The notes under the pieces: generated by a model
What the model was told of the DNA's origin: nothing
The model's input: the letters and a program-made list of their open reading frames with translations, nothing else
Database searches by the model: none
Program-made: the position numbers and the translations under genes
Assembly (NCBI GenBank): GCA_021927905.1
Contig: BLLK01000075.1
Span: 682,001-746,000 of the forward strand
Length of the DNA: 64,000 bases
Direction: 5' to 3'
Source of the DNA: Chaetoceros tenuissimus
Lineage: Eukaryota > Bacillariophyta > Thalassiosirophyceae > Chaetocerotales > Chaetocerotaceae
Shown here: one piece after another, positions 1-64,000 of the stretch
Layout of the letters: the number at the start of each line of letters is the position of its first letter
Numbering within the stretch: the first letter of the stretch is position 1

Positions 1-35
1 TAATACTAGATACTTCAAGATACAAGGAGCAAACT

Positions 36-1244
36 TCAGTCTTCAATATCTTCAATTTCTTCAATCTTTCTTTTCTTACGACGGCCACTCACAGGTGCTC
101 TTGAACGCTTCTCTAACACAGATGGATGGCGACGTAGCAAATAAAAGCTCTTTTTCAAGTCAGCATGCTCACCTGCTGCCATGGCAGCAAATGGATATAA
201 TGCAGTCACAGGATCTCTTTCTTGGATTTGATTGTCGGTAAACATTGCAAAAAGATAATCATGATCATTCATGAGATTTGGTCCAGCTGCCAAGACTGCC
301 TGCTGAAGAGATCTTCCATCGTGGTCTTTGAGTTGCGTCGCCCACGGAAAATACTTCATGAATAGTTCCTTATGCTGTGGTGCCTTTGTGAAGACATAGT
401 GAAGTAGAGGGTAGTCTTGTTTGGGAGAAAGTATATTATATAGCAATGACATGATGGTCGCTGTTCCTTTTACATTGCACAATACGTCAAATGCTAAATG
501 ACCTTCTTCGTCATTCACAAATAGCAATCCGCCAATTTGTGGATGGTATTTGAAGCCAGCTTTCAAAGTCAAAAGCAAACTCTCTTCTGGCTCTAATGAC
601 AAGAAATGAATCAGTGGTGAAATTCTGTTTCCCCTTCTTACCCTTGTCTCAATCAATGCATCGCGATCCCAGTTGATCAGATATTCAAATCTCATTTTAT
701 ACTGCTTCCAGCAAGAAAATGCCAGCAACTTTTGTTCAACAATATCTTTCTTGAGGAAAAGACCTGATTGTCGAAGTTCTTTCAGTACATCTACTCTCTT
801 TGCATCTTGTTCTTCATCGCCAATATTAACAAACCACTGCAAAGTATTCCATCCTCTGTTTTCATATGGGTTTATCATCAGCAGTCCTCCTCTTGCATCT
901 TCACCACCTACTTTGTGCTTGACCCCTTCCTTTGCTAAGATGGGCACATACCCATATCCATCACGAGTCATTGCAGCTTTTTGGATCGGAATACTTCCCC
1001 TGCCATCCCTGTGCGATAGAGTCGATGGAAACTTTTTCACTACTTTTGCGACGGATTCAATTGAGGGTTTATGCTTCTTCCATCCCAGTGTGTGGATTGA
1101 TCTGCCGAAAGCCTTTTCAATCTTTGCATGACATTCCTGGATGGCTTCTAGAATCGTTTCCCGACACTGTTCATCATTCCATTCTTCGTGGAAATAGAGA
1201 CTCTTGATGAAGTCGAGATTGCTTTGTAGAGTAGAGATGTTCAT
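36..1244 (-). CDS. Diatom-type hypothetical protein (ankyrin-like family), copy 1
   Basis: A single-exon gene of 402 residues that I do not recognise as a characterised family. It starts MNISTLQ, and its middle carries loosely repeated segments (GGLLFVNDEEGHLAFDVLCN, LKDHDGRSLQQAVLAAGP) that read like degenerate ankyrin repeats. The C-terminus is a basic stretch (RKKRK) followed by an acidic end, a likely nuclear localisation signal. It is clearly homologous along its whole length to the gene at 2616-3803. It is divergent from the leucine-rich repeat pseudogene that follows. Nothing in it points to an enzyme. The reading frame is sure; the function is unknown. Confidence 0.75.
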   Translation of the reverse strand: MNISTLQSNLDFIKSLYFHEEWNDEQCRETILEAIQECHAKIEKAFGRSIHTLGWKKHKPSIESVAKVVKKFPSTLSHRDGRGSIPIQKAAMTRDGYGYVPILAKEGVKHKVGGEDARGGLLMINPYENRGWNTLQWFVNIGDEEQDAKRVDVLKELRQSGLFLKKDIVEQKLLAFSCWKQYKMRFEYLINWDRDALIETRVRRGNRISPLIHFLSLEPEESLLLTLKAGFKYHPQIGGLLFVNDEEGHLAFDVLCNVKGTATIMSLLYNILSPKQDYPLLHYVFTKAPQHKELFMKYFPWATQLKDHDGRSLQQAVLAAGPNLMNDHDYLFAMFTDNQIQERDPVTALYPFAAMAAGEHADLKKSFYLLRRHPSVLEKRSRAPVSGRRKKRKIEEIEDIED

Positions 1245-1648
1245 TGTGATTGAAATGTCTGTAGTTGATGATTGTAATGTGTGGGTAAGGATACAGATTA
1301 GATATGGAAATAGAGAATTGAGAGAAAAGCAATCGATGCTTCACACACACAACACACATACATAAATGTCACTTCAAACTGAGTCGTGGTTTTGGAGAGT
1401 TGGCCCACTCTCTTTACTTCCCCTTCTCTTCTTGACTATTAGAGAAATAGAGTCAAATAGCTGTTTGACATTCCTATGACGAACGGAGTGGGGTTCAAAA
1501 TGAAAGCAGCAAAACTGCAGCAAAAAAGCACAGCAGCAGTGCAAAACAGCAACACACATAATGTCAGTCAATCTTTTTCCGTAGTCATTACAATTCATTA
1601 ACATCGTCCTTTTCGTAGTTTAGTGCTGCTATCAAATACGTAATCGAG
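1245..1648. other. Divergent intergenic region, copy 1
   Basis: About 400 bases between two divergent genes, presumably holding both promoters. It matches the intergenic region at 3804-4182 in patches, including AC-rich runs around 1340-1362, a fragment with tagagaaatagagtcaaatagc, and a conserved segment just before the LRR start codon (gtgctgctatcaaata). I see no other gene. Confidence 0.5.
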
Positions 1649-2449
1649 ATGAGGATTCAGACGGAAGAATGGGCGGAGATCGTAAAGGAGGGGGCAGGAG
1701 TACGGATGTACAAAGGCAAGATGACTCTCTTCTACAATGGAGAGACACTTTGGGATGATGAGAATCAAGAGGCTTATCTACAACGAAGAAGAGCGGCAAT
1801 CTTGGCAGGTCATCATCGTATTGCCAGGAGTTGAAGAGATTCCTGAACTGACTTTTGTTCAATGTGAGAATGCAAGACTGTCATCATGGCTGATAGTGTG
1901 AGAAGAATTGAAAAGATGGCTTTCCATAATTGCAAGATTCTCGTGTTTGTCAGACTTTCAAGAAATCTGGAATTCATTGGATTGGCTGCATTCAGTAGTT
2001 GCAAATCCCTTACTTCAATATTCATTCCGCCATCATGTAGAGAGATTGGTAATTTGGCATTTGCATGTTGTTCTGAGTTGATCATCTTCTCTGTTTCTGG
2101 AAACACTCGTCTTGGTGGAAAAGTATTTGTAGGCACAGAATTGTTCAAAGTATCGCCATTCGAGGAGGTAAATAGATTTGGTCACTACAATAACCATGAC
2201 CAAGTGAATGCATGGGTCTGCAACATCAATGCGAATGAAGAATATGCTCTTCATCGTGCATGTTGTTCTCCTCCTTTGGACATTATCTATCAAATAGTCA
2301 GAAGAAATGGTCTTCAAGCATTCAAGGTGCAAAATGCGATTGGGGTTACGCCATCGCAGTATCTTGAAGCCAATCCTTTGGCTCAGGATATCCAGAAGAA
2401 AGTCATGAACCGTTACATTCTCGAAATGATGGGCGAGACTATCATCTAA
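1649..2449 (+). pseudogene. BspA-type leucine-rich repeat gene, frameshifted copy
   Basis: The sequence aligns along its length with the intact gene at 4183-4977 but is broken by two frameshifts. The first 44 or so codons (MRIQTEEW..) are open. A small deletion near 1780 then throws the frame, and a 1-base loss near 1872 restores a long ORF covering the LRR_5-like repeats and the conserved C-terminal domain (DQVNAWV, ALHRACC). Introns would not explain both shifts, because no GT-AG pair sits at either place. The downstream ORF from about 1886 could still be translated as a 187-residue fragment. Sequencing error is the main alternative explanation. Confidence 0.7.
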
Positions 2450-2615
2450 AGATGGAAGGGAAAGACATCTCATACATACATGTGGAAATTCCCACAGTGA
2501 TGCTAGAACTAAATAAGATTTGAGATAGAATATAAACAGTATATATACAATAATTATAATAAAGAATTACAAATAGATGGACACCTCAAGATACATAAGG
2601 AGCAATCATCAAACT

Positions 2616-3803
2616 TCAATCTTCAATCTCTCTAATCTTTCTTTTCTTACTGCTGCGACTAACAGATACTCTTGATCGCTTTTCCAATACAGATGGGTGA
2701 CGACGTAGCAAGTAAAAGCATTGATCCAAGTCCGCATGTTCACCTACCGCCATCGCTGCAAATGGAAAGAGTGTCGTCATTGGATCCTTCTCTTGAATTT
2801 GTTCATCCGAAAGTGACGCAAACAATTGCTTGTTCGCATTCATCACATCTGGACCAGCCGCTAGAACAGCTTGATGCAATGCTCGACCATTGTGATCTTT
2901 GAGATGATATGCCCACGGAAATTTACTCATGAATAGTTCTCGATGTTGTGGAGCCTTGACTAGAACGTGATGGAGAATAGGATAGTCACGCTTGGTGGAG
3001 AGTATCTGATGAAGTAAGGACATGATATTTGCTGTTCCTTTTCCATTGCACAAAGCGTCAAAAGCTGTGTTTCCTTCATCGTCCTTTACAAAGAGTAATC
3101 CACCAATGTGTGGATGGTATTGGAAGCCAGCTTTCAAAATCAAAAGCAAATTCTCTTCTGATAACTTGCAATGAGTGAGTCGCACATTTCTATTTGTTCT
3201 TGTCTCAATCAATGCATCGGGATCCCAATTGGCCAGATATTCAAACCTCAATTTATTCATATTCGAGCAACAATACAGAAAAAGTTTTTGTTCTTGAATA
3301 TCAACTTTCACCAACAGATCTAATTTCCGGAGTTCTTTCAACACATGGACTTTCTTGGTATCAAATTCATCATCATCTGAAACATTAACAAACCACTGCA
3401 AAGTATTCCATCCTAAATTTTCATATGGAACTAACATCAGTAATCCACCTCGTGCATCTTCACCTCCTACTTTGTGTTTGACTCCTTCTTTTGCCAAGAT
3501 TGGAACATACTCATATCCATCACAAGTCGTTGCAGCACTTTGGATGGGGATACTTCCACTACCATTTGGAAACGATAGAGTAGAAGGAAACTTATTCGCT
3601 ACTTTCTCAACTGCTTCAATGGATGGCTTGTGCTTCCTCCATCCTAGTCTGTGCATTGATCTACCAAGAGCCTTCTTAATCTTTGCATTTGCCTCTTCGA
3701 GTGCTTCTAGAATTTCATTCCGACACTTTTCGTCATTCCATTCTTTGAGTAAATAGAGACTCTTGATGAAATCAAGATTGCCTTGAAACGTAGAGATGTT
3801 CAT
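2616..3803 (-). CDS. Diatom-type hypothetical protein (ankyrin-like family), copy 2
   Basis: A 395-residue single-exon paralogue of the gene at 36-1244, with the same start (MNISTFQ), the same internal motifs (GLLFVKDDEGNTAFDALCN, LKDHNGRALHQAVLAAGP) and the same basic end (SSKKRK). The pair (this gene plus the LRR gene beside it) repeats the arrangement immediately upstream, so the unit was duplicated in tandem. The divergence is moderate and spread along the length, so the duplication is not very recent. Function unknown. Confidence 0.75.
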   Translation of the reverse strand: MNISTFQGNLDFIKSLYLLKEWNDEKCRNEILEALEEANAKIKKALGRSMHRLGWRKHKPSIEAVEKVANKFPSTLSFPNGSGSIPIQSAATTCDGYEYVPILAKEGVKHKVGGEDARGGLLMLVPYENLGWNTLQWFVNVSDDDEFDTKKVHVLKELRKLDLLVKVDIQEQKLFLYCCSNMNKLRFEYLANWDPDALIETRTNRNVRLTHCKLSEENLLLILKAGFQYHPHIGGLLFVKDDEGNTAFDALCNGKGTANIMSLLHQILSTKRDYPILHHVLVKAPQHRELFMSKFPWAYHLKDHNGRALHQAVLAAGPDVMNANKQLFASLSDEQIQEKDPMTTLFPFAAMAVGEHADLDQCFYLLRRHPSVLEKRSRVSVSRSSKKRKIREIED

Positions 3804-4182
3804 TGTGATTGAGATACTTGCAATTTATGAATGTATGTGTGTAAGGTAGAGATAGATATGATATGAGGTGATATGTGTGAAATAGAGAATTGAGAGAAAA
3901 GCGATGCAGTAAAATGCTTCACACATCACGTATCAAGCTTCAGTGTCGCCTCGTCATTGTCCATAGAGAAGTAGAGTCATTTAGCTTTCGACATCCCTAT
4001 GACGAAGTAGAAGAATCAAGCACACACAGCACACAGCGTACATGTAGAGAAGGCACAGCTCCAATCTTCCTTTTATTTTATCACAAACTTTCATCAAACC
4101 CCACCCTATTGAGTCATCAAGATTCATCAGTACAATCCTTTTCCTAGTTTAAAGTAGTGCTGCTATCAAATATATAAACGAA
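3804..4182. other. Divergent intergenic region, copy 2
   Basis: About 380 bases between the two divergent genes of the second unit. It is partly alignable with 1245-1648, notably at the end next to the LRR start codon. It presumably carries both promoters. No further gene seen. Confidence 0.5.
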
Positions 4183-4977
4183 ATGAGGGTTCAGACGGAG
4201 GAGTGGCAGAGATTCATTCCTGGTAGTCGTATGTACAAAGGAAAAAAGACTCTCTTTTACAACGGAGAGAAACTTTATGATCAGACCACTAACGAATATC
4301 TAATTTATGATAAGAGAGAGAGGCGATCTTGGAAAGTCATCATTGTATTACCAGGCGTGGAAGTGATTCCTGAAATTACATTTGCTGAATGCGAGAATGT
4401 CAAGACTATTATCATGACAGATACAGTCAGACGAATCGAAGAGTTGGCTCTCGGAAGTTGCATTAGTCTCGAGTTTGTTAAGCTTTCAACAAATCTTGAA
4501 TACATCGGAGAAGGTGCATTCTTTCGGTGTTCTTCTTTGACTTCAATGTTCATCCCACTGTCGTGTAGAGAGATTGGCTACCGGGCATTTGACTGTAAAA
4601 AGTTGATCATCTTCAGTGTCCCTCAACATACTCTTATTGGTAGGAATGTATTTGCAAAGACAAAGTTATTCCAATTATCGCCATTTGAGGAGGTACATAC
4701 TAATGGTTCCTACATTAACCATGACCAAGTAAATGCATGGGTCCGTGATATCAATGCGAATGAAGAATATGCTCTTCATCGTGCTTGTTGCTCTTTCAAT
4801 CCTCTTTTGGATATCATCTACCAATTAGTAAGAAGAAATGGCCTTCGAGCCTTTCGAGTGCAAAATGCGATTGGAATCACTCCATCGCAGTATCTTGACG
4901 CCAATCCTTTGGCTCAGGATATCCAGAAGAAAGTCATGAACCGTTACATTCTCGAAATGATGGGCGAGACTGTATAG
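4183..4977 (+). CDS. BspA-type leucine-rich repeat protein
   Basis: The intact 264-residue copy of a BspA/LRR_5-like protein. After a short N-terminal domain (MRVQTEEW..SRMYKGKKTLFYNG), residues about 55-160 hold four or five irregular LRRs of the surface type (for example IPEITFAECENVKTIIM, YIGEGAFFRCSSLTSMFIP, EIGYRAFDCKKLIIFSVP). A conserved C-terminal domain follows (DQVNAWVRDINANEEYALH, TPSQYLDANPLAQDIQKKV). There is no signal peptide or membrane segment, so it is probably intracellular. Such proteins form large lineage-specific families in some diatoms and their roles are unknown. Its partner copy at 1649-2449 is broken. Confidence 0.8.
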   Translation: MRVQTEEWQRFIPGSRMYKGKKTLFYNGEKLYDQTTNEYLIYDKRERRSWKVIIVLPGVEVIPEITFAECENVKTIIMTDTVRRIEELALGSCISLEFVKLSTNLEYIGEGAFFRCSSLTSMFIPLSCREIGYRAFDCKKLIIFSVPQHTLIGRNVFAKTKLFQLSPFEEVHTNGSYINHDQVNAWVRDINANEEYALHRACCSFNPLLDIIYQLVRRNGLRAFRVQNAIGITPSQYLDANPLAQDIQKKVMNRYILEMMGETV

Positions 4978-5244
4978 ATCATGTGAATATAAAGAAAGGC
5001 GTATACGTACAAAAGCATATCAATATATAAATTAGTTCGATTGATAATTACATACCTACTATATGCTACTTTGATTTGTGAATCTTGAATCTATTGGATT
5101 TGCATAAGCAACTTTGTCGTCATCTCCCGTACAGCATTCTTTCCTGGATATTTCATTCAATATTGTGTTACTGAAGTACAAATAGATGTTATGAAATGTG
5201 TAAAATAAAATAAAGAGTTACATCTTTCAAATGCATCTTCTGCT

Positions 5245-8200
5245 TTATACCAATCCAAATCCGGCACTTCTAACAATTGATATTGCAGACTCTAGTTTCT
5301 CCTCTAGCACCGTTTCACTAATTCCAAGTCCCTCAGGATCATAGCAATTGTCAGGAAAGTTGATTTGATTGACGCATGTGTGTCCTTGCGGCAAATGTTG
5401 TTCTGTCAAACTTGTTTGAAACCCAACCATTATCTTGAAGTCTGGATTAGTTTCAATGTGGGGCAAGATGGCAGATCCTGTCACATACAGCATGAAATTG
5501 GCTATTGATAAAGACGCATGAGTGAGATTTGAAACGATATTTCCATGAAAAAAGGTATATCTAATCTGATTATGCTTACCTGGAAATGCTTCATTCCGAT
5601 TTGCAAGCCGACGAAGTACAGTAGGGAGAGTATCTGTGATGAATGTGATTTGAGCGATGGAAAGTTCAAATTCATCACGACTCTGTTGTAGAAGACCAAT
5701 GATTTGTTCGATATCATACTTGGGACAAGAGAATAGCAATGAATTCAAGAGAACTGATGGAATTATGGAAAAGATGACTGGGAATATTCTGATATCTGGG
5801 TCATTCCTAGTTGGAGTTCCTTTCTCCAAAGCTGGTCTCCGTAGGTTTATTCCTTCGTCAAGGCCTTCTATAGCAATTGAACGTAGTCTCAGTATGTAAA
5901 GGTCAGCAAATTCGCGGAAGTTATCCTTGTTGATATCACTGTCTTCAGTGATTATGCCCTGAGCATATTTTTGCGGGTAGTATTTCTCGATCACTAGTAA
6001 CGTGGAAAAGGAAGTTAGTGAGTTCATACTAAATCATGAATAAGACCAGACTTGTAAACTTACTTTCGTTGTCAATTTCATTCAGCCCAAATGTTTGATT
6101 TTCACGATTATCAAGTGAAAAAGTCTCATCCATCTATCATAGTTTGGTATTTAGAATGTGAAACGAAAAGTATGCAGAGATGAAAACAAAGTCTTACCTG
6201 CTGTAAGTCACCAGATAAATCCTCCATCTTGTACAATGATGACGTTGTTTCAAGACCCCGCAAGAAAAGATTCTGTAGAAGAACTGGAAGTACTGTACTT
6301 GAAATTGTACAATTTCTATCATCAAAAATGACATGTGCAAGAAATCGCCCCACAGCTCGGTAGTATTGTCTTTTGAAAAGATTCAATCATGAGTTACTCG
6401 AGATACGGTTAAACTCTGTCTCTTGAAAAAAAAAGGACTTACCTCGCTTTGCTATAAACATCGGAAAGCTGAACATTGCTGTAATGCTGGAGAAATCTAT
6501 GATGGTAAAAATCAAAGACTGAATCCAAAGCCGGTACAAGCACTTTTGAATTCGATCTATTGAAAAGATTCACGCAAACCTGAGTGACAGTAATTTGATT
6601 ACGCTCGACAGCCATGGGACTTTCGACATTCTCAAATTTGACCATATGGTTGTCTGTACGCTGATTGTCTTCATCCTTAATGTTGTTCTCCACTACAACT
6701 CCTTCTCCATATTCACCATAATCTAGACAACAAACTTTGAACCCTTTCTCCACCTTCATTGAAACCATTCTACCATCTGTACCATACCTTGTGTCATTCA
6801 AAACTTTAAAATATATTTTCATATGTCCAACCTTGAAGTACACGAGAAACATGATTAGATGCTCAAAAGGAGTAAAGATTCATTGCGACTAAACCAAACT
6901 TACTTGCTCAAAAAAGGCGTTGTACAATAATCGACTTGGTCCACCATCGTCAATTGCAGTGTCCTGCTTGATCTTTTTCTTCGTTCCGGCTATACAAGAG
7001 ATATCATGAGCAATTACGTATGAGAAGCGCATAGTTATATAGTAGGAGCAACTTACAATGGAATTGAACATCCCAATTGCGAACAACTTTGTTAGCACTT
7101 TCATAAGTACCCTTTTCAGAAGTGAAATCTTTAAACAAAGCCCCAAAGTCATTGTCAGATTTTGAATTTTCGTCCCAACTGTCAAAAAGCTTCTGGAAGT
7201 CAATGTCTTGTGACAGTTTAAACTCTTGCTCTTTACCGTTTTTAATAATTCTTCTTTTTTTCTCGTTGATATTATCGAGAATGTGATTTCTGAAGTCAGA
7301 AATCTCTTCTTTCGAAAAGTCCTTTATCTCTTTTCTCTTTGTCGCAATACCAAGTTTCATGTTGTTCTTTTTCAGTTTTTCCTCCAGTTCCTTCTGCTTC
7401 TTTGAAAGGTCTTCATTGATAGCTTTCAGTTCTTCTGCCTCTTCAAGTTTCTTCTGCTGCTCTTTTAGAATTCTTTGATTTTCGCGATTTGCACGTTGCA
7501 AATAACTCATGGCCCTGATACAAGCGAGTTTAGAAATTGAAATTTAGGCAAAGTTTCGACAGATATGAACTCACTCGTTAAATTCTATCCTCTCTGCCTG
7601 GATAGCCGCGGCATAATTCTTCTCTCCTTGCATATAAAGTGCTTTATGACCAATCCCTGGCTTGATGTTTCCCCAATAGTTGCTGTAGAGCTCTTCCAGG
7701 TAGATCAGAGTTCCAAGATGACGAAAGCACCTTTCGCCTTCAGCCAATTTTCGCAAATGAGCCATAATTCTATCCGCGTAAGTATTTTAAATGTGACAAT
7801 TAAAGATATCATGTGAGATGAAATAGTAGCCATGGAAAAGAATGCATAATACAAAACTTACCCTAAAGGGGACTTCTTCTTGGCATCACATTTCTCATTA
7901 TCAGTTAGCCCGAAATTATCTCGCCAATTCTGTAAGAGGAGATGTCAGTTTAGGAAGATTCAAAGAAAGCATCAATTTTAAATGTTGACCTAGTACGCAC
8001 CTTTAGCTTCTTGCTACATGGGCAGTAGCACATCTCGTCCCCTGCTGTAGATACACCATTGTAATGGAACCCTTGGTCCAGATAGACACAGTATGGAAGT
8101 GCATCAATGAACGGTTTGACACCTTCCGCTTCATCTACAATTGAATCATGCAAGTCAGCAAATAACCCTTGATGACGTCCAACTGAAGAGTCATCTGAGT

Positions 8201-8882
8201 CAAAATCTTCATAATCATCCGATGCTCTTGGTTTCCCATATTCTTTTTCCGACACAGCAATGATTCTTTCATCGACTTTCTCCCAAGCTATCCTCGCTGC
8301 CTCCTTCTTTTTTGCAAACCAGTCCTCTCCGAGTGTCTTTGCATATCGCGTATCTTCGTCGGCTGTCAATCCTTCCATGGAGAAAATAGCATTATGATCC
8401 ATCACGAATTGAGATCGGGCTTTTTCCTCAAAGGTACATGAGTCCCAATTTTCTGCTGTTACTTTCAGCAACTTTTGCTTTTTCCTATGATCCTGCTGCT
8501 CGGGACTGAGAGGCTGAACTGATGACACTTTCTCATCGTCATCTGCTACATGGGGCTTGAATGGTGACTCTTGCTGCTTCGGGTCACGGGTTCTAGGAGC
8601 ACTATGTTGATTGAACTGCTGTTGTCTGTTGTTATAGTTTCCACCATAGTTGTTGTTATTCCTTCTATTGTCGTATCCTCGATTAGATGAAGAAAATCTA
8701 TTGTTCCATCTGCCTCCTCCTCCATTGCTTCGCCCTCCACTTGGCCTTCGATCTCCGTTGCTTCTGTTGTGGCCACCTGAGCGTGGTCCGTAGTAACTCA
8801 TCTTATTTAGATGCTTCAAATTGGGTATATCTTTAAAATTTAAATAGCAGTGTGTTGTGAAGTGATGAAATAGAGTGTTCAT
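5245..8882 (-). CDS. HECT-type E3 ubiquitin ligase with RGG-rich N-terminus
   Basis: My spliced model has nine exons: 8882-8001, 7929-7862, 7769-7575, 7514-7057, 6989-6904, 6831-6443, 6369-6198, 6133-6064 and 5993-5245. All have GT-AG ends and stay in frame, giving 1022 residues. A shorter start at Met28 (MSYYGPRSGG) is possible. Residues about 28-95 are rich in Arg, Gly and Asn; about 384-435 form a charged coiled coil. The HECT N-lobe begins near 545 (DDGGPSR) and continues at 693 (YYRAVGRFLAHVIF). The C-lobe ends with LYVTGSAILP and the catalytic LPQGHTCVNQINFP, with the active cysteine about residue 980 (codon 5374-5376) and the usual GFGL end. It would transfer ubiquitin through a cysteine thioester. 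The RGG segment suggests RNA-linked targets (inference). Confidence 0.85.
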
Positions 8883-9122
8883 ATCGTTTTGAGTTTGTCG
8901 AGATGTCGGTCGGATGACGGACGGACAAAAAAGGCTAATATGGCTTTTTCCACTTTCTTCTTTTCTATTTCTATTTTTCTATTTGTTAGTGATCTTATCA
9001 TGTCACAAGTAAAAGCATTCATTAAAATTTACTTTATATTTACCAAATTAATATATATATTTATACATATACATAGAATTGATGCTTACTTTTCAAACAA
9101 TAAAAGGAATCATACTCATAGT
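8883..9122. other. Short intergenic region upstream of the HECT gene
   Basis: About 240 AT-rich bases between the stop of the dsRBD-like gene and the start of the HECT gene, both on the minus strand. It includes an AT run (around 9046-9072) and presumably the HECT promoter. Stop codons at the boundary argue against the two being one gene. Confidence 0.4.
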
Positions 9123-9860
9123 TTACGCCGATTTTCTCGTTGCTCTATAGTCAGCTCTAGACTGCAAATCATCCTCCATATCTTCGTCTTCGGTAACATT
9201 TGCAGCTGCTTCAGTCATGACAACATCAGAGAAGATTTCATCTCTAGGTGCAGATAAAGGAAGAATTAGACTTCTTTCATGCACTTGGTAAGGCGCATCT
9301 TCGCACAATGTATAACATTTCCCATCTTCTCGAAATGACAAGCAATCCAGTGCCTTGGCAGCTGCAGCATGCTCTGCATCTTTCTTTTTTGAGAACCAAA
9401 CAACTTCCACTGATACCCCTGGATCATCAGATTTTTCCATAGTTGTAGAATATTGCTTCGGGTTCTTCCATTTGCCACTCATAAATTTTTCTAAAGTAAT
9501 TGGACATTTGAAAACAGATGTAAATTTCTTTGCGTGAGAAGGACTATTTTCATCAGGCCAAGTCACGAAACATTCGTTCATGTGAAACTTTTGATCTTTA
9601 TATCGTTGGCCGTACCATAGAGACAATGCATTCTTGGGATTCTCAAAAGATAGGTGATATTTAGGAGTATCTTGCTTGAATATTTTTGGTTTTGTAAATC
9701 TTCCTGTTCCACCTTTGTATTTTGATGGATCGAATTTATCCCAACCGCTTCCGAGAGCAAACCCATCGCTTTTCCTCATCTTGTCTACTTTTAAAGAATA
9801 TTCTGATCTTTCATCGCCGAGACCATCTTTCAAGTTTTGGTTCAAGAAACCCTTTTTCAT
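9123..9860 (-). CDS. Small protein with a dsRNA-binding-domain-like segment
   Basis: A single-exon 245-residue protein. Residues about 72-174 resemble a double-stranded RNA-binding domain. NPKNALSLWYGQRY corresponds to helix 1, a strand region follows with HAKKFTSVF, and the end FSKKKDAEHAAAAKALDCL fits the KK-x-A-x-x-x-AA helix 2 signature that grips the dsRNA phosphates. The strand region is longer than usual (an insert around KNPKQYSTTMEKSDDPG), so this is a divergent member. The flanks are basic before and acidic after. It starts 311 bases from the RdRP start on the other strand. A role as dsRNA-handling cofactor in an RNAi pathway is inference from the domain and its neighbours. An isolated domain fragment of a helicase is an alternative. 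Confidence 0.6.
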   Translation of the reverse strand: MKKGFLNQNLKDGLGDERSEYSLKVDKMRKSDGFALGSGWDKFDPSKYKGGTGRFTKPKIFKQDTPKYHLSFENPKNALSLWYGQRYKDQKFHMNECFVTWPDENSPSHAKKFTSVFKCPITLEKFMSGKWKNPKQYSTTMEKSDDPGVSVEVVWFSKKKDAEHAAAAKALDCLSFREDGKCYTLCEDAPYQVHERSLILPLSAPRDEIFSDVVMTEAAANVTEDEDMEDDLQSRADYRATRKSA

Positions 9861-10171
9861 TGTTTATGTTCGCTTGCCGTAGGAGTTAAAAGTAGCGCTA
9901 GTGAACGGTTGGATATCAGCACCAGTATTATATTTTAGTTGATTTACTCTTGCCAAAGTTCTGTTCATAAAAGAGATTCTTCGTTTTATCTCGATCTTCT
10001 TCAATCAAGATATGAGCCCTTTAGACGCCATCAGTAAATGGCCTTAATCAGTGTCATTTAGAAGTGTCAAAAAGCGTATCTTTTTTGGCAAAAGTGTGGA
10101 GTGAGAACGTCTCTTTTTCTTTTGAAACAAAAGTGAAATTTGGTAACATATATATGAATAAATGAACGAAT
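9861..10171. promoter_or_regulatory. Shared divergent promoter region (dsRBD-like / RdRP)
   Basis: 311 bases between the start codons of two head-to-head genes. A TATA-like stretch (acatatatatgaataa, about 10147-10162) lies just ahead of the RdRP start. No other ORF is present. Co-regulation of the pair is an inference from the arrangement. Confidence 0.4.
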
Positions 10172-13100
10172 ATGAGCGACCCATCCAAACCCCAAACATA
10201 CATCAAGAAGAATGTTGATGACGATAAGACCAGGGGAAGGATTCCTGAAGAGCCAAATCTTCTCTCGTCTCAACATGTGTCTTTCCAAGAATCGTCTTCA
10301 TCGTTGTTTCTTTCCTCCTCATCTAATGAATCCTCTAGTTCAGATGAATCAGATGTCTCATTGTATACACCAGCAAATGATAGATTGGAGAATATCCTCA
10401 AAAAGTCTACTTCTCGCAAGAATAAAGCCACCTCATCTGTGAATTTGAGACGAAATCATTCTATCCATAGCAGGAATGCACGTTCATTGGTAGGATGGCA
10501 ACTATGTAAAAATGGTAGATTCAAAGCAAGAGTCTTCTATAACGGGAAAGTAATTCAGTTTGGAAGTTTTCTATTAAAGGCTGATGCTGCCGAGATGTAT
10601 GACAGAGTTCGTGCTATTATTGAAGAAGGAAGTTGTGACGATCTAGAAGCTACTGCTCAAATCCAAGTGGCTTCGATGAAGACACGATACATGTCTAGAA
10701 ATTTCTATACGGAGCAAGAGTATATTGTATCTAGAACAGGAGAATTGGTAGAGATGGCTCGACTTAGTGCTGAAACTTTAGGTGAACTCTTGATTGAATC
10801 AAAGCCAGCGTTTCTAACAAAAGAAGAGATTCTATATAGATTGCGTGGATTACATAGACGTAACCGTGTGAAAGAAGAAATAGAAGGAGGAAATAATAAA
10901 GCTGTTCCATCAGTCATTTCAAGCAATCATACTGATGGTGACAATACTGCTGTTTCTGCTACTTTTTGTCCAGAATCCCCGAGCCAGTCTGTTGGCGTTC
11001 CATCTACTGATACTGCGGCAACTCCGAACAAGTCTATTGAATATATTGCGAGACGTCCTCCTTTTGAGGTAAGACACCCAAAAGTTACTATGTTTGAATT
11101 TACATCACTTGAAATATTGATTCACAAATATTTTCACTTTCTCTGACAAGGTGGTCACTGCATCTCCGCCATCAACTCGAAATGCTTTTGCAAAGGAATC
11201 GCCTACGAATGACGAATCTAAAAATATAAACAATTTTTCGGAGATGGCAAACTTAGATAATGCATTCTATCCACATCCGAGCACAAAGTTTCATAATATC
11301 TCGGAATCGTCAGAAATTGACTATAATGAGGGAGCTTTAGATTCATTCCAAGAAGGAGACAAAAAACTTCCTGCTGATGACGGCTCTCAAGTAGAGAAGG
11401 CAGTGATTCATCAAGTTGCCTCCAATGTCGGACCGTCATCTGCCTCGAAGTCAGAAGACCACGACCAAGAAGCAAGACTTCCTGATGAGCATACTGCTCA
11501 TGATAGCTCTGGAGTAGAAGAGGCTGTTTTTCAACAAGTTTCCTTCAATGATGGACCTTCATCAGCTTCGAAGTCAGACCAAGACCAAGATCTCTTGTCG
11601 TTAGAAGGTATTCAAGAACAGAGGCTTTGTGATGTTATAATGGCATGTGATACGCCAAGAGCCTCAAGATCTAGATCCAAAGGGGTTCCTTATAGCGAAA
11701 ACCTACTTTCTAGGAATAACATTGACTATTCATTTTGGCAAAGTATAAAGGCTAGGGAAAATGTGAAATCTACTACCAGTTCTTCACATCAAAAGCATTG
11801 TTGCGATGATGATATTGACTCAGACGACTCATTACGGGATGCATACAATATTTTAATGGGTGGATATGATGGTGAAAGTTATAGTAGTGAAAGTGATTTG
11901 TCGGACTCAAGCTTATCTGATGATTCAAGTCTTGATCAGGATGACTACAGTATTGTTGTTTCTGAAGCAAATGAATCGCATCCACGTAACCGAAGCACGA
12001 ATAAAAGAACGTATGTACCTTCTTCTTCAAATTTCAAGGCGAAAAAAGTCTTTCGAAAAAGGAATAAGAATGACAGTAGTCGTCGCAGAAAGAAGCAGAA
12101 ACGAAAACATTTAACAAAACGTAAGAGATCTAACCCTACCAAACGCCGCAATACAGTCTCAAGCCGTGAAATTCAATCCCCATTCTTCCGTCAGCCATCT
12201 TTTCGTGTTGGGTCTCAACAAGGTGGACATTCCTGTTACCCTTTAAATCCAAGAGATAAGTCTCATAGGTAGGTACCAACAGTAATCCTTGATAACAACA
12301 TTGCAAATGTTTCACTCATCCCATTTGATCATTTAGTATGTGGGTTCATATATTGGATTCGTCATTGCTATATTTTGAAAGAAAAGGAAATGAGGAGTTA
12401 TCAAAGATTCACCGTGATCAATCTGGACAGTACATTCTTGTCTCTAGAAAAGAGGTGGATAGTAAAGGGAGCTATTTGTTCGGTCCAAGAAATAAATTTG
12501 AATATATGTATGCTCAAGAGAATGTGACGTCGGAGTCTTCAGATAGTAGCATTTCAATAGTTGAGCTTTTGGAGTCTCTTGGAGATTTTGCAAAGCTGAC
12601 TACTCGCAAGGTAGTCTCTCGTTTAGAGTTATTCCAGTCTCCAGCCCATCAGGTAGGAGTTGACGCACAAGGTGAAAAGAAGTTTCTTATAAGAGAATTC
12701 GACAGTAGTTTGGTCGAAGAAATCGAAGATGATGGTCACGAGGTAAGTTGATCGTCTATTTACATATGAATATAACTCAATTCAAGCACTTTATTTAAAT
12801 CATTTCATGTTTCATTTGATAAACATTATAGGGATGCGGCTATATCTCCGAGGTAGGTAGCAGTTTATACTATGTATTCTTGACCTCTTTTTCTCTAACG
12901 TGAATATACTCCATAGAAATTTCTCTCTAGTCTTTTCACTAGAGAATCAGCGCAAAACATTATCTCGCTACAAGTTCGACTATTCATTCCAACCAGGGGC
13001 ATATTCAAGGTGAGAAATGATAAACAGTGGTATAATACTCCTATAATCTTCCACTCATGTCCAACTTTACCAATCAGGGTATGCTAATGAAACAAAGAAA

Positions 13101-14364
13101 TGTAAGCTACAATATATATCTTTGCATAGAAGATCTTGTGTCACTTTCTCATTGATTTTTTTCCAAATAGGCGAAGGCGTCTATTTGTCTGCCAACATCA
13201 ATGAAAAAAGTAGACAAATCAAAGAAACCAAGAAATAAGAATGCTTGCATAGTCGTATGTAAAGCAGGTGTAGATCCGAGCAAAAATGCAAAACAAATTG
13301 CTAAATTACCACATGTTGATAAAGGTTAGTTCTTGATAATATACAAAAATAAAATTTATTCGAACCGCTTAGATAACAGACTAACATCTATGTCTTTTGA
13401 TAAGATGCCTCTGGACCTGCAAAATCTTTTGAAGTGAAAAAATTAAGTAAGATGCTGATCAGACTGTTGGTGGCGATAGGAGTTCCGAGAAAAGTTGTAG
13501 ATCGATATGTGAATCGATCAGCTTTCAGATCACACGAGCAAGAAAAAAAGGGCAAATTCCATCTACATCATGCCTTTGTTAGAGGAGTAGCTGATCCTAC
13601 GTCAAATCGATCAATGGAACCCAACACTATTTTCATATCAGGTAAGATTCTGAAACGATAAGGAGCGGTCAAACGTAGTCTATCTTTTTGTTATATATTT
13701 GTAAGAAGAGCATCTAAATCTACCTTCTTGTTTCCCCACATTAGGCATTTCAAATTCTCTCAAACCATTTCCTGATGCAATTCTCATTACAAGATCACCT
13801 TGCATCAAAGCTACGGATATTCATTTGGTAAAGCTAGTAAAGAGCAAACCAGAAAAGATGTCGAGTGAAGACTATAAATGGCTTTGTGAGCTGCCATTTG
13901 GAGCTGTGATCTTTGGCTTTCCAAGAAAAGGCTGTCATACGATGCCGTCTGCAATAGCAAAAGGCGATCTTGATGGTGATCGATACTTTATCATATGGGA
14001 TGAGGAAATTCTTAAGCATTCTCAAGCTCCACTCCTTGTTGATAAGATACTTCCCTCTGATGAAAAAGATGAAAATACAAAAGAGGTTATAGATGATCCT
14101 GATTGGTTTACCAAAGCTCAAGATTTCATGGTAAATCCAGAAACAGGCTTGGTTGCAGCATTGATCGGTAAGCTTTACAAAGCATCAGAAAAAGCAGCAG
14201 ATGATGACGAGGACAACAAAATGATGAACGAAGATGCAATGGCTTTTGCCGATGCTTATTATGATGCCCTCGAGAATGCAAAACATGGCACAAAGATAAA
14301 GCTACCACAGCATCTCTGGCCAGAACTACCAGAAAAGTTTTGGAAATTTCTTGAACCGATCTAA
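10172..14364 (+). CDS. Cellular RNA-dependent RNA polymerase with AP2-like N-terminal domain
   Basis: My model has nine exons: 10172-11068, 11151-12268, 12337-12742, 12832-12852, 12917-13009, 13078-13101, 13171-13324, 13405-13641 and 13745-14364. It is in frame throughout, giving 1189 residues. Two microexons are 21 and 24 bases. Residues about 105-152 resemble an AP2 DNA-binding domain (GRFKARVFYNGKVIQFGSF..ADAAEMYDR). Residues 300-672 are low-complexity with a very basic patch near 595-632. The eukaryotic RdRP core starts near 802 (DGHEGCGYIS, then LQVRLFIPTRGIFKG and PTSMKK). It continues with TRSPCIKATDIHLV and FGFPRKGCHTMPSAIAKGDLDGDRY is split across the active site, with the Mg-binding DLDGD at 1058-1062 (13966-13980). 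Such enzymes make dsRNA for RNAi. The C-terminus after DLDGD is short. The AP2 part could be a separate gene ending near 12268; in-frame splicing favours one gene. Confidence 0.8.
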
Positions 14365-14665
14365 TCTTCTATTTTCCAAAAAAAGTGTCTAGTATTTAGT
14401 TTCTAAAATAGTACATTAACGTTTTAGTCCCATCTTGACATTATGACAGAGGAAATTAGCCAAGACACTGCCAGTCCCGTATGGAGTTCATTCAAAATGA
14501 AAAACGGAAAAAATGTACACCAACGTCGAAAACAACACAAACAACCTTTCTTCACAACATAATCACATAAAAATTCAATACCTATTTCACGCAACACAAC
14601 TACAACAATCAACACTCAGTTCTAGGTATTCACATACCTAGTGTGATGCAGCCTCTTTTGTGTAA

Positions 14666-14740
14666 TGTTCAATATGGTCACTTTGGTGTTCTACTTCTTG
14701 AATGCAACCCTGACCGAAGGCATTACAAAAGCAAGAGAAA
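14666..14740. repeat. Direct repeat, first copy
   Basis: About 75 bases starting tgttcaatatggtcactttg and ending gcaagagaaa. It is repeated at 14986-15057 with near-identity apart from a 4-base gap. It lies inside the gap between the RdRP and DNMT3-like genes. Confidence 0.8.
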
Positions 14741-14985
14741 CTGTATCGCACCACTGAGCCACCATCTGAACAGACATAACCTTGCTCCATACCCTTGTCT
14801 AAAAAGCAACAACCAACAGCGCAATAATGCCTCCAATCACAACAGCATAAAATACAAATATACAATATAATGCATCTAGAAAATGAAGATCTCAACTCCA
14901 TAAGGGACAAGGTTTGAAATAGGTATTCCAACACCTATGTGAGGTATTTCAACACCTGTGCAAAAGACTTCTTATGTTTTTGTAC

Positions 14986-15057
14986 TGTTCAATATGGTCA
15001 CTTTGGTGTTCTACTTGAATGCAACCCTGACCGAAGGCATTACAAAAGCAAGAGAAA
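14986..15057. repeat. Direct repeat, second copy
   Basis: Second copy of the repeat at 14666-14740, 320 bases downstream, lacking four bases (cttg) after the ttctactt segment. The flanks also share AACACC/GGTATT motifs, so the repeated unit may be longer and more diverged outside this core. Confidence 0.8.
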
Positions 15058-15443
15058 GCATTGCACCCCTCAGCCATGTTCCTTCCGCACGCCCAAGTGA
15101 CTCTACTTTTCCGTCTGAATGTTGGGGGACTTTTCAAAGAGCTAGATTCTGATTTGCCAAACTATCGCTCATCATAGTCCATGCCAAGAGTATATAGAGA
15201 GAACTGCGCACCTTCAAGCACGGCTGAAATAGGCACAGAAGACAGACAAAGATGACTGGATCCTTCTTGGTAGAATCTACGTGACTGCTAACGATACTTC
15301 TGATGCACACTTGGATCTCGCCAATGCTGACTTAACTGAACTTTACTGGCAATGCCACTTGATTAAAAAGAAGCTGCAAAATAGATGGCGAAGTTATGAT
15401 GAACAACTTTTTTAGTAATAATATCAATAACCTAAAAAACAAA

Positions 15444-15489
15444 GAATTCAGGGCAAGGAATGAGAATTAATATTCCCTGCCCTGAATTC
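15444..15489. repeat. Long perfect-looking hairpin (18-base arms)
   Basis: The left arm gaattcagggcaaggaat and the right arm attccctgccctgaattc match at 17 of 18 positions around a 10-base AT-rich loop. A related hairpin with 12-base arms is at 55322-55357, with the same left arm (agggcaaggaat). It could be the terminal hairpin of a degraded element, or a transcribed stem-loop. Confidence 0.75.
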
Positions 15490-16157
15490 GTAAAGGGCTG
15501 GTCTAAGATATTTTTGTACTCGATTGAAGGTGGATAAAATCGAGACGCCACATCCGTGAGGGATGGTGGTGCTGATCATGTGACGAAAGAAGTAATACGT
15601 TGCATTGTTCATGCACTTTTATATACGTTGTTATTGATGTCCATGATATTGAAGATAACTTCTAGACTTGATACACGAGAATGGTATTAATTTAGATTAT
15701 TCTGTTTCTAGGAAGAATCATGAGACGCAAGTGACATCATTGGAGAAGAATTTTGAGTAAAACCTTGGCAGAGGATGTCATGAACTGTTCTTAAAAAAGG
15801 ATGCGATGAGACTTCACGAAATGTAACTGAATGAAGTCATTTCAATATGCATAAAAAGCGTTTCATTTGTAAAAGCGAGAGAGTTTTAGTCTCCCATCTT
15901 TCTTGTTCCACTGATGTTCAGACACATTTGTAAAGAATATGATCTCAAGACAGAAGCTGAACCTTCCACTGCATCTGTATGCCTTCGATAAAGTCCACCT
16001 AAATATGCATATAATAATTCCGATAAGCTAGCATCTAAAGCTGGTGCCGCTTTCACCAATTCTCTAGGTGAATCTTTGGCGACCTTCTTTCTCTGCGGAG
16101 ACTAACTTGTCACTTTAAATACTTTATGGGTACTTCAGTAGAATTATACAATATAAA

Positions 16158-19046
16158 TCAAATCCAGTCACCTTCACTGCTATCATCGCTTTTTGCTTTC
16201 TCAACCTGCAGATTCTTTTCATTCTCTGTATTTTCCTCGGCATTTGCATCCTCAGGATCAGGATGGTTAGCTTCATTAGTATTGCCAACTTCAGAATTGG
16301 TGGTAGTATCATCACTTGCGTCGACATCAACTGATTCTGCGTTAGTTTTTTCGATGTCACTGTAGGCTGTGGAAATAGAAACAACGGTTTAAGAAACTTT
16401 GTGTTGTAAAAGTAATTGTAGAGTAAAAGAAACTTACGTGGCCAAGGGTACTCATAGTCAAATCCGTCGTAGGTTCGAAACAAAGCAGGTGTGCGATACA
16501 TCTCTCTTATACCTTTGAAGATATGCTCAACAACTGGGACACTCCATCCTATAAGATAACTCACGTGAGACAAAGAGCATGAACGAAATATATACATGAA
16601 TTGCACTACACTGGACTTACCGTTACCAATCAAATGCTTACAGTATTCTTCTTCGTCATAGTAACTCAGAACTTTCCGCCCTTCTGCTGGAGCTGATATC
16701 ATTACTTGAAAGAAAGGCGCCTCGCCATATTTCTCTTTGACTTTAAAGTTGCACTTCTTCACAAAGTGCCACAATGAGCGATCAAGATAGGACTGTTGGA
16801 TACAAGCTTACACGTTAGAAACGCAGAATATAACTTAGATTTGATACCAATCGACGCACCTTATAAGTCTTGCCTAGATTCATCTCTGGATAGAGAAATC
16901 CATTCTGCGCAATCTCTCGAAAGAGCTCCTTCATTGCCTTTGACACATATCCTTCCGGAAGGCCCATCATTATCTCTCGTTCCTTCACTGAATATGTCGA
17001 CTTGAGATATCGCCCATCTTCAGTTGGCTTCACCTTCGTCATTCTTTCGTCATCAATTCTTGTGCGTGACGCCATTGAAGTGTTTGCCTAACAAACGAAG
17101 TATGTAGGTGTAAGATATATACAAATTTAATTATGTATACATCAAAACATACCTTCCAAGTCATGTGTCCCTCCTCTCTTTCAGTAGCAACAACAGAAGC
17201 AGCCATAACCCAACCATCGTCTAGAAGAAGTCTAGGGGTAGCAAGATCTGTTGCCACAGTAGTTGTAACCAAATCAGTTTTATGTACTCCTGTTTCGTTT
17301 GTTGGATCAGTATCGGCGTCATTAGCTGCATCGACATTGGTTGCTATTGTATCAGACTCCGTTTCCTTGTTCTCTTCTTCCTTCTCTGTTCTCGTTGTAG
17401 GTGGCATCTACCGTATGAAATTGTTGAGAAGTTGCTCATAATAATAGAACTATGGAGCGATAAGACTTACATTAGTCCAGTAAAATCTATTCCTTGCCAT
17501 GGGACTGAAATCTTTTCCATCGAGTTGAATTGGCGGTAGCCCATGTTCATCGCGTTGACGGTAATAGGTGCTGACATTATCCGAATCTTTAAAGAGCACA
17601 TTTTCCGACATGAATAATACTGGGTATTCCCTATTTTTCCGCTTAAATTGCAAATCATTCATGTCACTAATAAGAAGACCTACTTTAGGGAGGTAGCTTG
17701 ATAGAAGTTGGTAAGAATGGATCGTTTACATGGCTGATGAAAATCGTTTTGCTGCCTCACCTCGCATTGTAATTTTCACGACTTCTATATGCGTTGACTT
17801 CACTGTAGTTCTGACAAGGGGCTCCTGTGTGCATTTTTAGTATATGAAATACGGAATCATTATTATCATGCTGTCTTCTTGCATGCAGTCACATGAATAC
17901 TTACCTGCTACAACCAGATCAAAAGGACCGTGTTCATCAATCAATTTCCACAAGAATTTAGTACACATTGTTTTTGTATCGTTCTCTCCACCATAAATAT
18001 CCTCAAATGACTCGATATAAATATGATCAATGTCATCGTCCTTGTGATTGAACTTACTCACATACACAGCAACTGGATCATGTTCTACATGTACCATTTT
18101 TGCAATTGGAAGTTTCAATTTCTTGAGGACGACTGCAGCGGTTCCTATTCCTGAAAACAGATCAAGCACAATAAGCGGATGATCAAGCTCCTTCTTTTCA
18201 ATCCTTTGATGATACTGCTCTTTCACAGTCATCTATAACAAGATTTATGAGAATAGAAACAAAGAATATTGGAGCTCATCGTATTTCTGGACTCACATAA
18301 TCTGGATAAGTTTCAATTTTCCAATTCCATTTATCTAGTACATCACGAAAGTCGTCATTGTGTCGTTGTACTTCCTTTCTCCGTTCACTGTTGTACAATC
18401 TTTGTATGTCACTCAACGGTTTAGCCTCTTCTAATTTCTTCTCACAAGTGTGCGACTTCACTAAATAAAATTAGGTCAGTTGAAAAAGAAATTGATATTT
18501 CAATCACACCTCGAAATCAAATGGTCTACTTGTCAACTTACAAATGGCTTCTGTCATAGGACTGAGATAGTCGTTGTGCCTTTCATTAAACTTGTGGCAG
18601 CAGCCTCTATGATATAAATAAGTATTGCCCTCAGGTGCAGAGTTTCCACAGTTGTTCATCACAAGAACTCCCCAGTCAGGGTCTATGTATCTGTTGACAG
18701 TCGCATCTGTACAGTTGCATTTCAAACAGCATATAGCATAGCGAGGAAAAATAACACATTCATCTGAAAAATAGGCAGGCAACCATTCTTCCTTCAGCAC
18801 ATCACTCATAGAATCATCGAATTCATTAGATGGAGGCGGATCATTTTTGAGAGGGTCAATCTCCTCATTCTTTACAGGGCTAGTTGCAACATTTTGCTTC
18901 TTCTCCGCTGGTTTATGAGGAGGGCTTTCCGGTGCGTTCCTTTTTAGATCGGCTTCATCATCTGACGAATCAAAAGATAGACCATTCATTTCTAAAGAAT
19001 AGATTTGAATTTCTTTCTTGAATATTTTGTTTTTTGCCACTTTCAA
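16158..19046 (-). CDS. DNMT3-like cytosine-5 DNA methyltransferase
   Basis: My model has ten exons: 19046-18542, 18460-18297, 18232-17905, 17824-17761, 17696-17471, 17407-17153, 17087-16860, 16792-16621, 16548-16438 and 16366-16158. It is in frame, giving 753 residues. It transfers methyl from S-adenosylmethionine to cytosine. Motif I is LDLFSGIG (246-253) and motif IV is GAPCQNYS with catalytic Cys336 (codon 17814-17816). Motif VI is SENV (Glu385) and motif VIII is RNRFYWTN. The C-terminal WSVPVVEHIF closely matches the end of animal DNMT3 (motif X). Residues about 95-170 are Cys/His-rich, in the place of the ADD domain but not a clear one. No PWWP domain is seen. A Thr/Glu-rich insert precedes the target-recognition region and the tail (685-753) is acidic. 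The exon 4 to 5 acceptor (17696) is my choice to keep motif VI in frame. It is head-to-head with the Argonaute gene. Confidence 0.85.
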
Positions 19047-19286
19047 CTTGATATGATGTGATATAAGCAGCAGCTTAGTTTTGATTGTTCCTCGATCCCT
19101 CGTCTTTTTGTATAATTGCTATTTTAGTGCTAAATGGCCTGTCCGCTTGTCAAGATACTTTTTTTTTTGGTGAGCAGCACAGTTGCAGCAGCCATCAGCA
19201 TCAGCGGCAATAATAATGAAGGACATCACATCCACATCACAGAATGAAAAGGCAATACTAATCACTACAATAAAAGTAACTAACAA
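19047..19286. promoter_or_regulatory. Shared divergent promoter region (DNMT3-like / Argonaute)
   Basis: Only 240 bases separate the two start codons, which point away from each other. The region holds a T-run (around 19161-19170) and a GCAGCA/CATCAGC-rich stretch (about 19175-19212). This is the smallest intergenic space between divergent genes in the window, so a bidirectional promoter is likely (inference). Confidence 0.45.
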
Positions 19287-22200
19287 ATGAGCTACCATCG
19301 TGACTATGATCGAGGACGTGATAGAGGAGGAGGGTATGGCGACAGAGGCTATGGTGGAGGAGGATATGGAGGGTAAGTAAATATACTAGCTAGCTCTTTC
19401 ATATGTTTAAGTTACCTAGTTAAGTCACTAGCTCACCTTCTATCTCCTTTCATCTATTTAGTGATCGTGATAGATCTAGAAGTAGGGATTATTTTGACAG
19501 AGGTGGAAGAGGCGGCGGGCGGTTTGGAGGCGGGAGAGGTGGAGGTAGAGGAGGAAGAGGTGGTAGAGGCCCACCTAGGCCAGTAGATTCTACGAGTGTC
19601 ATTACTAATTGTTTCGAGTAAGTTGTTTTCTACACATGTTTGTATATTTTTAATGACCAATGTCTCATGTATATTTATATATTTCAGAACTACCTTCAGA
19701 AATGACAAGATTGAAATTTTTGAGTTCGAAATAAGAATTTTCAAGGCAAAGAAACAAAAAGATGAAAAGTTTAAACCTCTGAAGGATGGGAATGGAAACT
19801 TTATTTATGAAAAAGGCAAACAAATCTTGAAACAAGATGAAGGAAGTAATCGAAAGTTTGAGGTTGAAAGTGGCGAGTTTAGTCGTAAGATCTTGCTCAA
19901 ATTATGGTGAGAATATTTTGTAGAATTTGAACTGGATATCAAATAGCAAACGCATCTAATCTGAATTCTTCTTCGCTAGCGATACTTTCTGGCAAAACCG
20001 TATATTTGTAGTGACTGACGGCTTTTCGAAGGCATATAGTCCTACAAAATTGTTTGATGAAGCGAGACGAGACTATCATATTATTGTGAAAGAAGATTGC
20101 GCCGAAGATGCTGAGTACGCCGAACGTGTTAGAAATGCCCATTTTCTCATTGAATTCAGAAAGGTTGGGAGAGATGGAAGAATTACCTACTACCCTAAGC
20201 AACTTGGGGATTTAATACAAGTTCGAACTTTCATGTCTGTACTCTACAGATCTGCATTGGAAAGCAGTGGCATGAAACTCTATGGCAAGAGCCCAAGAGT
20301 TGTGCATCTACCTGCAGACAGTCAAACAGAGTTTATAAAGAGCAGGAAACTCATGGACTTATTGCGTACTGTAAGTTGACTTTACTCAGATATTATTGAC
20401 TAGCTATTGTCTCTTATTTTTGACACAAATGTTGCTCAAAATTATAGGAACAAAAATATAGGCCTTCGATTGGAATTGTTGATCTCTTCCGAGCAAGTGC
20501 AGATGGAGCGAGTGCGACTGGACGGCTTTTTCTTAATCTTGACCAAGGTTAGTAATTGCAGTATCTAGCACAGCTTTTGATTTCAATAGTGTGACTTATT
20601 TACTATATCCATCCTGTGTAGCTGTGGAGTTTCGGATGAGAGGCACATTTCCTGGAGTACGAAATGATTGGATCCCACTTCTCCAGACATCAAATGGACG
20701 TTGTTCAATCGCTGATGTACCAATAAGTGATCCTCATCGCCCAATCGTTGATCAGGACTTGCAAAATAGGTAAGTCAATTCATTGATTAGTTACATGATG
20801 AAAGACATTCATTGATAGTTTATTTTTATTCCTTTCAAAAGAATTAAGTTAGCACTTTTGAAGCTGACAATTAATGTGAAGTATGAAGTCCCAATACCAA
20901 ATGGTGCAGCGGAGAGGTTGAAGCAGAAATTCCCTGATCGGGCAGAGGACTGGATTAATAATAGACTCAGTCGGAGTTATGGTTTGCAGGTGAGTTTATT
21001 TCATATGTCATTCAATATCTTTATTACGGTGGTTTATGGACACTAATGTCATTTCATAGGTTCGTCACAATCGTCGTATGCCTGCAAGAGGCGAGCAGCC
21101 AAAGCCAGGCAAAAGCAAACGAGTCGAAGAGGGGGAAGAGGAACTACCAAGTAAAGGGCTAGATAAAAATGTGATTGTAAGTATACACTACTGCTGTTCT
21201 TCACAAAGATCGACTTTATAATATGCTAACAAATCTGCACTTGATAGTGGAACCCAACTGATCCAAATGAGTACTCATTTATGTTTGGTCCTAAAGGAGA
21301 GGCAAAGCGACTTGTAACAGTTCCAGAATACTTTCGTGCGCGATGGGGGTTAACTCTACAATATCCTAATATGCCCCTTATCTATACTGGGTATGTATAG
21401 TTCACTTATGCAGTATGCATCATCATAGTAGCGATTCTAACTTGATATTTTTATCTCACAGAAAGCAGGAATGGTTTCCCATAGAATTCTTGTAGTAAGT
21501 ATTTTCACTGTGATATTCTCCTGAGTATTTGTCTTTCCAATTTCTCATAAACTTCATTGTATAGTCAAGGAGAAGCACCATTGAAAGAAAATGTTCAGAG
21601 GCCAAAAAATGTGCAATCGGTTCTTGCAGAGAACGATGAAATAGCTGGACATATTCGAATTCAGCACCTTTCATCATTATACAGATATATCCATAAGCAA
21701 CTACAGAGGTGAGTAGTTCCAGTATTCCATGAAGCCTTTGCTTTTGAATTCTTCGACAGTATGTTTAATACAATCATTTAATTTTCGTTTCCTTTAGAAA
21801 TGGTCTCGGTATTTCCCACGTATTGGAACAGTGAGTACTATCTCTATGATTTGTATATAACGTAATTGAACAGAATACGTACTTATTTCTTACACCTAAT
21901 CTAGGTATGGCATTGACATATCCAACAATCCGAAAACTGTGGAGGCAAAGGTCCTGCCCTTGCCGAGAGTATTTTTTGGGAGTCAAGAGGTCAGTGTCGG
22001 GAACGGAAGTTGGAACCTTCTTAATGTGAACTTTACTAGACCAGCGGACTTAGGTGCATTTGCAATTGCAGATTTCAGTGGCAGGCGAGCTGGAAGTAAC
22101 TTCATTTCAGAGTTTCTCCCCGTTGCAAGGAAACATGGAATGGCAACTCCACTTGAAGACAACATTAACCTTTCCAACATAGTGGAGGAATCGCGAGTTT

Positions 22201-24435
22201 CACGTGGTGGTCTTACTGTAAGCACTATGGAAGATACTGTCAGCACCGCAATCGAGAAAGCGCATTTCTACTTCACAGGGCCTTATCTGAGGTAAGAGAT
22301 GGACTTTGGCTTGCCTTAATGCAAAGTTGTTCATGTGGTTTTGACTAACATAACCTTTTAATTAGGCGTATGTATGATACGTACAAAGGTAAGCCTTAGC
22401 TATGGCCAATATGCAGTTTCTTTTATCTATTAGCTAACACTGTCTTTATTCAGTTGGTATTAATGGTAAAGTCCAAAGTCCTGATGCCCGAGATGGAATA
22501 TTCGATACGGAATGCGTCCTAGTACCTGGCGTAGAAGAGAACTCAGTAGGGGTCATACTACGTAGGAACGCATGTTTCTCTACTCATAAGTTAAGCAATG
22601 GAGTTAATGCTCGACTTATGTACCGACATGGTCGCAGGGACTACGACCCTTTTGACGTAAGACTCATGAATCATGAAGTTCAAGTTTCCGACAATAATGT
22701 ATGGCGAAGTGTTCGGAATGTCGATACTGTATTGTGAGTACTTCATATAATTCATATTTCCAAACTCAGATGGTGTAATTCCTCATATTCTTCACCAATA
22801 GTATGACAGAAGATGGTCGTGAGTACAATGATGCCAATGCGACTCCTTCTCTTGAAGTCCACATTGATTTTGTACAGGTTTTATCAATTTTGTTTGTGAT
22901 TCTACCAGAACAGTCAACATCAGGTATGTAAATTTGACAAAATAAGTCTCGCGAAATATTTATGCTAATCATCACATTGTCACCACAGATTATGGCATTG
23001 CAAAACTACTGAGCCATTTCCACTACGGCATTCCATCCCAATGTTTAGTGGCGGAAAAGTTTCTTAAACAAAGACAGAAGGGACAGTAGTAAGTTTCTTA
23101 TTTCACTTCTAAAAAATCTATTCACTTTCTAATCGTTTATTCTCCGTTAGTTGTTCTAATATTGCAATCAAAGTAAACGCTAAGCTTGCAAATTGTAGTA
23201 ACAGGGCGACCACTTGGACTTGCATGCCTACTTCATCCAATCAATTTCAACCTGATACTGCCCCGAGAGATAAGCATGGTCCTACTTGGATTAGAGAGGT
23301 TGATACAATTGTTATCGGGCTTAGGTAAGTAGTCACAGTATCTGACATGTAAAGAATCCTTCTTCTCATTTGAATCTCATAATTTGCTTTTTCTCAAGTA
23401 TGTCGAATATGCGGCAAGGTGATGAACATGTATCAATCGTGGCTGTAAGTGCTACATTAGACCATAATTGTATTCGAATGGCACAAGACTTTTGCGTTTG
23501 TTCGAAGGAAAAGGTAATTGATAGAGAGGTGGTTGCTTACCTAGTACAATCAATGCTGACAATGTACTATCATAGTAACGACTATGCTGTCCCTAAGAGA
23601 ATACTCGTCTACAGAGATGGAGTCTCTGACGAGCTCTGTTACGATGTTCTCTTGAATGAGGTACCTGGAATCCGTTCTGGATTCAAAAAGTTTTGTCACT
23701 TAATTCGTCGAGATATTGATATCCCACCAATTACTTTAGTTGTATGCCAGACGGGTAACAGCTTGAAGGTTGTTCCTGCAGACGAAAGAAATGGTGTTGG
23801 ACGCGGGGGCAAGAATGTTCATACTGGCACATGCATTGATACTGACATTATCAGTGCCCCTCTTGATATTGGCGATGAAAGTAAGGGCGAGGAACAAAAC
23901 ATGAAATCTTATGGAGGATATGATTTTGTCTTAGTAGCTCAAGGCTCAGGCAAAGGAACTAGTAAGCCTGTGCAGTATAAATGCATATTGAACGAAAATG
24001 CAATTGCTAATACTTACGGAGGATCTCCTTTGACAAGAGACTTTTTGGAAAGGGCAACATTCGAGCTTAGTTATCTTTATTCCACAGCAACCAAGGCTGT
24101 TCGTTTGGTATCGGTTTTAAAATACTCTACTCGTCTTGCCGAAACATTCCACAAATACTGTGGACAAGTGTTCCATACTCTTGTTGCTCGGCCTCTTGAT
24201 AGCATGCGTGCGAATACAGATGACTCGATTGGATTCGTAAGAGCTAAAGACATATTTACATTGCCCGATGAAGAATCAGTAAGTACTTTGGTCCTTCTCA
24301 TATTAAAATGCAGCATTACTCTCCACTTACACTAATATTACCATTCAGAGCTTCTCTCTCCTCAAGGCATTTACTGCAAGCCTACCTACCGAGAATGGAA
24401 CTTTATACGCACCCGGATCACATTTGGCTGCTTGA
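19287..24435 (+). CDS. Argonaute/Piwi-family protein, probably slicer-inactive
   Basis: My model has 20 exons: 19287-19372, 19462-19617, 19688-19906, 19980-20370, 20448-20547, 20622-20769, 20842-20989, 21060-21176, 21248-21390, 21462-21494, 21565-21708, 21798-21830, 21905-22291, 22366-22388, 22454-22733, 22802-22923, 22989-23088, 23151-23324, 23399-24278 and 24349-24435. It is in frame, giving 1256 residues. Residues 1-75 are RGG-rich. A PAZ-like region lies within about 400-560, followed by linker 2 and a MID region (FVILPEQ, YGIPSQCLVAEKF, INAKL-like IKVNAKLAN). The PIWI domain runs from about 925. In the catalytic tetrad the positions are Ser935 (in place of Asp), Glu978, Asp1008 (YRDGVSD) and Gln1127 (GTSKPVQY, in place of His). 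It should bind guide RNA but not cut. It likely acts with the neighbouring methyltransferase (inference). Confidence 0.88.
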
Positions 24436-25477
24436 CTGAGCGCCTTCTGGTACATATCTACATGATTCATTTTCTACCTGTTTATATATCAGTGCATGGT
24501 GGTTACGATCAGTGAAAGTCTGATGGCCGTAAAAGATAAAATCAAAATTAATGCATATGATTTTTGTCAAAGGCTTTTGCTAATTCACTATACAATCAAA
24601 CTTGCATTGTTTATTCATATTTCTTAAAATAAATCTTTTCATTTCTGATCACACTAGATGTACGTATACAAAGATAGTACGGCTGTAACAATGACAGTAC
24701 GGCTGCAACAATGACGAAGGAGATAAAAATGTTCTCGTCGAATTACAAACAAGAGAAATAAATTAAGCTCTGATTGTAGATCACTGTGGTTGACCTTGAC
24801 CACTACACATATATACTCTGCCATAATAACCTGAATTGGCTCATTATCAGAATCACGCCAAGATACAATGTCATCATGAAGTCTCTGTGCTATCTTTTTA
24901 ATGATCGAAATGCCAAATCAAGTCAGTGAGCTAGTTCGCTGATTTTATCCTCATCTAAAACTACCAAAAAGTTCTGTAACAATAGATAGTTAAGATCAGT
25001 ATCTATTTGCATTACCATACGATAGACTTATTTGTGGAATTTACGTTCTAAATTTGACATTTATAAATGGGACCAAATGAAAATCATTTTCTTCGAATTT
25101 CTTCATGACTATGAAAATGCTGACTTTATCACTGAAAGTCAAACAGTGTGCGAATGCATCCAAAATACATTTCGATGAATGATTCGATCAAATCTATTCA
25201 AAGTCTACACTGAAAAGTGGCTTTATTGGATTATAGATTCTGCCGGAATAGAGGATGAAAAGTAAACATGCCAAATATATACATATGACATATAGGTTAT
25301 AACCCTTGACAGAATAGAAACAGGATCAGCCGAAACTTTCATCATCACAAGATGCTATCTTAATTGAAAGAACACTAGTTGAGGTCACAACTAACCATTG
25401 AAATACATAAATACAAGCCTTATCTCATTATTTATGTTTGAAAAGAGAAGCAGTAGCTTTGAGAGAAGAAAAGCCGA
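24436..25477. other. Intergenic spacer leading into the HA-repeat array
   Basis: About 1 kb without a gene. The stretch 24655-24775 (aagatagtacggctg, gaaggagataaaaatgttct, aattacaaacaagaga) matches spacers found after the first two HA genes, and 25300-25477 matches the upstream regions of the other HA genes. The array therefore may once have extended further left. Confidence 0.5.
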
Positions 25478-27433
25478 ATGAATTACACTTGGAAAACAGT
25501 CTACGGCGATCAACGCCTTGTTGATCTAGCTCGTGAGCTCCGTGGGAAATCAGCTGATAGTGAAGAAGAGGAAGAGAATGGTGATGATTATTCAGATGAT
25601 GATGACAATGATTCTGATGATCATGAGTTCATAAATGATGATGAGGAAGAAGGCGACGATGATAATGATGAGGAAGAAGATTCATCGAGTAGTGAAGAAG
25701 AGGAAGTCAAAGAATCCAAATTTGATAAAAGGTGGAACGATAAATACAAGCAACTGAAAGAGTACAAGGCACAAAATGGACATTGCAATGTGCCAAGAGT
25801 ATATGAACCAAATAAAGCTCTTGGTACTTGGGTATACAAACAACGACAGGAATATAGAAAGATGTCTGAAGGTCTTTATTCCTGGATTACACAGGAAAGA
25901 GTAGAAAAGCTAGAGAATATTGGCTTTTCATGGGTGGTGCTCCGAAGTAACGATACTTGGAACGAAAGCCTAAAAAAGCTGAAGGAATTTAAAGCTCAAA
26001 ATGGGCATTGCAATGTGCCACAGGGCTACGAGGCAAACAAAGCTCTTGGAAAATGGGTTAGTGCTCAGAGGCAGAGTTATATTCTCAAGTCAAAAGGATT
26101 GCAATCTTGGCTGACTGAAGAACGAGTAGAAAAACTCAATAATATTGGATTTGTATGGGCACCAAAGAAGGATACCTGGCACAAAAGACTTGAACAACTT
26201 AAGGAATTCAAAGCTAAGCATGGACATTGCAATGTGCCACAGGGCTACAAATCAAATAAATCTCTTGCTATTTGGCTCGAACACCAACGATTTCAACATA
26301 AACTCATGTCTAAAGGTGCTCATTCCAACATGACTGAATATCGAGTTGAAAAACTAGAGAGTATTGGAATTTTATGGAATCCAAATGTGGATATTTGGAA
26401 TGATAGATATAAACAAGTCAAGGAATTCAAAGCTAAAAATGGACATTGCAACGTACCACGAGAATATGCACAAAATAAAACTCTTGGTAGCTGGGTTCAT
26501 CGTCAAAGAACTGAATATTCACTAATGAAGAAAGGACTTCAATCAAAGATGACAGAGGACAGAGTAGAAAAGCTTGAAAATATTGGGTTTGTTTGGAGCA
26601 CAAAGAAGGATACCTGGAAGGAAAGATACGAAGAGCTTAAGGAATATCATGCTCAGCAAGGACATTGCAATGTGCCAAGTAATTATGAACCAAATAAAAC
26701 TCTTGGCAATTGGGTTGGGAGTCAACGAGCACATTATAGACTCATGTGTGAAGGATTGAAATCTTCCATGACGGAAGAACGAGTAGAAAAACTGGAGAAT
26801 ATTGGTTTTGAATGGAAACTTAGAAAGAATGTTCAGAAAAATACATCATGGGATGAGAGACTACGGCAACTGAAGAATTTTAAAGCTCAGTATGGACATT
26901 GCAATGTTTCAGCGAATAACAAACTATATAAATCTCTTGGGATTTGGGTTGGGACTCAACGAAGTCAATATAAACAGTTCCACAGAGCCCCATCAGACAT
27001 AATCAGAGAACGAATTGCAATACTTGAGAGTATGGGCTTTGTATGGACACCAATGAAGGATACCTGGAAGGAAAGATTTGAAGATCTAAAGATATTCAAA
27101 GCTCAATTTGGACACTGCAATGTTCCAGGCATTTATGAACCAAATAAATCTCTTGGAAAATGGGTCAATAAACAACGAGTACAATATAGACTCATGTGCG
27201 AAGATGCTCATTCGAACATGACAAGAGAGCGAGTAAAAACACTTGAGAGCATTGGCTTCGAATGGAGTTTGAAGAATAAAAGGATTAGTCATAAGAATGC
27301 TACAGTTAAAAAACACAGCAAGAAAAGTATTGTATCTAAGAATAATACAGTCAAGAGAAGCAGCAAGAAAAGGATTGCACGTAAGAACGCCACAGTCGGA
27401 AGACGCAGCAAAAGACTTAAATCAAAAAAATAG
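25478..27433 (+). CDS. Helicase-associated (HA) domain repeat protein, 7 repeats
   Basis: A single-exon 651-residue protein without any helicase motor. The N-terminus (MNYTWKTVYGDQRLVDLARELRG) is shared by all four array members. Residues about 28-78 are very acidic (Asp/Glu/Ser). Seven HA repeats of about 66-70 residues follow, each with W-x3-R/Y-x2-LKE(F/Y)KAQ-x-GHCNVP, then NK-LG-WV-x2-QR and ERVEKLE-IGF-W. The last 45 residues are basic repeats of the KNATVKKxSKK type, ending RRSKRLKSKK, a likely nuclear signal. HA domains occur after helicase cores in bacteria and stand alone in diatoms. DNA or RNA binding is assumed from the basic and aromatic pattern, not shown. Confidence 0.85.
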   Translation: MNYTWKTVYGDQRLVDLARELRGKSADSEEEEENGDDYSDDDDNDSDDHEFINDDEEEGDDDNDEEEDSSSSEEEEVKESKFDKRWNDKYKQLKEYKAQNGHCNVPRVYEPNKALGTWVYKQRQEYRKMSEGLYSWITQERVEKLENIGFSWVVLRSNDTWNESLKKLKEFKAQNGHCNVPQGYEANKALGKWVSAQRQSYILKSKGLQSWLTEERVEKLNNIGFVWAPKKDTWHKRLEQLKEFKAKHGHCNVPQGYKSNKSLAIWLEHQRFQHKLMSKGAHSNMTEYRVEKLESIGILWNPNVDIWNDRYKQVKEFKAKNGHCNVPREYAQNKTLGSWVHRQRTEYSLMKKGLQSKMTEDRVEKLENIGFVWSTKKDTWKERYEELKEYHAQQGHCNVPSNYEPNKTLGNWVGSQRAHYRLMCEGLKSSMTEERVEKLENIGFEWKLRKNVQKNTSWDERLRQLKNFKAQYGHCNVSANNKLYKSLGIWVGTQRSQYKQFHRAPSDIIRERIAILESMGFVWTPMKDTWKERFEDLKIFKAQFGHCNVPGIYEPNKSLGKWVNKQRVQYRLMCEDAHSNMTRERVKTLESIGFEWSLKNKRISHKNATVKKHSKKSIVSKNNTVKRSSKKRIARKNATVGRRSKRLKSKK

Positions 27434-27997
27434 GGATAGAAATGTTTTTGAAACTGAAATGGCTTTTTCATTCCTATTTGTATTAGTAAATGTATAACTT
27501 AATTAAATAAATATTGGTCATTCTTTATCCACTTGTATAATTTTTAAAATGCACTTCTTGTACGTAGAAAGATACTGTGGCCGCGACAATGAGAAGGAGA
27601 TAAAAATGTTCTTTGACGAATTACAAACAAGAGAAACAAAATAAGCTTCAATTGCTGATTACTGTGGAATGTCTTTGGTTGCTATAAATCACACTGTACA
27701 TCTATAAGATAAACTGCTTATGTGGGATTATCTACTGTGAATACATCTCTAGCGGATGGAACAATTGTAAACATGGAAAATAAACATGTGACATAGGTTA
27801 TGATCCTTGACAGAATAACAGGATCAGCGGATCAGCGATCAGCGATCTAGCCAGAAACTTTCTCATGACATGATGCTATCTTATTGATGAAAGAACACTA
27901 GTTGAGGGAGCATGTAATCATTGAAAGACATAAATACAAGCCTTACCTCATCATTTATGTTTGAAAAGAGAAGCAACAGTGATAGAAGCAAAGCCAA
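27434..27997. other. Spacer between HA genes 1 and 2
   Basis: About 560 bases carrying the array spacer: a 3' part (27555-27665, gaaggagataaaaatgttct) and a 5' part (about 27790-27997, cttgacagaataacaggatc, gaaagaacactagttgag). The 5' part closely resembles the upstream regions of the other members and should include the promoter. No gene seen. Confidence 0.5.
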
Positions 27998-30900
27998 ATG
28001 AATTACACTTGGAAAACAGTCTACGGCGATCAACGCCTTGTTGATCTAGCTCGTGAGCTCCGTGGTGAATCAGCAGATAGCTCTGAAGAAGAGGAAGTGA
28101 ATGATAATGATGATAATTCTGATGATAGTAATGATTCTGATGATTATGAGTTTGTAAATGAGGAAGATGAAGATGACAACGATAATGAAGAAGAAGAAGA
28201 AGATGCATCTAGTAGTGAAGAAGAAGAAGTCAAAGAATCCAAATTTGATAAAAGGTGGAACGATAAATACAAGCAACTGAAAGAGTACAAGGCACAACAT
28301 GGCGATTGCGATGTGCCAACTGTGTACAAGCCAAATAAAGCTCTTGGAAAATGGGTATACAAACAACGACAGGAATATAGAAAGATGTCTGAAGGTCTTT
28401 ATTCCCCTATGACACAGGAGCGAGTAGAAAAGCTTGAGAATATTGGCTTTTCATGGGTGGTGCTCCCAAGTAAGGATGCTTGGAATGAAAGATTTGAAGA
28501 GCTGAAGAAATTTCAGGCACAGACTGGACATTGCACTGTACCAAGGCAATCAAATAAAACTCTTGGTGCTTGGGTTAGAAGGCAGCGATGTGACTACAAT
28601 CTCTCAAAATCTTTGATGACAGAGGAGCGTATAGAAAAGCTTGAGAGTATCGGTTTTTCATGGGCACCAGCAGAGGATACCTGGAATGAGAGATTTGAAA
28701 AGCTTAAGGAATTTAAAACTCAACAAGGACATTGCAATGTGCCGCATAAATACCAACTAAATAAAGCACTTGGATATTGGGTAAACAACCAAAGAGAGCA
28801 GTATAAACTTCTGTCAAAAGGAAAAAAATCTTCCATGACAGAGCAGCGCGTCAAGAAGCTTGAGAATATTGGCTTCATGTGGAATCGATTGAAGGACACT
28901 TGGAATGAGAGATATGAAGAGTTGAAAGAGTATAAACTTCAATATGGTAACTGCAATGTTCCTTTCAATTATGAACTGAGTAAAGCTCTTGGTGGTTGGG
29001 TTATTGAGCAACGGCAACAATATAGAAAGATGTCTGAAGGTGTTTATTCCTTCATGACACAGGAGCGAGTAGCAAAGCTGGAGACTCTTGGCTTTTCATG
29101 GGTTCTCCGAAGTAAGGATACTTGGAATGAGAGATTTGAAGAGCTCAAGGAATTCAAAGCTCAACAAGGACATTTCAATGTTCCTAATAAGTATGATGCA
29201 AATAAAGCTCTTGGCAATTGGGTTCAAATGCAACGACAACAGTATAAACGTCTTTCAAATGGATTGAAATCTACCATGACACAGGAGCGAGTAGAAAAGC
29301 TGGAGAGTATTGGTTTTGTATGGAATCACTTGAATGATACTTGGGAAGAAAGATACAAACAACTGACATTATATCAATCTCAAAATGGACATTGCAATGT
29401 GTCTCGGGCAAATAAATCTCTTTGTGGTTGGGCTACTTCACAACGGGAGCAATACAGAAAAATGTCAAGTGGATTAAAATCCCAGATGACTCAGGAGCGA
29501 GTTGAGAAACTTGAGAGTCTCGGTTTTGAGTGGACACCAACTGAGGATGCCTGGAATGAGAGATTTGAAGAGCTCAAGGAATTTAAAGCTCAACAAGGAC
29601 ATTGTAATGTGCCACATAGATATGAACCAAATAAAGGTCTTGGCATTTGGGTAGGGACTCAACGAAATCAATATAAACTTATGTCAAATGGATCAAAATC
29701 TACCATGACGCAGGAGCGAGTAGCAAAGCTGGAGAGTCTTGGTTTTGTATGGAATCGATCGAGGGATAGATTGAAGGATACTTGGAATGAGAGATTTGAA
29801 CAGTTGAAGGAGTACAAAGTGCAAAATGGCCATTGCAATGTGCCAACTGTGTACAAGCCAAATAAAGCTCTTTTTGGTTGGGTATGTAACCAACGGCGTC
29901 AATATAAACTTATGTCAAATGGATCAAAATCTACCATGACACAGGAGCGAGTTGAAAAGCTGGAAGGTCTTGGTTTTGTATGGAATCGATCGAAGGACAC
30001 TTGGAATGAGAGATATGAAGAGCTGAAGGAGTACAAAGTGCAAAATGGCCATTGCAATGTGCCAAATGTCTATGAACCAAATAGAGCTCTTGGTTCTTGG
30101 GTTGATGCACAACGGCAGCAATACAGAAAAATGTCTCAAGGTCTTTCTTCCCCTATGACGCAGGAGCGAGAAGAAAAGCTAGAAAGTCTTGATTTTGAAT
30201 GGGTTCTCCGAAGTAAGGACACCTGGAATAAGAGACTTGCAGAGCTCAAGGAATTTAAAGCTCAATATGGACATTGCAATGTTCCAAGGGAATATGAACA
30301 AAATAAAGCTCTTGGTAATTGGGTTCATAATCAAAGGCAGAAATACAGCCTTCTGTCCAAAGGAACAAAATCTTCCATGACACAGGAGCAAGTCAAAAAG
30401 CTTGAGAGCATCAGTTTTGAATGGACACCAATAGAGGATATCTGGCACAGAAGACTTCAAGAGCTCACAGCATATCAAGCTCAACATGGACATTGCAATG
30501 TACCAAATATTTATGAACCAAATAGAGCTCTTGGTAATTGGGTTCAAAATCAGAGGCAGCAACGGCAACTCTGGGTTAAAGGATCCCCTTCTTACATGAC
30601 ACAGGAGCGAGTAGAAATGCTGGAGAATATTGGCTTCGAATGGAGCCCATCAAAGGATATATGGGATGTAAGATTCCAAGAGCTCGAGTTATTTAAAGCT
30701 CAACATAAACATTGCAATGTGCCATGGCAATATGAACCAAATAAAGCTATTTTTACTTGGGTATGCAACCAACGAACACAATACAGACTCATGTGTGAAG
30801 GTGCTCATTCGAACATGACAAGAGAGCGAGTAGAAAAGCTTGAGAGTATTGGCTTTGAATGGAGTCGATCAAAGAAAAGCATTGCTTGTACTAAAAAATA

Positions 30901-31273
30901 TACATGGGACGAGAGACTAGGACAACTGAAAAGATTTAAAGCTCAGTATGGACACTGTAATGTTCCATCCATTTATGAACCAAATAAATCTCTCGGCTTT
31001 TGGGTTGGGACTCAACGAAAGCAATATAATCGCATGCTAGAAGGAGCAAAAAGCAATATGACTGAAGAACGAGTTGAAAAGCTTGAGAACATTGGCTTTG
31101 AATGGAGAAGTTCGAGAAAAAGAATTGCTCGTAAGAATGCTACAGCTAAAAAACGCAGCAAGAAAAGTATTGCGTCTAAGAATCCTACAGTCAAAAGAAG
31201 CAGCAAGAAAAGGGTCGCTCGTAAGAACGCCACAATCGGAAGACGCAGCAAAAGACTCAAATCGAAAAAATAG
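27998..31273 (+). CDS. Helicase-associated (HA) domain repeat protein, 13 repeats
   Basis: The largest array member, 1091 residues, single exon. It has the same N-terminus, acidic linker and basic C-terminal tail as the 651-residue neighbour, but with 13 HA repeats. Several central repeats (about 28910-30170) are nearly identical to each other, for example repeats beginning WNERFEELKEFKAQQGHC and the two with NGSKSTMTQERV. This shows recent internal expansion by unequal exchange. One repeat has GHFNVP instead of GHCNVP and another is shortened. The tail carries three KNATxKKRSKK-like units. It has no enzymatic domain. Confidence 0.85.
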   Translation: MNYTWKTVYGDQRLVDLARELRGESADSSEEEEVNDNDDNSDDSNDSDDYEFVNEEDEDDNDNEEEEEDASSSEEEEVKESKFDKRWNDKYKQLKEYKAQHGDCDVPTVYKPNKALGKWVYKQRQEYRKMSEGLYSPMTQERVEKLENIGFSWVVLPSKDAWNERFEELKKFQAQTGHCTVPRQSNKTLGAWVRRQRCDYNLSKSLMTEERIEKLESIGFSWAPAEDTWNERFEKLKEFKTQQGHCNVPHKYQLNKALGYWVNNQREQYKLLSKGKKSSMTEQRVKKLENIGFMWNRLKDTWNERYEELKEYKLQYGNCNVPFNYELSKALGGWVIEQRQQYRKMSEGVYSFMTQERVAKLETLGFSWVLRSKDTWNERFEELKEFKAQQGHFNVPNKYDANKALGNWVQMQRQQYKRLSNGLKSTMTQERVEKLESIGFVWNHLNDTWEERYKQLTLYQSQNGHCNVSRANKSLCGWATSQREQYRKMSSGLKSQMTQERVEKLESLGFEWTPTEDAWNERFEELKEFKAQQGHCNVPHRYEPNKGLGIWVGTQRNQYKLMSNGSKSTMTQERVAKLESLGFVWNRSRDRLKDTWNERFEQLKEYKVQNGHCNVPTVYKPNKALFGWVCNQRRQYKLMSNGSKSTMTQERVEKLEGLGFVWNRSKDTWNERYEELKEYKVQNGHCNVPNVYEPNRALGSWVDAQRQQYRKMSQGLSSPMTQEREEKLESLDFEWVLRSKDTWNKRLAELKEFKAQYGHCNVPREYEQNKALGNWVHNQRQKYSLLSKGTKSSMTQEQVKKLESISFEWTPIEDIWHRRLQELTAYQAQHGHCNVPNIYEPNRALGNWVQNQRQQRQLWVKGSPSYMTQERVEMLENIGFEWSPSKDIWDVRFQELELFKAQHKHCNVPWQYEPNKAIFTWVCNQRTQYRLMCEGAHSNMTRERVEKLESIGFEWSRSKKSIACTKKYTWDERLGQLKRFKAQYGHCNVPSIYEPNKSLGFWVGTQRKQYNRMLEGAKSNMTEERVEKLENIGFEWRSSRKRIARKNATAKKRSKKSIASKNPTVKRSSKKRVARKNATIGRRSKRLKSKK

Positions 31274-31991
31274 GGATAGAAATGATTTTTGAAACTGAAA
31301 TGGCTTTTTCATTCCTATTTGTATCAGTAAATGTATAACTTCAATAAATATTGATCATTCTTATTCACACGTCTGAAAATGATCAAATGCACTTCTTGTA
31401 CGTACTTATAAAGATAGTGTGGCCGCGACAATGACGAAGGAGATAAAAATGTTCTTAGACGAATTACAAATAGAAATAAAGTAAGCTTCAATTGCTGATT
31501 ACTATTGAATGTATTTGGTTGCTACAGATCACACTGTACCGTAATTTATAAGTTTCACTTAGAGAAGAAGTGAGGACGCCTCAGAGAAAGTTTGGGCAGT
31601 AACCTCTGATGACCTATGACAATGCCGACTACATCGCTGAAAATCAAAGAATCCACAAATGCACCCCAAATCCATTGCAATGAATGATTCTGTCAACTTT
31701 ATTCAATATTTATAAGAATAAATGGCTTATGTGGGATTATCTGCTGTGAATACATCTCTAGCGGATGGAACAATTGTAAACATGCAAAATAAACATGTCA
31801 CATAGGTTATGATCTTACTAGCATCAAACAGCGATCAGCGATCAGCCCGAAACTTATCATCACACGATGCTAAGTATCTTATGAAAGAACACTAGTTGAG
31901 GGAGCATGTAATCATTGAAAGACATAAATACAAGCCTTGCCTCATTATTAATATTTGAAACGAGAAGCAGCTGTGAGAGAAGAAAAGCCAA
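31274..31991. other. Spacer between HA genes 2 and 3
   Basis: About 720 bases with the same spacer elements as the previous gap (31397-31500; 31795-31991). In addition it holds an inserted middle part (about 31540-31700) that shares caaatccattgcaatgaatg-like sequence with 25130-25200 and 34160-34210. No gene seen. Confidence 0.5.
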
Positions 31992-33812
31992 ATGAATTAC
32001 GCTTGGAAGACGGTCTACGGTGATCAACGCCTTTATGATCTAGCTCGTCAGCTCCGTGGTGAATCAACAGACAGTGAAGAAGAGGAAGTAAATGCAGAAG
32101 ATGATGATTATTCTGATGATAATGATTCTGATGATTATGAGTTTGTAAATGAGGAAGATGAAGATGACGACGACGAGGAGGAAAAAGAAGATGCATTGAG
32201 TAGTGAAGAGGAGGATGAAGTTAAAGATTACAAATATAGTGAAATATGGCAAGAACGATACAAGCAACTGAAAGAGTACAAAGCTGAAAATGGACATTGC
32301 AATGTGCCACAAAGGTATGAACCAAATAAAGCTCTTGGTACTTGGGTTAGAAGGCAGCGACAGGAATATAGAAAGATGTCTGAAGGTGCTCATTCCAGCA
32401 TGACAGATGAGCAAGTAGAAAAACTGGAGAGTATTGGTTTTGTATGGGTGCTTCGAAGTAAGGATACTTGGAATGAACGATATGAACAACTGAAGGAATT
32501 TAAAACTGAACATGGACACTGTAATGTACCACAGCACTATGAATCAAATAAAGCTCTTGGAAAATGGGTTAGTGCTCAGAGGCAGGAGTATAATCTCATG
32601 TCAAAAGGATTGAAATCTTCTATGACAGATGAGCGAGTAGCAAAGCTCGAGAGTCTTGGCTTTTTGTGGGTGATCCTAAGTAAGGATACCTGGAATAAGA
32701 GACTTGAAGAGCTCAAGGAATTCAAAACAAAGCATGAACATTGTATCGTGCCACGGCACTATGGACCAAATAAAGCTCTTGGTGTTTGGGTCCAAGCGCA
32801 ACGAACACGGTATAGACTCATGAAAGAAGGATCAAAATGTTGTGGCATGACTGAAGAACGAGTGAAAAAATTGCAGAGTATTGGATTTTTATGGAATCCA
32901 ATGGATATTTTTTGGAATGAAAGATTTCAAGAACTGAGGGAATTTAAAGCTCAACATGGCCATTGCAATGTGCCGAAAAAGTATGATTCAAATAAAGCTC
33001 TTGGTATGTGGGTTAAGACTCAACGAGCACAGTTTAGACTCATGAAAGAAGGATTGAAATCCTCAATGACAGATGAGCGAGTAGAAAAGCTGGAACATAT
33101 TGGTTTTGTATGGAATCGATCAAAGGATACTTGGAAGGAAAAATATGAAGAGCTGGAGGAATATTATGCTCAACATGGGCATTGCAATGTGCCAAAACGA
33201 TATAAACAAAATAAAGTTCTTGGTTCTTGGGTCCATACACAACGAAAAAGGTATAGACTCATGAAAGAAGGATCAAGAAGTGGTTGCATGACTGAAGAAC
33301 GAGTGAAAAAACTGGAGAATATCGGTTTTGAATGGACACTATTTAAGGATGTTCAGAAATATACATGGGACGAGAGACTAGGACAACTGAAGAGATTTAA
33401 AGCTCAGTATGGACATTGCAATGTACCATATGGATTTGAAGCAAATAAAGCTCTTAGTGGCTGGGTTCAAACACAACGAACGGAATATAAACGCATGTTA
33501 GAAGGATCAAAAAGTGCTTTGACTGAAGAACGAGTTGAAAAGCTTGTAGCTATAGGTTTCACATTTAGATTGAAGATAGTAGATAAGAATGTTCAGAAAT
33601 ATACATGGGATGAGAGGCTAGGACAACTGAAGGAATTTAAAGCTCAGTATGGACATTGCAATGTTCCAGCCATTTATGAATCCAATAAATCTCTTGGAAA
33701 ATGGGTCCAACATCAAAGACAAAACTATAAAATCATGTTAGAAGGATCAAAAAGCTCTATGACTGAAGAAAAAGTCAACAAACTTGAGAACATTGCTTTG
33801 AATGGAGTTTGA
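31992..33812 (+). CDS. Helicase-associated (HA) domain repeat protein, 7 repeats, truncated tail
   Basis: A 606-residue member with the shared N-terminus (here MNYAWKTVYGDQRLYDLARQLRG), acidic linker and seven HA repeats. The end is abnormal. At about 33796 the usual ENIGFEW codons have lost one base, so the frame ends as ENIALNGV. The basic tail common to the family is still present downstream in another frame (to about 33885, ending RSKRIRSKK). The protein therefore probably lacks its nuclear-type tail, unless the deletion is a sequencing error. Two repeats have an extra Cys-Gly or Gly-Cys insertion before the MTEERV segment. Confidence 0.8.
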   Translation: MNYAWKTVYGDQRLYDLARQLRGESTDSEEEEVNAEDDDYSDDNDSDDYEFVNEEDEDDDDEEEKEDALSSEEEDEVKDYKYSEIWQERYKQLKEYKAENGHCNVPQRYEPNKALGTWVRRQRQEYRKMSEGAHSSMTDEQVEKLESIGFVWVLRSKDTWNERYEQLKEFKTEHGHCNVPQHYESNKALGKWVSAQRQEYNLMSKGLKSSMTDERVAKLESLGFLWVILSKDTWNKRLEELKEFKTKHEHCIVPRHYGPNKALGVWVQAQRTRYRLMKEGSKCCGMTEERVKKLQSIGFLWNPMDIFWNERFQELREFKAQHGHCNVPKKYDSNKALGMWVKTQRAQFRLMKEGLKSSMTDERVEKLEHIGFVWNRSKDTWKEKYEELEEYYAQHGHCNVPKRYKQNKVLGSWVHTQRKRYRLMKEGSRSGCMTEERVKKLENIGFEWTLFKDVQKYTWDERLGQLKRFKAQYGHCNVPYGFEANKALSGWVQTQRTEYKRMLEGSKSALTEERVEKLVAIGFTFRLKIVDKNVQKYTWDERLGQLKEFKAQYGHCNVPAIYESNKSLGKWVQHQRQNYKIMLEGSKSSMTEEKVNKLENIALNGV

Positions 33813-34510
33813 TGAAGAAGAAAAGAAGTGCTCGTAAGAACGCCAAAGTCAAAAGACGCAGCAAAAGAATTAGATCAAAAAAGTAAGAATACAAATATTT
33901 TGGGAATTGAAATGGCTTTTGATTCCTACTTGTATCAGTATATGTTATAACTTAAAAATATAGCTCATTCTTTATCCATATGTCAGATGTCGAAATTGAT
34001 TTTGCAAAGAAAAAGATACTCTTCATCAAGTTTCTAGCAATGATTGCATAGTCTACCAAATGATAGACTATATTTAATTTAGAAATGGGACCAAAGGAAA
34101 ATCATTTTATTCGAATTTCTTCATGAAAATGCGGACTCCTTGACTGAATCCAATCGCTGAAATCAAACATGCACTTAAAACCATTGCAATGAATGATTCT
34201 ATCAAAGTTTTTCAATATATGTAGACTAGAACCATTGGGATTATCTACTGAGAAAGACATCTCTAGTGGATGAAGAGTAAACATGCAAAATAAACATGTG
34301 ACATAGGTTATGATCCTTGATAATCGAAACAGGATCAGCCGAAACGCCGAAACTTTCATCGTCACAGCATGATGTGATGCTATCTTATTGAAAGAACACT
34401 AGTCGAGGTTACAACTAATCATTGAAATAAATAGATAAATACCTGACCTCATTTCTTATTGTTTGTAAAAGCGCAGCAGCTGCGAATCGAAGAAAAGCCC
34501 GAACCTCAGA
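33813..34510. other. Spacer between HA genes 3 and 4, with out-of-frame tail of gene 3
   Basis: The first 75 bases are the displaced basic tail of the preceding gene. The rest is array spacer, with the conserved upstream block at about 34270-34510 (aaacatgtgacataggttat, gaaagaacactagtcgag). No other gene seen. Confidence 0.5.
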
Positions 34511-35752
34511 ATGAATTACACATGGAAAACAGTCTATGGTGACCAACGCCTTGTTGATCTAGCTCGTCAGCTCCGTGGTGAATCATCAGATAGTGAAGAA
34601 GAGGAAGTGAATGATGATGATTCAGATGAGTATGATTCTGATGATTATGAGTTTGTAAATGAGGAAGATGAAGATGACAACGATAATGAAGAAGAAGAAG
34701 AAGATGCATCGAGTAGTGAAGAAGAAGAAGTCAAAGAATCCAAATATGATAAAAGACTGATCAAAATATGGAACAAAAGATTTGAACAGCTCAAGAAATA
34801 CAAAGCCAAACATGGGCATTGCAATGTGCCAAAACAATATCATGCAAATAAGACTCTTGCAGTATGGGTTTATACTCAAAGACAGCAATATAAAAAACTC
34901 TTAGAGGGATTGAAAACATGTATGACTAATGAACGAGTTAGGATTCTGGAGGGTATTGGTTTTGAATGGGCACCAATGAAGGATACCTGGAATCATAGAT
35001 TTGAAGAGCTAAAGAATTTTAAAGCTCGATATGGACACTGTAATGTGCCACATAAATATGAACCAAATAAGACTCTTGCTGGCTGGGTTCATCATCAACG
35101 ATATCAATTTCAACTTATGTCAAAAGGATCAAATACTCAGATTACAGAAGATCGAATAAAACAGCTCAATGATATTGACTTTGAATGGGCACCAAAGAAG
35201 GATGCCTGGTATGACATGTTTGAAGAACTGGAAAAATATAAAGAACAAAATGGCCATTGCAATGTTCCTTACAATTATATCGCAAATAAAGCTCTTGGAG
35301 GCTGGGTACATACTCAACGAGATCAATTTCAACTTATGTCAAAAGGATCAAATGCCAAGATAACAGAAGAGCGAGTAAAACTACTGGATAATATTGGCTT
35401 TGAATGGACACCAATGAAGAGTGCATGGAATGAGAAATTTGAAGAGCTCAAGAAATACAAGGCTCAAAATGGGCATTGCAATGTGCCGAAACAACATCAT
35501 GCAAATAAGTCTCTTGCACATTGGGTCCAGTCACAAAGAAGGCAGTACAAAGCCATGATGGATGGATCAAAATCCCAGATTGTAGAAGAGCGAATAAAAA
35601 AGCTAGAGAGCATTGGCTTTGAATGGACACCGATGAAGGATGCCTGGAATGATAGATTTGAAGAGCTAAAGATTTTTAAAGCTCGATACGGACACTGTAA
35701 TGTACCAAGAGTATATGAACCAAATAAGACTCTTGGTGGATGGGTTAATAAA

Positions 35753-35769
35753 CAACGACGTCAATATAA
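35753..35769. repeat. Target-site duplication, left copy
   Basis: The 17 bases caacgacgtcaatataa occur here and again at 41327-41343, bounding the inserted element. The bases just outside differ, so 17 is the full length. Confidence 0.85.
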
Positions 35770-38700
35770 TAATAAGAAAATCTTTACTGATATTAATCAC
35801 TACGCTATTGAGCATCAACATCATTACATCGGCCCGTGAGGGTGGATGAAAAGGAAAGAAGATTATGTTGTTGTATATGTTGTGATCAGTGACGGTGCAA
35901 GGTATGCCTTTGTCGCTGTCCATGTCGCGATCCAATCTCTCATTCAATCTAGAGGTTGTGACAATAATGACTCCGTTGTAACTGGTATTTGGCGGGTAAA
36001 AGCTATGTGGTCTGGTCTACTCTCTGCAAGTAATTTCTGTATCTTTTTCTTTGCTTTGTCTCTATCACGTATGTATTCTTTCGCTGTGATGGCTGTATGC
36101 GCCACCTCGTTGTGAACTTGCCATCTGTTGAGGGCTATATACGTTGATTCTTGTATCAGCATTTTTGAGAATACTGTTGCTTTGTAATGTGCCGGTAGCT
36201 TCGAGTTTTTAGGTAGCTGTGATGCCAGCCTCGAATACTCTTTCTGCTGTACCTCCTCCCATCGCTTCGATTGCCTTCCCAGCAAGAACTGGTCCCATCC
36301 AAGCACATCTTGCTCGTCAAGTGCTGCCTGGAGTACTGGATCTGTGCTTTCATGTAATTGCATTGGTGTGAGTCGTTGCCGCTGGAGTGTCGCTTTGATT
36401 CGTTGAAGCAAAATGCTCTGCATCTCTCGTTGGACTTTGTATCGTTTAAACATAGCCTTGAGTTTTGATAATTCTCGTGTAACTTCTGCTGCTATAGGGG
36501 ACTTGTCGCATCTCAAAAAATGCCACCTGTAATCACTCTCTCCACATCCAAAGGGGCACAGTGTCGATGTGTGTTTGGACTGGAAGTCGCTTGTTTCTTT
36601 GAACATAGCATCACGTTCGCATGTGTGGTGCCATCCATGTTGCGCTTTAATGATATTCGTACGTTTCCCTGGTGCCACTGTCTTCATGTATCTTTCTAAT
36701 GCTTCCCAGTTTACTGTATCAAACTGATGTTGGGACCATCCTGTTTTTCCCATTATATACTTCTGCAACTTCTCTCCCTGTAGATGAAGACGTAGTTGCT
36801 GGTGGAAACCTTGAGTGACTGGTATTCCTCCTAATAGAATCTGAGCCTTTTCGCTGACAAAGAAGGGTGGCAATGGCATTACCTCTGTGGATTCCCGATG
36901 TTGTTCTGCCAAAGCGTCCATATCAATATTATGTTGCGCTTCTGGTGTAATTTCTTCGTCTCCGTCGTCTTGGTGACCTTTCACCCACGACTCTTCTACT
37001 GTTATATTTGGGAATTGTTCACATACTCTAGCAATCTCGGCCCATACATCATGGTCAGTTGCTAATGGTGATGCATCAGTATAGAATGTCTCCACTAGTT
37101 TGATACGTCGTAGGCTCTCTTGGTTATCGTAGCGGAACAAGAAGGTTGATGTTGTTTCTACTATTCCGGAAGTAACTGCAATTGCATATAGTGCGTACAA
37201 TGCTCCTAATTGTGACATCTGTTCTGTTCGGAGCGACGTTATCCATCTACTATCGCCATTGGTTACTGCTCCAGCCGTGATGCTACCTTTTTGCTGCTCA
37301 ATATCTTCATGTGGTATGATGCGATAGGCATGGCTACCTCGTCCTTCTTTTACTGATCCGTCACCAAATATCGTCACTACTCGTCCTTCTTGCAGTGCCT
37401 TTACAATTTCCTGTGTGTCTTCCTTGCTCCATCCTTCACTTTGCTGTCCCATTATTTGTCGTACATAATGCGGTTGTGACTGTATGTATTCTTGAAGATC
37501 AGTTGCTATGTTCTCTCCATTGCTTTCTCTCTCAGTTAAATCAATACCAATACCCATGTCTCCATATATGAATGCAGCTCTAACAGCTCTTTTCCAATCA
37601 CTGATGGCTTTCGCACTTGGGTACTCCTGTTGTGGATATACTTCACTTGTATCTCTCCTTCGTTCCACTCTAAATATTTCTTCGTCTATTTTCCCATTCA
37701 CTACCATATCGCTAAGAAAATGTACTCTCAAGTAAATTCGGACTGTATTGGCATTTGCTATACAGTCATCTGATAGATGTTGAGCTGTGCCTCTTCTTGC
37801 TTTTGCAACCCTCACTATACCATCCATAATAGCCTCATCGTTGCTGAAACTCGACTGTGGTACCCAGAAATGAGATGAACGAATGCTTATTCCATGTTTC
37901 CACGTCATGCTCCATATATAAGTTGTTTTGCTATGCACTGGTTTGTATGGCCAGTCACTCGGGTCATTTTCAAGGAAGTGTTTACCGCATCCCATGTACC
38001 TTTGATATGCTGCTAATACTATGCTTCGCTCTTCGGATTGTAATGTAGTTGTACGAAGGTCCTTTACCAAGGAATCCAAGTGGCTTGCCAGTTGTTCTGT
38101 CTCAAGTGTAATCAATTCTATACCTCCATATCTACTTGGACCAAAGACTACTGCTCTTGGCATGTGTCTGTTGAATCCCATCTTTGGTAACAATGCATTT
38201 ACCATTGGAGTTTGAATTGTTTTACATTGCTTGTCTGTAAATGTGGTATGCTGTAGTGGATACACTATTGCTGGTTTATATTGGATCGAATGTATCATGT
38301 ATGCTTGCTGTCTTGTAATGTTGGAAGTGGCCACTCGTCCTGCCATATCAGCTACTTGCTCTTTACGCGCTTTGAATTCGTCCCTATTGGATCCGCTTAT
38401 AGCATTTCGTACTCCAAGGTACTTTTCCCCTTCATGTGGACCTAATCGTTTGATGACTTCTTTTGCCAGTAATAGATTATGAGGTTGCAGCTCAATCTGT
38501 GCTTCATTCTCGTCGATGCCTTTCAACACTGCGTAGTCTCTCCTCAGTGACTTTACGAATTTATACTGCGCAAATCCCACTGCGCATTTGTTGATACTCA
38601 AGTCACCTCCTGACACATTCAGAAGGTTCTGCCAATGTAATAATATACCTTCCACCATATCTTTCTCATTTATTGCTTCTTGGGAATCTAAAGAGATAAC

Positions 38701-41326
38701 ATCAATCTGATCATCGATGAATCCTCCTCCATGTCTCACTATGCTGTGCTCTCCGTTTGGATGAAGTAAGGTGCATCCTCGAGTAGTTTTGGCATGAACG
38801 TCTTTTAATAATCCAATCATGTCGTTGCCATCTTGGGGGCCTTCTCCACTGCCTTGTCCTATTCCTCCTATATTGTTGCTGGTTGTGTACTTGAAGCTTT
38901 TCTTCGATAGCTTCCCTGCTAGTCGTATATGCCTTTCCATTCCGTGTAGCGTTTGGACTACACACTCCCCAAACTCCTTTGGCATGCCTTTGGATTCCTG
39001 AATCACCTTTATTATCTCCCTTCGCAGTAAGTCGAAGCATCCTGTTGCATCCTTTGGTGCAATTGCAATCGGCTGTCTCATAATCCTACTGTATTCTAGT
39101 ACATTCTGTACAGAGTTGAGGGCGTCGTGTGCACTCTTTTTCTTTACTGCCCCATATGATTCTCTGTTCTGGAAGTATTGCTGGTCGTGCGCTGCAAATT
39201 TACGACCTACGATCAATTTTAAGACGCCATTATAATCTTGTTCCATTAATTCAAGAATTCTCCAACGATGCACAAAAGGAAGTGTCTCTTTCATCAGTAG
39301 AGATTGTATTGTCTTCTCCCATCGTGGATATGTGAAGCCATAACGAAATGGGAGTTCCAATAACTTTGCGTATATCTCTCGCAGTTCTTTATTTGTTGTT
39401 AGTGCTCGTAATACATGCATATTCAGCCCCGAGAATCCTGGTGCTGTATTAAGTCTTGCCTTTCCGAATGCCTCTTCAAAGTCTGCTTCGTTGAATGTCC
39501 ATTCAAATTTTGCTGGTTCTCCATCAATGGTTCTCATTTTCATCTCTTCAATGATCAATTTTGTTGCATCAGCTAGATGTCCATACTCTTCGGCTACCTC
39601 CGAAGCTACTAGACCATCTAGAAATTCTTGGCTTCCTTTGCCATCTTCACCTAATATATCACGTAGTGGGCCATGGGTGAATGGTGATATGGTTGACTGT
39701 TGTAAATGGCGTTCATTGAATCTCAGTAGGATATCCTCTATTACTTCACTGTCAGTGACCTTCATCCATTGTGTTTTTAATGATTCCACTGGTTCGCCTA
39801 CAAGGATGTGAGTCATACTCTTCCCTCTTATGCCTTTTAAGACTGTTCTATTCTTTGCACATAAGTCACGAGTCATTTCACAATTGTAGATTGCTCTTAT
39901 TGCAGAGTCCTGAGAACAGTTCATTCGGTACGCCATTTCTTCCACCATAGAGTTATACATTTTCTTCCTCAACTCTGGTGCCTTTACTACTGCGTCCTCA
40001 TGTTTTCTTTTTGATTCCATCCACTTGTTGTAAGCTGCGTCATTGGCTTTGTCCCTTTCCCATTCCTTCTTTGCTGCGATTCTTGCTTTCTTTGCTGTTG
40101 CTAGCTCTATAGACCATGGTATGTCAATACTGCTCCGGGGTTTCAATACTGCACATGTTGCACTAGCAATATACTCAGTCATAGCTCGTTTCTCAATGTT
40201 CAAAACTTTCTTCAGCCCTTCTTCACGTACGTCTGGATCATTACTCTTCAATTTCTCTTCAGCTGCTAAGAGTGCATCAAGCGTTTTTCCTTTCCTGTGC
40301 AGTTTCAATAGTTCATCGACAAATGTTTGTACTTGTTTTGGGTGATTAGCATTGATTGATGGCTGCGTCCATGATAGTGGAATTGTATCTCCTAGCAATG
40401 CCTCTTTATCGAAAGCTATCTCCATTGATCTATGATCCGATCCGTCAAACATGAATTGTGGGTGTATACCAAATGTTACCATGCTTTGTTCGAAACGCGT
40501 TGTCCCAAATGCTACTTCTGTTGGTCTAGATGTTGGAGCTGATCTTGTGCATGTCGGTGGTGCACTATTTGGGACTAAGTCTACCATATCGTGCTGGGCA
40601 AACATATCTACTATCTCTTGGTGATCATTAGGTGAATTGAAATCTCCTAGTACTAATACATCTCTTCCTTCATCACGTTCTTTCTTAAGACATGCACTCA
40701 AGTCATTATGAAACGCCTTCCTCACGTTCAGTGCCGATGGATGCTTTGCCATTAGTAAAGACTGTTGTTCTCTGTTTGCAATTGTTGATGTTGAAGAATC
40801 TATAGTTCCACTGCATACTCTATACGCGAGTATAATTGATATGTCATTGGTGGCTGTGGCAAATCTATGTGTGATCCATCTCCTATGTCGATCTACCTCA
40901 TTACTTGTATGTCTCCCTGCCATATGTGACGGCATCCATGTTGCTAATCCTCCCTTTAGGAAGTCTTTACTCTTATGGATCTTTAATGGATCAAGTGCTG
41001 GAACTAGTGTTGCTTTGCTTCGCTTTTGAACATTCTTTGCAACATCTGCTAATCCTGCTATCCCTTTTGCAGATAAATTCAGTTCCACACATCCGCTTAA
41101 TGCTATGCTGTCAGCTTCTGCCTCCACTATAAATTTCTCAAAATCGGTATGCCTATGCTTGGTGGGAAACCCCATCTTGTTACAGAAACGCACACGTATG
41201 TATTTGTCTTTCCTCCAGTCCTGCTCTTTTGCTTCCATGAACGTTCCAAACGCTTCCAATCTTGCTCTATCTACTCCTTCCATCTTCTTTCTAATGTTCT
41301 CTCGCCAATATTCCTCCAGTTCCTTC
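35770..41326 (-). mobile_element. Non-LTR (LINE-like) retrotransposon
   Basis: A 5557-base element in minus orientation, bounded by a 17-bp target duplication. It has one long ORF (41283-35944), about 43 bases before its first ATG, and about 174 bases after the stop. The 3' end is a short TTATTA-type tail, not poly(A). There are no long terminal repeats. The frame is open from the first base of the element, so it may be slightly 5'-truncated. The lack of poly(A) and the duplication length fit target-primed reverse transcription. Confidence 0.85.
35944..41283 (-). CDS. LINE-like polyprotein: endonuclease, reverse transcriptase, RNase H
   Basis: A 1779-residue single ORF. Domains in order are as follows. 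An exonuclease/endonuclease/phosphatase-type endonuclease occupies about residues 20-310, with VLVLGDFNSPND near 210. A reverse transcriptase covers about 640-1010, with KDATGCFDLLRR as motif A, GIGQGSGEGPQDGN, and GFIDDQ as motif C (38707-38721). An RNase H follows, with IFGDGS, RTEQ, YDNQ and HNIDMDALAE giving the D-E-D-D set, plus VKGHQDD. A C-terminal Cys/His stretch CPFGCGESDYRWHFLRC follows. Motif C is F-x-DD with Ile, unlike the common YADD. The enzyme would nick target DNA and copy its RNA in place. The frame is intact, so the element may still be active. Confidence 0.88.
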   Translation of the reverse strand: MEGVDRARLEAFGTFMEAKEQDWRKDKYIRVRFCNKMGFPTKHRHTDFEKFIVEAEADSIALSGCVELNLSAKGIAGLADVAKNVQKRSKATLVPALDPLKIHKSKDFLKGGLATWMPSHMAGRHTSNEVDRHRRWITHRFATATNDISIILAYRVCSGTIDSSTSTIANREQQSLLMAKHPSALNVRKAFHNDLSACLKKERDEGRDVLVLGDFNSPNDHQEIVDMFAQHDMVDLVPNSAPPTCTRSAPTSRPTEVAFGTTRFEQSMVTFGIHPQFMFDGSDHRSMEIAFDKEALLGDTIPLSWTQPSINANHPKQVQTFVDELLKLHRKGKTLDALLAAEEKLKSNDPDVREEGLKKVLNIEKRAMTEYIASATCAVLKPRSSIDIPWSIELATAKKARIAAKKEWERDKANDAAYNKWMESKRKHEDAVVKAPELRKKMYNSMVEEMAYRMNCSQDSAIRAIYNCEMTRDLCAKNRTVLKGIRGKSMTHILVGEPVESLKTQWMKVTDSEVIEDILLRFNERHLQQSTISPFTHGPLRDILGEDGKGSQEFLDGLVASEVAEEYGHLADATKLIIEEMKMRTIDGEPAKFEWTFNEADFEEAFGKARLNTAPGFSGLNMHVLRALTTNKELREIYAKLLELPFRYGFTYPRWEKTIQSLLMKETLPFVHRWRILELMEQDYNGVLKLIVGRKFAAHDQQYFQNRESYGAVKKKSAHDALNSVQNVLEYSRIMRQPIAIAPKDATGCFDLLRREIIKVIQESKGMPKEFGECVVQTLHGMERHIRLAGKLSKKSFKYTTSNNIGGIGQGSGEGPQDGNDMIGLLKDVHAKTTRGCTLLHPNGEHSIVRHGGGFIDDQIDVISLDSQEAINEKDMVEGILLHWQNLLNVSGGDLSINKCAVGFAQYKFVKSLRRDYAVLKGIDENEAQIELQPHNLLLAKEVIKRLGPHEGEKYLGVRNAISGSNRDEFKARKEQVADMAGRVATSNITRQQAYMIHSIQYKPAIVYPLQHTTFTDKQCKTIQTPMVNALLPKMGFNRHMPRAVVFGPSRYGGIELITLETEQLASHLDSLVKDLRTTTLQSEERSIVLAAYQRYMGCGKHFLENDPSDWPYKPVHSKTTYIWSMTWKHGISIRSSHFWVPQSSFSNDEAIMDGIVRVAKARRGTAQHLSDDCIANANTVRIYLRVHFLSDMVVNGKIDEEIFRVERRRDTSEVYPQQEYPSAKAISDWKRAVRAAFIYGDMGIGIDLTERESNGENIATDLQEYIQSQPHYVRQIMGQQSEGWSKEDTQEIVKALQEGRVVTIFGDGSVKEGRGSHAYRIIPHEDIEQQKGSITAGAVTNGDSRWITSLRTEQMSQLGALYALYAIAVTSGIVETTSTFLFRYDNQESLRRIKLVETFYTDASPLATDHDVWAEIARVCEQFPNITVEESWVKGHQDDGDEEITPEAQHNIDMDALAEQHRESTEVMPLPPFFVSEKAQILLGGIPVTQGFHQQLRLHLQGEKLQKYIMGKTGWSQHQFDTVNWEALERYMKTVAPGKRTNIIKAQHGWHHTCERDAMFKETSDFQSKHTSTLCPFGCGESDYRWHFLRCDKSPIAAEVTRELSKLKAMFKRYKVQREMQSILLQRIKATLQRQRLTPMQLHESTDPVLQAALDEQDVLGWDQFLLGRQSKRWEEVQQKEYSRLASQLPKNSKLPAHYKATVFSKMLIQESTYIALNRWQVHNEVAHTAITAKEYIRDRDKAKKKIQKLLAESRPDHIAFTRQIPVTTESLLSQPLD

Positions 41327-41343
41327 CAACGACGTCAATATAA
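41327..41343. repeat. Target-site duplication, right copy
   Basis: Same 17 bases as at 35753-35769, with no mismatch. The host HA-gene frame continues directly after it. Confidence 0.85.
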
Positions 41344-41716
41344 ACTCATGGTAGAAGGTGTTCATTCTCAGATGACAGAGGAGCGTATAGAAAAGCTTGA
41401 GAGTATTGGTTTTGAATGGGCTCTACGAAGTAAGTGGAATGATAGATTTGAAAAGCTCAAGGAATTTAAAACTCAACAAGGACATTGCAATGTGCCAAGG
41501 GAACATGAACCAATTAAATCTCTTGGTAATTGGGTTCATCAACAACGAACAGAATATAAACTCATGTTAGAAGGAGCAAAAAGCCAAATGACTGAAGAAC
41601 GAGTTGAAAAGCTGGAAAGTCTTGGCTTTGAATGGAGAATTTTGAAGAAAAGAAGGATTGCTCATAAGAATGCTACAGTCAAAAGACTTAGCAAAAGACT
41701 TAGATCAAAGAAATAG

Positions 41717-42060
41717 GAATACAAATATTATTGGAAAGGAAATGGCCTCTAATTCCTATTTGTATCAGTAGATGTTATAACTTAAATATTGGTCAATGGT
41801 AATACTTGTCCGGTTTGTAGGATTGCATTCACACTCTGATATAATAGCTATGTGAGTAAATTGTCGACAGGTAGATTACTGTTAAAAAACACAACAATGA
41901 CAGCCCCCACAATACACTCAAGCACATATTTTTTATCTTCTCTCTCTGCTTCTTGCCGAGCGTCTAGCGTCTACCTTACCATATATATTATGATCAGATC
42001 TATTAAGCCACATTAGAGCATCAGGACCCAACAAACCGCGGTGACGATTTGCCACAAAGA
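41717..42060. other. Intergenic region
   Basis: About 340 bases. The first part resembles the 3' flank of the HA genes. The part near 41990-42060 should hold the promoter of the next gene (atatatattatgatcag at about 41980-41996). No gene seen. Confidence 0.4.
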
Positions 42061-43752
42061 ATGCAACACGACTCGAGAAGCAACATCGACGAGGATAGCA
42101 CCACTACCGCTGGTCCTCAAGAAATTCAAGAAGTACTAAATGACATTCACAATGTTACAGTAGGAGTGAACGCATCCGAGTCATTAGGGGACTCAGAAAA
42201 TCTAGAAGAAAACGAATGGGACTGGGTTGAACAAACTAGTGAAGCCATGTACGAAGCATGCAGTCAAGGAGATTGGGATACTTTTGAAAAGTTTCTATCA
42301 GATGAATCAATTTCAAAAAGAAAAAAGAGACTTGTACTTGAAGAAGAGGAAGATTGTCGCAACTTTGCTCTTCGGTATGGTGCACCATTTGCTGTCATAA
42401 AGCATCTTGTAGATGTTGAAGGGGAAGAAATGATTTCCAAAGGAGATTGCTCGTGGCTTCATACAGCACTGATGTATTATCGTACAACATTCGAGGTTGC
42501 GAAGCTATTGGTAGATATTGGGGGCAAAGATCTAGTGCTGATGCAGTCTAATCATCCAGAGCATAGAAAAAGAACAGCATTGCAGATTACTCTTGGAGTT
42601 TGCACACTCAAACAAAACATCATATCATTGCTGGTTAGGGTAGGCGGAGTAGAGTCATTTGATATTGTAGACGAGGATGGGTATCAAGTTATTGACTACT
42701 GCAATGAGTCCAATAAAAGCGCTATGATTAGTTATCTCAAGGATATGGATCAAAATGATGATGTGAAAAGACACATTGAACTGATCAAGTCTGTAGAATT
42801 CACCCCAATGCAAATATATGACTTTATTGCTCAATGTGAATTTGACCAACTGCGTGATTTCTTAGACAACGAGGGTATCAGCAGAGAAACAAAAATGAAA
42901 TGTCTCAGATTCAAGTGTGCCCGATTTAATTCGAGCACTTTCCATTCCTTTTGTTCGTGGTGCGGTCCTCTTGACATTGCTGAGCGTGTCATAGACATGA
43001 TGGGTAGTGACTTTCTATTCGCTCGAGGTAACACAGGAAATACCTGTCTACATGCAACTTGCCCAGTAGAGAGGGGGGCAGATGCTATACTAGATATAGA
43101 AGATCAGCATGCGCTAATTACATCTTTTGTTGATTCTGCGGGTGCTAGACTAGTAAAGGAACAAAATAACTTGGGTCGGACAATTCTCCATAATCTGATG
43201 ATTTTCCATGGAAGGAATTTCGATTCTATCAAACTGTTGGTTGAAGTCGCAGGTATTGACTTGCTACTTTGTCAGGATCGCTATGGAAAAACTGCTTTTC
43301 ATATTTTATCTTGTCAGGATGAACCAAACAAAGACGCGATTCTTTACTTGATTGACAAGGGAGGATCTAGATTGCTTGATATCGAGGATAAGAATGGCAA
43401 GAGAGCGGAACACTATTGGTCACAGGAGCTCAAGGAATACATTGAAGTATCCAATACTAGAGCGTTACCAGCATTGTCTGACGATTTGCAATGCCCAGTC
43501 TGCTTCGACACTATGAGTGATATTCATATCATTACTAAATGCTGTCACCGCTTCTGCAAGAAATGTATTGATAAAGCCCGCAAATCCAATGGCAATTCTT
43601 GCCCAGTTTGTAGAACTAACTTTTCATTTCAAGATGTGAGGAAAGATCCATTATTGGGAAAATTTGCAACTGTTGCATACGAGAATGAAGAACGTGTGAG
43701 AGCTCTCGAAGCAGAGCTTGCTAACTTGAAACGAAAGCACAATGAATTGTAA
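42061..43752 (+). CDS. Ankyrin-like repeat protein with C-terminal RING finger
   Basis: A 563-residue protein from the ATG at 42061 (an upstream in-frame TTG is unlikely to be used). Residues about 60-460 are irregular ankyrin-like repeats (MYEACSQGDWDTFEKFL, LHTALMYYRTTFEVAKLLVDIGG, TILHNLMIFHGRNFDSIKLL, KTAFHILSC). Residues 476-518 are a C3HC4 RING finger: CPVC-x10-C-CHRFCKKC-x13-CPVC. A short coiled coil (VRALEAELANLKRKHNEL) ends it. RING fingers recruit ubiquitin-loaded E2 enzymes, so this is a probable E3 ligase with the ankyrin part choosing targets (inference). It is single-exon and cytosolic by sequence. Confidence 0.8.
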   Translation: MQHDSRSNIDEDSTTTAGPQEIQEVLNDIHNVTVGVNASESLGDSENLEENEWDWVEQTSEAMYEACSQGDWDTFEKFLSDESISKRKKRLVLEEEEDCRNFALRYGAPFAVIKHLVDVEGEEMISKGDCSWLHTALMYYRTTFEVAKLLVDIGGKDLVLMQSNHPEHRKRTALQITLGVCTLKQNIISLLVRVGGVESFDIVDEDGYQVIDYCNESNKSAMISYLKDMDQNDDVKRHIELIKSVEFTPMQIYDFIAQCEFDQLRDFLDNEGISRETKMKCLRFKCARFNSSTFHSFCSWCGPLDIAERVIDMMGSDFLFARGNTGNTCLHATCPVERGADAILDIEDQHALITSFVDSAGARLVKEQNNLGRTILHNLMIFHGRNFDSIKLLVEVAGIDLLLCQDRYGKTAFHILSCQDEPNKDAILYLIDKGGSRLLDIEDKNGKRAEHYWSQELKEYIEVSNTRALPALSDDLQCPVCFDTMSDIHIITKCCHRFCKKCIDKARKSNGNSCPVCRTNFSFQDVRKDPLLGKFATVAYENEERVRALEAELANLKRKHNEL

Positions 43753-44316
43753 ATGCACATGGGAGTGGTTCAGGACAAGAAGTTCAAGGCTTTGGGAATA
43801 TGCATTGCATATTTAGGGGAAGAATATGCAAATATGGGTAGAATAGTGTTGGAGTTGAAATATCATAGAGCATCTGGGGAGATGTCGTGAAAAATAAATT
43901 TAGAAAATGATGATAATTTGAATGCTTTTTTAGTATTATAGAATAGAACTAAACTGAAGCTATGAAATCATTTCTATTTGAAAAAGTTCCAAGCACACAT
44001 ATCCAGTAAGCATTTGAAAGTCTTGTAGGTAGTTCCTTGTTTGTACACTACTGCATTGAAGACCAAAATTTGAAATTTCATTTCAACCCGTTCGTCATTG
44101 AAGCCCTATTGCTGTCTATGACGTCAGACATATATGCTGACCGCTTTCGGTTGGTATTTCGTATCTTCAACGCGTCTTTTGGCGAGCTTTTCTTCTATTT
44201 TTCTTTTTACTTCTGGTTATTCAACACCACACAGCAAATACATCTCGAAGCTAAAACATACAAAGTAGCAATCGATACATATACACTATACACAAAGAGC
44301 TGAATCAAAGTTGAAC
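43753..44316. other. Intergenic region
   Basis: About 560 AT-rich bases between the RING gene and the first PHD gene. It should contain the former's 3' end and the latter's promoter. No conserved coding or repeat feature seen. Confidence 0.4.
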
Positions 44317-46237
44317 ATGTCAGAGAGTCGAGGGAATGGCAGAGAAAGATCGAAAGGAGATCTGTCCAAGCTAAACAAAAATCGAAAACGTGATAGACTA
44401 CACCCATCCATTACTTGTAATGAAACTCATGAGCGTCTTGGAAATGTTTCTGAAATTTCAAGAGAACTTACAAGAGTAAATCTTGAATCATATATTGGCA
44501 AAAAAATTCTCAAAGACTTTGGAGGTACTACCACGCTTGGTACTACATATGTTGGTACAATCACACAGCTGTTAAAGGATGAGGACGATGGAACGCCATT
44601 TCTTCAAGTGACATATGAAGATGGGGATCAAGAAGAGTTTGTTGAAGAAGATATGGAGCTATTAGATGAACTGATTGAAGAGTATGACTTGCGAGAATCT
44701 CCAACTAAATTTGCATTTGATAAGAATCTGATTTGTGATATATGTAACAAAGGAGATGGGTACAAAGACATGACGATGCAAAAATGTTCAGAATGTGGAG
44801 TTGCAGTTCATGAAGATTGCTATAGCATCAATAGTTATGCTTTTCTCGGTGGGCGCAAATGGAAGCAATGGAAATGCCATGCATGTGCAAGTGTTGGACA
44901 TACGATTTCTGCAATTCGGCAGTCAAATAGTCATATTGAACAAGTTACAGTTAGGAAGCGTCCAGTGCATTGCGCTTTATGCAACTTTCATAGTGGAAAT
45001 CATGCTATGCATCCTTTCTACAATACACATGGAAGTAACGGCCTTCCATATTTAGCGGTGAATTCTCAAGAGGAAGGGGTACAATGGGTACATACCTTGT
45101 GTGCACTTGCACTCAGTACACATGAACAATTTAATCTTATCTACTACTGCAATGATGAAGGAAAGTATGAGTTAGACAATGAAAACAAAAATGATGAAGA
45201 GTCTAGAATAAGTAACGAGGACGAATTGGAAGATAGATCTCATCTTGACTTTAATTATAGAAAAGGGGACTACACACTAGTTACCACTACGACTCATCGT
45301 TATGTGTTGAATCTTGAAATTAAGAGGGCCAAAGGTTTGAAGAAGCTGTGCCAAGATTATACTTGCATTGTCTGTGACAAGAATAGCCATCATAGTCAGA
45401 TGATTGCTGTTAAGGTATGTAACCTGACAATTTACTTACTTGTTATTTGATGCGTCATGATTCTAAATTGAATATCATTTCTAGTGTGGAAATAGAAAAC
45501 ATGAATGCAAAAAAGCATTTCACATTGGCTGTGCAAAGTGGGGAAACACGAATGTAATGATATATCACACTGAGAAGCCTTTGAGATGGTATGTGTGTTG
45601 CTCGAAGGGATGTAAATCGAGGTTTAGGAAAGAGCTTGCTGATGGTGACTTTTCAGAACTTGACAACTCATTGGAAGCACGCCGCATGACTGAAAACGTC
45701 GGCAAGCAATATATTGATGAAGATTTTGTATCACGGGATGAAGAAGATGAAGAACAAAAGCAATCAGATAAAGATAATGTCACAGTCTCCTCTACAACAA
45801 AAAAGTCAAGGAAGTGTACCTCCCAAACAAAGAAACATAATGATAGTCTCATTAGTAATTCAGAGAAACATGAAATCAGGGAAAAGGAAAGGGCTGAGAA
45901 TTGCTTAAAAATGAAGGTAGATCTAGAAGCTAGATTAAAATATTGTGACTCAATCAATAAGATTAATAGGGCGTTTGATGAATGCAAGAGTCATTTTCGA
46001 AATCAGGAATCAATACCTACGGTGACGTTCAATAAATGCTGGGAGGAATCAAGAGAAGATTTAGAAAGAATGGTGAAGAATAAAAGAAAAGAGATAGAAT
46101 CATCTCTCAAAGGAACGAAGAAGCCTCGAAAAGCAAAAAAGAAGAACAACGAAAATCAGTGGGATCATCTATTCGTAAATAGAGGCTTTCAAATGGGAGA
46201 TCCAAGGTCTCGTCTTGATAATACCAGTAGTGAATGA
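44317..46237 (+). CDS. Tudor-like, PHD and extended-PHD chromatin reader, paralogue 1
   Basis: Two exons (44317-45414 and 45485-46237, phase 0) give 616 residues from the ATG at 44317. Residues about 57-112 match the PTM/DIR17-type Tudor fold (YIGKKILKDFGG..YVGTITQLL, VTYEDGDQEEFVEEDMELL). Residues 137-190 are a PHD finger (CDICNKGDGYKDMTMQKCSEC..VHEDCY..KWKCHAC). Residues about 208-430 form an extended PHD (CALCNFHSGNHAMHP, WVHTLCALAL, CIVCDKNSHHSQMI, KKAFHIGCAKWG), split by the intron. The rest is acidic then basic with coiled-coil character. Such proteins read histone tails in the nucleus. The paralogue 5 kb downstream shares this plan and the same intron position. Confidence 0.85.
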
Positions 46238-46435
46238 AAGAACAGCTGCTGTGTATGATAGAAGAGATGGAGACTTTAACTTTACTGTGATACATACATT
46301 CAGCTTGATGATGTATTCAATAGCAAGAGTCAAGATTTGGATGGGATCAAATGATGAAAGAAATCGAGAGCTAAAGCTTTTACATGCAGGATCAAATAAT
46401 ATAGGCAACATGGTGCACGTCATTCATGTATCGTG
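46238..46435. other. Diverged duplicate of the EF-hand gene's 5' part
   Basis: The stretch about 46239-46400 (gatagaagagatggagacttt, gatttggatgggatcaaatg, gagctaaagcttttacatgca) is a clear duplicate of about 46530-46650. It has no matching EF-hand downstream. It is a partial tandem duplication. Confidence 0.6.
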
Positions 46436-46936
46436 ATGGTACAGAAACTGGTGCTAAGGCAACCCAGTTACAGACATATCTATTCTTTAGATTCAATTGA
46501 GATTTGTCGAAACGACCTTCAGGAGCGGATGATAGAAGAGATGGAGACTTTAACTTTACTCCGATCTATACATTTCGCTTTGATGGTGTGTTCCAAGATT
46601 TGGATTGGATCAAATGATGGAAGAAATCAAGAGCTAAAGCTCTTACATGCAGCATATGATTCTGCGTTCGGAAATGCTGTTGTTCAAAATCTCTTCAAAG
46701 CTATGGACAAGAACAATGATGGCAAGGTAGATGAGAATGAACTTTATGCAGCATTGAAAGCTCTAGGATTCTCACGGCTTCAAGAGAAGCAAGTGAAGGG
46801 ATTTATGAAGCGTGCTGGAGGTGACGAGGGATACATTTTGTTAGAGCAATCCATGCAAAAACTACCAAAGACTCTTCGTACAAACTTGGTCAAGTTAGCC
46901 AAGAAGAACAGAGGCGATCTTGGATTCCTTTTGTAA
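46436..46936 (+). CDS. EF-hand calcium-binding protein
   Basis: A 166-residue ORF from the ATG at 46436. Residues about 85-110 are a canonical EF-hand loop (DKNNDGKVDENEL) with flanking helices (VVQNLFKAM, YAALKALGF). The following region (KQVKGFMKRAGGDEGYILLEQSMQKLP) resembles a second, degenerate EF-hand missing its calcium ligands. It should bind one calcium ion. The first half of the ORF is doubtful. Around 46530-46610 another frame reads more protein-like (RRDGDFNFT..), so the true start or an intron may differ. The 5' half is duplicated upstream. Confidence 0.6.
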   Translation: MVQKLVLRQPSYRHIYSLDSIEICRNDLQERMIEEMETLTLLRSIHFALMVCSKIWIGSNDGRNQELKLLHAAYDSAFGNAVVQNLFKAMDKNNDGKVDENELYAALKALGFSRLQEKQVKGFMKRAGGDEGYILLEQSMQKLPKTLRTNLVKLAKKNRGDLGFLL

Positions 46937-47181
46937 ATAGACAAATGATTCAACAATCAAAAAGTATGTGCCATAGAAATAGAAAAGTGTTGTAAATAAA
47001 TAGTAAACAAAAGTGAACTTAATCCCCTTTACTTCTTCAAACTACACTATTATTTGAAACTTGTGACAAATAGTCATGTTTCTCCCCTATGTAGCATTCT
47101 GTCAAAACTAGGTACTATCAAACTCGTGTTCAAGAAGAGATCGATTCGATTCAATTGTACTACTCATGTTGCATATTTCTC

Positions 47182-48951
47182 CTACTTCTTTCCTTTGTTG
47201 CTCTTCAAAACGAAGGCACAATGTTTTTTATGAGTTTTGAAATGAGCTTTCTGACAAACCTTCGAGCAGTAACGAACTTTTTGCATAAAGATCACAGCAC
47301 AGATCAGAAATGAAATTTCATAATTAAAAAGTAGAACAAAATAAAATCAAGAACTCACCTGCAAGACATGGGCATTTCAAAAGTTTGTTTGTCTCCGACT
47401 CAAGTTTACCACATGCTTCACATTTAAGATCATCGAAAATTTTTGGTACTTTATTGAAAGATTCTGTAACTAGGTCCTGCATAGACTCAGAGTGCTCTTT
47501 TCCTGTTCCAGTCCCTTGTTCACCAATGATTACAAATGGGCTGTGATCCAGCCAACAGTCTAGTAAAGCCTGACGAAACTCTTGAGGTGATTTAGTGGGC
47601 AAATTCTGCAGAAACTTCCGAGCCATGATAGGACTTCTCAAATGCTCTTTCAGGTTTGCCTTGTCAATATTTGCAATTGTGATGTGTCCATCACCAAGAC
47701 AATAGTATCCAGACATGGCCATGAGAGTCTCGAGGATTACATCAAATCTCTTCATGTCGAAGCGAGTAAAGTCATACCTATTCAAGTTTTCTCCGCCACA
47801 ACTGACGTAGAGACGGTGCAGATTTTCAAGTATCAACTGATTATCAAATATAATTTTTAGATGAAGCCAAATGGCTGAATATGAACAATGTACAAAATTG
47901 CACTCACCTTGAACTTCTTTGAAAGCTCTAGCCCACTTGAAGCTGTCAGTCCCCATGCCTGAATATAGCAAAACTCCGATTTACTCATTTGTCCAGCATA
48001 CTTGAATGCTAAAGCAGCAGCATTGTATGCAATGCCCTTCTCTTCTCTCCAATGATTCAATCTGCTTGCTCTGTCAAGATACAACCACGCCGCATCATTG
48101 TGCCTACCATGAGCTTCTAGAACCTCGCCTAGTTCATATAATAGTATGTCGGGGTCAGCATCTTTCCCCTCAGTTAGCATAGTTGTATCAATGATCGTAA
48201 TCATTGAGTCTAGCACTAGACTATACTTTGAGTTTGCTGGAGGACCTTCCAGTTGTTGCCAAGATTGAAGCACACGATGAGATAATGTTTTGAAAGCATT
48301 CAATGATACCTTGGCAATGCTGAGACCACAATTTCTGACAGTCAAATGTAATGCGTGTGTTTCAACAATACTCCGAAGTTTATTGTCCAAGATATTATCC
48401 AGTTCAGAAGATGACCGCAATCCCAATTTAAATTCAAAAAGATCTCCAAAGTATAAGAAAGTGCACACATCATTTTTCTTGGGAGGTGGAAGCGACAGGT
48501 CCTTCAAGGTCTTACTGCCAGATTCAGTTGAGTATTCTGGACTAGGACTGCTGGCATCTAATTCTACATCTGTAGAAATAACCAGATACAAAACTTGCTG
48601 TGTGGTACCATCATCATCTGGAGTCTCCCCAATAGTAAGGGAGACCTTGAAGTTCCCATGAACTAAGCGGTTCAGCAACTTGGTAGCTACCGGACTCATG
48701 ACGTTTTTGCTATATCCTTTCTTGCTGAGACCCTTTAGTTTCTTATGCACAGGCATTGTAGGTGATCTATCACCTATGTACTGACCATAGTAATTCTTGA
48801 ATCTTCCATGACGACTCGTATAGTCTGCATTCGGGTCAAGGAGATACATATGCTCGGAATCTTCACCATTTAGGTTGCCTAAAGATAGTGGCTTTGATGC
48901 CGTAGTTTTGTGTTGTGCGAGATCAAATTCCAAAGTATGAAGAAAGTTCAT
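47182..48951 (-). CDS. MYND zinc-finger protein
   Basis: Three exons (48951-47908, 47836-47359, 47276-47182) stay in frame, giving 538 residues. The last exon is needed to complete the zinc finger. The C-terminus reads CEACG-x10-CPC-x3-YCSKVCQKAHFKTHKKHC, a full MYND set of C-C-C-C-C-C-H-C ligands that binds zinc and usually proline-rich partner peptides. The rest shows no clear domain. Residues about 260-350 have a helical, TPR-like look (HGRHNDAAWLYLDRASRL, IAYNAAALAFKYAGQMSKSEF). Diatoms have many MYND proteins of unknown role. It is convergent with the EF-hand gene and divergent from the second PHD gene. Confidence 0.8.
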
Positions 48952-49422
48952 GTTGAAATACTAAAAGAAAGAGTTTAGAATAGGATGAGTTTTTTAGAGC
49001 GATACTTATATAGTTTGTAAGGTTTGGTGTTTGGTGTGAGATCAGAAATGAGAGGGATCTTGATCTTTCCCTCCTTTCACCGTTATTTTGCCATAACTGT
49101 CTTTCATTTCATCACAAAACCAGAAATATTTGAACGTACACTTGTAATTGATATGCTTCCTTTGATCTCCCCTACTTCAGACACGAAAATTCCTTGCAAA
49201 GAATAAAATAAAATATAGAAATATATCTATGTCTACCTTATTGGCTTTATTATTTGGCTTCGGATCACTTCTGGCTTTGAACATTGGTAGCAAGGTAGTG
49301 AGCCAATAGAGGGGAACGTGTTCGGCCAACATGAAACATGAAACCGAGAGAGAATAAAAAGATACAACCACAGCAAGGAGTTGAGTTGATGAACATAAAT
49401 AAAGATCGAATCAAGTTCAAGC
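48952..49422. other. Divergent intergenic region
   Basis: About 470 bases between the MYND gene and the second PHD gene, holding both promoters. The segment aacataaataaagatcgaatca just before 49423 resembles the bases before the first PHD gene's start (gaatcaaagttgaacatgtc). No gene seen. Confidence 0.4.
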
Positions 49423-51355
49423 ATGTCAGAGATTCACATTATCGAAGAGGAAGGAGAGGGAGCAAAGTCACCCATGGAAATCAGCAGTCCAGAACATGTT
49501 TACGAGACACAAGCGAATCCCAATAATGAGGCAACTCAAGAAAATCTTTCCAATCTTTCTGAAACTTTGAATCTAGAAGGAAGCCTTAAATCTTATCTTG
49601 GCAAACATATTCTCAAAGACTTTGAAGGTACTACATATGTTGGTAAAATTACAGAGCTGTTGAAGGATGAGGACGATGGAACGCCATTTCTTCAAGTGGC
49701 ATATGAAGACGGTGATACCGAAGAATTTGTTGAAGAAGATATGGAGCTATTAGATGAACTCATTGAAGAGCACCAATTGCGAGAATCGCCAACTAAATTT
49801 GTGTTTGATAAGAATCTCATTTGTGATATATGTAACAAGGGAGATGGGTACAAAGGCATGACGATGCAAAAGTGTTCAGAATGTGGAGTTGCAGTGCATG
49901 AAGATTGCTATGGTATCAATAGTGATGCTTTTCTCAGTGGGCGCAAATGGAAGCAATGGAAATGCCATGCATGTGCAAGTATCGGACAGACAGTGTCTGC
50001 TAGTCGGCAGTCAAATAGCAATATTGACGATGTAACCATTACTGAGAGACCGGTAAATTGTGCCTTTTGTAATATTCATAGCGGAACTCATGCTATGCAT
50101 CCTTTGTACAATACGCATGGAAGCAAAGGTCTTCCCATTGTATCTGGGAAGAGTCAAGAAGAGGGCATACAATGGGTACACACCTTGTGTGCATTTGCTC
50201 TTGGGGAACATCATCAGACTCAATCACTTGTTTACTTCTGCGATGATAATGGTAATTTCGATGGGAAAGAGAATGATGATGACTCCATCAGTAGTTCGGA
50301 GGAAGAAGAGCAAAGAAGGTCCCAACTTGATTTCACCTATAGAAAAGGAGATTATACTCTTGTTTCCACTACGACTCATCGATTCTTGTTGAACAACGAA
50401 ACAGATGAAACAATGGGACTTCTGATAGACCATCAACATTTAAAATGCTTGCTTTGTAATAGAAATAGTCATCATAGTAAGATGATTCCCGTGCAGGTAT
50501 GTGAGCAAATGAATTTCTATCATGCCAACTTTCTTCTTCTTTTATAATCTCATCTAATTGTTGCTTTCTAAGTGTGAAGATAAGGAGTGCCTCAAAGCAT
50601 TTCACGTTGGATGTGCCAAGTGGGGAAATGCATACGGAGTGACATTCAAATACTTTCCTGGGAAAAAGTCGTATGGATGCTGTCCACAGCATTCTCACTT
50701 GAAATTCAGTGATATGCAGTCTGGTTCAAACTCCACAAATGGCGATAAACTCTCTCTGGAAGAACGTCGGAGGCTGAGAAACATTGGAAATGAGGCTATG
50801 GACGAAGATTATCTATCCTATGACGAATCCTCATCCGAGGATGAAGAAGAAGAACATCAAGATCAAGAACCATCAGAAGAAGTCAATACCCAAGTGTCCC
50901 ATACGAAAAAGCGCAAGAAGAGGAGACATCCCTCTCAGCAGAGAAGAAAGAACGATAGTCTTATTAGTAATTCAGAGAAATATTACAATAGGAAAAAAGA
51001 CATCACTAGTATTTGCAAGAAAATGAAGAAAGATTTACAAGCTAGATTAAAAGGTTGTATATCGATTGAGGGCATTGATAAAGCTTACAGAAGATGCAAG
51101 AGTCATTTCCAAAGCCAAGAATCAATAAGTAGTGCAAAATTTGATGCCTGCTGGAGCGAAATAGAGGAAGATTTAGAAAGAATGATGGATCACGCAAAGC
51201 AGCACTTGGAGTCACCTCTGAAAGTCTCAGGGAAGCGCCAAAAGGCAAATAGATACAGCAATGATGATAGCAGGGACAAGTGGGCTCATTTATTTGTAAA
51301 AAGCGGTTTTCAAATGGGAGATCCAAGGTCACGTATTGCTTCTGGATGGGATTAA
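49423..51355 (+). CDS. Tudor-like, PHD and extended-PHD chromatin reader, paralogue 2
   Basis: Two exons (49423-50496, 50573-51355, phase 0) give 618 residues. The Tudor-like part (about 56-108; YLGKHILKDFEG, VAYEDGDTEEFVEEDMELL), the PHD finger (from 131; CDICNKGDGYKGMTMQKC) and the extended PHD (CAFCNIHSGTHAMHP, WVHTLCAFAL, CLLCNRNSHHSKMI, KAFHVGCAKWG, YGCCPQHSH) follow the same order as in the gene at 44317-46237. The Tudor and PHD parts are very similar and the C-terminal half much less, which suggests selection on the reader domains. The extended PHD keeps its final CPQH here, whereas the other copy has CCSKGC. It likely binds modified histone tails. Confidence 0.85.
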
Positions 51356-51417
51356 GACTTGTTTATGTAACAGATTAAGTATGTAACAGATATTGATATT
51401 AAACGTATAGGGTGTTC

Positions 51418-54252
51418 CTACAAGTCTTCTGGTAGCGCCAATGACGCCGGGCGCTGGAATCGATACACCTGCATGTCGAGTTTCATATGTTTCCATCTAG
51501 CGTAAGTCTCCCTTTCTTCAATTGTTAGTCCTCTCTTACTATTGATCTTATCGAGAATCTGGGCAGAAGGTGATTGGCCGTCTTCCATGGGCTGAATGTG
51601 GGTTGCATCAACGAATTTATAGACGTGTTTCGTTTTATCTCCATAAATAAACACACATCTTCTTTGTGTGTTATGCTTTTTGTGCATGATCATATCCGTA
51701 AATTTTTCAACAACAGATCCACCATCAATTTCCAATGGGCAAATCTGAAGTACTGGTACTTGCTTACCGCGATGTTGAATAGTACCAATTTTTCTGTAAT
51801 CATTGACAACATCTTTGTCCACTTTCTGCAAAAATTTGAACTTCGCTTGTTCATATGTGAGAAATTCCTTCAATCTTTCATCTGTAGGTCTTTTCAAATC
51901 TTCCTTCGCCTTTTCGAATCCTAGGGTCATTATCTTCAAATCGCTCTTACTATATCTCAAACCATTCTTCTTGCATTCTTTTATTTCATTCAAAGCTTGG
52001 TTGAACTCAGAAACACCATCTTTGAATTCAACGAGATCTAGATATATTTGGATAAAGAGTCGTTAATGATAGGCCAATTACATTGATGTAAGAGAAAAGA
52101 TTATTATGATCGTACCTGATTCAGGAGATATTCCTAGATTTCTCGCACTTCCGTAATAGTATATCAGTGCGTAACCATCGTCAAAAAGATATTCTCTTAA
52201 ATATGCTGATTGATAATCACAAGGAAATAAGTCAAAGGGAGAAAGTACAGAGATTGGGTATAATTTGCCTTCGTATCGAGCAAACATGACTTCATGGAAC
52301 TTAGCCTTGATACTTTTACTGGAAAGCAATGTAAAGTATGAGTAAGGAATGGAAGAGCCAACATTGCAGTAATATATATTACATACCTCATTCTCGAAAG
52401 GCACCAATGTTTGAAACAAATAGTGCGCTCATTATGAACCTCAAATATGTTGATGTCTCGAAACTCCTTCGGAATTGTTTGCTCTGCATTATGTTCTATC
52501 TCAGAATTACTCATCGACTTATCTTCCTCTTCATCGCAGTAGCCAGAGCCAAATTCTACAGAGATTGCTCCACCTTTTTCTTCAGTAACAATTGGTTCTT
52601 GCTTCTGATCTTGCTGAGGAAAAGATTGGGGGTTCAATTCTTGAGTAGGTCTCATGATACATGCATTAGGCAGTCTATTTTCATGTGGATGGGAAGATGA
52701 ATGCTCTTTCATATCACTTTTATTTCTTCTTGTAGAGTCGTTTTTGGAAAGAATAGATTCATCTCTTTCGTTTACATGTATCTTACTGTCACCATTCTCA
52801 ATTTCAGTCTTCACTTGTGCCTGATGAGAACTCTGCTGCGTCTTCACAATATTGACCAATTCAGGCAAATCCTCATCGGAAACGGATTCTTCGGCAGAGA
52901 AAGATTCGATAGAGGCCTTCTCGTCCTCATCATTGAACTTTTGACTGCGATCTGTTACTCGTACCACGCTACCCTTTTCTTCTTCATTGAAACCACGACA
53001 ATCGAACTTTTTACTCTCCTTCTTAGAAGTTTCAGCCTCAACTTTGTCCTCATTGTGATTGCGTATTTGTCTGCGCTCTTTCTCCTTTTCTGCGATATCC
53101 TTGTCTTCTTCCATGAATGATTCAAGGTTATCTAACTTGTTCCTTTTCCTCTTCGAAGATTCAGCCTCAAAAGCTTTTTCATATTTCTGGTTGCTTGTTT
53201 GTCTGCGCTCTTTGACTCGTTCTGCGATATCCTTGTCTTCTTGCATGAATGACTCAACGTCATCCAACTTTTTGCTTCTCTTCTTATTGAAGGATGAAGT
53301 TGCTGGAGCTTGATACAATCCAGGAGACATTTGAGAGTTTGTATTTACTTTCGACTCGGGAACCGATATTACGGAAGGTACTGCATTAGTATTACGTCTC
53401 TTGTTAGATCTCTTGAGTTCATCATTTTTATCGCGCTTTCTCTTTGCAACCCATGTGCCGTGTTTCTTACTACCTTTCCAACACAAATTCTTTCTATCCA
53501 ACTTTTCCTTCCGAGCTTCAATTTGCAACTTCTGCAAAGACTGTATCAAGCATACTTCTACCGTCAAGAGCGGTTTGCCTCTTTTGAGTTTAGTAAAGAT
53601 GTGATCGGGAATCAAATCGAAGCCTCGCTGTAGCAAAATACATTAGTCAAAGAGAAATGAACCGTTTCATTTCTTGAATCAAATCAAATATGCATACCTT
53701 TATACCTTCTTCATATGATACTATCAATGAAGGACTTCTCACAATGAATTCATCCACGCCATATTGGTACAATAGATACAGCTTGCATTCAGAAGTGCTC
53801 TAGTATCAATGAAATAGAATAGTTGGTAAATTCAATCCAAGAATGGAGATATTTCTAAGCAGTATTTAACTTACATTCTTGCACTCCTTAAGCCATTTCT
53901 TGTATATCTTCTCCGGTGCATCAAATGGATCAACTTGCAGCTAGTACATAAACGAAGGCTGTGAGTATTCTTTCTAGTTGCTTTCATCATAGGTTACACC
54001 GTGCAGCGACATCAATAACTGCTTGTTCATACTTACCACAGGCCAATGAATAATTCGAGATGACTGTGTTTCTCCATCATCTGCATCCTCTTCTACTTTT
54101 ACGAACCCCAAAGAATAAAATTTATATATCATTTCCAAATCAATAGATATCTGCAGATCGCTAGCATCATCAGTGCCATCGTGACACTCTTCTTGCTTCA
54201 CTCGAATCCTTTCCTCTTCATTTTTCACGCTTGATGAATTCGAGTTTCCCAT
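51418..54252 (-). CDS. Large basic protein with a PWWP-like segment
   Basis: My model has six exons: 54252-54037, 53940-53875, 53799-53698, 53627-52387, 52318-52116 and 52037-51418. All are in frame, giving 815 residues. An upstream Met at 54378 is also in frame. The start MGNSNSSS fits an N-myristoylation site. Residues about 243-370 hold three approximately 45-residue repeats (SKKLDDVESFMQEDKDIAE, NKLDNLESFMEEDKDIAE) in a highly charged region. Residues about 542-609 (EVMFARYEGKLYPISVL, DDGYALIYYYGSARN) resemble a PWWP or Tudor-type barrel, which binds methylated histone and DNA. The last 200 residues are helical and unrecognised. The PWWP reading is tentative. Confidence 0.6.
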
Positions 54253-54378
54253 GCTCAAGATTATATATGTAATTGTAATATACTCAGGAGTGGTTGCTGT
54301 GAATGTTCTGATTGTTGATTGCTTCTTATTGATTTGCTGATGGTGTTGAGAAGATGAGATGCAAAAAAATCTTGACAT

Positions 54379-55864
54379 CCAGATAGAGTCAATTAGCCTT
54401 AGAGTCCCGCGAAAACAGATTTTCGTGCAACCATTTCATTTTGAAATGAAAAAAAAACAGTGAGTTTCAAATGAGCTGCACCAACGGTGAAAACACAACT
54501 ACGTAGTTCTACACAAACATCACATAAAATCAGCCAGATGAAAAACTCAACAAATGTAAAACAAAACTCAACAATACAAATAATACAACAATCAACCTCT
54601 CACAGTATCTCTGCATCTCCGAAAGCATGCTCTGTCAGTGAGTGAACATTAAGGCAAAGGCTTCGGTCTGCGCCGGTATGGCCTCCGTGAGCATGCAATA
54701 GGATTGATTCATCCACGAATCAACAGGGGTATCAAACGCCGTGCAGATATACTGTGAACTCAGCTATGCTCATGTTACCGCCATTGTCCATCTCTGTCTC
54801 TCCTTTCTTTAGCCATTACCATGTTGCCACTTTGTTAGGAATGACAAAACGATCGAAAATGCGAGAAGAGATTTTTCATACTTTGTCATGGCTGGAGCAT
54901 TAAGAAGAAATCGAAGAGGAGAACGAATACATGGTGGAATGATTCTTCCAGAATCAATTGGGTATGTTTAATATGCCCTGTGCAAACCAAAATACTGTGG
55001 AGTGAGAGCTTGGATGAAAGTGAGCACAAATTGGGTTTGGGAATTAGGGATCAGGTCAATTTTTCCATGAGGCCAAGAATACCACTGCAAATGTAGGAAT
55101 GGATGCAATTAGACCACGGAACTCTATTGCAATGTCACTTGGTTGACTAGAATGCTGCAAAGGTGGCCAAAGGAGTGAAATGTTGAATTGCTGAAACTAT
55201 GATAGAACTATTAAGATTGGTCTTTTGAAGATTTTTATGTTGATGCAGTCGCTTGGTTGATGGGTAAGAAAAAAGATAGCCATATAATTGAAAGTGCTAG
55301 TAACTTAAAAGAAAGCAAGTCAGGGCAAGGAATGAGATGAATAATATTCCTTGTCCTTCTTTTATTTAATTTCTAGTCATACGTGAAGGCGGGATTTGCT
55401 GCGCCGATGTGTGTCTATAGCAACGGAGGAAACAATACAAGATACTTTCTTTGAGACGGAAAGAAATTTGAAAACAGAAGGATTCCTCATCGAAGAATCA
55501 TGGAAAGATTACTACGAAGAAAAGCATGATATTGAGGACTTGTTTCAATACTAGCATCAGTTCTACAAAGAGGATTCATCAGAGACACTGAATATCGTTT
55601 TCGGTAGCATTCGATATATATTTTCTCCTAGTGAAGCAAATGATACCTTTTCCTTCTGCTATGTTGACATCCATGTAGAATACAAGTATCACATAGACTT
55701 TCTCTTAGTTCGTTAATTTTAGATACTCCAGCACCAGTTCCTCTTCAACGTTGGATATTAACCATATCGACCTCCTTGGCACACTCCTCATCAAAGTACA
55801 TAAACAATCGAGATATCTCCCATCTCTGTATTTGCCAGCTGTTCATACTTCTAGTATAAGTATT
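54379..55864. other. Gene-poor region with a decayed dispersed element
   Basis: No intact gene. About 54440-55357 shares patches with 14440-15489: a tgaaaaa-rich start, caacaatcaac, gcaatg-cacttg-tt followed by gaa-ctgcaaa, and the final hairpin with arm agggcaaggaat. The two are best read as old copies of one element. The stretch 55400-55860 is unassigned; a short open frame near 55440-55550 (KDYYEEKHDIEDLFQY) may be a gene remnant. Confidence 0.45.
55322..55357. repeat. Hairpin, second copy
   Basis: The left arm agggcaaggaat and right arm attccttgtcct pair at 11 of 12 positions (12 of 12 if G-U is allowed). The left arm is the same as in the hairpin at 15444-15489. Confidence 0.6.
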
Positions 55865-56625
55865 CGAACTGAAAAATATTTGCAGCAATGATAAGCGATG
55901 GAAATGGAATGCAGAGCAGTAGCCTCAGTCATGTTTACAACATGTCTTTCCAAACCATACTCTATAAGTTTGAGGTTCGTGTTTGCTTATAAATCGCCTG
56001 ATGGAAATATTGATAATCATCGAAAATAAAAGGTCGATCAGTCGCCTTTTGAAGCCATTCGCCATTGTCTCTTGTTTGGAATGCACTCATGGAGAGACTA
56101 TGTAATTGATGCAATTGAAACTCGGATGACAAAGGACCATATCGTATTTTGTATAGATTTCGAACTAGACAATCTCATCTTTGGCCATTGCAGCGGCTTG
56201 TATACTGGTCTCATGCAAACCATGTTCTGGATTCCTTGAGCCTCTTGTGGATATATTCTATAGTGTCAATGTGTGCGAGTTGATCATCTTGAATCTCCGT
56301 AAACAATCAATGTGTATTCGTGGTGCTTTGCATGATCTCGTATATATTCAAATAGCTTCCATTTCTCATAGGCTGATATATGCTTCTAAGGTCCCTCATT
56401 TGATAGAAATCTGAATTGAAGCTTTGGAACTTTTTGAACTCCGTTCGCAGATCTCAAACAGTTCAATTAGCATCGATTTTGAAGATTATGGATCAGCTTT
56501 ACTCCAAAAAGTTTTAGAGGAAAACCTCTACAATGAAGCGGAAATGCAACCTTTTGTGCTCAAATTGTTCCCAGCATCGAATGATTTCTTGGATAGAAAT
56601 GTCCTTAGTCATATCAAGAACTAAC
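55865..56625 (+). pseudogene. Decayed gene, copy A (possible BTB-type)
   Basis: Short open pieces in several frames, interrupted by stops, match the copy at 57495-58400 at DNA level: ttttgtatagatttcgaact, gcagcggcttgtat, ttccttgagcctcttgt, caatcaatgtgtattc and catgatctcgtatatattca. Conserved peptide-like pieces (PFEAIRHCLL..HSW) resemble the middle of BTB/POZ proteins, but this is weak. The two copies lie about 1.7 kb apart, so the gene was duplicated in tandem before or after decay. Confidence 0.5.
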
Positions 56626-57494
56626 TTTGCAATTACACCCGTCTATTTAGTGCAAGGCATACACCATTTCATGTTGGCTTGTTCTTCCCCTTAATTTAAC
56701 AAGTTGCTTGATCACAGCAAATGGTGCACGATACCGAAGAGCAAAGATGTGACGATCTTCTTCTTCTTCTTCAAGAACGTGTTTATTTTTCTTTTGGTTT
56801 CTTAATCTCCTTGACTGCATGCTTCTTACATGGCTTCACTATTTTTTTTTCAACCCAGTCCCATTCGATGTCTTCTACAATTTCCGATTACCCCAGTGAT
56901 ATGTCTGCTTCCACCACTGCTATATCATTGTGTATATCGTTCTCTAGTTCTTTATTTTGAGGAGCAGCGGTAGTGGTGCCACGACCTCGTCGACGTCGTT
57001 GCTCGTCGATTCTAGTTGCATTGCTTCTTGAAGACGAATCATCGATGAGATCTCTAGAGTCCAGTTTTCTCCCTTCTTTCAGATTGTACTTTAGCAGATT
57101 GGGCTGAAGCCTACTAGCTAAATCTATTCAAAAAGAAAATGTGATAACGAACATACGTCGTCGAAGGGAAGGATTGATTTTGGTTGTTGTGTGTGATGGG
57201 AACAAAAGAGATGGATCTTTCATTTATCCGTCACGTATCTGCTCATTTTATCTATATACTTTCTATCTATCTTGATGAAAACAGTAAATGATTAGACTTT
57301 GGGATGAATAATCCGCCAGTGCAGCAAACTCTTCTCCTCCAACATTAGATCGTTCATCAAAGGATCACCAGAAGCATTCAGCAGTTCTGATAAAGTAGTT
57401 CCCAAAGAGAATTTCTATCTTTTGGTGAAAAGAGACGCCGTTTCAGTGAGGAACAAAGAAAAAATGAGATTTATGCAATATTTGAGCAATTCAA
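56626..57494. other. Unassigned region between the decayed copies
   Basis: About 870 bases with no supported gene. The stretch 56960-57010 has a cgacctcgtcgacgtcgttg-like simple segment. On the minus strand short charged pieces can be read around 56900-57180, possibly another remnant. Confidence 0.3.
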
Positions 57495-58400
57495 GTCTTC
57501 TTGAAGGAGAATGAAATGTGGGATGATTGTGATATAATCTTCAGCTTGTTTCTTCGTCTCCAAAGGTCTCCTGATCATACAGCAAGGCTTCAAATTTCCA
57601 AGGTTTATGTTGTGCAGAGCCCTTTCTTCTCTAATCTATTTCGTATGATCTTGACCCGCCAAAACCATTTCTTGAATCAAACGTGGAGTTGTACAAAGCC
57701 CATTGATCGCCAATATATTGTATTCGATCTTTACTCGCCATTTCCATAAAGGGTCAATCAGTAACCTTTTGAAGCCTTTCGCCATTGTATTTTTGGAATA
57801 CACTCATGGATAGTCTGTGTAATAGATGTGATTGAAACACTCTCAGATGACAAAAAGACCTTACTGCATTTTGTATAGATTTCGAACTCGACAAGGCCAT
57901 CTTTTGCCACTGCAGCGGCTTGTATTTGTCACTATGTTTTCCATTATGCCGAGCATGGTTCCTTGAGCCTCTTGTAGATATATCCTATAGTGTCAAAGTG
58001 TGCGATTTGATCATCTCCGTCAACAATCAATGTGTATTCATACGGCTATGCATGATCTCGTATATATTCAAAAAGCTCCCATTTCCCATATCACGCTGAT
58101 CAATGCTTCTCAGGTTCCTCATTGGATAGAAAATGAATTGTGGCTTCGGATCTTTTTCAAATGCATCTTTCTGAGACTTTGTCAACAAACTGTAGTCTTC
58201 AATATATGTATATTCTCAAATCCAATAACTTGTGCTGAAATAGATTCAATACATATCTTCAATACGTGCGTATCATACCAAGCTAGCTTAACAAGAATGC
58301 ATGTTGTTTCCTCTGTTACATTGGACGGTTTACATATCTCGATTACTTTTTATGATACGAGTTCCTTACTTGCTTGTAAATTCATAATTGAAAAGATGTC
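57495..58400 (+). pseudogene. Decayed gene, copy B (possible BTB-type)
   Basis: This copy keeps more of the 5' part. The ORF at 57501-57749 (WDDCDIIFSL, LQISKVYVVQSPFFSNLFRM) looks like the start of a BTB domain, where a similar pattern of a charged strand followed by xSPxFxxLF is typical. After 57750 the homologous stretch with copy A follows, with stops. I cannot confirm the family without a profile search. Confidence 0.5.
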
Positions 58401-58733
58401 GGTGTGAAATTCAGTATCACTAGAATAGGTAGCACAGTAGTGGTTCTTCAATGTGACTTGAAATAATGAATGAAGCAGTGTCGTCCCTTTGAAATAGCCC
58501 CTCAGATTAATATTCCCAAACCAAGTCTTGACAGAAAACATGCTTTATCAATTGTAATATACCAGAGTGTATAACATGCAGGAATACATCAAGAGCGATG
58601 AATAGAGATAGGAAATTCAGCCATACGAAAGTTGGTTTTGATGATAGTGGTTGCAAGTTGCTTCAATTCCTCGTGAGAAAATCCCACTGTTAGGTTGGTA
58701 GATTATGAGAACCCGAATTCTTCACCCGAATTC

Positions 58734-59120
58734 TGTTGGAGAATTCTTCTATGTTTTTGATCAGAACTTTACATATTTTACATAACATAATTCTTATTTT
58801 GATACGAAACAACTCTATCTTTTCAGTTTATCAATACCCAATAGCTCTAACCAAGAAAGAAATTTACGTAAGTGAATATTTGTTTGACTAGTGACAGTTT
58901 GGTGTGATTATACCTCGCATGCTGCTTCGGCCTCTGCAATGAAGGTGCACAAACTGATGACATATCAAACGAGGTCCGAATATGAAACGGATAATGGAAA
59001 GTACTTGTGTTATACAACACAGTACACCTCGGCTCACGGATGGAAAGAACCTCTCTATTTAAACCTTATGTTTATAGAGAGCCCAACCAATAGCTTAGAA
59101 CTCAGTCTGATCAACTGGAG
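58734..59120 (+). repeat. Candidate 5' long terminal repeat of the copia element
   Basis: The stretch before gag starts with tgttggagaattcttc, a common TGTTGG-type LTR start. It has a TATA-like tctatttaaacc at about 59056. The end is unclear (a CA near 59114 is possible). The partner repeat lies outside the window, so the boundaries cannot be tested here. Confidence 0.35.
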
Positions 59121-59181
59121 TTATGGTTGGGAGCTCAGCAGAAGCCTATGGAGCAAGTAACCGTGTGAGCATTCCTATGGA

Positions 59182-60900
59182 ATGAAATCAAAATATTTTG
59201 CTAATAAAATTTTCCAAATTTACCAAATAAATAGAATGGATGATATTCCAACTTTCACTGCATTTGTGCAAAATGTTCTAGGCGTAGCCGTTGTAAGAGC
59301 TCGCACTGAACTTGTTGCTTATATTCCAACATTTAGAAGATTGATGACAATCTCAGAAGAAGACATTGATAGATTCATTTCACAAGTCCATTCTTCCAAC
59401 TCTGGTCGCGCTGCTGCTCAGCGTATTGTCTATGGGCCTGCTTTGGCTGCGAATCTTAAGGCATTATCTTTCACTCTTAAAGATAGAGCAAACTGTAATG
59501 CTCTCTACGATGCTGCAGGTCTTGCTGCCTTGGATCAAGCCCAGTTAGCTCTCATGCAGAATTATCGTGACCAAGCACTACAAGATAAAGATAATGATGA
59601 TGCTGTAACTCTACCAGATATCGATGTGCCAAAGTTTACTACAGACAATTATGATGATTTTATGGCTAAATTCCTAACTGTCATCTCACGTACAAAAGGT
59701 GTATATGGCGTATCTATCGATTACATTATTCGTCAAGCTGATGGAAATTTCAATGACATTCATCCAACTCGAAAGTTGAAGATGAGAGCATGTTTGGCCA
59801 GAAGAGGTCCGAAATTCCAAGAAGACTCCAAGACTCTCTTTGGCTTGTACCTCCAGTACATTGGTACAACAGGACATGGAGCAAATCTTGTAAAACAGTT
59901 TCAACCTCGTCATCAAGGCTTTAATTTGCACTTTGCTTTTGTTAACCACTTTGCAAATGCTACACACCTTCAAAACAAAGCAGCTCAAGCTGCAACAGAC
60001 TTGACTAAACTGAATTACTCTGGAGATAAGATGCGCTTCAAAATGGAAGATTATTATAATCGTATGACACAGTGTTTCAATGACTTAGCAAATGGTGGTG
60101 CCCAGTATGCTTTGAATGATCACCAGAAGATCCAGGCTTTCTGTCAGGGATTGAAGAATACCACTGCAATCAGATACCATGTGGATGCAAAGCAGGCATG
60201 GGATGCAATTCAAGGACCAAAAGATTTCGACACCTACTACAATTTGTTCTCGTCTAAACTTCAACAATATCGTACTTTGGCGGGAGATGGATCACATACT
60301 GACAATAGACGAATTAATAATGTTGATACAGGAGGTAGAGGCAGAGGACGTGGTGGACGATTTGGAAGAGGAGGTGGCAGAGGTCGTGGTCGTGGCCGTG
60401 GTAGAGGTAGAGGCTCTTACCACAATAACAATCCTTACCACAATTCCTCAGGTCTTCCTAACTTTACTGCAGAGGCTAGGAACTACCCTCAAGAGATGTT
60501 TTCCAAGATGTCCAAAATGCAGAAGGCTGCTGTACAACAAGCGAAAATCGATAATGGATGGAAAGATGGCCGTACACCACCTGATGGCTTTACTGTAAAT
60601 GGTGACGGTTATGCCATTCCTTCCCCGAGCATTGTTGCTGCGATTCAGTCTCAAATGAATATTAGACAGTTCCAGCAGGTACAGACCCCTGGTGCTGGTA
60701 CACCACTTCCACCACCACCACCGCCTCCGCCAGCTGCTCCTCCTATTCCTGGAACCATCACTACCAATAATGCAGGTCAAGCTTTTGGCTCGTCTGCATC
60801 AAGGGGAGGAAATGGTGATGCTTCTAGTATTATTTCTACTGTCAATGGTCGGGCATACAATGGACATGTGTATGATGCGAACGGTAATAGAATCTCCTGA
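59182..60900 (+). CDS. Copia Gag with RGG tract
   Basis: A 572-residue ORF from the ATG at 59182; a second Met at 59236 (MDDIPTFTAF) may be the true start. Residues about 120-375 are the helical capsid-like region (LPDIDVPKFTTDNYDDFMAKF, KMEDYYNRMTQCFNDLANGG, QAFCQGL). Residues about 385-420 are an Arg-Gly tract in place of the usual CCHC zinc knuckle, and would bind RNA. A proline run (PPPPPPPPAAPP) follows near residue 515. It would form the particle shell around element RNA. The stop is TGA, and pol continues in the same frame directly after it. Confidence 0.8.
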   Translation: MKSKYFANKIFQIYQINRMDDIPTFTAFVQNVLGVAVVRARTELVAYIPTFRRLMTISEEDIDRFISQVHSSNSGRAAAQRIVYGPALAANLKALSFTLKDRANCNALYDAAGLAALDQAQLALMQNYRDQALQDKDNDDAVTLPDIDVPKFTTDNYDDFMAKFLTVISRTKGVYGVSIDYIIRQADGNFNDIHPTRKLKMRACLARRGPKFQEDSKTLFGLYLQYIGTTGHGANLVKQFQPRHQGFNLHFAFVNHFANATHLQNKAAQAATDLTKLNYSGDKMRFKMEDYYNRMTQCFNDLANGGAQYALNDHQKIQAFCQGLKNTTAIRYHVDAKQAWDAIQGPKDFDTYYNLFSSKLQQYRTLAGDGSHTDNRRINNVDTGGRGRGRGGRFGRGGGRGRGRGRGRGRGSYHNNNPYHNSSGLPNFTAEARNYPQEMFSKMSKMQKAAVQQAKIDNGWKDGRTPPDGFTVNGDGYAIPSPSIVAAIQSQMNIRQFQQVQTPGAGTPLPPPPPPPPAAPPIPGTITTNNAGQAFGSSASRGGNGDASSIISTVNGRAYNGHVYDANGNRIS

Positions 60901-63900
60901 ATGATATGCCAGTTGTTACTGATGACTGGCCTATTTCTCTTGTTCCATAGACTGTTTCGGGAACTATTGCTTCGTTCCACTTGTACTCCAACTCATGCAA
61001 TTAGAGCGTTCATTACAACTACCATCTCTGCAACTAGATCATCCTTTGATATTGAATCCTTTGTGCATCCTACTTTGACTGCAAATGAACATCAGCGTGG
61101 TACGAGACTTGGTATCGACTCATGGGCAGATACAAATTGTGCTGGAAAACATGCCTTTGTTGAAGAATTTGTTGTTGACAAGTTTGTTACTGCTGGTGGA
61201 TTCAGCGCTTCACTTGGAACCATTCCAGATTTACCCATTGCAAATGTGCTCTACGCTTATGATACTGATGATAGCAAGACATACATCATCGAATGCAATA
61301 ACTCAATATACCTTGGTGATAGGATGGATGACTCTTTGATGAATCCGATACAGGCGGAAGAGTCTGATGTAAGGGTTGATACGAGACCTAAGCGATATTA
61401 CTCTGATCCACATGCACAAACCATAAGTTTTCCCTGTGGTACCGTGATTCCTGTAGAATATGATGGGGCATTGCCGTTCATTCCTATTCGTCGTCCTACT
61501 GCTGATGAAATTCATATCTGTCCAAGACTTGTCATGTCAGCTAAGTTTCCTTGGGATCCTAGTATTCCTGGTGGTAACTTCTCTCAGCCAAGATCTGTAT
61601 TCTCTACTTCTTCAAGCATCCTTGATTCAGTGCAAGATGATCCAGTTGGATCTTCTCTCATGTCACTGCATCTGCTATCTGCTGTGCAATCAACTTCTAT
61701 ACTCCATCTACATGAGGATACCTTTAAGTCATTACAAGCGATGAATTCGTATAAGAGCAAAGAAAGTATCAGTCCTGAGGAGTTGGCACGGTTGCTCAAG
61801 ATCGGCTTGAAGACTGCCCAGAGAACTTTGCAGGCAACCACTTCGAAATTCATTAGAACTACTGGTGCTCTCTCTCGGCGTTTCAAGACTGACAAGGCTC
61901 AGCTCCGATATAAACAATTGTCTAGAATCTTCGGCAAGTTTTATTGTGACTATCTCAAGGTCAATGCTACTTCGATTCGTGGATACAAAGGAGGAGTCAT
62001 CTATACTAATGGACTTGGTTTCTATAAGTTTCTTCCATGTGAAAATGAGACTTCTGAAACTACTGGTAGGACTCTTAGGTGCTTCCTGCACGTTGTAGGT
62101 CTGCCGTATAGTTTGCACTCTGATAACCATGGTAACTTCAAGGATGGACTCTTCAAGAGATTGATGAGGAAATTCGGAGTTTACCAGACCTTCACTGAGC
62201 CACACTCGCCATGGCAGAATAGGGCTGAGCCAGCCATTGGTGAGGTCAAGAAATACGCTAGAAAGATTATGATGAGTACTGATACACCTATTCGCCTTTG
62301 GTGCTTTTGTTATGAGTATACTGCTGACCTCTTATCACTTCTGGCAACCGCACGGTTCGATCTCCAGGGGAGAACGCCGTACGAAATGATTATGCACTAC
62401 ACTCCGGATATCTCAGAATATGTATCATTTGGTTGGTTTCAGTGGTGTTACTACTTTGATGAGGACTCCAAAAGTAAGAAGATCTGCCGTTGGTTGGGTC
62501 CTGCTCATGAGGTAGGACAGTCTTTCTGTCACTGGATACTCCTAAGCAACGGAAATTTTATAGCTCGATCATCTGTCATTCCTATACCGGATCACGAGCT
62601 AGAGTCCGATGAATTAAAGCGCCGTACCAAGATCTTCATGGATTGTATACATGAGAAAATTGGAAATACAAAGGTACCAATCTATAACAATATCTACCCT
62701 CAGCGTGTTTACTATGATGCTTTTGACGACCCTGTCGAGGATGATGAGAGTCAATTACCATATGGCGAAGAACTGCATGAAGCTAAGCTTGAAGATGTCA
62801 ATGATAGATATCTCGAGGCACTTGACAATTACATTAATTCTGAGGTCATCATGCCTGACAAGGATGGTACTGCTGTACTTACCAAAGTGAAAGGTCGTAA
62901 GCGTGATGCTACAGGTAACCCTGTAGGAGAGGCAAATGAGAATCCTATTCTTGATACCAGAGTCTATGAACTAGAATTTCCAGATGGCAGGATTGAGGAA
63001 TATGCAGTCAATATGATTGCAGAGAACCTATTTGAGCAAGCTGACGAGGACGGCTGGGACAGTGGTATCATTGAGGAATTTCTAGACATTCGCAAGGACG
63101 ATTCTGTAGCTGTACCCAAAGAACAAGGCACGTACTTTAACAGTGCTGGAGTTGAGAGGAACGTTGTAACAACCAAAGGATGGGAAGTCCAAGTCAAATG
63201 GAGAGACAAGTCTACGAGCTGGATTTCACTTAAAGACGCAAAGGAAGGTGATCCACTAGGTCTAGCTGAATTGGCTGTAGCATTGAAAGTACAAGATGAG
63301 CCTGCCTTTAAGTGGTGGACCAATCATGCCTTGAGACAACGAGCCCGACTGATCTCAAGATTGAAATCAAATGTTATTAGAAAAGGCAAGACTAAGTTTG
63401 GGATACAGGTTCCTGGTACATGGAAGGAAGCTGTCAAGATTGATGAAGCAAATAATAATACGCTTTGGCAGGACGCCATCAATAAAGAAATGGTCAATGC
63501 TAAATGTGCTTTCAAGTTATTGGCTCGAGGAGATAGACCGCCGCCTGGGTACAATGAGATACTGTGCCACTTGGTATTCGATGTCAAGCTGGATATGACT
63601 CGAAAAGCAAGATATGTTGCTGGAGGACACTTAACTAACGTTCCCGCAAATATGACCTATTCTAGTGTTGTCTCAAGAGATACAGTCCGAATCGGATTCC
63701 TTGTGGCTGCTCTTAATGACCTTGATATATTAGCTGGTGACATCCAGAATGCTTTTCTTTCTGCTCCTACCGAAGAGAAAATATTCTTCTATGCAGGAGA
63801 TGAATGGGGTGCTGACAAGGACCGTGTAGTCGTTGTAGTCCGTGCTCTATATGGTCTCAAATCTAGTGCTTTACAATTTCGTAATCATCTTGCTGCAACA

Positions 63901-64000
63901 CTTGGTAACAAGCTTGGTTTCAAGTCCTGTCTTGCTGATCCTGATCTATGGTACAAAGCATGCATCGATTCCGATGGAAATGAGTATTACTCATACATTC
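60901..64000 (+). CDS. Copia Pol polyprotein (partial): protease, integrase, reverse transcriptase
   Basis: The frame is open from the ATG at 60901 to the last base, with no stop (at least 1033 codons). Protease: IDSWADTNCAGKHA near residue 72. Integrase: catalytic Asp in FYCDYLK (61948-61950), Asp in LHSDNHGNF (62122-62124) and Glu in NRAEPAIGEVKK (62227-62229). The HHCC zinc finger is not obvious. Reverse transcriptase begins near 63400, with GDIQNAFLSAP as motif A (Asp 63739-63741) and VRALYGLKSSALQFRNHL. The polymerase FVDD-type motif and RNase H are beyond the window. It is in the same frame as gag with one TGA between. Confidence 0.85.
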   Translation, partial: MICQLLLMTGLFLLFHRLFRELLLRSTCTPTHAIRAFITTTISATRSSFDIESFVHPTLTANEHQRGTRLGIDSWADTNCAGKHAFVEEFVVDKFVTAGGFSASLGTIPDLPIANVLYAYDTDDSKTYIIECNNSIYLGDRMDDSLMNPIQAEESDVRVDTRPKRYYSDPHAQTISFPCGTVIPVEYDGALPFIPIRRPTADEIHICPRLVMSAKFPWDPSIPGGNFSQPRSVFSTSSSILDSVQDDPVGSSLMSLHLLSAVQSTSILHLHEDTFKSLQAMNSYKSKESISPEELARLLKIGLKTAQRTLQATTSKFIRTTGALSRRFKTDKAQLRYKQLSRIFGKFYCDYLKVNATSIRGYKGGVIYTNGLGFYKFLPCENETSETTGRTLRCFLHVVGLPYSLHSDNHGNFKDGLFKRLMRKFGVYQTFTEPHSPWQNRAEPAIGEVKKYARKIMMSTDTPIRLWCFCYEYTADLLSLLATARFDLQGRTPYEMIMHYTPDISEYVSFGWFQWCYYFDEDSKSKKICRWLGPAHEVGQSFCHWILLSNGNFIARSSVIPIPDHELESDELKRRTKIFMDCIHEKIGNTKVPIYNNIYPQRVYYDAFDDPVEDDESQLPYGEELHEAKLEDVNDRYLEALDNYINSEVIMPDKDGTAVLTKVKGRKRDATGNPVGEANENPILDTRVYELEFPDGRIEEYAVNMIAENLFEQADEDGWDSGIIEEFLDIRKDDSVAVPKEQGTYFNSAGVERNVVTTKGWEVQVKWRDKSTSWISLKDAKEGDPLGLAELAVALKVQDEPAFKWWTNHALRQRARLISRLKSNVIRKGKTKFGIQVPGTWKEAVKIDEANNNTLWQDAINKEMVNAKCAFKLLARGDRPPPGYNEILCHLVFDVKLDMTRKARYVAGGHLTNVPANMTYSSVVSRDTVRIGFLVAALNDLDILAGDIQNAFLSAPTEEKIFFYAGDEWGADKDRVVVVVRALYGLKSSALQFRNHLAATLGNKLGFKSCLADPDLWYKACIDSDGNEYYSYI

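Follow-up and report, generated by a model that had tools for sequence, protein, structure and literature searches.

The sole Argonaute detected in the genome of the diatom Chaetoceros tenuissimus has lost residues of its catalytic tetrad and retains a complete pocket for the guide 5'-phosphate and, because of this combination, it looks like a non-slicing guide holder. Its gene lies within 15.3 kb, in a host genome of 41.03 Mb, together with those of a cellular RNA-dependent RNA polymerase (RdRP), a DNMT3-family methyltransferase and, by a weak match, a dsRNA-binding-like protein (dsRBP-like). The loss of the tetrad is a stronger result than the clustering. The subject bears on RNA-directed DNA methylation (RdDM) outside land plants and on gene silencing in diatoms, both open questions; in particular, if the only Argonaute lacks slicer residues, the apparent absence of miRNAs would become easier to explain, and the cluster points out genes to delete and tag. 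The window is the whole stretch of 64,000 nucleotides that was analysed.

Organization of the Locus

The features of the locus, with positions in the window, are the following:

9123..9860, minus strand: dsRNA-binding-like protein, 245 aa, single exon (open reading frame; sub-threshold DSRM_2/dsrm matches)
9861..10171: upstream region common to the dsRBP-like and RdRP genes, 311 bp, with TAAATGGCCT at 10035
10172..14364, plus strand: cellular RdRP, 1189 aa, 9 exons (PF05183; DLDGD in the last exon)
14365..16157: tail-to-tail intergenic region between RdRP and DNMT3, parts of it repeated inverted elsewhere on contig C59
16158..18989, minus strand: DNMT3-family cytosine-5 DNA methyltransferase, 734 aa, 10 exons, with an N-terminal Cys/His module (PF00145; DNMT3A profile match)
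18990..19286: upstream region common to DNMT3 and Argonaute, 297 bp, with TAAATGGCCT at 19131
19287..24435, plus strand: Argonaute, 1256 aa, 20 exons, with RGG-rich N-terminus, PAZ, MID and PIWI regions and a degenerate catalytic tetrad
23308..23408, plus strand: where Argonaute has lost its first catalytic Asp (IGLSMSN versus, e.g., GADVTH in other Argonautes)

The first-pass annotation had placed four gene families within 15 kb, arranged as two head-to-head pairs, and had named an RdRP with a DLDGD site, a DNMT3-like methyltransferase with motifs I, IV, VI, VIII and X, and an Argonaute. The paired arrangement is borne out, the start codons lying 311 bp apart in dsRBP-like/RdRP and 297 bp apart in DNMT3/Argonaute, and the three named enzymes are identified by Pfam or profile matches, whereas the dsRBP-like family is weak, with sub-threshold matches only.

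Genome-wide, the loci found are one for Argonaute, three DNMT3-like and two for RdRP by Pfam, with a third RdRP locus that is divergent. Under uniform placement, the post hoc probability that RdRP and DNMT3 both lie within 15 kb of the Argonaute is 3.2e-6 to 4.8e-6, or 1.9e-5 with an assumed 12 DNMT loci, and the gene-order version of the calculation, also post hoc, gives 4.6e-7 to 1.9e-6. In so compact a genome, with 18,705 genes in 41 Mb (PMC8613185), gaps of about 300 bp between divergent genes are probably commonplace. No description of the cluster was found in the literature searched. As for synteny, relatives of the Argonaute occurred in 0/7 viral-contig and 0/16 genome-contig stretches, a set with no other eukaryote genome in its scope; the corresponding DNMT3 scan gave two weak relatives among 66 viral-contig stretches (26% and 22% identity), and no linkage of Argonaute and DNMT3 emerged from Skeletonema scaffold names, the DNMT3 match P0050 alone carrying one among the names listed.

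Also on contig C59, which bears the cluster, are a second Dicer-like gene at C59:583 kb, ~104 kb upstream, and, ~42 kb downstream, a third RdRP-like gene. A further Dicer locus, at C16:1.07 Mb, has DEAD, helicase C and RNase III matches; no methyltransferase domain was detected there in the four pieces scanned, nor was PF00145 near the locus among the matches listed. The same contig C59 contains duplicated segments, and the 3' end of the RdRP with parts of the adjoining intergenic region (14264-15099, 87%) recurs inverted at ~769-772 kb.

Both divergent promoters of the cluster contain the 10-mer TAAATGGCCT, which has 217 copies in the genome, some of them in repeats, versus 44 of the reversed control. 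Sharing of k-mers between the two promoters is significant for 7-mers only (p 0.018; 8-mers 0.13, 9-mers 0.32), and the 9-base core of the motif is absent from the sequence examined at the loci of the second RdRP and of both Dicer-type genes. As a shared promoter motif, it is a lead only.

The RNA-Dependent RNA Polymerase and the dsRNA-Binding-Like Protein

The spliced 1189-aa RdRP model matches PF05183 at 2.2e-34 and carries DLDGD at residue 1058, the combination of family and DxDGD motif that marks the cellular enzymes. Among solved chains, RNA-dependent RNA polymerase 2 of Arabidopsis (7eu0, 7.7e-7) comes nearest to the 517-aa catalytic part. The long N-terminal half has no Pfam match; an AP2-like look of this region was dropped, there being no Pfam match at E<=1 and no PDB match at E<=10.

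The neighboring dsRBP-like protein reaches E 0.067 with DSRM_2 and E 0.43 with dsrm, both below the cut-off, and no solved relative was found at E<=10. Related places in the genome are C16:480 kb (52%) and two weaker ones, the C16 paralog matching DSRM_2 alone (E 0.25). The dsRNA-binding identity, weakly indicated by these matches, is the weak point among the four gene assignments.

An Argonaute Without Slicer Residues

The 20-exon Argonaute model is open in frame throughout. One exon matches Pfam Piwi at 1.2e-29 and another gives sub-threshold ArgoL2 and ArgoMid matches; a profile of 10 rows, window copy included, matches the PAZ and MID chains of solved Argonautes, so that the PIWI, PAZ and MID domains of the AGO clade are all represented. 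The residues Y-K-Q-K-K form the guide 5'-phosphate pocket of Argonaute. They read YKQKK, hence complete, in the window protein and are complete in 10/11 diatom-type rows, the exception (P0004) having Ser for Gln, and in 7/13 control rows, where most of the others have Val or Ile for Gln and the Citrus row P0103 is broken, part of its MID being missing.

The catalytic residues behave otherwise. Among the matches listed, all 11 readable diatom-type Argonautes have another residue in place of the first catalytic Asp of PIWI, which all 80 others keep, and 10/10 diatom-type rows lack the fourth tetrad residue, which is H/D in 76 of 77 other Argonautes, three more (P0042, P0092 and P0095) being unreadable at this position. 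The glutamate is kept in 7/11 diatom-type rows, and is lost in the window Argonaute; the third Asp persists in 9/10. In the window protein, Ser replaces the first Asp, through a codon split by the intron 23325-23398, and Thr occupies the fourth column, so the DED(H/D) tetrad of slicing Argonautes is not present. The 80 controls are all those from two homolog searches (candidate lists of 7820 and 8000), on which an earlier table with 13 hand-picked controls was repeated. P0060, an N-terminal fragment with no PIWI, was left out of all tetrad counts; P0005, which has no third-Asp motif and an unrelated tail, was left out at the third and fourth positions, its fourth-column D going uncounted, so that 10 diatom-type rows remain there.

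Slicing is reported to need the tetrad, although the tetrad alone does not suffice for it (PMC6284064). Loss of tetrad residues suggests guidance rather than cutting, and would suit RNA-directed methylation of chromatin or DNA. No description of slicer loss in a diatom Argonaute was found in the literature searched. The first diatom RNAi study is cited in PMC4247016 as finding the key residues conserved, which conflicts with the loss found here.

The DNMT3-Family Methyltransferase

The methyltransferase scores 28.1 bits with PF00145 (cut-off 22), and a profile built from 14 homologs without the window copy finds DNMT3A first (4.8e-24), with DRM2 chains ranked after DNMT3. Motifs I/IV/VI/VIII/X stand in canonical order at residues 228/316/365/403/627. 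The homolog search used a 724-aa model; the final 734-aa model adds an acceptor fitted by eye to the homologs and was re-derived from the DNA. The ADD and PWWP domains of animal-type DNMT3 gave no Pfam match at E<=1 in the window protein or in four homologs, and an ADD domain was accordingly rejected. Companion domains are absent from algal DNMT3 according to two papers, yet a conserved Cys/His module precedes the DNMT3 domain in diatoms and could read chromatin. Its pattern is absent in 6/14 homologs, one of which (P0047) shows a partial module by eye, the other five being short (400-476 aa).

Two DNMT3 paralogs are dispersed elsewhere in the genome with no recognised silencing gene beside either; the C41 copy is, by eye, head-to-head with an aureochrome-like gene. 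Between the window gene and this copy dN is 0.10 and dS 0.52 over 540 of 541 codons of the first 7 of 10 exons, to which the comparison is limited because the C41 copy stops at a contig end. The two copies are under purifying selection. In P. tricornutum, whose DNMT3 is listed as Phatr3_J47136, 5mC is reported to depend on DNMT5a, and the available text gives no result for a DNMT3 mutant (PMC9998398).

A Possible Silencing Pathway and Its Alternatives

We consider it quite possible, if somewhat short of probable, that the cluster supplies part of a pathway for RNA-directed transcriptional silencing in diatoms. In this scheme, dsRNA would be made by the RdRP from transcripts that are aberrant or come from transposons, and would be cut by a Dicer-like enzyme encoded elsewhere (C16:1.07 Mb or C59:583 kb). 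The single Argonaute, unable to slice, would hold the guides, dock on nascent transcripts and bring silencing enzymes there; of these, DNMT3 is the candidate from the cluster itself for de novo 5mC. Non-slicing guidance by the Argonaute is very probable and targeting at the chromatin level fairly probable; that DNMT3 is the partner recruited is conceivable, with doubt prevailing. Joint action of these genes in an RdDM-like pathway, which the first-pass annotation had raised, is partly supported and is plausible because small RNA (sRNA) coverage correlates with 5mC on transposable elements (TEs) of Phaeodactylum tricornutum, in a report that already proposed an RNA-dependent methylation pathway for diatoms (PMC4247016), and because a Dicer-like protein of Fragilariopsis cylindrus is fused to a DNMT domain (PMC4156623). 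Against it stand the dispersed DNMT3 paralogs, the synteny scans, in which no Argonaute relative occurred, the reported place of DNMT5a and of histone marks in P. tricornutum, the conserved key residues cited from the first diatom RNAi study, the weak dsRBP and the lack of the TAAATGGCCT core near the other silencing loci examined.

Alternatively, the closeness of the four genes might be an accident of history in a compact genome, with DNMT3 and RNA silencing working separately. The gene density (PMC8613185), which would make short divergent gaps ordinary, the dispersal of the DNMT3 paralogs, one of them paired with an aureochrome-like gene, and the duplicated segments of C59, RdRP 3' end among them, all favor such an accident, but a post hoc chance of about 1e-6 to 2e-5, and the further Dicer-like and RdRP-like genes on the contig, make it rather unlikely. 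We give similarly low weight to a slicer-dead Argonaute that drives histone heterochromatin (H3K9/H3K27 methylation) with DNMT3 as a bystander or later follower: P. tricornutum sRNAs of 26-31 nt are, according to a review, essential for H3K9me3/H3K27me3 on TEs (PMC12203969), and 5mC there is reported to depend on DNMT5a (PMC9998398), yet sRNA coverage correlates with 5mC too (PMC4247016), and DNMT3 adjoins the Argonaute and has the module that could read chromatin. An antiviral or post-transcriptional RNAi module, repressing RNA without slicing, is improbable. Viruses with ssDNA and ssRNA infect C. tenuissimus and RNA silencing is raised as a possible defence in its genome paper (PMC8613185), but the loss of slicer residues removes the usual cutting route, and the available text of a 2025 infection transcriptome has no Argonaute, RNAi or RNA-dependent RNA polymerase in it, an absence that says nothing about their expression (PMC12305248).

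Returning to RNA-directed transcriptional silencing, a broader and distinctly speculative proposal, which we hold to be unlikely as a whole, is that diatoms early made their only Argonaute a non-cutting guide holder, gave up mRNA slicing and use it for RNA-directed silencing of both chromatin and DNA, and that in Chaetoceros RdRP, Argonaute and a recruited DNMT3 form a co-regulated, RdDM-like locus assembled independently of plants.

Comparison With Known Systems

The sRNA-linked TE silencing of P. tricornutum likewise involves one Argonaute-like protein, Dicer-like and RdRP proteins, and sRNAs on methylated TEs, whereas neither a gene cluster nor slicer loss is reported in the available text (PMC4247016; Grypioti 2024, as cited elsewhere). 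The F. cylindrus fusion also links small-RNA and methylation machinery physically in a diatom but, as described, it joins Dicer to a DNMT1/Dim-2-type domain, while the Argonaute, RdRP and DNMT3 of Chaetoceros are separate neighboring genes (PMC4156623).

Plant RdDM (RDR2-AGO4-DRM2) has three enzyme families in common with the diatom cluster, and RNA-dependent RNA polymerase 2 is the solved chain nearest to the diatom RdRP. The DRM methyltransferases have a rearranged motif order. Unlike these, the cluster methyltransferase follows the canonical order I-IV-VI-VIII-X, and on this point the cluster does not qualify as plant-type RdDM; moreover, the diatom Argonaute is without tetrad residues and the diatom genes are clustered. 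Non-slicing Argonautes of other organisms similarly hold a guide without a full DEDX tetrad, and in many hosts they coexist with slicing paralogs; in contrast, no second Argonaute was found in the diatom genome, and every readable diatom-type row shares the loss.

Layout of the Cluster

Within 15.3 kb lie a dsRBP-like gene, an RNA-dependent RNA polymerase (RdRP), a DNMT3-type methyltransferase and an Argonaute (AGO), with splice models predicted from consensus sites and an open-frame check:

9123-9860, minus strand, dsRBP-like gene, single exon
10172-14364, plus strand, RdRP, nine exons (predicted)
16158-18989, minus strand, DNMT3, ten exons (predicted)
19287-24435, plus strand, AGO, twenty exons (predicted)

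The two head-to-head pairs described in the first-pass annotation are borne out by start-codon gaps of 311 bp (dsRBP-like/RdRP) and 297 bp (DNMT3/AGO); RdRP and DNMT3 stand tail to tail, 1793 bp apart. The in-frame stop that apparently severs the N-terminal part of RdRP falls inside an ordinary intron (12269-12336). Pfam and solved-structure matches back the identities that had been given to AGO, RdRP and DNMT3; that of the dsRBP-like gene is weak, with sub-threshold Pfam matches in two paralogs behind it. The genome searched comprises 68 contigs and 41,027,912 bases; the window corresponds to C59:682001-746000, and its G+C ranges from 0.365 to 0.436 (2-kb steps). The published NIES-3715 genome has 85 scaffolds, 41.0 Mb and 38.9% G+C; in the available parts of that paper one Argonaute and one Dicer accession are named, and nothing is seen on gene neighbourhood (PMC8613185).

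The motif TAAATGGCCT occurs in both divergent promoters, at 10035 and 19131; genome-wide it has 217 copies, compared with 44 for the reversed control, and some copies sit in repeats spaced at 35 bp and 1.1 kb.

Under uniform placement, the probability that an RdRP and a DNMT3 both lie within 10-15 kb of AGO is 1.4e-6 to 4.8e-6, rising to at most 1.9e-5 if twelve DNMT loci are assumed, and 4.6e-7 to 1.9e-6 by gene order; these values are post hoc, computed once the cluster was known, and ignore the local duplication visible on C59, the contig carrying the window. The RdRP 3′ end and adjoining intergenic DNA (14264-16078) have inverted pieces, 71-89% identical, about 75 kb off (L048:4368-6748), and a 3.3-kb stretch at 58674-61971 is 98.9% identical to L051:6603-9900, also on C59, and looks like a recent retroelement copy. 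No description of the four-family clustering, which had been thought undescribed, or of slicer loss in diatoms was found among the titles and abstract openings listed by searches of open-access journal papers.

Downstream of AGO, a series of genes built of helicase-associated repeats (HA, PF03457) occupies 25478-35839, with 7 and 5 repeats in the two frames scanned. Further on, 18-27 kb from AGO, lie a Tudor-PHD protein gene (49423-51355) and a similar-looking neighbour (42025-46936), possible chromatin readers; PF21743 is just above its cut-off in the former and the PHD matches just under theirs.

Loss of Slicer Residues in the Diatom Argonaute

The window AGO was aligned with 91 Argonaute matches from two homolog searches, giving 12 diatom-type rows (window, P0001-P0009, P0058 and P0060) and 80 others; "diatom-type" was assigned by similarity, two rows having named species and the rest being metagenome or transcriptome proteins without species. 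P0060 lacks PIWI and is unreadable for the slicing tetrad, DED(H/D). The first aspartate is replaced in all 11 readable diatom-type rows (Ser in 10, Asn in 1) and kept in 80/80 other Argonautes. The fourth residue is neither His nor Asp in 10/10 diatom-type rows, excluding P0005 (no third-Asp motif, unrelated tail), and is H/D in 76 of 77 others. The third aspartate is retained in 9/10 diatom-type rows and the glutamate in 7/11, being lost in the window row (11 of 13 controls retain it). Profile alignment with solved argonaute-2 chains places the same tetrad residues opposite each other. All five residues of the 5′-phosphate-binding guide pocket (Y-K-Q-K-K) are present in 10 of 11 diatom-type rows.

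The two rows assigned to a species come from Dactyliosolen fragilissimus and Corethron pennatum, which belong to separate diatom classes (NCBI), so the loss is probably old in diatoms. Brown-algal AGOs retain DEDH (PMC12867755). To the contrary, PMC4247016 cites an earlier study that reportedly found the domains of diatom RNAi proteins to be conserved, key residues included; it does not name those residues.

The DNMT3 Methyltransferase

The best solved match of the methyltransferase profile is DNMT3A (4.8e-24), with DRM2 at 8e-16, which by sequence places the enzyme in DNMT3; the motifs claimed for it earlier are present in canonical order. The catalytic domain is preceded on its N-terminal side by a Cys/His module, CxxCxC...CGN...YHxxCCH, that could be a zinc finger. 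A pattern search recovers the module, with small variations, from the window copy and its two paralogs as well as from 8 of 14 homologs. Algal DNMT3s are reported, in the available parts of PMC9998398 and PMC12344493, without chromatin-associated or companion domains. Skeletonema-type proteins P0050, P0052 and P0054 are longer; P0050 (Skeletonema dohrnii), the one domain-scanned, shows a Tudor match below the threshold (E 6e-4) before the module.

Between the window gene and its copy on contig C41, dN is 0.10 and dS 0.52 (NG86), or 0.10 and 0.56 (YN00), calculated from 540 codons in exons one to seven; the pair has thus evolved under purifying selection, a property of the two copies jointly and not assignable to one of them.

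Silencing Genes Elsewhere in the Genome

Counts are lower bounds, the genome search having scored best candidates only: at least one Argonaute locus (the window AGO) and at least three DNMT3-like loci (window, C41, C42). The other genes are:

C38:158-160 kb, second RdRP, 1093-aa open frame, sub-threshold KOW match
C59:748-750 kb (748.4-750.3 kb; L047:2440-4260), third RdRP-like gene, divergent, DLDGD present, Pfam sub-threshold
C16:1.074-1.079 Mb, Dicer-type gene, DEAD, helicase C and RNase III, Dicer-dimerisation match just under cut-off
C59:583-587 kb (583.3-587.0 kb; L034:2776-6520), second Dicer-like gene, second frame with two RNase III stretches
C32:888 kb, further RNase III match
C41:1-2255 (within L029:1-4360 = C41:1-4360), DNMT3 paralog, 83% identical to the window gene along 1826 bp of DNA, truncated at the contig end
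C42:242-245 kb, DNMT3 paralog, 51% protein identity in best stretch

The third RdRP-like gene lies about 42 kb downstream of AGO. On the upstream side, about 104 kb separate the cluster from the second Dicer-like gene, whose N-terminal frame gave no Pfam match and, by eye, contains a repeated region. The C41 paralog is head-to-head with an aureochrome-like gene (bZIP and LOV; named by eye), and no further cluster proteins matched in 10 kb at C41 or 19 kb at C42. The RdRP N-terminal part (residues ~80-220) has relatives at C48:356.8 kb (L053) and C59:632.1 kb (L052) with no RdRP domain match, and thus recurs as a separate domain.

For T. pseudonana, one Argonaute, two Dicer-like proteins and three RdRPs are counted (PMC3155517), or two RdRPs according to a review (PMC3145265).

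A Possible Silencing Mechanism

The favoured reading is that the cluster may serve RNA-directed silencing at the transcriptional level, in which the Argonaute does not slice and DNMT3 is its partner; we hold this combined reading tentatively, at slightly under even confidence. The diatom Argonaute would hold guides without slicing: slicing is unlikely because tetrad residues required, though not sufficient, for it (PMC6284064) are lost, and guide binding is likely given the retained pocket. Guides would direct silencing to chromatin, a step supported by analogy with published P. tricornutum results (PMC4247016, PMC12203969); small-RNA-dependent DNA methylation in diatoms has already been proposed (PMC4247016). 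DNMT3, a putative partner by its place beside AGO and its family function, would initiate methylation. In P. tricornutum 5mC depends on DNMT5a (PMC9998398), which is possibly the maintenance enzyme there; DNMT3 would then be the putative initiator.
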